Positions 1-29,627 of a DNA stretch of 29,627 bases are shown in pieces. Numbering within the stretch: the stretch's first letter is position 1; every line of letters starts with the position of its first letter. A program made the position numbers and the translations under genes. This DNA comes from a virus: IMG/VR virus record IMGVR_UViG_3300044858_001908, positions 1 to 29,627 of that record, one strand, 5' to 3'. The notes under the pieces were generated by a model. That model had not been told where the DNA came from. It searched no databases and saw nothing but the letters and a program-made list of their open reading frames with translations.

Positions 1-2
1 CG

Positions 3-44
3 CACTGCGTAGTGTTGGAATGTCCACATAACGGCAAACGGTAA
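3..44 (+). CDS. Possible 3' end of an upstream gene
   Basis: One plus-strand frame is open from the left edge of the window and ends at a TAA three bases before the Shine-Dalgarno of the next gene. It would encode a C-terminal tail HCVVLECPHNGKR. The position fits the tight packing of this module, but 13 codons are too few to show coding. Another frame also stops nearby (TAA at 29-31), so this could be non-coding. Confidence 0.25.
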   Translation, partial: HCVVLECPHNGKR

Positions 45-46
45 TT

Positions 47-51
47 GGAGG
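47..51 (+). promoter_or_regulatory. Ribosome binding site GGAGG that fixes the start of the first gene
   Basis: GGAGG lies 8 nt before the ATG at 60. The longer in-frame alternative start, TTG at 45, would overlap this site and has no Shine-Dalgarno of its own. The ATG at 60 is therefore the better start. Confidence 0.65.
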
Positions 52-59
52 TAAGTGAA

Positions 60-326
60 ATGCCATACGTAAACAAAGATAGGCCCTACAAAAAAGAATA
101 CCAGCAGCAGAAAGAGCGTGGGGAACATGCTAACCGTATGGAACGACAGCGAGCTAGACGCGCTGTAGACAAAAACGGAGTGGACAAGAACGGGAACGGC
201 AAAGCGGATAAGCGCGAAGGCAAAGATGTTAGCCACAACAAACCGCTTAGCCGCGGGGGCACGAACAAAGACGGGTACAAGATAGAAAGTAGCAGTAAAA
301 ACAGAGCCAGAAACTATAAAAAATAA
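60..326 (+). CDS. Small basic HNH-like phage protein
   Basis: This 88-residue, very Lys/Arg/Asn-rich protein has an N-terminal basic helical part (about residues 8-36, with RARRA) and a C-terminal segment D56-V57-S58-H59, then PLSRGG, ending in a K-N-R motif at 80-82. That arrangement resembles small HNH-fold-like proteins common in aquatic phages, usually written DVxH followed by an NR near the end. The full set of HNH catalytic histidines is not visible, so nuclease activity is uncertain and it may only bind DNA. Residues 42-53 (DKNGNGKADKRE) also match an EF-hand-type calcium loop. It sits 6 bp before the SNF2 helicase gene, in the same direction, as the first complete gene of the replication module. 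The family call is by recollection; the function is inferred. Confidence 0.75.
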   Translation: MPYVNKDRPYKKEYQQQKERGEHANRMERQRARRAVDKNGVDKNGNGKADKREGKDVSHNKPLSRGGTNKDGYKIESSSKNRARNYKK

Positions 327-332
327 AGGTGG

Positions 333-1877
333 ATGATGCAAGTTATAGACAACAGGGGGTTACTTCTCCGCGTTCGTAACCCCGAAAAAATATTAGCCGC
401 TATACCGACCAGTAGGAAATTAGACAACAACAACGTGTTGGTGCGATGGGGCGTGGACGAGTCCCGTGTGTTGCGCAATATGAACATACGGGACGTGCCC
501 TCGCCTATCATGGGCAAGTACGATTGGCCCGGGATGTACGCACCGTTTGAGCACCAGAAAACAACCGCTGCGTTCCTTACGATGCACCCTAGAGCCTTTT
601 GTTTCAACGAACAAGGCACAGGCAAGACAGGGTCTGCGATATGGGCATCTGATTTCTTGATGAAAGAGCGGCTGGTCAAACGTGTTTTGATTGTGTGCCC
701 AGTGTCTATTATGGATTCTGCATGGAGAGCGGACCTATTTAAGTTTGCCATGCACCGTACTGTGGACATTGCCCACGGCAGTAAAGCCAAGCGAATAGAC
801 ATCATCACGAGTGGTGCCGAATACGTTGTCATAAATTATGATGGCGTCGAGATTGTAAAAGACTACCTAGCTGCGGCTAAGTTTGACCTCATCATCGTGG
901 ATGAAGCTACCCACTACAAAAACGCACAGACAAAACGGTGGAAAGCTTTGAACCGTTTGGTGACTCCAAGTACATGGCTGTGGTTGATGACGGGGACTCC
1001 GGCGGCTCAATCGCCAGTGGATGCTTACGGGCTAGCTAAACTTGTTGCACCCAAGAACGTACCTCAATTTTTTGGCGCGTTTAAGAGCATGGTAATGGTT
1101 CAACTCACTCCGTTTAAGTGGGTGCCGAAAACAAACGCGGTTGACATAGTCTTCAACGCACTGCAACCGGCCATCCGGTTTACCAAAGATCAGTGTCTAG
1201 ACTTGCCTGAGATGACCTACGTTAAGCGGGAAGTAGAACTGACCGCCCAACAGAAGAAGTACTATCTGGATATCAAAGAAGACTTGATGGCGGTAGTGGC
1301 GGGGGAGCAGATATCCGCGGTTAACGCTGCAGTAAGCATGAATAAACTACTACAGATAGCCTGCGGAGCGGTGTATACCGACAACAAAGAGGTAGTGGAG
1401 TTTGATATCAAGAACCGATACAACGTGCTGAAGGAGGTGATAGCAGAGTCCAGCCAAAAGGTACTTATATTTGTCCCGTTTCGGCACGTAATAAATATAC
1501 TAGCAGCCAAGCTATCGAAAGACGGGATCACTAACGAAGTTATACAGGGTGATGTGTCCCCGGCTAAACGGACTGAAATATTTAAAAGGTTTCAGGAAAC
1601 GTCTGAGCCTCAAGTACTCGTCATCCAACCCCAAGCAGCGGCTCACGGGGTGACCCTCACTGCTGCAAACACGATTGTGTGGTGGTCTCCAGTATCTTCA
1701 TTGGAAACGTACGCACAGGCTAACGCTAGAGTGCATCGAGCAGGGCAGAAACACCCGTGTACAGTGGTGCGGCTGCAAGGCTCTAAAGTAGAGAAGCATA
1801 TATACAGAATGCTGGAAGAAAGAATCGACGTGCATTCAAAAATAATAGACTTGTACAAACACGTACTTGACGAGTAA
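333..1877 (+). CDS. SNF2-family DNA helicase/translocase
   Basis: This 514-residue superfamily 2 ATPase should translocate on double-stranded DNA using ATP. In order it shows a Q-like PFEHQ (71-75), Walker A EQGTGKT (93-99), Walker B IIVDEAT (187-193; DEAT instead of DEAH), motif III LMTGTP (218-223), a second RecA lobe with LIFVPFRHV, and motif VI ANARVHRAGQ (about 464-473). The length is typical of compact phage SNF2 proteins without accessory domains. In phages these proteins sit in replication/recombination modules, which fits the primase-helicase downstream; the exact role (fork remodelling, recombination, displacing bound proteins) is inferred. Two adjacent ATG codons (333 and 336) follow a GGTGG, so the start is uncertain by one residue. 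It is followed by an 82-bp gap that carries a promoter. Confidence 0.95.
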   Translation: MMQVIDNRGLLLRVRNPEKILAAIPTSRKLDNNNVLVRWGVDESRVLRNMNIRDVPSPIMGKYDWPGMYAPFEHQKTTAAFLTMHPRAFCFNEQGTGKTGSAIWASDFLMKERLVKRVLIVCPVSIMDSAWRADLFKFAMHRTVDIAHGSKAKRIDIITSGAEYVVINYDGVEIVKDYLAAAKFDLIIVDEATHYKNAQTKRWKALNRLVTPSTWLWLMTGTPAAQSPVDAYGLAKLVAPKNVPQFFGAFKSMVMVQLTPFKWVPKTNAVDIVFNALQPAIRFTKDQCLDLPEMTYVKREVELTAQQKKYYLDIKEDLMAVVAGEQISAVNAAVSMNKLLQIACGAVYTDNKEVVEFDIKNRYNVLKEVIAESSQKVLIFVPFRHVINILAAKLSKDGITNEVIQGDVSPAKRTEIFKRFQETSEPQVLVIQPQAAAHGVTLTAANTIVWWSPVSSLETYAQANARVHRAGQKHPCTVVRLQGSKVEKHIYRMLEERIDVHSKIIDLYKHVLDE

Positions 1878-1893
1878 GCATACAACATTAAAC

Positions 1894-1922
1894 TTGACCA
1901 TACTCAACTATAGTGATATAAA
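1894..1922 (+). promoter_or_regulatory. Sigma70-like promoter
   Basis: A -35 box TTGACC (1894-1899) and a -10 box TATAAA (1917-1922) are separated by exactly 17 bp. They lie in the only sizeable gap of the plus-strand module (1878-1959), 38 bp before the ATG at 1960. Both boxes are one mismatch from consensus. It would drive the downstream coupled genes with host RNA polymerase, independently of the SNF2 gene. Confidence 0.7.
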
Positions 1923-1959
1923 CTTAGTTTTACATGCAGTATACTTTAAAGGTGATGCG

Positions 1960-2364
1960 ATGGACGAAGAGGCTACCATAGACCTTGATAGGGTAGTGTC
2001 AGCTTATATAAAGCTGCGGGATAAGAAGCGGGACCTTACCACTGACTTTGAAGCTGCCCAAGCTGTTATAGATTCAAAGTTGCATAGGCTGGAAAGGGCG
2101 CTGTTAGAGTATTGCGACTCTAGTGGGGCAGAGTCTGTCCGTACGGAGTCTGGCACTTTTTACCGATCGGTGCGCTCTAAGTATTGGACATCCGACTGGG
2201 AATCCATGAATCGGTTCATCATCAAACATGAAGTACCTGAGTTGTTGGAAAAAAGGGTTCATCAAGGGAACATGAAACAGTTCCTAGAAGACCACCCCGA
2301 CCTGCTACCACCGGGGCTAAATCGTGATAGCGAATACACTGTGACTGTACGGAGGAAAAAATGA
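1960..2364 (+). CDS. Conserved phage protein with N-terminal coiled coil
   Basis: The protein has 134 residues. The N-terminal half (about 10-55) is a charged helical segment with coiled-coil character (IKLRDKKRDLTTDFEAAQAV). The C-terminal half has the pattern SVRTESGTFYRSV followed by W-x2-DW and a late PPGL segment. I recall this arrangement in replication modules of many aquatic phages, where it is left unnamed; it is loosely reminiscent of the Siphovirus Gp157 layout, but that link is weak. The open frame extends upstream to a TTG at 1867, but that would overlap the helicase gene and cover the promoter at 1894-1922. The ATG at 1960 has AAAGG about 7 nt upstream. Its stop overlaps the next start (ATGA), so the two are probably translationally coupled. 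Function unknown. Confidence 0.85.
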   Translation: MDEEATIDLDRVVSAYIKLRDKKRDLTTDFEAAQAVIDSKLHRLERALLEYCDSSGAESVRTESGTFYRSVRSKYWTSDWESMNRFIIKHEVPELLEKRVHQGNMKQFLEDHPDLLPPGLNRDSEYTVTVRRKK

Positions 2365-2606
2365 CAAATGGGTATGTTTCGTTTGAGGAACTGGCTAAGC
2401 ATTTGTCGGTTAAGGTCACTACTGTGCGTGACTGGGTGGCTAAAGGGCATATACCAAAACAAACCTACATAAAGGTTGGCACTACGTATAGGTTCAGTAT
2501 CCCAGAAGTAGTAGCGGCATTGAAGCAAGAGGCAAGTGATAACACAAAAGATAAAAACACTCCGGTCCAATTGGAGTTTAACTTTACTGATGAGGATGAT
2601 GTATGA
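2361..2606 (+). CDS. Small excisionase/MerR-like helix-turn-helix protein
   Basis: The protein has 81 residues. Residues 5-55 match the winged-helix HTH of the excisionase/AlpA/HTH_17 kind: YVSFEELAKHLSVKVTTVRDWVAKGHIP is helix-turn-helix, TYRFSIPEVVAALK is wing plus final helix. It should bind DNA. No integrase is visible, so a regulatory or replication role (for example origin binding) is at least as likely as excision. The last 20 residues are an acidic tail preceded by QLEFNF (70-75), which resembles a sliding-clamp-binding hexapeptide. Both ends overlap neighbours by ATGA, tying its expression to the preceding coiled-coil protein and the following candidate SSB. Confidence 0.85.
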   Translation: MTNGYVSFEELAKHLSVKVTTVRDWVAKGHIPKQTYIKVGTTYRFSIPEVVAALKQEASDNTKDKNTPVQLEFNFTDEDDV

Positions 2607-3574
2607 GTAACGTAACACTGTTTGAAAATATGCCCGAAGCGTATAAAGCACTATTGGCTAAGCTGCAGCCAGACACTAACGCCATTGGTCGCCAGACGAC
2701 GTCCGGGGTTAGCCGCTTAAGTATCCGCGGCGGGGTGTTCCGCAAAGTGGTTAACGGGCAAGAGGTAGGGGAACTTGAACAGCGTGCGATAAAAGCAGTG
2801 CTGGTTAAAACTGCTCCGATTACCCGCATGTACTACGCGGGACAGTTTGTGCAAGGGCAAACCACTGCCCCAGTTTGCTGGTCCGCCGATACTAGCACAG
2901 GACGTCCCGCCCCCGAGGTTATTGCCTCTGATCGCCAGTCAGAGTCTTGTTTTGACTGTAAGCAAAACATAAAAGGTTCTGGCATGGGGGAAGGACGGGC
3001 GTGTCGTTTTTCTCAGCGTGTGGCCGTGCTGTTGGCAGATGCAAGCGGTTCCGTTAACTCTAAAGATGTGTACCAGCTTTCTTTGCCCGCCACTAGTGTG
3101 TTCGGGGACAACAAGCAGAAGATGGCGTTACAGTCTTACGCTCGCTTCTTGGATGGGCAACGCGCTCCGTTAGCCTCTCTACTTACAGAAATACGTTTTG
3201 ATACTGACTCTTCCACACCCAAACTGTGCTTTAAAGCACTGCGGGTATTAGAGGCGTCGGAGTTGGAGTTGGCGATTGAGGCACAACAGAGCGCAGACAC
3301 CGAGAAACTTATTGCGCTGTACGTGAAACCAAAGGAAGATACTCCCCCCGCGTTTCAAAAATCGGTAGCCCCGAGGCCAATAGCAGCACCCCCAAAGCCG
3401 AAAGTGGAAGAGGAAGAGTTGGGGTTGTTTGGCGGACTCAGCAGTTCAACTGCGGAGGAACCCGAGGAAGTGGGAGAACCAAAAATTAAGGTGGCAAAAA
3501 AGAAAAATGCGCCCGCCCCCACTGTTCCTGATCTTGCTGGCCTGTTGGATGAACTAGACGGATACGACGATTAA
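2603..3574 (+). CDS. Putative zinc-containing ssDNA-binding protein
   Basis: The protein has 323 residues. Four cysteines (C92, C116, C119, C134) have the spacing of a single Cys4 zinc site, with GRACRFSQR around the last one. They sit within a folded core of about residues 35-235. From about residue 245 the chain becomes Pro/Ala/Glu-rich and disordered, and it ends in a strongly acidic tail (LDELDGYDD). A folded core plus an acidic C-terminal tail is the hallmark of single-stranded DNA-binding proteins such as T7 gp2.5, T4 gp32 and bacterial SSB, which use the tail to recruit partners. Neighbouring primase-helicase and SNF2 genes support a replication role. I recall similar unnamed Cys4 proteins in other podovirus-like phages, but no family name is certain. 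An ELGLF peptide (272-276) lies in the linker. The SSB role is inference. Confidence 0.7.
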   Translation: MSNVTLFENMPEAYKALLAKLQPDTNAIGRQTTSGVSRLSIRGGVFRKVVNGQEVGELEQRAIKAVLVKTAPITRMYYAGQFVQGQTTAPVCWSADTSTGRPAPEVIASDRQSESCFDCKQNIKGSGMGEGRACRFSQRVAVLLADASGSVNSKDVYQLSLPATSVFGDNKQKMALQSYARFLDGQRAPLASLLTEIRFDTDSSTPKLCFKALRVLEASELELAIEAQQSADTEKLIALYVKPKEDTPPAFQKSVAPRPIAAPPKPKVEEEELGLFGGLSSSTAEEPEEVGEPKIKVAKKKNAPAPTVPDLAGLLDELDGYDD

Positions 3575-3584
3575 AAAATAATAC

Positions 3585-3608
3585 AGGGGGCGCTAGTTCA
3601 GGCCCCTT
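3585..3608 (+). terminator. Intergenic GC-rich hairpin, possible weak terminator
   Basis: AGGGGGC (3585-3591) pairs with GCCCCTT (3602-3608) around a 10-nt loop, with one G-U pair. It lies just after the candidate SSB gene. The bases that follow are pyrimidine-rich (TCTTCTCT) but not a true U-run. It may attenuate transcription between the SSB and primase genes or protect the 3' end of the upstream message. Confidence 0.35.
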
Positions 3609-3630
3609 TCTTCTCTGATGTGGGAATGCT

Positions 3631-6618
3631 ATGGAACCTAAAGACTTTCTAAGCGCCGTTCTAGGCGCTGATGGGTACTATTGTGTAGTAGGCATTAAAG
3701 ATAAAAAAAGGGTAGTACCCAGATTTTGTTCGTCCATTGATGAAGTGCACGAGGCTGCATCAGTATTTGACTCAGATGGTTTTGATACGTTTGTAGCTCT
3801 TGCCACCTTTGTTACTAACGGGAGCCGCAAAGCCGACAACGTACTTGGGATAAAAACATTATTCCTTGATATCGATTGTGGGGAAGGGAAACCTTACGCA
3901 ACCCAACGCGCCGGGTGGGCGGCGTTGCAGGAGCTAAAAACCAAATATGGGTTGCCCGAATGTTCTGTGGTAGTGAACTCTGGGCGTGGGTTGCACGTGT
4001 ATTGGATACTGGATGCCGCCTATACACGGGAGCAATGGCTACCTGTAGCAGAACACCTCAAGGCTGTATGCCTAGAAGCGGGGCTGGCTATTGACCCATC
4101 GGTTACTGCTGACGCAGCTAGGATTTTGCGGGTCCCGGATACGCATAACTACAAAGGTAGCGTACCCAAGCAAGTTAAAATCATTAACACCAACCTGACG
4201 CCTGTGTCCTTGGCTGACTTTGCCAGCAAGCTGCCTGCGGTATTGATACCAGTTGCCCCCTTGGCTCCAACGAAAGAGTACTCGGAAGCAGACGCGAAAG
4301 ACATGGCGCGTGCGCTGGGGGACAACAAGTACGTAAAGAAGTTTTCCAAACTACTCAAAGCAACTGCGGTGGGTAAAGGGTGTGCCCAGATACACAGGGC
4401 GATAATGACCCCGGACGAGCTGTCGTACCCCGACTGGCTCCACGTACTGTCCATCGCTAAGTTCTGTGACGAGGACGGGGCGCAAGCAATTCACCTTGTG
4501 TCACAGGGATACAGTAACTACAGCGCAGAAGAAACAGAAAAGATAGCTGCCTCTATCGATACCCCACACCTGTGCTCCACGTTTGAAAAGGATAACCCCG
4601 CTGGATGTGAAGGCTGTCCGCACAAACTAGCGGGCACGATACGCTCGCCTATAAAGCTGTGTATGGAAGTACGTACGTCTGAAGCGGAAGTCGTGGAAGT
4701 TAAAGTCCCCGCTACCGGGAATAACTGGGGAGAGGAAGAGGCGGAGCACTACGCACAGCAGGAAGGCGACGATTCTGAAGGCGGTGAGGATAGCCTTAAC
4801 GCCCCTCGAACACCTTCACAGCCTACCCCACCTGAACCATTTAAAACGGTATCCATACAGATACCCAAGTATCCACTCCCTTACGAGAGAGGGGCGACGG
4901 GAGGGGTGTACGTACGCATAAAACATTCGGATGGCACGGAAGAGCAGAAGGAAATATACAAACGAGATTTGTATGTGACCAAAAGGTTGTTAGACCCTTT
5001 GGAAGGCCCCGCGTTTGAGTTTAAGCACCACACTGCCCGAGAGGGGGTACAGACATTTGTAATCCCTATGAACAAAATAACGTCAAAAGACGAATTTCGT
5101 AAGGTTATGGGGATGCACGATATCTTCGTACTGGCTAAACAAGCAGAGGCGCTCATGGTTTACATCGGGAGATGGATAGAGACTCTAAAAGACTCGCAGG
5201 ACATCATAAATGTACACACCCAGTTTGGGTGGACAGAAGATAGAAAATCCTTTGTGTTGGGGGAACGGGAGATATTTGCAGACCGTGTTCTCATAAACCC
5301 CCCCAGTATTCGTACTGCACAGTACTTCCCATTTTTTCAGAAGAAAGGCACGTTAGAGGGGTGGAAAAGAGTGACCGACTACTACAATCGAGACGGGTTT
5401 GAAGAACACCAGTACATGTTCGGTATAACATTTGGCGCTCCATTGATGATATTCATCCCTAACATAGCAGGGTCTATATACCATTTGATGAGTTCCGAAA
5501 CCGGATACGGCAAAACTACAGGTATGAACGGAGGGGCGTCGGTCTGGGGTAACTACAAGAAGTTGGTGCTCAAAGGGAAGGACACCGGTAACTCAGCGTG
5601 GAACCGTGCCGAGATATGGAAAAACCTACCGTTGTATATCGACGAGATCACTAATTACAAACCCGCGGATGCTAGCGAGTTTACCTATGCAGTAAGTGAT
5701 GGGGAGCAAAAGAACAGGATGTCCAACACCGGACAAAACGCGGAGCGTTACCGCGGGGCAGAATGGGCTTTTATCGTAGGGACTACAGGCAACACCAGTC
5801 TAGCGGACATTGTGTCTCAACATAGGGCGCTGGCTAAAGGGGAAATTGGGCGCATGTTAGAAGCCACAGTGATTAAAACTTTGAAAACTACAGAAGATGC
5901 GATGAAAGCGAATACATTGAATGAAGACTTGTCGAGCAACTACGGACATGCGGGGGAAGTGTTTATCCAACACGTACTCAACAACATGGTAGAGGTAGAA
6001 AAACTTGTACTTGCTACTAGGGACAAACTGATGCTGTCCGCAGGCTTGGAAGCACAACACCGCTTCTGGGTTGCCCAAACAGCTACAACTTTTGCGGGGT
6101 GCATCATTGCAAACCAATTGAAATTAACTAACTGGGACTTGCAGAGGTTGTACCGGTGGATAGTAAAGAAGCTTAAGAAGGCGAGAGAAGATATGAAAGA
6201 CATGGTTATAGACATTGAAGATTTGATAGGGCAATACCTGAGCGATAATCCCCGCGGTATACTGCGTTTGAAGAGCACTGACAGTGCAAGAACGAAAGAC
6301 GCAGAACTTGAGAAGTTGATTTTGCCGGACGCTACGCCTATGTTTAGATGGGTGGCACGGCACGAGTATGACGCTAACCGGTTGTTCCTGTTGCCCACCC
6401 CGTTTAAAGAATGGTGCCTTAAACGCGGACACCACTATGCATCCATACGCGACCTTATCAAACGCGAGATGAATGGTAAGTTCCACAAAGTACGTTTGGG
6501 TAGAGGCACTAAGTTGGATTTGGGGGCTATGCACACTATAGAACTTACATGGAACCAGTCCAAACATGAATCAGTACAGTCGAGTTTAACGGAAGATGAC
6601 GAGGTTGATGGTAACTGA
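3631..6618 (+). CDS. Primase-polymerase/DUF927-type helicase fusion
   Basis: This 995-residue protein should prime and unwind DNA at the phage fork. The N-terminal domain (about 1-200) has the archaeo-eukaryotic primase pattern: FLDID with metal-binding D80/D82, SGRGLHVYW with H122, and D161 followed by AARILRVPDT. A middle segment has a Cys cluster (C315, C326, C329) in a region reminiscent of PriCT/zinc modules. An acidic linker (about 360-400) leads to a DUF927-type helicase with Walker A SETGYGKTT (622-630) and Walker B LPLYIDEIT (around D671-E672). The size and order match phage and plasmid PrimPol-helicase fusions. It is preceded by GGGA about 7 nt before the ATG. No separate DNA polymerase is seen in the window. 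The helicase assignment is firm; the primase assignment is well supported by motifs. Confidence 0.9.
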   Translation: MEPKDFLSAVLGADGYYCVVGIKDKKRVVPRFCSSIDEVHEAASVFDSDGFDTFVALATFVTNGSRKADNVLGIKTLFLDIDCGEGKPYATQRAGWAALQELKTKYGLPECSVVVNSGRGLHVYWILDAAYTREQWLPVAEHLKAVCLEAGLAIDPSVTADAARILRVPDTHNYKGSVPKQVKIINTNLTPVSLADFASKLPAVLIPVAPLAPTKEYSEADAKDMARALGDNKYVKKFSKLLKATAVGKGCAQIHRAIMTPDELSYPDWLHVLSIAKFCDEDGAQAIHLVSQGYSNYSAEETEKIAASIDTPHLCSTFEKDNPAGCEGCPHKLAGTIRSPIKLCMEVRTSEAEVVEVKVPATGNNWGEEEAEHYAQQEGDDSEGGEDSLNAPRTPSQPTPPEPFKTVSIQIPKYPLPYERGATGGVYVRIKHSDGTEEQKEIYKRDLYVTKRLLDPLEGPAFEFKHHTAREGVQTFVIPMNKITSKDEFRKVMGMHDIFVLAKQAEALMVYIGRWIETLKDSQDIINVHTQFGWTEDRKSFVLGEREIFADRVLINPPSIRTAQYFPFFQKKGTLEGWKRVTDYYNRDGFEEHQYMFGITFGAPLMIFIPNIAGSIYHLMSSETGYGKTTGMNGGASVWGNYKKLVLKGKDTGNSAWNRAEIWKNLPLYIDEITNYKPADASEFTYAVSDGEQKNRMSNTGQNAERYRGAEWAFIVGTTGNTSLADIVSQHRALAKGEIGRMLEATVIKTLKTTEDAMKANTLNEDLSSNYGHAGEVFIQHVLNNMVEVEKLVLATRDKLMLSAGLEAQHRFWVAQTATTFAGCIIANQLKLTNWDLQRLYRWIVKKLKKAREDMKDMVIDIEDLIGQYLSDNPRGILRLKSTDSARTKDAELEKLILPDATPMFRWVARHEYDANRLFLLPTPFKEWCLKRGHHYASIRDLIKREMNGKFHKVRLGRGTKLDLGAMHTIELTWNQSKHESVQSSLTEDDEVDGN

Positions 6619-6817
6619 CATATCCCCTGACGGGGTGCGTGTTGTCGTAGACTGGAGCAAGTTTGTACCCGGTTCTTCGGTGTTTATACCCTGTGTAAAC
6701 ACCGTAAAAGCCCTAGAGCATTTTGTGGAAGCGGGGGGTGTGCGTAGGAGCGATATAGCACACCGAATACGGATTGAAGACGGGAAGTACGGCGTACGTG
6801 TTTGGAGGCTAAAGTAA
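6596..6817 (+). CDS. Small conserved phage protein at the end of the replication operon
   Basis: The protein has up to 73 residues. It contains VRVVVDWSKFVPGSSVFIPCVNT, which I recall as a recurring pattern in small unnamed phage proteins, and ends RIEDGKYGVRVWRLK. It is predicted to be a compact alpha/beta protein with no membrane segment or metal site. It overlaps the end of the primase gene, so its translation is probably coupled. Two ATG starts are possible: 6596, with GGAAG immediately before it, and 6608, with GAGG only 3 nt away. Neither spacing is ideal. It is the last plus-strand gene before the terminator. Function unknown. Confidence 0.7.
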   Translation: MTRLMVTDISPDGVRVVVDWSKFVPGSSVFIPCVNTVKALEHFVEAGGVRRSDIAHRIRIEDGKYGVRVWRLK

Positions 6818-6841
6818 GTGTGGTACTATAGCCCCGCGTCA

Positions 6842-6886
6842 TTCTCTATCAGAGAGAACATTAGCCCCCTCACGGGGGCTTTTTTT
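6842..6886 (+). terminator. Intrinsic terminator of the replication operon, with a second small hairpin
   Basis: AGCCCCC (6863-6869), a 4-nt loop TCAC and GGGGGCT (6874-6880) form a perfect 7-bp stem followed by an uninterrupted T-run to 6886, a textbook rho-independent terminator for plus-strand transcripts. A weaker stem, TTCTCT/AGAGAA (6842-6858), lies just before it. On the minus strand the main stem is not followed by a U-run, so it is less likely to stop the late operon. The T-run overlaps the minus-strand stop codon at 6885-6887. Confidence 0.9.
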
Positions 6887-9800
6887 ACCAGTCCATCCAG
6901 CTGATCCCCTCCTCAAACTCCCTGTTCGACTCTATCATTTCAAGTGCCGTTTTCCTGTCTACTGGTGCTCCACCTGTAATTGCTGCCATCTCCGTACGTG
7001 TTTGTCTAGCCCTGATAGAGCGCAGTAGCGTGTCCACCCCTATAGGAAATGCCGGGTGATCCGCATTAAAGGCTTGCGCTTCTCGCCACCCCTGCGCCAA
7101 TAGTTCAGAGTGCTCGCCTTCTCCAGAAACGGCATACACGAGCTTATCGATTATGCGGTTCCTGCGATCTCGCCTACCCAAATCTTTACGGATATTAAGC
7201 GATAGCTTGTCTCTGGCTGAGCGCGTGGATATTGGAGCAAACCCCAAGGACTGTCTAAAGATGTCCCCTGCTGGCAGCGCCCCAGATATTATAGGGTCGC
7301 CCCGCCCCGTCTCGTACCCTTTGGTGGCAAACCGATATGCTTTTGCAAAATTGGATAACGCTGTAGGTAGGATGGCTTCCACCGCACGGTCTGTGTTTTT
7401 TGGGTCGTCGTCAAACAACCTAAGTCCGCCTTGAATACTACGCATGGTCACACCAAACGCGGGGCCAAGTAATGCCTCTACCGCATACTGATACTCATTA
7501 TCGGGTTTGTAGTTGCCGCGGTCGCGGATCATCAAGTTGGTCAAGGACACACGATCCGTAATATCTACCCCAAACATATTTGCGATCAACCCGTAGTACT
7601 TGTCCTCCCCCATCGTCTTAGCGATAAGAGTGTTAAAGTCGTCCTCGTCGTCGTCCAAGAACAGGTTGGCAATTGACGCTACCACCCCGTACATCGGGAT
7701 GCCCTTTACTCCCACAAGCGCCCCGCCCGCTGCAGCTGTGTAGAAGAACGTGTTTCGCAGCGCCCTTGCTTCTTCGAGTTCAGCGGGGGTGCGGGCTTTA
7801 CCCGTCAGGTCTTTAAAAATACTGTTTACCATACTAAAGTGGGTGTACAGCATCTGCCCCGGCACCCGTTTAAACTGCCACACCAAGCTGCCCGCGGATG
7901 TTTGTGCGATACGCGGAGCGGTGGTAATAAGTGCGGAGCTGTTCACATACAGCATGGTATCAATCGCAGTTTCCGCGGCTTGAGCCCCGTACTTTGCAAT
8001 ATCCGGATCGGTTAGCTTCCCGAACTTCTTACCTGTAAGTTTTTCCATTTCCAGTATGTATGTGCTGATTGCACTAACCTGCCGTATCCCGCGTTCAGAG
8101 TGGGCGAACAAGAACCCGCCTATATAGTTAAGCTTATTAATCCACGGGGCTGTCGGGCTATCCAGTTCAGACATTTCTGCAGCTTGCGTACGAGTGTCAA
8201 ACCCACGTTCCTTAAATATAGAGGTCAGGGGTTCTAATTTTTTATACCCTGCCTGACGTTTGGGGTCATTTGAAAAATCATTAGTTATTGAAAATCCACC
8301 AAGCTCCCGTATGGTCACATCAGGGCTTAACGGTTTCCCGTTGGCATCCAAATCCGTTATACCTTCTCTAGATACCTTTCCGAAAGACCCCACATACAGC
8401 TTAGCTGCCATTGCCGAGGCAATAGTTGCTTTAAACGCTCCGTATCTACCAGCCAACGTGTTTTGCAGGACGAGGGGTAGAATGGAAGTGTTGACCGCTA
8501 CTGAGCTTATGTTACCCGCTAGGGTCATAGTGAACGTACCCGAGCGTAACGTCCTAGCCCAACCGGCAATATACGGGTTTTTGGAGAACTGCAGGTAGCT
8601 GGGCAAAGACCCAAATCCTGTCATAGCCTGTGTCTCTTTTTTGGTTCCGGCAATACTAGTAGCGGCTTCTTTGTAGAACACTTCCGAGTCCGGCAACTTG
8701 TCCCGCTCGTCCCGTATTTTCTTCGATACTTGTTCCAACTCCACCATATAGGAAAGGTTGGAAAGGCTCGTTATAAACTGAGGGCCACGTTGTTGAAGCG
8801 CGGTAGCTGCGTCCCCTTCAAAGAATGCAACGCCCTTACGTACTTGGCGCGATTGGACAATGGCTTGTTCAGGTAAGGAGCGCAGGATGACATTGGCTAA
8901 GAACTCATTGAGCTGCCTTTTACCTTCTGGGTTTACTTGTTTGCCGTCCTTGTCTTTAAGCTCAAGGTCTTTTATCTTTTTCTGCAGGTCGGTAAGGAAC
9001 GGAATAGGGATGCTTCCATCGTACGCACGTTGCTCAATCTCGGATAAAGGTCGCTCACGTATGCTGTCCCTATCCACTTCGGTCATATTACGCAATTTTT
9101 CAATTGCTCTGCCTCGCTCCAACGCAGAGTTAAAGGAGCCGGTGCCGTACACCAACTGTCCGTCGTCGTCTCGGTAAGTAAACTCCACCCAGAACTCCCC
9201 ACCACGCGTTAACGGGAAGTAGGGTTTGATCGACCCAGTCAGTATTCTTCGCAACAACATGGTGTGTTTTACAGAAGTTTTAATTTCAGGGTCAATGTCC
9301 ATCCGGTCTATGTTAGCTTCTTCGGCGGTTATTATTTTGTCGTTTACGTTTGCGTAAAAGTCCCGCAGTTTGGTGTACGCCCCACGCTGAGTAGGAGTAA
9401 GGGAGGCAAACAGTTGACGGACTTTTGCATCGTTTGCTTTACGCAAATCCGCAGGCTCCGTAGCTTTAATACCATCTGCATCCCCAAGTATAGGGGAAGG
9501 GCGGTTTGCCGCTTTGGCACTAGCTATTTGAGCACTTAACTGCGCTTTCCTAGCCTCCATCTGTTCTTTGGTATTAAACTTTTCTTCTTTCTGTGTAGCT
9601 ATGTTTGTGCTCGGGTTAATCACCCCGTACCGCAGCCAGAACTTGTTAACAATATCGGGGTCAGAAGTTGGGTCTGCCCCATTTAGCGTTGAGAAAGACA
9701 CAAGCTCGTTAAAGGTTGCTCGCCCTTTAACGTCCCCGTTAAGCGCCTTATTCAGGTCGTTAAGTAGGCCGCCGTACACTTTCATATATTGAGTGCGTAC

Positions 9801-12800
9801 ACCGTCCATCTTATACATAATTTTTTCGAATTCTTTGGCTGAAGGGACAACGTCTTTTAGGATGTTGGTGATGCCTTCTAGCCCCAGCCCATTCAAAAGT
9901 GTTGCCCGTACCTTTTCGGAACCCCTAGCGATTACGGCAACATATTCTTTAAATTTGGCAGGTGGGGTGTCTCGTATAAATTCTTTGCCTCCACTCAAGA
10001 GACTATTTACCGCTTTCTCAGGATCGTCTTTAGCAATAGCGGAAGCAATTGTTGTAGCGTTACGGGTGTTTGGCGCGGTGGCAAGTATCGTATTGATAAG
10101 GTCTAGGGCCTCTGTACTTGCGGTAGCAGTGGTGTAGTTCATGCCAAACAGCCGACCCACTGCCTCCCAGAACTTATCCCAGCCGGTTATCTTGTCTCCG
10201 CTTATACGGTACGCCGCTAGTTTTGTCTGGAACTCAGAGTTAGAAAATGCTTCTGCAACGAATTCCTCCAGAGACTCCATGGCGTATTCGTCTGGCATTT
10301 TGTCTTTGAGGTTGTTGTACAACTGTGTAAGTCGCTGCGTTGTTGGATGACCCGGATTCTTCAATACTTTTATGGTCGCCGCATGGGTGGCTTCGTGCAG
10401 TACCGTATGGGTGCTAAGGGGCATACTAGTGTTTACAACAATAGTATCTGTGGCGGCGTCGTAAATACCAGCCAACATGTTTCCCTTATCGTCGGTAAGG
10501 GTGTTGGTCATTGAAACCTTAACCCCTGCAATTGCCTTACTTAACGCTTCTGCAGCTCTGCGAACGCTAGCATTAAGGGTTGTTTTGGAAATGCCATCAA
10601 GCGCCCCAGAAGCACTCCCGTTCTTCAGTTGCTCAGTAACACTTGGGTCGGCATTGACCATTGTTGCAGCAACGGCGTTCCCTCTTAAGGCGAAAGTTAC
10701 AACCCCCTCGTACGCTGCCATGGCGTCGTTTGCTTGTTCACGAACCGCCGACTTATCAACGTCTGCCAGAACTGTTTCATCAGAGGTGGCACTAAAGTCG
10801 ACTATGGCATTAAGCGCCTCCATCGTTAAACGGTCGTTTTGCTTAGTATCTCTAGCCGCGGAGTCCACATAGTCTGCCGTTACTTTTGCATCCTCTGCAG
10901 CGGTTTTTTGTCGGTCCCCTCGATCTCTTTGTAGCCTCGCTTCTTCTTTGAGGTTCGCCTTTCTTGTATCTCTTGTAGTGCGATACGCTTCCTCTTGCTT
11001 GGCGATACCTATCATGGTGTCTAATATAGGAGTGTATTCCGGGGCGTTATCCTGCACCCACTTTCTTGCCGCCTTAGCGCGTTTTAAATCATTCCTATTG
11101 GCTGGGGTGTTTAGAGGGCGATTTATTTCAAACGCAATAGTTTGAAGCAACAGGTCGGGAGTGACTTTGAGGTCCAAGTACTGAACCATAGCCCCTTCCG
11201 GGGTGTACGTATCGTCCCTGCCTAACTTAGAAGCACGGGCTTTGCCAAACACTTCAGGTGCTTTGCTTTTAAGCTCCCCCTCGAGGCTCGGCATGGACGG
11301 CGGTTTAGGAACTCCACGGGTAATGGTCTTCGGTTCGCCTTCTTTTGCGTCAACTGCGTCCAGCACACTTTGCGATGCTTCTGCGGCGGAGCCTGTTGCT
11401 CGGGCAGTCTCCACAGCCGCTAGTTTTTCAGACTGACTCAGATCGCTAACGTCCAGCTCTTGTCGTGCCCCCGAAAGCATCGCCTTGTTTACGTTGCGGT
11501 AGGCGTCAGAATCATCCAAGCGTTGGGCAACCGGGCGTAGTGCCTCCAGTCTATCGACCTCCGCTTGGAGCGCGTCAATTTCTACCCCGAGACTGAAACG
11601 ATCAGCTTGGGGGACTTCTTCTCCCTGCGCCAACTCTCTTTTGGCATCGGCTATTCGACGGCTCAACTTCGAGGTGTACGTTGCCCCCAATCCGCTAAAC
11701 TCAGAGCGAAAAGCAGCATCAGTTTGAGCTTCAGTAATTCCTGCTGGAGGAATACTATCCGCCAGTTCGTTTACTTTTGCAGCGACATCCAAGGGAACAC
11801 CGGGAGCTGCAGCAAACGCCACCAACTCTGCTTTTATCTTTACCGGGTTTTTGATATTTGCCACGCGCTTTCTTACGGGTGCTGGTTTGGGTACCCCTGC
11901 TGCGTCAAGCGCAGCGTCAAGGTCGAAGGCCAGTTGTTGTGGAGGAACCCCTTGATCGGAGGCGGCTGGCGCCGCTGCTTTTGCCGACGCAAACAAGTCC
12001 AGCTGCGCTTTATCCGTTTCTTGCGCGGGGGTAAACAAATCCTGTTGTTGTGGAGGAACCCCTTGATCGGGCGCGGCAGGTGCTGCTTCTTGCGGCGCTG
12101 CAGTACCCTTTGCTCGAGGTATAACAGGAATCTCAAGTTGTCCTTCTAACCCACGACCTGTGCGGTCTAGTCGCTCACGGTTTAACCTAGCCTTTTCAGC
12201 GCGTTCTTGTTCCTGCGGTGAAACCACAACAGGTGCCACCGGGGCCGCTGTTCGGCGCTCCGGTATCAAACTTTCTAAATCTGACACCCCCGCACGCTGT
12301 TCGGCTTCTTGCCTCGCTTGCAACGCCGCAGCGTTTTCAGCTTGCGTGGCTTCACTAGAGGTAACAGCCTCCTGCATACCCACAGCCCGATTAATCGTGG
12401 CAAGCTCAGACTCCGTAGGAGTTGTATTGGTAAAACCCTGACGGCGCAGTTCTGCACTAAATGCTCGCGCCAAGTTAGGGGCGTCAGGAATATCCCCCCG
12501 TTCAATTATGGGCAGCAGTACCTGTCTACGGCGGTCCTCGGACTCAGCTCTGCGGGACGTGTCCAACCGGCTCCCAAGCAACGATGTTTCTTCTTCTATG
12601 CGGGCTTGCTCTGCTTCTTGCCGCTGAGCTTCTTGCGCAGCTAGTTGCGCGTCTTCTTCTGCTTGTAGCTGTGCCAGCTCATCAGTGTCTAACAAGTCCT
12701 GTATCTGCCGGGTCTCGTCGATGTCGATCATGTCGAGCTGGGTGCCTTGAGGAGTACCGGGCTGTCCGGGGGCTTCAGGGACAGCAAAAGCGTCACTTCT

Positions 12801-13979
12801 AAGCAGGGAGGAGATTCGGCTTACCGTTTGCGGGGCAAGCCTTTGCGTTGTCGTGTTATTCACGTAGGTAGTTAAAATCCTACGGGCTTGTGCACGTTGT
12901 TCGGGTATAGCGAGGTCGAGACCAAATAGTTTTTCTGCAGTGGCTTTGTTTAAGTTTAAGCCGAGAGCCTGTAGATCATCGGCAGAGAGAACGGAAGTTA
13001 AGTCTTGTCTACCAAACAAATCCCCCCCTTCTTGCGAGGGTGGGGGTGTCTCGACAGCAGCAGCAGCAGCAGGGGGTGGTACCTCCGCAGCAGGAGGGGG
13101 AGGGGCAGTTCCCGCAGCCCCACGGGACTTGATGCCCAAAGCCATTTCAGTAAACAACTGTAGCAAGCCGCCGACACTACCGCCGATCTGTGCGGACTCA
13201 CTTACCCCCGCAAAGGTTTCGGTTTCGGGGTCATAGACACCTTGGGAGATTAAGTTTTGCATAACCTCGGTGGCGGCTTCTTGTGCAGCTTCTTCTACCG
13301 CTGCTGTTCCGACACGCCCAAGCCCTCCCGCTCGTACACGGGACAGCCTTGCGCTAATACTATCATCCAAGGCTTTGGCTATAGTTTCTGTGTTTGGCCC
13401 CAGCGCCCTTCTGGCACGGGATACAATACGTGCGGGAGCCACCATTTCAAAAGCGCCCGGGATTATACCCAGACCAGCAGCCTTACTAATTTCATCTTCA
13501 GTTGCACCCGCAGCCACTGCGCGTTGCCCTGCCTCTCCTGCCCCTGCTGCTATACCCAGTCCGGCACCGGCAATAACACCGGGAACCCCGAATGGTGCAG
13601 CAAGAATAAAAGGTGCGGTCGATCCCAAACCTCGCACCACATCAAGGTACGTGCCCTCATACGCAGCATCAGGAGCCAAGAACTCCTGTACCCCACCGCC
13701 TAATTCGGCAATTCTTTGCCGTGCAGCTTGCTCCTGCTCCTCTGGCAATAAGAAGGATGCGCCTGTTAGTCCTGCTTCTATTGTGCCTGCCGCCCCGGCC
13801 CCCAGTGCTTTAAATGTTTCGGGAACATACCCAAATAGAGAAGTCTCTTCGGGGGCGGGTTCTGGAGAAGCACCGCGTCTTAATCGGGTTATTTCAGCCG
13901 CAAGAATTGTGGCCGCCCGAGCATCTCCGGCTCTATCTGCTCTAACAAGTGCGTCACCTAACTGTCGTATTGTTGGCAT
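6885..13979 (-). CDS. Giant internal virion (ejection) protein with metallopeptidase domain
   Basis: This protein has 2364 residues, larger than T7 gp16 (about 1300), and is the last gene of the late operon, where T7-like phages encode their largest ejection protein. Residues 1-34 form a helical motif (LGDALVRADRAGDARAATILA) that I recall at the start of many such proteins. About 60-160 is Gly/Ala-rich and hydrophobic; about 420-480 is a charged coiled coil; 590-700 is Ala/Pro/Gln-rich with the peptides QQDLF (645-649), QLDLF (659-663) and QQLAF (681-685). HEATH at 1195-1199, with EEFVAEAF (1238-1245) downstream, is a gluzincin-type zinc site and could cleave peptidoglycan or protein. YFPLTRGGEFWVEF (around 1590) and the C-terminal 350 residues resemble large polyvalent protein-associated segments. 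A hydrophobic stretch lies near 2075-2105. AGAAGG precedes the ATG. The role in DNA ejection is inferred. Confidence 0.9.
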   Translation of the reverse strand: MPTIRQLGDALVRADRAGDARAATILAAEITRLRRGASPEPAPEETSLFGYVPETFKALGAGAAGTIEAGLTGASFLLPEEQEQAARQRIAELGGGVQEFLAPDAAYEGTYLDVVRGLGSTAPFILAAPFGVPGVIAGAGLGIAAGAGEAGQRAVAAGATEDEISKAAGLGIIPGAFEMVAPARIVSRARRALGPNTETIAKALDDSISARLSRVRAGGLGRVGTAAVEEAAQEAATEVMQNLISQGVYDPETETFAGVSESAQIGGSVGGLLQLFTEMALGIKSRGAAGTAPPPPAAEVPPPAAAAAVETPPPSQEGGDLFGRQDLTSVLSADDLQALGLNLNKATAEKLFGLDLAIPEQRAQARRILTTYVNNTTTQRLAPQTVSRISSLLRSDAFAVPEAPGQPGTPQGTQLDMIDIDETRQIQDLLDTDELAQLQAEEDAQLAAQEAQRQEAEQARIEEETSLLGSRLDTSRRAESEDRRRQVLLPIIERGDIPDAPNLARAFSAELRRQGFTNTTPTESELATINRAVGMQEAVTSSEATQAENAAALQARQEAEQRAGVSDLESLIPERRTAAPVAPVVVSPQEQERAEKARLNRERLDRTGRGLEGQLEIPVIPRAKGTAAPQEAAPAAPDQGVPPQQQDLFTPAQETDKAQLDLFASAKAAAPAASDQGVPPQQLAFDLDAALDAAGVPKPAPVRKRVANIKNPVKIKAELVAFAAAPGVPLDVAAKVNELADSIPPAGITEAQTDAAFRSEFSGLGATYTSKLSRRIADAKRELAQGEEVPQADRFSLGVEIDALQAEVDRLEALRPVAQRLDDSDAYRNVNKAMLSGARQELDVSDLSQSEKLAAVETARATGSAAEASQSVLDAVDAKEGEPKTITRGVPKPPSMPSLEGELKSKAPEVFGKARASKLGRDDTYTPEGAMVQYLDLKVTPDLLLQTIAFEINRPLNTPANRNDLKRAKAARKWVQDNAPEYTPILDTMIGIAKQEEAYRTTRDTRKANLKEEARLQRDRGDRQKTAAEDAKVTADYVDSAARDTKQNDRLTMEALNAIVDFSATSDETVLADVDKSAVREQANDAMAAYEGVVTFALRGNAVAATMVNADPSVTEQLKNGSASGALDGISKTTLNASVRRAAEALSKAIAGVKVSMTNTLTDDKGNMLAGIYDAATDTIVVNTSMPLSTHTVLHEATHAATIKVLKNPGHPTTQRLTQLYNNLKDKMPDEYAMESLEEFVAEAFSNSEFQTKLAAYRISGDKITGWDKFWEAVGRLFGMNYTTATASTEALDLINTILATAPNTRNATTIASAIAKDDPEKAVNSLLSGGKEFIRDTPPAKFKEYVAVIARGSEKVRATLLNGLGLEGITNILKDVVPSAKEFEKIMYKMDGVRTQYMKVYGGLLNDLNKALNGDVKGRATFNELVSFSTLNGADPTSDPDIVNKFWLRYGVINPSTNIATQKEEKFNTKEQMEARKAQLSAQIASAKAANRPSPILGDADGIKATEPADLRKANDAKVRQLFASLTPTQRGAYTKLRDFYANVNDKIITAEEANIDRMDIDPEIKTSVKHTMLLRRILTGSIKPYFPLTRGGEFWVEFTYRDDDGQLVYGTGSFNSALERGRAIEKLRNMTEVDRDSIRERPLSEIEQRAYDGSIPIPFLTDLQKKIKDLELKDKDGKQVNPEGKRQLNEFLANVILRSLPEQAIVQSRQVRKGVAFFEGDAATALQQRGPQFITSLSNLSYMVELEQVSKKIRDERDKLPDSEVFYKEAATSIAGTKKETQAMTGFGSLPSYLQFSKNPYIAGWARTLRSGTFTMTLAGNISSVAVNTSILPLVLQNTLAGRYGAFKATIASAMAAKLYVGSFGKVSREGITDLDANGKPLSPDVTIRELGGFSITNDFSNDPKRQAGYKKLEPLTSIFKERGFDTRTQAAEMSELDSPTAPWINKLNYIGGFLFAHSERGIRQVSAISTYILEMEKLTGKKFGKLTDPDIAKYGAQAAETAIDTMLYVNSSALITTAPRIAQTSAGSLVWQFKRVPGQMLYTHFSMVNSIFKDLTGKARTPAELEEARALRNTFFYTAAAGGALVGVKGIPMYGVVASIANLFLDDDEDDFNTLIAKTMGEDKYYGLIANMFGVDITDRVSLTNLMIRDRGNYKPDNEYQYAVEALLGPAFGVTMRSIQGGLRLFDDDPKNTDRAVEAILPTALSNFAKAYRFATKGYETGRGDPIISGALPAGDIFRQSLGFAPISTRSARDKLSLNIRKDLGRRDRRNRIIDKLVYAVSGEGEHSELLAQGWREAQAFNADHPAFPIGVDTLLRSIRARQTRTEMAAITGGAPVDRKTALEMIESNREFEEGISWMDW
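11933..12070. repeat. 27-bp direct repeat inside the giant gene
   Basis: The same 27-bp sequence occurs at 11933-11959 and 12044-12070, start to start 111 bp apart, so the reading frame is kept. Both copies encode DQGVPPQQ. The repeat marks a short in-frame duplication of a linker in the Ala/Pro/Gln-rich region, next to the QLDLF and QQDLF peptides. Confidence 0.85.
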
Positions 13980-13993
13980 TTAAAACCTTCTTA

Positions 13994-15856
13994 TCATTCG
14001 CGGTATCGGCTAAAAACATCGGCTGCTTCAGGGGTAAGATCGAACTCCCCCGTTGGGGTGGCGGCTCCAATAGGAGCAGGTCTCACCCCTGTAAGCTCGT
14101 TAAACCTTGCTCTGGTTGCGCTAAGTTCAAGGTCTATTGCACTAATTGCATTTCGTATATCTTCTTTACTTTCATCGGGGGCAGCCGCTAATGTTTGTAA
14201 CAACGTAACTTTAGTAGTTTCGGCGTTCTGCAGGACATTCTCAAACGTTGCGGCTAGAGCTGCGTTGTTTTGAGCGTCGTATCTCCCCAACCTTTGTTGT
14301 TCAGCTGCTGCTTCCATCTGTGCTTTAATGGTATCAAACTGCATTTGTTGTTGTTGCAGTGTTTGTGCAGCGCCCACTTCCCTAAGACTGTTAAGTCGTG
14401 CAACCGCTGACTGCATTGCTTGGTTCGCCCCAGTTTCGGCACGGCTAATTGCCTCTCGCCCTGCAGTGTATACGTTTTGTCCCGCCGCTCTTTCTTGCTC
14501 AATTAAACTCGCGGCTAGATCAAATTGTTTTTCTGCGCGTGTACGAGCATCCCCACGAACTTCGTCTTCTATCCCCATTATAGCTCTGGATGCAGCAGGA
14601 CCGCTTTGAGCAATTAAGTTGGAGCTAGCAAGCCCGCTTAGTAACGCACTGATCTTACGGTTTCGTTCTTCTTCAGGGGAGTACAGAGGAGCATCCAACG
14701 CTGCCGATCTGGCGCGAAGTAGTTCTGTTAGCTCCGCGGGCACCCCGTATGCAGCTCGCGCTCTTTCTTCCTCCTCTAGACGTGTTTTTTCCGGGTCATA
14801 ATCAAGCGCACCTTCTAGCCTGTTAAGAGCTGCTTGCTCTACCCTTGTGTCAAAGCCAGTCTGCGTAGCTGTCGGCGTACCCGTCTGACTATCTACATAC
14901 GCTATTAAACTAGCAAGCCCCGCATTCTCTGGGGTTTGGGTAGAAGTGGGTTCGCTTGTAACGCGGGGTGAACTGCGTTCTCGGCGGTCACGGTCAAGGC
15001 TACTAAGGTTGATAGTAGACCCGTTGGTGCTCACCTCTTGGGCGGGTTGATCGGTTGGTGGAGGGGGGCTGCTCGTTTTACCCGGCTGGTATTGCCCCTC
15101 CCGACCCTTGGGATCACTCAATGCGCTAAAAAGCATGGCAAGGCGTTCTCCTATAGGCATAGGTTCTCCCGTCTCCGGGTCTATGTACGCAGAGCCTATA
15201 GCAGGCTGCACTCCTTCTACTTTTCTACCCTCGGCAAACCCACGTACCGCTCCGCCATCAGCCATACCTTGACCGCTCATCTGCATGTGAGCACGGGCTA
15301 TAGTCTCAGGATCAAAGGTGCTTTGGATTTCGCGCAGGCGCTGCTGCAGCTGCGCTTTCTGCTCGGGGGTACCAGCGTTCTGTACTGCTGCCATGATGGC
15401 CCGGTACTGCGCTGTGTAACGCTGTATGTCTGCATCCGCAGCACCGCCCTCGGCGTAGCCTACAATGCCACCACCGGCCATACCGGCCATATTAGGAGCT
15501 GAGAGCTGGGGTAACCCGCCTGCACCTTGTTGTGCGGCCATCTGACTACCCTGCTGCTGTACCCCGGGAGATAGACGCCGTGCCAATCCAGCAATACCCT
15601 GCTCGGCTGCGAGTTTAGTGCGCTCGGCAACGGTAGGGGCTGTAGGGGCGGGTTGTGCCGCTGCCATCATCTGGTCAGCCGCTTGCATCGCCTGAAGCGC
15701 GTCTTTGTACTTCAACATGGCCAGCGTGCGCGGGTCCAGTATCTGCTCTTCAGCGTCACTGGTTACCACGTCCATCGCAGCGGCAAGTCTTGGGTTGTCC
15801 ATTTGCGGCATGGGCTGGCTTTGCTGCATCAGCGCTTCTAAACCTTGGGGTTGCAT
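13994..15856 (-). CDS. Internal virion protein with Gly-rich GGGIVGYAEGG motifs
   Basis: The protein has 620 residues. The N-terminus is Met/Gln/Ala-rich and helical. Two glycine-rich short motifs follow: GGGIVGYAEGG (128-138) and ADGGAVRGFAEGR (about 198-210). Residues about 230-320 are Ser/Thr/Pro-rich linker. The rest (about 330-600) is mostly long charged helices (LEEEERARAAYG, EQERAAGQNVYTAGREAIS, ARLNSLREVGAAQTLQQQQMQ) with coiled-coil character. The position between a gp14-like protein and the giant terminal protein suggests the role of T7 gp15, a core/ejection protein, but I see no sequence motif that proves this. The GAGGAA Shine-Dalgarno precedes the ATG, and the gap to the next gene is 14 bp. 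Confidence 0.8.
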   Translation of the reverse strand: MQPQGLEALMQQSQPMPQMDNPRLAAAMDVVTSDAEEQILDPRTLAMLKYKDALQAMQAADQMMAAAQPAPTAPTVAERTKLAAEQGIAGLARRLSPGVQQQGSQMAAQQGAGGLPQLSAPNMAGMAGGGIVGYAEGGAADADIQRYTAQYRAIMAAVQNAGTPEQKAQLQQRLREIQSTFDPETIARAHMQMSGQGMADGGAVRGFAEGRKVEGVQPAIGSAYIDPETGEPMPIGERLAMLFSALSDPKGREGQYQPGKTSSPPPPTDQPAQEVSTNGSTINLSSLDRDRRERSSPRVTSEPTSTQTPENAGLASLIAYVDSQTGTPTATQTGFDTRVEQAALNRLEGALDYDPEKTRLEEEERARAAYGVPAELTELLRARSAALDAPLYSPEEERNRKISALLSGLASSNLIAQSGPAASRAIMGIEDEVRGDARTRAEKQFDLAASLIEQERAAGQNVYTAGREAISRAETGANQAMQSAVARLNSLREVGAAQTLQQQQMQFDTIKAQMEAAAEQQRLGRYDAQNNAALAATFENVLQNAETTKVTLLQTLAAAPDESKEDIRNAISAIDLELSATRARFNELTGVRPAPIGAATPTGEFDLTPEAADVFSRYRE

Positions 15857-15908
15857 AACTTAGTTCCTCGCATCAGGGTACAGGTGTTACAGGTGTCTAC
15901 GCAGTGGG
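15857..15908 (-). other. Largest gap of the late operon, with a tandem 9-bp repeat
   Basis: This 52-bp gap separates the 262-residue and 620-residue virion genes. On the plus strand TACAGGTGT is repeated head-to-tail at 15879-15887 and 15888-15896. The part next to 15856 holds the ribosome binding site of the 620-residue gene. I see no good -35/-10 pair on the minus strand. The repeat could bind a regulator or be a slippage product. Confidence 0.4.
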
Positions 15909-16697
15909 CTATTTAGGTTTAAACAGCTCCTGCAACAGCTTAGTAATATCATTACCTACACCAAGACTCCCTGCCAACGATTGCAGTCCGCTGGGCTCAT
16001 AGGACGAGTACGTCTGCGTCTCCAGCGGCAACCCCTTCAACAGCGACTGCATGAACATCAAATTCTGCTTAGGGTAATCGCGCTCCTGCTCAAACTGCGC
16101 TAAGTCGGCGCTTACGCCCTGTTGTTCAATCGCACGCTGCTCGGCACCACCGGTGCGCTGCGCGCTCAGTGCGTCAAGGCCGTACTGCTGTTCTTTGTTG
16201 AACTGGTTCTGCGCCTGTGTAAACGCGTTCTCGTAGCCCGTACCGTAGATGCCGGACACTCTATCCAACAGCCCGCGCTGCAGCTCGGCTTCGGCCACAC
16301 CTTGACGTGAACCGCCGTAGGCACCGGCTTTACCGTACTTCCCCTGCAAGTTCATCTGACTTATCTGGGCTTCACGTCTCGCTGCCGCTACTTGTGGGTC
16401 CAAAGCCCCTTGCAAGAACGGGCTCATGTAATTCGCCATTACGCCTTTATCGGTAAAAGACCCGGAGGTAGGCACCTTAAGCGCGCCCAGTCCTTGGAAC
16501 GCCTGCGTCTGAAGCGAGGAAGGCCCCGCAGTTAGGGGGCCACCATAGGCGGTGTACGGTTGGTTTGATAGCGCCGCGCCCCTGCCCAGCATCTGGGTTA
16601 CGTACGGACCGGCAAAGCTGGAAAGGGACGACTCTTCCACTGTGGTGTTTGCTCCGCCAAGGGTGTTTGCTGCGGTAGCTGCGGTCTGGGTTGTCAT
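15909..16697 (-). CDS. Probable internal core protein (T7 gp14-like position)
   Basis: The protein has 262 residues. The N-terminal third is Thr/Ala/Gly-rich, with GPYVTQMLGRGAAL and YTAYGGPLTAGPSSLQ, a pattern I recall from internal virion proteins of aquatic phages. The middle (about 90-185) is a long amphipathic helical region rich in Gln, Glu, Ala and Arg (GVAEAELQRGLLDRVSGIYG, FTQAQNQFNKEQQYG). The C-terminus ends in a short helix, LLQELFKPK. It lies upstream of the 620- and 2364-residue proteins in one run, as gp14-gp15-gp16 do in T7-like phages. The name is by position and style, not by a diagnostic motif. A GAGGTGA Shine-Dalgarno sits in the 9-bp gap after the previous stop. Confidence 0.75.
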   Translation of the reverse strand: MTTQTAATAANTLGGANTTVEESSLSSFAGPYVTQMLGRGAALSNQPYTAYGGPLTAGPSSLQTQAFQGLGALKVPTSGSFTDKGVMANYMSPFLQGALDPQVAAARREAQISQMNLQGKYGKAGAYGGSRQGVAEAELQRGLLDRVSGIYGTGYENAFTQAQNQFNKEQQYGLDALSAQRTGGAEQRAIEQQGVSADLAQFEQERDYPKQNLMFMQSLLKGLPLETQTYSSYEPSGLQSLAGSLGVGNDITKLLQELFKPK

Positions 16698-16706
16698 GTC
16701 ATCACC

Positions 16707-17771
16707 TCACGCGGGTGTAAATTTGTTGGGGGTTATCTTGCGCCCTTGCTCTTTTGTACCGGTGCGAGCTTGGCGAACCCTATCCATCATAGAATACAAC
16801 ACTTTAGCTCCCGCGTCCGAGTTGCCGTTACCAAGGTGACTAACTACATCGGCGGGCATTACAAACTCGCCGTCACTGAGCGCAGCGGGCTGGCTGCCGT
16901 TAATGTTCGCAGGGATTTGGTCCGCCATACCATCAGTCGCTCCGCCCAAGTAATACCCGCGAGACTGCGGCAGTGAAGCAAGACCACCTTGCGCAAACTT
17001 TATCTGCTTGTACGCGTCGATAATTTCTTGCGGAGTTAAACCTTTACTTAAATTTGTGCTATCAGGTCTATAAATCCTAGATATTTGTTGAGCCGCGTCT
17101 TCTATGTCGACTCCCGAGGCTTTAATTGACTGCGCTATCGCCCGGTACAGCTCCTCGTTGTTGCCTGTATGCCGAGCTATAAGCGTGTCTAGCGTGCCCT
17201 TAACCTCCGCGTCTGTAAACTTAGGCGCCTTGGGCGGAGGGGTGACCGGAGTAACAGGGGTGACCGTCGTAGGGGTGACCGGAGTAACAGGGGTAACAGG
17301 GGTAACAGGGGTAACAGGGGTAACAGGGGTAACAGGGGTAACCGGACTAGCACCCCCGGTGTTAGCAACCCCCTTGTTGTTAAACAGATTGGTAAGGAAG
17401 TACTGAGCCTCTTCACTTGTTAGTGAGTCGTACACGCCACCCGATGGCTTAGGGCCCATTGTTTTCCCTGTCGGGGTATACGTCATGTCAGTAAAGTACC
17501 GTCGACCGCCGCTGCCCGGTCTGCGAGGTTCCCCTGTCGGCGTTGTGGTTGCAAAGGCGTTTGGCGCAAGTTCTCGGGTAGCCGTGTACTCTGGAATACC
17601 CTCTGAGTACCCCACCGGGCGCTGGTTAGAGCCCATCCCTAGAAATTTACCCAGCCCGCTGTCTTTGTTAAGCGCACCGTACGCCAATGCAGCCATCCCC
17701 GCGCTGGTAGCGGCTTTTGCAGGGTCAAACTTCCCCCCCGTGCGGTACAAATCAGAAAGTTTAAACGTCAT
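16707..17771 (-). CDS. Virion protein with VTP repeats and conserved C-terminal domain
   Basis: The protein has 354 residues. It opens with a short Ala/Gly-rich helical part, then a basic Gly/Pro linker. Residues 144-178 hold eleven VTP tripeptides, eight in one block and three more after TT, forming a stiff polyproline-like spacer. The C-terminal part (about 255-350) has [16 protein letters not shown], then [19 protein letters not shown], then a basic helix with [11 protein letters not shown]. This C-terminal pattern is common and unnamed in aquatic phage genomes, where it occurs near tail and internal protein genes. The [10 protein letters not shown] piece resembles the glycine motifs of the 620-residue neighbour. 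Probably a minor structural protein. GAGAGG precedes the ATG and the upstream stop is 4 bp away. Confidence 0.8.
17238..17342. repeat. 9-bp minisatellite encoding VTP
   Basis: On the plus strand the unit is GGGGTAACA, repeated perfectly at the core (about 17288-17338) and with variants (GGGGTGACC, GGAGTAACA) towards 17238. Each unit encodes one VTP tripeptide on the minus strand. Because the unit is a multiple of three, copy-number change alters spacer length without a frameshift. Confidence 0.95.
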
Positions 17772-17775
17772 GGGG

Positions 17776-19410
17776 TCAACCTCTCAACAAACGTATAATT
17801 TCGTCTACGCCAGCATAAGGCGCCACTTTACCACCACTATAATAAGAAGCCTCGCTCTCGGTGTCATCTTTTCCTGACAAAACCCGCATGAGGTTCTCCG
17901 CAAACGTCAAACTTGGGTCAAAGGTATTATCTATTTCAGCCAGCCCTGCCTTCTCGGTGGACTCCATTCGCATACCCTGACTGGGTGCTGGGGTTGCTGG
18001 GGTTTTCAACACGCCTGCCACGCCTGCCTTTGGTACCTTTTCGGTCGGGCTTGGTGTTTTCAGCTCACCCTCACCCAAGTCTTCTGGTGTAAGGTCACCG
18101 CCGTCGAACACACCGCCTGCCTTTGGTACCTTTTCGGTCGAACCGTCACCAAGAACAATATCAACGCTGTCTGAAGTTACTTTGGGCGGGGTGTCGCTGT
18201 CGCCGCCAGTGAACAGGTCACCTTTAGTTTTAACCTTTCCGTCAGTTCTCACACGAAAGTCGTCTCCAACCGGGGTATCCGTGTTTTTGACTACATTGGT
18301 GCCCGTGTCGTTAGTTACTTCTTTCTTCCCGGTAAGGTCCACGCCTAAACGGGACGCCGTATCTGCCACTTCTGCATTGGCGGTGGCAAGGATCGTATCC
18401 AAGTCTTCCCCGAGAATGCCAGCGGTGGAAGCAGGATCAAGCCCTGCCTGCTCAGAGATCACTTTTATGACCTCGTCCCGTATGCTGCCAGAGCTTAATC
18501 CACCCTCTTTGCCAAGCACCGAGTTGATGGCCTGATCCAAGATCGGGATACCTGTGGTTACACCCACGTTGGTGTTTGATTTTGGCAGGTTACCCGCTTG
18601 TATAACAGGAGACCCGGATGGAGGGGTGCCAAACACTATCGTCGCCTGCCCGGTGGTGGGGTTTAAGACCACCTGCGATTGATCGTAGAACGGCAAGAAT
18701 TCCTGAATCTGCTTGAGTAGTGTGTCTGCGGCGGACTTGGCTGTGTCCACTGCGGCGCCGGGTAAACCTTTTAGTACGTCAAGAATGTCTTCTCCGCCGG
18801 TGGCAGGGGGAGGCGCTGGCGCGGTTGCCGGGTTCAAGAACGTGTTGTACGTCGCCATGGCACTTTCTGGGTCAAAGCCCATAGCGTTGATAACGGTTTC
18901 AGGCGACACGCCACTAGACTGCATAATATTAAACACATCTTGCGCCGTAGCATTAGGGTTGGCCTCAAACCAAGCTCTAATTTGCGCGTCAGTGTCGTCA
19001 ACAGGCGCGGGTGTGGGCGCAACGGCGGTGCCTTGATCGCCCGGAAGTATGTTGCCACCGATAGTGGGATACTCGCCAATCAGGTCAGTCAAGAACACTG
19101 GAAGCTCGCCGTATGGCTTGTTCAAATCCTCCAAATACCCTTGTTCCGCCAATAGCGCGTTGAGTTCTGCTTCACGGTCTACTACAGACTGCCCACCGTA
19201 AGGGTCCCAACCTTCGTAAAACTTCCGAGCGAACGCGTCCGCTTCCTCTTCGGTCATAGGGCTCCCGGCCCCCGCAGTAGGCACGCTCCACCCGCTCTGA
19301 GAGCCCGAGTACCCCCCAAAGATGTTACCACCAAAATTCCCGGCGCCGGGGCGTTGACCAACTACATCTATGGTCCCGTAAATCTCTCCGCCACGATCAA
19401 ACTTTTTCAC
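17776..19410 (-). CDS. Low-complexity virion-associated protein
   Basis: The protein has 544 residues and starts at a GTG (19408-19410) behind GAGGTGA; the nearby ATG is out of frame and followed at once by a stop. The N-terminus, KKFDRGGEIYGTIDVVGQRPG, and the C-terminus, YYSGGKVAPYAGVDEIIRLLRG, are short glycine-hairpin pieces similar to those in the two downstream genes. Residues about 165-215 (FNIMQSSGVSPETVINAMGF) look like a small helical domain. The remainder is acidic, Thr/Gly/Pro-rich and probably disordered, with TEKVPKAG repeated. Related proteins with GG[KE]...YAGVDEI ends occur in other aquatic phages with no known function. Its place between the jelly-roll protein and the VTP protein suggests a virion component. 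Confidence 0.75.
   Translation of the reverse strand: MKKFDRGGEIYGTIDVVGQRPGAGNFGGNIFGGYSGSQSGWSVPTAGAGSPMTEEEADAFARKFYEGWDPYGGQSVVDREAELNALLAEQGYLEDLNKPYGELPVFLTDLIGEYPTIGGNILPGDQGTAVAPTPAPVDDTDAQIRAWFEANPNATAQDVFNIMQSSGVSPETVINAMGFDPESAMATYNTFLNPATAPAPPPATGGEDILDVLKGLPGAAVDTAKSAADTLLKQIQEFLPFYDQSQVVLNPTTGQATIVFGTPPSGSPVIQAGNLPKSNTNVGVTTGIPILDQAINSVLGKEGGLSSGSIRDEVIKVISEQAGLDPASTAGILGEDLDTILATANAEVADTASRLGVDLTGKKEVTNDTGTNVVKNTDTPVGDDFRVRTDGKVKTKGDLFTGGDSDTPPKVTSDSVDIVLGDGSTEKVPKAGGVFDGGDLTPEDLGEGELKTPSPTEKVPKAGVAGVLKTPATPAPSQGMRMESTEKAGLAEIDNTFDPSLTFAENLMRVLSGKDDTESEASYYSGGKVAPYAGVDEIIRLLRG
18021..18140. repeat. 27-bp direct repeat in the low-complexity virion gene
   Basis: An identical 27-bp sequence occurs at 18021-18047 and 18114-18140, 93 bp apart, in frame. 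Each copy encodes the TEKVPKAG segment. It is an in-frame duplication within a disordered region. Confidence 0.85.
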
Positions 19411-19418
19411 ATTTCACC

Positions 19419-20072
19419 TCACGGGAGTATCGGTAAAGGATCGGGCAGGATGGATACAAAGCTTACCGCTACGACAGCTGAAGATATTCCCGGGTGCGGA
19501 GACGTTGCGGCAACAAAATCAAGCCGCAAGTCGGTGCTGTCCGCGGCTATCATTATCTGGATATACTGCTCTGCCTGCAAATCAATGTTAAAGCTCCAGT
19601 TAATCTCCAGCTCCTTACCAGAACCCGATACGCTGTACTCACGTGCAGAATACCCAACGTCGGTACCGTTTCGCCTGAGCCACACAAAAACCAACTTGCT
19701 GGAGCCCGACGTGCTGCGTAGCTGCCCGGTGAACTGAAAATTGTAGACACCTGAGTGGGTGACCGTTATCTCAGAAGTGGTGGCGCCGTTGATAATCACG
19801 CCGTTATTCAAGTAAGTCTGGTTGAACCGCACCGGCTGGGCGATGTTGATCGCCGCAATGGCTTGGTCCGCGGTATCAAAGAACAACCCGTTGGGGCTCT
19901 CAATAAACCGACCGCCGTTGCGCCCGGTCAACAAGTTGACGCTATTAGCAAGCTGCCTAAAAAACAAACGCAGGATGTTGTTTAGACTGTCCGCGTACTT
20001 TGCGTCGTACACCCGGGAAGGGCTCGGCAACGCAGGGAGCGCTACGCCGTTTATAATTTCACGGTTACTCAC
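19419..20072 (-). CDS. C1q/TNF-like jelly-roll virion protein
   Basis: The protein has 217 residues and starts at GTG (20070-20072), overlapping the stop of the upstream gene as GTGA, with GGGAGG about 5 nt upstream. The N-terminal 70 residues are helical (YADSLNNILRLFFRQLANSVN) and may trimerise or attach the protein. Residues about 80-210 are a beta-rich domain with alternating strands (ITVTHSGVYNFQFTGQLR, KLVFVWLRRNG, YIQIMIAADS), typical of C1q/TNF-like jelly rolls found in phage receptor-binding and decorating proteins. It follows the stabilisation/tail-tube gene directly. A role in the tail or in surface binding is inferred. Confidence 0.75.
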   Translation of the reverse strand: MSNREIINGVALPALPSPSRVYDAKYADSLNNILRLFFRQLANSVNLLTGRNGGRFIESPNGLFFDTADQAIAAINIAQPVRFNQTYLNNGVIINGATTSEITVTHSGVYNFQFTGQLRSTSGSSKLVFVWLRRNGTDVGYSAREYSVSGSGKELEINWSFNIDLQAEQYIQIMIAADSTDLRLDFVAATSPHPGISSAVVAVSFVSILPDPLPILP

Positions 20073-21937
20073 CCGCGCCTCCCATCAGGGCGCATGTCGA
20101 GTCTTGTAACCCCCAGCTTCCACGCAACGCCCAGCCCGGTCGACTCAATTTTTACGGCCATCTGCCGCCCGCGTATTCTAACAAATACCTGCCCAGTAAA
20201 CGCTTCAATCGGCACCGTTGCAGAGCGCGTCACGGTATTGGCGCTATTGCCTCCGGTGGAAAGGGGATCGTTGTACCCAGAACCTGCGTTTTCCAGCGGC
20301 AACAGCGTCATTACCACCGAGGGGGAGTTGGCAGTTGAGTTTTGGAACGTAATATCCGGTAGCACGCGGTTTACCATCACAAACCTGTCGCCGTCATCCA
20401 GAGCAAACTCTCCGGAAGTGACGCTTGCCGTAATTGCAACCGCAGTGCCCGTCTCGTTAGAGTCAACGCCGTACTCATGGTAAACCAAGTTGTTGCTGTA
20501 AGTAGCGGCTATCGGGTAGTTGCGAAGGTCTGAGTCCATCCACGCTGATCGGCTCAGTGTGCCGTACGCCCATGCCCCCTCTACGTAGTTATACAGAACG
20601 TACCTGTCGTTTTGAGTTGACCCCGCTGATGGGTAGAACCACCAAATCTCCTCAAACTGCTCAACAGTCCCGCACACGACCTGCTTAGCCTGAGACTGGT
20701 TCAGGTCGTCAAACACGTAGTCGCTGACTGAACATGGCAGCGTCTTCACTGCACCGTCGTATAAATAAAACTTGTCTTTACCCATCCAGTAGGCGGCGCT
20801 GTTTGCGCAGATAGTTGCGTTAGGGCCGATGACGCTAATGTTGTCACCCAGCAGCTGCGCGCCCCACACTTCTGGCGCCCCCAAGTACTGCAGACTGTAA
20901 AGCGTAGAGTCTGTCCACACGAGAATTTCCTGTCTGGATTGTCTAACGGCAATGATTTCGGAGCCGCGTGACAGGCGAATGCTGCCCGCTTGATTGGTTG
21001 CTGCTGGCGACCAGTTTGCTATGTCTTCTTGGTCTGACCAGCGGATCAGCATGGGATCAAGATCGACCGAACCAATGTCGTTAGCGCCAAAACAAAACGC
21101 AAATCTAAAAATATCAGACACAAACGCGATGTTGACAATAGTGGGGACATCGGACGCACCACTCAAAGTGGACACAAGAACCGCCCGCACTCCAACTCCA
21201 GTGTCCGCGTCCCAATAGTACGGCTTGCCTCCGCGATAGGCGAAAAACAAGTCCTGCCCGAAGTTGTTTTGACTCCACAGGCGCATTGGAGCAAAAGTTG
21301 TTTCGCCATCCCCCCACTTACCAACACCCCAGTGCCCAGTGCCCCACCCGGGAAACGGCACTTCAATTTCGTAGCCTACTGGTATCTGGTAAGCCGCAAC
21401 GGTTGCGCCGCCGCCGTTTCCTACGTCTGATGCATTGGCGGTTGCGGTTGCCGTAATGGTAAAGGTATTGCCAGTTAGCACCGACAAGACTACGTACTCT
21501 TTGTTAAGCACAGTGGCAGTGATGTTACCGCCCAGACTTACAGCTGCGGAAAACGTAACGTAATCGCCCTGTTGCGCACCGTGAGACGCGCTGGTTACGG
21601 TCAGTACAGCTGAGCCGTCTACTGCAGCAAAAGTAGCGCCTCCGGCGGCGGTGGTCAGCCTAATCGGCGTCACGTCATAGTAGGCGCCGCCACGCTCGAT
21701 GTAGTACTTGAGGTTGGTGCCAACAGAAATAAGGTTTTGCCTGCCCAGCGTAATCCAGTTTATCGTGGACCGACATACGCCCAGAAAAGTAGCCGCCGAC
21801 AGTCGCTCCCAACCGCCTATTTTTTGAGGTGCGCCGGAGAAAAAACGGACCTTTTCAGTCTCATACCACGTGCCTTCGGCAGAGTACCTTGTGTTGTCTC
21901 GGTTTACCCCAGCTTTAAATTGTATTTTTTTCAACAT
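20069..21937 (-). CDS. P22 gp10-like DNA-stabilisation / tail-tube protein
   Basis: This 622-residue, beta-rich protein is of the size and style of the packaged-DNA stabilisation protein of P22 (gp10) and its T7 counterpart, tail tubular protein B (gp12). These form the tail nozzle below the adaptor ring. The N-terminus has the recognisable VNRDNTRYSAEGTWYETEKV and then FFSGAPQKIGGWERL, followed by repeated beta strands with aromatic residues (YYWDADTG, WSPAATNQAGSIRLSRGS, EEIWWFYPSAGS) that suggest a propeller-like fold. Residues about 100-180 carry a Thr/Val/Ala-rich insert that may be an Ig-like domain. It is separated from its probable partner, the adaptor at 28639-29274, by fibre and lysis genes, which is unusual compared with T7. 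GAGG lies 10 nt before the ATG. Confidence 0.85.
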   Translation of the reverse strand: MLKKIQFKAGVNRDNTRYSAEGTWYETEKVRFFSGAPQKIGGWERLSAATFLGVCRSTINWITLGRQNLISVGTNLKYYIERGGAYYDVTPIRLTTAAGGATFAAVDGSAVLTVTSASHGAQQGDYVTFSAAVSLGGNITATVLNKEYVVLSVLTGNTFTITATATANASDVGNGGGATVAAYQIPVGYEIEVPFPGWGTGHWGVGKWGDGETTFAPMRLWSQNNFGQDLFFAYRGGKPYYWDADTGVGVRAVLVSTLSGASDVPTIVNIAFVSDIFRFAFCFGANDIGSVDLDPMLIRWSDQEDIANWSPAATNQAGSIRLSRGSEIIAVRQSRQEILVWTDSTLYSLQYLGAPEVWGAQLLGDNISVIGPNATICANSAAYWMGKDKFYLYDGAVKTLPCSVSDYVFDDLNQSQAKQVVCGTVEQFEEIWWFYPSAGSTQNDRYVLYNYVEGAWAYGTLSRSAWMDSDLRNYPIAATYSNNLVYHEYGVDSNETGTAVAITASVTSGEFALDDGDRFVMVNRVLPDITFQNSTANSPSVVMTLLPLENAGSGYNDPLSTGGNSANTVTRSATVPIEAFTGQVFVRIRGRQMAVKIESTGLGVAWKLGVTRLDMRPDGRRG

Positions 21938-21964
21938 GGTGTGGCGACCTCAACAAGTGGGCGG

Positions 21965-22450
21965 TTAAGCGCCAGACAAGAATAACATCCTTTCAGCTTC
22001 TCTGCGACGCACAAGCCCTTGTAGGACTTTGCCCCCCGACTTATTCCACTTCAGGAACTCGTTTGCTGCGCCGTCGTAGTCACCGCGGTTGTACTTCATC
22101 CGAAGAGTGGACGCCTGCAGATTGCCTAGTCCGATGTTGAAAGCAAGACTGACAATTGCGTCAAACTGAGGCTGACTATCAACGCAAGGAGGGCATAGTC
22201 GTAAAACCCCATCCGAAAATCGCACCAAATCTTTCTCAAGCAGTTCATCAATTTCGTCATAATCAAAAGTCCTGTTGTGTTCAGCGTTAAGCGGGTAGGC
22301 CGTTCTTTCTGGCGTTTTCAGCCGTGCTTGGTCTGGGTAGAGCACCCTTCCATATCCGACAGTCCAAAGCAACGCGGGGCACCTGTAGGGCTGGTTGTGG
22401 CACCCTTCAAAAGACTTGATAAGCTGGATGCCCGCTTCGGAGATTTTCAT
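21965..22450 (-). CDS. Endolysin, GH24 T4-type lysozyme
   Basis: This 161-residue muramidase cleaves the glycan strands of peptidoglycan at lysis. The catalytic glutamate is E15 in KSFEG; the aligned T4 residues D20 and T26 fall on C24 and T30 (T30 in LLWTVGYGR). An aspartate-to-cysteine change at this place is also seen in other GH24 enzymes, and T4 D20C is known to be active. The C-terminal lobe has FNIGLGNLQASTLR and ends with GLVRRREAERMLFLSG, as expected. A short insertion with RLKTPERTAYPLNAEHNRT (about 43-61) is longer than in T4. No signal peptide or SAR segment is visible, so release depends on the holin. Its start overlaps the holin stop (ATGA). Confidence 0.93.
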   Translation of the reverse strand: MKISEAGIQLIKSFEGCHNQPYRCPALLWTVGYGRVLYPDQARLKTPERTAYPLNAEHNRTFDYDEIDELLEKDLVRFSDGVLRLCPPCVDSQPQFDAIVSLAFNIGLGNLQASTLRMKYNRGDYDGAANEFLKWNKSGGKVLQGLVRRREAERMLFLSGA

Positions 22451-22932
22451 TTCTTGCTGAACGCCTGACTGCCGAACCAGAAGGCGATTATTGCGGCCAG
22501 TATCGACATCTCATCGTCTGAGAACACCATATCCATCGCAGTAGCAAATGGAACGCCAGTTGAGTAGGCGTACCAAATTCCAGCCACATCCACGACCACC
22601 AGCAGCAGCACAAAGATGTACGTCACGATGGGGCGGACGCTGGCTCGCAGGTTAATCACCCATGTACTGGCACCTTCACCGATCTTCATGTCGTGTTTCC
22701 ACATAGCCAGCTTTTCCTGAGCCTGTGTTTGCATTGCAATCTGCTCGGTCTTGATCTCCTCTACCGCTGCTTGGGCGACAAAGCCCTCACGAGCTAGTGC
22801 GATCTCGCGCTCACGATTAGCAGCCATCAGCGCCAGTTCGTGCTTCTTGTCGCCACGGTCTTGAACGAAGTCTAGAACTTTAGGCAGACCACCCGAGGCA
22901 AAGCCCAGCAGGGTAGAGATCAAAGTCATCAT
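22447..22932 (-). CDS. Holin of the 3TM (gene transfer agent release) type
   Basis: This 161-residue protein matches the pattern of the 3TM holin family first named for gene-transfer-agent release. The N-terminal hydrophobic segment is at about 3-20, a long charged helix spans about 25-85, then the RASVRPIVTYIF segment starts the second membrane helix (about 101-124), and the third lies at about 142-158 (SILAAIIAFWFGSQAF). It would open the inner membrane so that the cytoplasmic lysozyme can reach the wall. It starts at one of two adjacent ATGs, overlapping the preceding stop, and its own stop overlaps the lysozyme start. The three genes 85-residue protein, holin and lysozyme form a coupled lysis cassette. 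Confidence 0.88.
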   Translation of the reverse strand: MMTLISTLLGFASGGLPKVLDFVQDRGDKKHELALMAANREREIALAREGFVAQAAVEEIKTEQIAMQTQAQEKLAMWKHDMKIGEGASTWVINLRASVRPIVTYIFVLLLVVVDVAGIWYAYSTGVPFATAMDMVFSDDEMSILAAIIAFWFGSQAFSKK

Positions 22933-23186
22933 TGTTTGTTACCTCGGCAGGGGGGTTCTTCATCAGCATTACCGAGTTTTATTCCGGCAAGCAGGCCAAT
23001 AAAGCCCCCGATAATTGTCTGAAAAGCAGGACTGATTAATTTGAATATTTCGGCATTGTCGATGTTGTCAAACCAGAGACCGGCCACTAGCGCAATGACC
23101 ATGACTATGACAGAGACGCACAACGTGGCGGAAACCATGAGGGTGACCGCGAACGTCAACTTGCCTTTGATGTCACCTTCGTTCAT
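22929..23186 (-). CDS. Small two-helix membrane protein of the lysis cassette
   Basis: This 85-residue protein has two strong membrane segments, about residues 10-38 and 51-70, joined by a short acidic loop (FDNIDNAEIF). Both termini are charged. The layout would fit a second holin or an antiholin, and its stop overlaps the holin start, so the two are probably made in a fixed ratio. I do not recognise a named family. GGGAG lies about 7 nt before the ATG. Confidence 0.75.
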   Translation of the reverse strand: MNEGDIKGKLTFAVTLMVSATLCVSVIVMVIALVAGLWFDNIDNAEIFKLISPAFQTIIGGFIGLLAGIKLGNADEEPPCRGNKQ

Positions 23187-23189
23187 TTG

Positions 23190-23669
23190 CTACTCCCTGA
23201 GTTTTTCAACGATACCGACAATAAACGCAACGAGCGTTCCGATCAGACCCACGATAGCCGCAACCGTTGCGCTGTTCATAATGAAGTTTCGCATCTTGCG
23301 CCGCTGTGCCGCTTCAGTCGCAGTACGAGTTTCCTTGATCTTCATTCGATCTCGGATCATGTCTTTGTACGCATCAACGCCGTAGCGGTATACAATCAGC
23401 TCGCGCAGCTCCTTCTCTTGCTGTTCGATCTTCTTCCGGCGCATGAGGTTCTGCATGGCTTCCTGTTCGACAGAGCCTTTGTACAGAAGCTTTTTGAAAA
23501 GAGGCGGGTTCTTCGCTTCTTCTTCCGCTGCCTTTACGTCTGCTACAGCACCAAACCAAGTGCCCAACTGGCCCCCCATGTCCTCGATCTCGCGCCCCAT
23601 CTCAATGCCACGTCGAATGGCGTTGTACGCACCAGTGGCTATGGCAAAGGCTGAGACCGGATCAATCAT
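23190..23669 (-). CDS. Conserved aquatic-phage protein with C-terminal membrane anchor
   Basis: The protein has 159 residues. It has an amphipathic, Gly/Ala-rich N-terminus (AFAIATGAYNAIRRGIEMG), a long charged helical middle (about 45-125, with coiled-coil character) and one membrane helix at about 131-153. I recall the same layout, with a start near AFAxATxAYNxIK, next to lysis genes of marine phages, without a known function. A helical rod with a C-terminal anchor could be spanin-like, but the topology (anchor at the end, no lipobox) does not match classical spanins. It starts by ATGA overlap with the 82-residue gene and ends 3 bp before the 85-residue gene. Confidence 0.75.
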   Translation of the reverse strand: MIDPVSAFAIATGAYNAIRRGIEMGREIEDMGGQLGTWFGAVADVKAAEEEAKNPPLFKKLLYKGSVEQEAMQNLMRRKKIEQQEKELRELIVYRYGVDAYKDMIRDRMKIKETRTATEAAQRRKMRNFIMNSATVAAIVGLIGTLVAFIVGIVEKLRE

Positions 23670-23914
23670 TCAGGGCTATCCCCGCCATTGAGTTTTGACC
23701 ACGCCCCCAGCATCAGTATGCCAAGAACAAACAGGGTGCCCGCACGCGCAATGGTCTGCCAGACGGTCTTTTTGATCCCACGCCAATCGGTAATAAGACT
23801 ACGCAGGTCGCGTACATCGTTGCCAGCGTCATCGTCGTGCAGACCAACTTCTTTGAGGACAGACTTCATCTCTTCGCGGACTATTTGGCGCAGTGCTACT
23901 TCGTCGATGTTCAT
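23666..23914 (-). CDS. Small membrane-anchored protein, DUF6127-like
   Basis: The protein has 82 residues. The N-terminal half is a charged helix (VALRQIVREEMKSVLKEVGL) followed by RDLRSLITDWRGIKKTVWQT and one membrane helix at about 57-73. The pattern of an acidic stretch, then RDLRSLxxxWRxxKxTxWQT, then a membrane segment is one I associate with the DUF6127 family of prophage and phage proteins, often found beside holins; this assignment is from memory. GAGGTGA precedes the ATG. It opens the run of four consecutive membrane-protein genes that ends in the holin. Confidence 0.7.
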   Translation of the reverse strand: MNIDEVALRQIVREEMKSVLKEVGLHDDDAGNDVRDLRSLITDWRGIKKTVWQTIARAGTLFVLGILMLGAWSKLNGGDSPE

Positions 23915-23922
23915 GGGTCACC

Positions 23923-24381
23923 TCAAGGCTTCACAGGCCATTCAACAGTCCAAGGGAACCCTGCTTGCGCTGTAATGTCACGCAGTGCAGTCCGGTAAGA
24001 CGCCCAAACCCCTTTATCCACTGGGCTGTCGATGAGCTGTGTCCAATCGCATTCTGTAAGCAACGTGGTACGCTGCGCCCTAACCTGAACAGCTTGCGCC
24101 ATCGCTTTATCCGCCGCCTCTTCTTCGCCCATCTCCGTAACAACGTACTGCTGCGTCCAGACCCCGTCGATCAACACCGCATCAGCTTCATCCCGCTTCT
24201 GTGTAGCAGGATTAAAGTACGGTGGCGTTACAATCTTGAGTTTAGTTACGCCAAAGTGCGCAGCCTCTTCCTCCGTGAGCTTTCTAGCAAGGCAGAAGTG
24301 CTCTGCATCCCACTGAGTTGGCTCAATGTCATTGATGTGACGAACAAAAACACCTTCCTGAGACTGCACATATCTAAGCAT
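23923..24381 (-). CDS. Tail assembly chaperone-like protein (Phage_tail_APC)
   Basis: The protein has 152 residues. The C-terminal part (about 97-150) carries the signature of phage tail assembly chaperones: RAQRTTLLTECDWTQLIDSP, then VWASYRTALRDITAQAGFP and a final VEWP. The N-terminal part (about 20-85) is a small alpha/beta segment. Proteins with this end typically lie next to tail-fibre genes and help fold or attach fibres; here it follows the fibre and propeller genes with only one small gene between. The partner is probably one of those two. AGGAG lies about 8 nt before the ATG. Confidence 0.82.
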   Translation of the reverse strand: MLRYVQSQEGVFVRHINDIEPTQWDAEHFCLARKLTEEEAAHFGVTKLKIVTPPYFNPATQKRDEADAVLIDGVWTQQYVVTEMGEEEAADKAMAQAVQVRAQRTTLLTECDWTQLIDSPVDKGVWASYRTALRDITAQAGFPWTVEWPVKP

Positions 24382-24386
24382 TGTTT

Positions 24387-24683
24387 TTACTCCTTATTCT
24401 TGCGTTTGGCTGTGGCTCGCGCTACCGCCGCTGCGAACGCCTGCTCGTCGTCAATCTGTGAGCGAAGAGCGCCTATAATAGCCTCAACTGAATTCATCTG
24501 CTGCAGGGTAGCCGCAAGACGTTCTGCTGCGTTGATTTTAAACTCGCTATCTAGCGCCACTTTTAACAAGTGCTCAAAGTTAATGCGATCAAAGTCGTAA
24601 TGAAAATACTCTACCTCGCGGGCGTAAATAGCCTCGGCAATAGTGTCGTATTTGTAGTCCGCTGTCAGTTGAGTATAGATCAT
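24387..24683 (-). CDS. Small helical protein between propeller and tail chaperone genes
   Basis: This 98-residue protein is all helical and charged (TIAEAIYAREVEYFHYDFDRIN, AERLAATLQQMNSVEAIIGALR), ending in a basic tail (RATAKRKNKE). There is no membrane segment or metal motif. Its position suggests a helper for the fibre/propeller proteins, and the name remains open. AGAGGA precedes the ATG at a normal distance. Confidence 0.7.
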   Translation of the reverse strand: MIYTQLTADYKYDTIAEAIYAREVEYFHYDFDRINFEHLLKVALDSEFKINAAERLAATLQQMNSVEAIIGALRSQIDDEQAFAAAVARATAKRKNKE

Positions 24684-24694
24684 GTTTATCCTCT

Positions 24695-25744
24695 TTACGG
24701 GTTTACGTTGAACGCCACGCTATTGCCATTCCCCGTAGGAAGTGTAGCTGGGTTAGTGTATTTAGTGCCAAACCCTGAACCGGACCACGGATAGGCTGAA
24801 ACATAGGGTGTTGTACTATGAGCTACAGCTATAGCATCACCAGCAGAATTAAAGGCCACGCCACTGCCAGTTCCTGCAGGAAGCGTGGCTGGATTAGTGT
24901 ATTTAGTGCCAAACCCTGAGCCCGACCAAGGATAGGCTGAAACAAAAGGTGTTGTACTGTGAGCTACAGCTATAGCGTCCCCTGCTGGAGTAAAGGCTAT
25001 TCCCCTGCCAGTCCCTGTAGGAAGTGTAGCTGGGTTAGTGTATTTAGTGCCAAACCCTGAGCCCGACCAAGGGTAGGCTGTAACATAGGGTGTTGTACTA
25101 TGAGCTACAGCTATAGCGTCCCCTGCTGGAGTAAAGGCCACGTTAACACCGGTGAATGCAGGAAGCGTAGCGGGGTTAGCGTATTTAGTGCCAAACCCTG
25201 AACCAGACCACTGATAGGCTGCAACATAGGGCGACCCACTATGAGCTACAGCTATAGCGTCCCCTGCTGGAGTAAAGGCCACGCCACTGCAAGTTCCTGC
25301 AGGAAGCGTAGCGGGGTCAGCGTATTTAGTGCCAAACCCTGAACCCGACCAAGGGTAGGCTGTAACATAGGGGGAGAAAGAGCTGGTTGTAGCTATAGCA
25401 TCACCAGCAGGAGTAAAGGCCACGCCGCCAGACCCTGTAGGAAGCGTGGCTGGATCGGCGTATTTAGTGCCAAACCCTGAACCAGACCACGGATAGACTA
25501 AAATATAGGGCGACCCACCATGAGATAAAGCTATAGCATCACCAGCAGAATTAAAGGCCACGCCATCGCCAGTCCCTGCAGGAAGCGTAGCGGGGTTAGC
25601 GTATTTAGTGCCAAACCCTGAACCAGACCAAGGATAGGCGGAAACAAAGGGTGTTGTATCGTGAGCTATAGCTATAGCTTCTGTTACCACAGGCGGCCCA
25701 AACGACCGTTGATTCATAAGCATACTTTGCTGAGCCCCACTCAT
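24695..25744 (-). CDS. Seven-repeat beta-propeller tail protein
   Basis: This 349-residue protein is built almost wholly of seven near-identical 46-47-residue repeats with the shared core YPWSGSGFGTKY, then NPATLP and GDAIAVAHSTTPYVSAY. Seven repeats of this size fit a seven-bladed WD40-like beta-propeller, with the first strand (TEAIAIAHD) and the last (SVAFNVNP) able to close the ring. It follows a fibre protein, so a role in receptor or surface-glycan binding at the tail tip is likely. The open frame reaches ATG 25771, but ATG 25742-25744 overlaps the fibre stop as ATGA and has AGGGAG 9 nt upstream, so I use that. No signal peptide. The fold and role are inferred from repeat number and context. 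Confidence 0.82.
   Translation of the reverse strand: MSGAQQSMLMNQRSFGPPVVTEAIAIAHDTTPFVSAYPWSGSGFGTKYANPATLPAGTGDGVAFNSAGDAIALSHGGSPYILVYPWSGSGFGTKYADPATLPTGSGGVAFTPAGDAIATTSSFSPYVTAYPWSGSGFGTKYADPATLPAGTCSGVAFTPAGDAIAVAHSGSPYVAAYQWSGSGFGTKYANPATLPAFTGVNVAFTPAGDAIAVAHSTTPYVTAYPWSGSGFGTKYTNPATLPTGTGRGIAFTPAGDAIAVAHSTTPFVSAYPWSGSGFGTKYTNPATLPAGTGSGVAFNSAGDAIAVAHSTTPYVSAYPWSGSGFGTKYTNPATLPTGNGNSVAFNVNP
24700..25690. repeat. Seven tandem 141-bp coding repeats
   Basis: The landmark TTTAGTGCCAAACCCTGA recurs at 24761, 24902, 25043, 25184, 25325, 25463 and 25604. Successive distances are 141, 141, 141, 141, 138 and 141 bp. The repeats are very similar at the DNA level, including synonymous positions, which points to recent duplication or frequent homogenisation. 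Confidence 0.95.
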
Positions 25745-26949
25745 GTGAGTCCACTCCCTGAAATCAACCATGTCGTTGAAGTCAGCTTAATTGCTGTAGC
25801 CGAACCATATTGAGCCAAACTGCGGGAGCCAGTTGTACCGGCAGAACTTAAATACATTGTGTCTGTTGTGATGGCAATTGTGACTACTTGGCTTGTCATG
25901 TTGATAAACGTAATCGCTGTGCCCAGCGGGTAAGCCACAGAAGCGTTTGCAGGGATAGTAAAGGTGCGGGCATTGGCGTCGGTTGAAGGGTGCAGTATGT
26001 GTTTTCCAGCATCTGCCAGTACCAGCGTGTACGCCGCGCTTTGTGAGTTTTGCGGTATATTTCTAAAGCCAACTGCGTCAGTCCCATCCGCCGTACAAGT
26101 AGACAGGTTGCCAGAGGTGGGCGTACCAAGCACAGGGGTAACGAGAGTGGGGCTTGTGGCAAATACCAGAGAACCCGTGCCAGTCTCGTCTGTAACGGCT
26201 GAGGCAAGATTGGCACTTGAAGGCGTAGCTAGGAACGTAGCTACGCCCGCGGCAAGGCCGGAAACACCTGTTGAAATAGGTAGGCCAGTGGCGTTAGTCA
26301 ATACTCCGCTTGTTGGGGTGCCCAGCAATGGGGTTACGAGCGTGGGGCTGGTGGCAAACACCAGCGCGCCTGAGCCAGTCTCATCAGTTACCGCAGCCGC
26401 AAGATTAGCGCTCGAAGGTGTGCCAAGGAACGTAGCCACGCCACTGCCAAAAGACGTTATGCCGGTACCGCCGTTGGCAACAGGCAGCGTACCCGTGACA
26501 TCGCTGGCAAGGTTGATTGTCGCAGCGGTTAGGCTTGCTTTTATTACCGCCGCACCTGCGCCCGCACCATCTGTAACCACCATCACCGTAGCGCCGGTAG
26601 CAACGGTCACCGTAGCGCCTGAACCCTGCGCAATAATGATGCTTTGGCTGCCGGTGGTGGCGTTCTCGATGATCCAGACCTTGGACACAGTGTTAGGCCC
26701 AAGGGTCACGGTGCGGGTGGCGGTCAGCGCGACAGCAGAGGTGATCTTCAGGTAGAGGGAGCGGGTGCCGTCCGCCGTAGCGTCAGGCATCGTGAACGTC
26801 TCGTTGGCGTTCGCCGCCATCTGCTTGGTGCCGAGGCTGAAGGCGTCAGCAATCAGAGACAGGTTGGTATTGGTGCTGGTGCCCCAAGTGCCGTCTTCGT
26901 CCCCTGTGGTGATCTCTTTCAGGCGTAGGTCATTTACGTACGTTGCCAT
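25741..26949 (-). CDS. Tail-fibre-like protein
   Basis: This 402-residue protein is of a type very common in aquatic phages. The N-terminus, MATYVNDLRLKEITTGDEDG, is followed by GTWGTSTNTNL, the virion-attachment style of these fibres. Residues 150-164 (DVTGTLPVANGGTGI) are the hallmark fibre motif. Residues 170-214 and 235-279 are two copies of a GVATFLxTPSSANLA-containing segment, probably beta-helical shaft. The C-terminal 110 residues (SQSAAYTLVLADAGKHILHP and so on) form a beta-sandwich-like end seen in fibre tips. It would bind the host surface or serve as a shaft for the propeller protein encoded next. GAGGATAAATC precedes the ATG. Confidence 0.88.
   Translation of the reverse strand: MATYVNDLRLKEITTGDEDGTWGTSTNTNLSLIADAFSLGTKQMAANANETFTMPDATADGTRSLYLKITSAVALTATRTVTLGPNTVSKVWIIENATTGSQSIIIAQGSGATVTVATGATVMVVTDGAGAGAAVIKASLTAATINLASDVTGTLPVANGGTGITSFGSGVATFLGTPSSANLAAAVTDETGSGALVFATSPTLVTPLLGTPTSGVLTNATGLPISTGVSGLAAGVATFLATPSSANLASAVTDETGTGSLVFATSPTLVTPVLGTPTSGNLSTCTADGTDAVGFRNIPQNSQSAAYTLVLADAGKHILHPSTDANARTFTIPANASVAYPLGTAITFINMTSQVVTIAITTDTMYLSSAGTTGSRSLAQYGSATAIKLTSTTWLISGSGLT
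25754..25759 (-). promoter_or_regulatory. Ribosome binding site AGGGAG that decides the propeller start
   Basis: AGGGAG on the minus strand lies 9 nt before the ATG at 25742-25744. The longer alternative start at 25771 is upstream of this site, inside the preceding fibre gene. The site supports translational coupling through the ATGA overlap. Confidence 0.6.
26113..26442. repeat. Duplicated 45-residue segment in the fibre gene
   Basis: Two similar blocks of about 135 bp lie at 26113-26247 and 26308-26442, with a period of 195 bp (65 residues). The protein copies differ at only a few positions, while the DNA has many synonymous changes. This duplication is therefore older than the propeller repeats. 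Confidence 0.85.
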
Positions 26950-26992
26950 GATTTATCCTCAAACTGCTATGTCTGCTGCGGCCCCGAGGGCT

Positions 26993-27883
26993 TTACGTAG
27001 TTGCTATATTAATCCAATTGGGAGTTTGCGTATCGGTCACGTTATTCCAGTTGGGGGTTTGTGCGTCAGATATAGTCGTCCATCCAGCGATACGAACTGT
27101 GCCCACTGCCGCCGTTCCCGATACGCCCACCACCTGTACCAGATCACTGACTACTATGGAGACAGTCCCGACTGCTCCTTGGCCCTCAGAACCTACAGCG
27201 AGAACCCCGGGTACCGCTGGCCTTAGTGCAGTGGTGAACGCGACCCGAGAATAACTTGTGCTATTGGCTGCGCTCCATGTCCACGTTGCGGGTGTGTACG
27301 TGCCTGAAGCCCACGCGACACTACCCAGACCCCCTGTTGCGTCGTTGGTGTCGCTCTGAACTACGGTAAGAAAGTTTGACAGGTAACTAGCGGTAAAGGT
27401 CCCCGAGCCTCGATTGTGCGCGTTGCCAGCACCCGCCAGAATAATAGCCCCCGGCGTTATGGGCGTTATCGGGGGTGGGGTGGGTATAGCGCTGTTAGTT
27501 CCGGTCGTTGTTACCGTGGTAACGTCTATGGGGGTGACCAAATCAACGCCGCGCCAAACATGGACCTCAACCACCCCTGCGGCAGCAGTACTTATCGTAC
27601 CGCCGGTTAGCGTCACCGTCGTGTCGGGGGTCACCCCCATGAGCTTGTATCCGGCACGCAGCTCCGTGTCAAACGTGTCGTTGGCGTACCCCGTAGCTAT
27701 TATTGTGTACCCTGCGATTACTAACGCCCGGGTAGCGGTAGTACCGATAGAAAAACACACAACCACGATGTCATCGGCTGAGGGCGCAGAATCCGTGCCG
27801 CCAGTGAGCGTTGTCAGGGGCACGACTATGTTAGACGCGGTCCCCGAGTAGCCTTGTGTAAATCCGCCGACATAACTAAGCAT
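26993..27883 (-). CDS. Beta-rich virion protein with C-terminal QTPNW repeats
   Basis: The protein has 296 residues. The first 220 residues are Thr/Val/Gly-rich with regular beta strands, including YVGGFTQGYSGTASNIVVPL, GTTATRALVIAGYTII and GGLGSVAWASGTYTPATW. This pattern is typical of jelly-roll or concanavalin-like phage structural proteins. The last 25 residues contain a tandem pair of DxQTPNWxN/I units, which I recall at the end of several phage virion proteins; they may be a short attachment peptide. It is encoded between a small beta protein and the fibre gene and is likely a tail or head decoration protein. A 43-bp gap to the fibre gene holds a small GCCC/GGGC hairpin with no U-run. 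GAGGTGG precedes the ATG. Confidence 0.78.
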   Translation of the reverse strand: MLSYVGGFTQGYSGTASNIVVPLTTLTGGTDSAPSADDIVVVCFSIGTTATRALVIAGYTIIATGYANDTFDTELRAGYKLMGVTPDTTVTLTGGTISTAAAGVVEVHVWRGVDLVTPIDVTTVTTTGTNSAIPTPPPITPITPGAIILAGAGNAHNRGSGTFTASYLSNFLTVVQSDTNDATGGLGSVAWASGTYTPATWTWSAANSTSYSRVAFTTALRPAVPGVLAVGSEGQGAVGTVSIVVSDLVQVVGVSGTAAVGTVRIAGWTTISDAQTPNWNNVTDTQTPNWINIATT

Positions 27884-27898
27884 TGCGCCACCTCACGC

Positions 27899-28357
27899 TC
27901 ACGCGATGCGAATAATGGCCGTGGCAGCGACTGCCGCTGGGAACTGAATCTGAAAATCTCCGCTAGAGACTGTCTGATCTCCGCCAAAACTGAGGACGGC
28001 GCACGCGGGGTCGCCTGTTGCGGTATCGTTGTAAATCAGCGCCCCGCAGGTTGTGAACGATGCGGCAGTCCACGTAGTATCGGCAAAATCACACACCGCT
28101 GTTGTGGAAGACGCGACAGGGGTGATTGAAGTCAGGGTATTGCCGCCCGTTGTGTACCCGCTGCCGGAGCCAAGTTCATCCGTAGACAGGTTGGTGTAGC
28201 TGGTGGTGGCCGCCCCAAAAGTGCCAGACCCTGATGCAGTGGCTTTTAGCAGCGCGACCTTGAAGGTGTTACCCGTAGACGCAGTGAAGTTGTGTACTGC
28301 CTGAAACAGCTCTACCTTAAAGCTGGTGGGCATTGCGGTTGTTATGCTAATAGGCAT
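27899..28357 (-). CDS. Small beta-rich virion protein
   Basis: The protein has 152 residues. It opens PISITTAMPTSFKVELFQAVHNF, then has Thr/Ser/Gly-rich strands and ends DFQIQFPAAVAATAIIRIA. I recognise this layout (TSFKxELxxGxHNF ... FKVALL ... LIYND ... FGGDQTVSSGDFQIQFP) as a widespread but unnamed protein family in aquatic tailed phages, found next to adaptor or fibre genes. A structural role is probable. GGAGAG lies about 5 nt before the ATG. Confidence 0.8.
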   Translation of the reverse strand: MPISITTAMPTSFKVELFQAVHNFTASTGNTFKVALLKATASGSGTFGAATTSYTNLSTDELGSGSGYTTGGNTLTSITPVASSTTAVCDFADTTWTAASFTTCGALIYNDTATGDPACAVLSFGGDQTVSSGDFQIQFPAAVAATAIIRIA

Positions 28358-28358
28358 G

Positions 28359-28646
28359 TTAACTCTCCAATAATTTTACAAGGTCCTGATGCCCTGCGGC
28401 ACGGAATTTATTTGCTAGCGTCGTGTGGTTTGAGCTAATCGCCTGCTTCATGTAGTGGACAAGAACTGTGCGAATCTCACCCTTAAAGGCGTCCACCTGA
28501 TCGCTAATAGCCGGGTGGCATTTGCCACCAGCATAAATTATTCTTGCCAGCGCCTGCTCCGCTAGTTCTTCCGGGGTAAAACCCCTGCCAGAAACAGAAC
28601 TCACCGTTATGGAGCCTAAATTTAAAACCCCATTTGCGCTAAGCAT
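28359..28646 (-). CDS. Small conserved helical phage protein
   Basis: The protein has 95 residues. The segment RGFTPEELAEQALARIIYAG, followed by HPAISDQVDAFKGEIRTVLVHYMKQAI and a final GHQDLVKLLE, matches a small unnamed family commonly found beside head-tail adaptor genes of aquatic phages. All-helical after a short beta start; no membrane segment or catalytic motif. Its start overlaps the end of the adaptor gene by 8 bp, so it is probably translated by coupling. A head-tail completion or scaffolding role is possible but unproven. Confidence 0.8.
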   Translation of the reverse strand: MLSANGVLNLGSITVSSVSGRGFTPEELAEQALARIIYAGGKCHPAISDQVDAFKGEIRTVLVHYMKQAISSNHTTLANKFRAAGHQDLVKLLES

Positions 28647-29274
28647 TACCCACCTTCCTCTTCACCTGACCGTCGCGGTACGCGTCTCCGCGCAGTTTAC
28701 CATCACCCACTTGAATAAGCAGCGTGAGAGCCTGTACGTACAGCTTCTCATAGAGCGCCACCATATCAGCTTCTCCCTTCTGGAACCGTACCGCTTCAAC
28801 CAGCGCGCCATTAAGCAGGGCCGAGTCAAACTCCTCGCCAAGCCAAGTGGTACCTGCCGTAACAATAGACTCAGGGTAGTACGAGAAGTGAATCTCGGAG
28901 CTGTAGTTGGAGTTGGGGGTTGGCCCGAGGATGAACGTGTCTTGGTCAAACACCGCGTAGTACTTGGGTTGCCCCGCGTCTGTCGGGTTGGGGTACGCCT
29001 CACGGATAAAGTTTACGTCTTTGTTAATCAAGTACGAATAGTTGTTCGACGCGTCAATGACGGCCAAAGAGTAAACGTACAGCATGCCCGTCGGCATCGT
29101 CAGGTATTTGTTACCAGAAGTTAGCGAGCCGGTTTGGTTCTTACGAAACGCAGGCAAGTCCACAGTGGTGTAGATTTTTTGCTCGGCTTGCTGCGTAAAC
29201 ATGGCGAGCTGGGGTGCCGTGAACGTCTGCTCGCAGATGTCTTCTATATTTGTCGTCAGTTCGCTGTAGTTCAC
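28639..29274 (-). CDS. Head-to-tail adaptor protein (P22 gp4 / T7 gp11-like)
   Basis: This 211-residue protein starts at GTG (29272-29274) behind GAGGGG. The N-terminal helices (TTNIEDICEQTFTAPQLAMFTQQAEQKIY) are followed by a beta domain with YLTMPTGMLYVYSLAVID and FILGPTPNSNYSSEIHFSYYPESIV, and a final helical part with ALLNGALVEAVRFQKGEAD and LYEKLYVQALTLL. This helix-beta-helix layout is that of phage adaptor proteins that form a ring between the portal and the tail nozzle in short-tailed phages. The upstream genes, beyond the window, should include portal and capsid. It supports a podovirus-like virion together with the gp10-like protein at 20069-21937. Confidence 0.85.
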   Translation of the reverse strand: MNYSELTTNIEDICEQTFTAPQLAMFTQQAEQKIYTTVDLPAFRKNQTGSLTSGNKYLTMPTGMLYVYSLAVIDASNNYSYLINKDVNFIREAYPNPTDAGQPKYYAVFDQDTFILGPTPNSNYSSEIHFSYYPESIVTAGTTWLGEEFDSALLNGALVEAVRFQKGEADMVALYEKLYVQALTLLIQVGDGKLRGDAYRDGQVKRKVGNA

Positions 29275-29289
29275 GGGCTGCCCCTCATC

Positions 29290-29454
29290 TTACTTTTTGG
29301 GTTTCTTGTGGGCGGAATCTTTCATAATGCGACCGTCGGGCATGCGGTGCTCGCCTTTGCCTACCTTGCCGCCCTTCTTCATTTTACCTACGCCGTCAGC
29401 AGCAAACGCAGGAACTTTTTTACCGCCTTTGGTAACCATTTCCAGTTTTTTCAT
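29290..29454 (-). CDS. 54-residue Lys/Gly-rich protein
   Basis: The frame from ATG 29452-29454 to TAA 29290-29292 encodes 54 residues, starting MKKLEMVTKGGKKVPAFAAD and ending in a very basic tail. It contains KKGGKVGKGEHRMPDGRIM. AGGAG lies about 5 nt before the start, and it fits neatly in the space between two co-oriented genes. Similar tiny basic KKGGKV proteins occur next to structural genes in aquatic phages; it may bind DNA or a virion protein. Function unknown. Confidence 0.75.
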   Translation of the reverse strand: MKKLEMVTKGGKKVPAFAADGVGKMKKGGKVGKGEHRMPDGRIMKDSAHKKPKK

Positions 29455-29472
29455 GGTGCTCTCCTAGATGAT

Positions 29473-29627
29473 TTACGCCATTGGCCCACGGGCCATTGTG
29501 CCTTTTGTAGCTGCGCCGTTGCCGCGAGTCTTTACCCCGCTGGTTTTAACACCAACAGACTGATTAACGGTATCGACTTTGTACGCCGTTGGAACAACTG
29601 GCATCACAACAACCTTTGGACCTGCGT
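29473..29627 (-). CDS. C-terminal part of an unknown small phage protein (cut by the window edge)
   Basis: The minus-strand frame is open from the right edge to TAA at 29473-29475 and encodes at least 50 residues: a valine-rich start (KVVVMPVVPTAYKVDTVN) and then TSGVKTRGNGAATKGTMARG, ending PMA. The RGNGAATKG pattern followed by ARGPMA is one I recall from small proteins encoded near adaptor genes in aquatic phages. The end is rich in Gly, Ala and Arg and probably flexible. The true start and length lie outside the window. Function unknown. Confidence 0.65.
   Translation of the reverse strand, partial: AGPKVVVMPVVPTAYKVDTVNQSVGVKTSGVKTRGNGAATKGTMARGPMA

Follow-up and report, generated by a model that had tools for sequence, protein, structure and literature searches.

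Zincins are the commonest domain in the 'polyvalent' proteins that phages inject (Iyer et al. 2017, PMC5512222), and in the literature searched we found no identification of a substrate for any of these injected polyvalent-protein zincins. The virion RNA polymerase (vRNAP) of phage N4, which has an HExxH-bearing C1 domain and a helical C2 domain, is packaged unprocessed and at full length (cited in PMC5512222) and leaves the virion with its domains flexibly linked like 'beads on a string' (PMC12633501), whereas DdrB of phage P1, with its C-terminal MPTase, is processed before packaging (PMC5512222). A DarB-like giant of phage JC1 was found to be virion-associated by MS with 51 unique peptides (PMC9144972), and in the tetrameric ejection protein (TEP) of phage Phi-M1 the domain at residues 268-528 was called endolysin/exotransglycosidase-like by its authors (PMC11440229).

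Here we analyse a giant protein encoded by an uncultured virus in a DNA stretch of 29,627 nucleotides, referred to as the window. We assign a probability of about 0.72 to the reading that it is a packaged ejection protein of a short-tailed phage, with a zincin that cuts a protein, either the giant itself or a partner from the same cassette, after ejection. An original prediction made from this DNA had proposed a zinc peptidase, an ejection-type protein and an LPD-like domain, all of which find support below, and had offered the cutting of peptidoglycan as one function, which is not.

Gene and protein layout

The open reading frame was confirmed and placed on the minus strand, which the original prediction had left unspecified, with AAGAAGG, a ribosome-binding-like sequence, 5' of the ATG (Table 1). 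The motifs HEATH and EEFVAEAF lie exactly where they had been located, and the gene is indeed the last of the minus-strand late block. The N-terminal third had been described as disordered, which is too simple: residues 1-290 are conserved, and the linker at about residues 300-1090 is variable and of low complexity and differs in length among the giant's relatives.

Besides the zincin, LPD39 and the C-terminal module (C-module), Pfam recognised no second enzyme in the giant. A megablast search of the whole window against phages gave no match, a phmmer search of the whole giant against the PDB returned nothing, and the N-terminal 300 residues of one relative (L016) had no match among phages at an E value of 0.01. 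When the N-terminal halves of 42 relatives were searched with Pfam for further enzymes, a single chance-like match to a histone-like family was all that appeared.

Table 1. Features of the window, with nucleotide positions; dN/dS values compare the window with its close relative L002.
Feature	Position	Strand	dN/dS	Remarks
SNF2 helicase	333-1877			separate gene
DUF927 primase/helicase gene	3631..6618	+		convergent with giant; bounds late operon
Giant internal-virion-type protein, 2364 aa	6885..13979	-		ATG start, ORF with stop
Residues 1346-2364, mostly helical C-terminal module	6888..9944	-	0.09	shared with DarB-like/PLxRFG phage giants
Residues 1352-1567, LPD39 (PF18858)	9279..9926	-		Pfam
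Residues 1098-1345, zincin-like metallopeptidase domain	9945..10688	-	0.09	core about 1137-1247
EEFVAEAF (1238-1245)	10245..10268	-		predicted second active-site helix
E1243	10251-10253	-		candidate third zinc ligand
E1239	10263-10265	-		candidate third zinc ligand
HEATH (1195-1199)	10383..10397	-		predicted zinc-binding/catalytic motif on helix
Residues 300-1090, variable low-complexity linker	10710..13082	-	0.25	rich in Ala/Glu/Gln/Pro
Residues 1-290, conserved N-terminal region	13110..13979	-	0.22	Gly/Ala-rich; hydrophobic stretch 125-143
620-aa protein	13994..15856	-		probable ejection-cassette member, directly upstream of giant
262-aa protein	15909..16697	-		weak match to phrog_4287 DNA ejection protein (E 7e-4)
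354-aa protein	16707..17771	-		like C-terminus of DSL-LC04 'tape measure' and HTVC027P gp82
Podovirus 'stabilization' virion structural protein	20069..21937	-		phrog_3287, E 5e-65
Lysozyme	21965-22450	-		separate gene in the minus-strand block
SU10-type head-tail adaptor	28639..29274	-		PF24175, E 3e-20

Genomic context

The giant is the last and largest gene of an internal virion protein cassette, as in the T7 gp16 type, and the synteny around it is conserved in about 95 loci. Where the 620-aa gene was detected among the relatives it lies 0-23 bases upstream of the giant; the 262-aa protein, which resembles an ejection-cassette protein of phage DSL-LC04, precedes the giant in 64 related loci, the 354-aa gene precedes it in 57, and the convergent primase lies downstream in 94. 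The SU10-type head-tail adaptor points to a short-tailed phage. In the cultured podoviruses DSL-LC04, CRP-902 and HTVC027P the stabilization protein, the cassette and a convergent helicase follow one another as they do in the window, and two of the three have as their last protein a large one annotated as 'DNA transfer' or structural, at the place that the giant takes here. The last cassette proteins of these three phages have neither an HExxH nor detectable homology to the giant, and the last slot therefore needs no peptidase.

Gene order, together with the homologues found in virions, supports the prediction of an ejection-type internal virion protein, and the giant is probably packed in the particle of a short-tailed environmental phage and injected with its DNA.

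Three further features of the window were seen in passing. The 354-aa protein has a stretch of repeated PVT/TPV triplets; a 217-aa protein (19419-20072) gave weak matches to BclA_C/C1q and to a minor-tail PHROG and is possibly a fibre-like trimer; and next to the SNF2 helicase, at 1867-2364, a match to the Gam-like domain of TOTE conflict systems (PF22709) fell just under the cut-off.

Fold and active site of the zincin

AlphaFold2, given residues 1098-1345 with 66 sequences, produced a model of zincin topology (pLDDT 86.5, pTM 0.82). In model numbering the order is helix 40-52, strands 57-61, 74-77 and 82-86, helix 93-109 with the HExxH, an extra helix at 115-127 and helix 140-149. Residues H98, E99 and H102 are carried by helix 93-109, and both position 1239, which is Glu or Asp, and the invariant E1243 fall on helix 140-149. 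This supports the original proposal, in that HEATH is predicted to lie in a zincin fold and acidic residues are carried by the helix that follows in the zincin order. The predicted domain also has features of a polyvalent-protein zincin-like MPTase, namely the HExxH on a helix and a core of an N-terminal helix, three strands and two C-terminal helices.

Foldseek found no PDB match to the model with an E value below 0.001. A structural second look (VIA) returned mostly HExxH enzymes, including the lethal-factor catalytic domain, MATCAP, jannalysin, abylysin, IrrE, PPEP and M1 peptidases, with Z values that, at 4-5, are modest. The top rows were lethal-factor-like (M34/ATLF), with the best Z of 4.8 over about 140 residues at about 7 A. 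Sub-threshold Pfam matches were to DUF6782 in 34 of the 66 family members, Tox-MPTase4 in 21 and ATLF in 17, and also to M91. Iyer et al. (PMC5512222) placed the N4 vRNAP peptidase in this zincin-like superfamily.

Both E1239 and E1243 are candidates for the third zinc ligand. Among those distant homologues whose second helix aligns clearly (phi14:2, MIF8, Presley, N4, f30-Xaj and relative L009), the place of E1239 is always Glu, and E1239 is for this reason favoured as the shared ligand. The place of E1243 is occupied in the same proteins by E, Y, T or W, with W, Y or T in N4-type members, and this residue is invariant only within the family of the window protein and its nearest kin.

Conservation and size of the family

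The family is abundant in environmental viruses. A scan of viral contigs with the whole giant protein gave 21 loci, and when the peptidase alignment served as the query at least 471 candidate stretches were confirmed as relatives, of which 80 were kept. The 70 full-length relatives, of 1860-2696 aa, have an unchanged layout with the peptidase always in mid-protein, preceded by a median of 968 residues (sd 144) and followed by 955 (sd 58). The longest contigs of the relatives measure 58-67 kb; the window record is linear and of 29.6 kb.

For conservation we used 66 non-redundant peptidase domains that are 28-61% identical over the domain. H1191, H1195, E1196, H1199, Y1232, F1240, E1243, N1247 and F1250 are invariant in all 66, and position 1239 is occupied by Glu in 52 of them and by Asp in the other 14. 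The dN/dS values indicate that the zincin is under purifying selection (0.09, against 0.25 in the linker), and the enzyme is probably active.

One relative (L009:8942-16555) matches the giant in its N-terminal, linker and C-module parts and carries a zincin of another type, with HELAHA and DELLAWG, which suggests that the peptidase slot was retained while the domain itself was swapped. The scan of bacterial genomes yielded a single relative (L103:1-8892), on a short contig binned as Verrucomicrobiales; it may point to a host, or the contig may come from a phage and be wrongly binned, and it was not used as a host assignment.

The C-terminal module

The 1019 residues from 1346 to 2364 were predicted as one confident, mostly helical fold (pLDDT 85.8, pTM 0.83). 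The 'LPD-like' C-terminus of the original prediction proved to be a real Pfam match to LPD39 at residues 1352-1567 (E 2e-6; 27.9 bits, just over the cut-off of 27; E 7e-8 when the slice was searched). The C-module profile matched gp06 of Klebsiella phage SopranoGao (1e-141), gp30 of Ochrobactrum phage POI1126 (5e-131) and the giants of Pseudomonas phage Rollin (3e-92) and Rhizobium phage RHph_TM3_14A (3e-60); in the SopranoGao and POI1126 giants an HExxH lies about 160-170 residues upstream of the module. Burkholderia records were among the matches when the zincin-plus-module region of SopranoGao was the query.

Neither Foldseek nor VIA gave a convincing match of the module in the PDB, and thus no solved relative of its fold was found with these tools; a T7 core chain (9jyy_I) was listed with a Z of 4.7 over 237 residues at 5.7 A. 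No homology to N4 gp50 was seen. In BFVD the module is common in phage polyvalent proteins, with a best TMq of 0.76 and matches named for large polyvalent domains.

The zincin domain in other phage proteins

The zincin profile matched g065 of Cellulophaga phage phi14:2 (E 1e-21), a protein whose record states identification by virion MS/MS, the vRNAPs of Erwinia phage MIF8 (2e-13) and Acinetobacter phage Presley (3e-13), and a T7-like internal virion protein of Xanthomonas phage f30-Xaj (2e-9). The match to N4 gp50 was weak (0.009) and in register with the HELVH of N4, and phrog_2206, 'virion RNA polymerase', was matched by 47 of the 66 family members. Two PDB chains were matched by the profile: 9sfn_G (1e-6), which is an internal virion protein, and 8vb2_A (1e-3), which is the tetrameric ejection protein (gp48) of Phi-M1. 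The segment matched in 8vb2, 352-511, lies inside the 268-528 domain of the Phi-M1 TEP and carries LLHEAAHA, with Gln at the second-helix position equivalent to E1243. The presence of LLHEAAHA in the alignment suggests that a zincin is a better reading of this domain than an endolysin.

The DarB-like giant of Serratia phage Parlo carries a match to the f30-Xaj zincin (MK618715, 52956-53345) upstream of its C-terminal region, and may therefore hold two zincins.

We put forward tentatively, and at well under even odds, a broader proposal: that the zincin is a recurrent part of podovirus ejection machinery, found in N4-like vRNAPs, the crAss-like phi14:2 g065, DarB-like giants, T7-like tetrameric ejection proteins and the present uncultured family, where it would be strictly conserved as an active enzyme and would process proteins while the genome enters the cell or shortly afterwards.

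Proposed role and alternative explanations

From the sequence, conservation, predicted fold, homology and gene order we infer packaging in this phage, catalysis, its timing and its substrate as follows. By analogy with the N4 vRNAP, the giant would be carried in the virion and unfolded through the tail, its N-terminal hydrophobic segment would engage the membrane, and its C-terminal domains would arrive in the periplasm or cytoplasm, so that the giant is at least partly delivered into the cell. Zinc would be bound by H1195 and H1199 together with either E1239 or E1243, the acidic residues of the second helix, E1196 would activate water, and the enzyme would cleave a protein. The likeliest substrates would be the giant's own linker or a cassette partner, processed or released after ejection, with a host protein as the main alternative.

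The zincin might instead act as an effector inside the infected cell and cut a protein of the host, such as one that serves in defence or transcription. The sub-threshold matches to effector and toxin peptidases (Tox-MPTase4, ATLF and M91) and the strict conservation of the catalytic centre are in keeping with this, and zincin effectors are known in conflict systems and have been proposed for some polyvalent-protein peptidases (PMC5512222). However, the likeness to effectors is at the level of the superfamily only, the domain sits in mid-protein beside a conserved C-module, and no host target is suggested; we regard this explanation as unlikely, if one to be taken seriously.

It is less probable still that the zincin matures the virion by cutting the giant or its cassette partners before or during packaging. 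The pre-packaging processing of P1 DdrB would be a precedent, and the long variable linker lies N-terminal to the zincin, but the N4 vRNAP, which has the same domain, is packaged uncut.

Alternatively, the zincin fold could be a structural relic that serves ejectosome assembly without peptidase activity. The domain is visible in the packaged Phi-M1 ejectosome (TEP, 8vb2), where the E1243 position is Gln, and N4-type members have W, Y or T there. A relic would be expected to lose its active site, however, while in this family the HExxH, H1191, Y1232 and E1243 are invariant in all 66 members and residue 1239 is acidic in every one, and we consider this a rather improbable account.

The cutting of peptidoglycan crosslinks during entry, which had been among the functions originally offered, is rejected as very improbable. 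Cell-wall enzymes are frequent in podovirus ejection proteins, and the Phi-M1 TEP domain was annotated as endolysin-like (PMC11440229), but the zincin matched none of the wall-peptidase families, M15 and M23 included, both its nearest families and the solved folds related to it are zincins that cleave proteins, and a lysozyme is encoded elsewhere in the window. Finally, short as the motif is, a chance HExxH in a structural protein is refuted to near certainty by its invariance in all relatives and by the predicted zincin fold, with only 0.0024 occurrences expected from composition because the giant has just nine His.

While the class of protein is described, several things are added here: the size and strict conservation of an uncultured family, a C-module held in common with DarB-like giants, a suggested re-reading of the Phi-M1 TEP domain, and cultured relatives in Rhizobium and Pseudomonas phages that make the family testable. 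The catalytic residues are kept without exception, so that a single active-site mutant could reveal the role of the domain.

Comparison with known systems

Like the polyvalent proteins with a zincin-like MPTase, the window protein has an acidic second helix after the HExxH helix in the predicted core and is a giant with an LPD domain; unlike the polyvalent proteins of Iyer et al. (2017), it is without methylase/helicase, ART or RNAP. With the N4-like vRNAP (gp50) it shares a homologous C1 and a domain order that runs from a hydrophobic N-terminus through a linker and the zincin to a helical domain at the C-terminus, but it has no RNAP match anywhere by Pfam or PHROG, and its C-module is without detectable homology to the C2 of N4. 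Its C-module is homologous to those of the DarB-like/PLxRFG giants SopranoGao gp06 and POI1126 gp30 over 800-900 residues, whereas those giants are of 4,369-4,841 aa and annotated with methylase/Snf2 and the window protein, at 2,364 aa, has neither; a DNA methylase-helicase dyad was not found in its chain by Pfam or PHROG. Like the T7 gp16-type proteins (Phi-M1 gp48, 8vb2; 9sfn_G), it carries a zincin-like segment in the last and largest internal-core protein, at the same late-operon position. It differs from them in lacking an N-terminal lytic transglycosylase, for which neither Pfam nor PHROG gave a match in the window protein and Pfam gave none in the N-terminal parts of 42 relatives, and in the residue at the E1243 position, where 8vb2 and 9sfn diverge from it. 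We considered classing the protein as a homologue of gp16, vRNAP or DarB and rejected this.

The layout is shared by cultured relatives with genomes of about 60 kb, one of 2307 aa in Rhizobium phage RHph_TM3_14A and one of 2184 aa in Pseudomonas phage Rollin. RHph_TM3_14A retains the convergent primase, HEATH and EEFVAEAF, with its giant annotated as hypothetical, and the Rollin relative has HEMGH and the same C-module. The annotation of the latter (L116:5077-11631) as oligopeptide-binding protein OppA is doubtful and seems to be an error. The kind of system is not new: the window protein fits, and extends, a class of proteins injected by phages that has been described (Iyer et al. 2017) and is still poorly understood.
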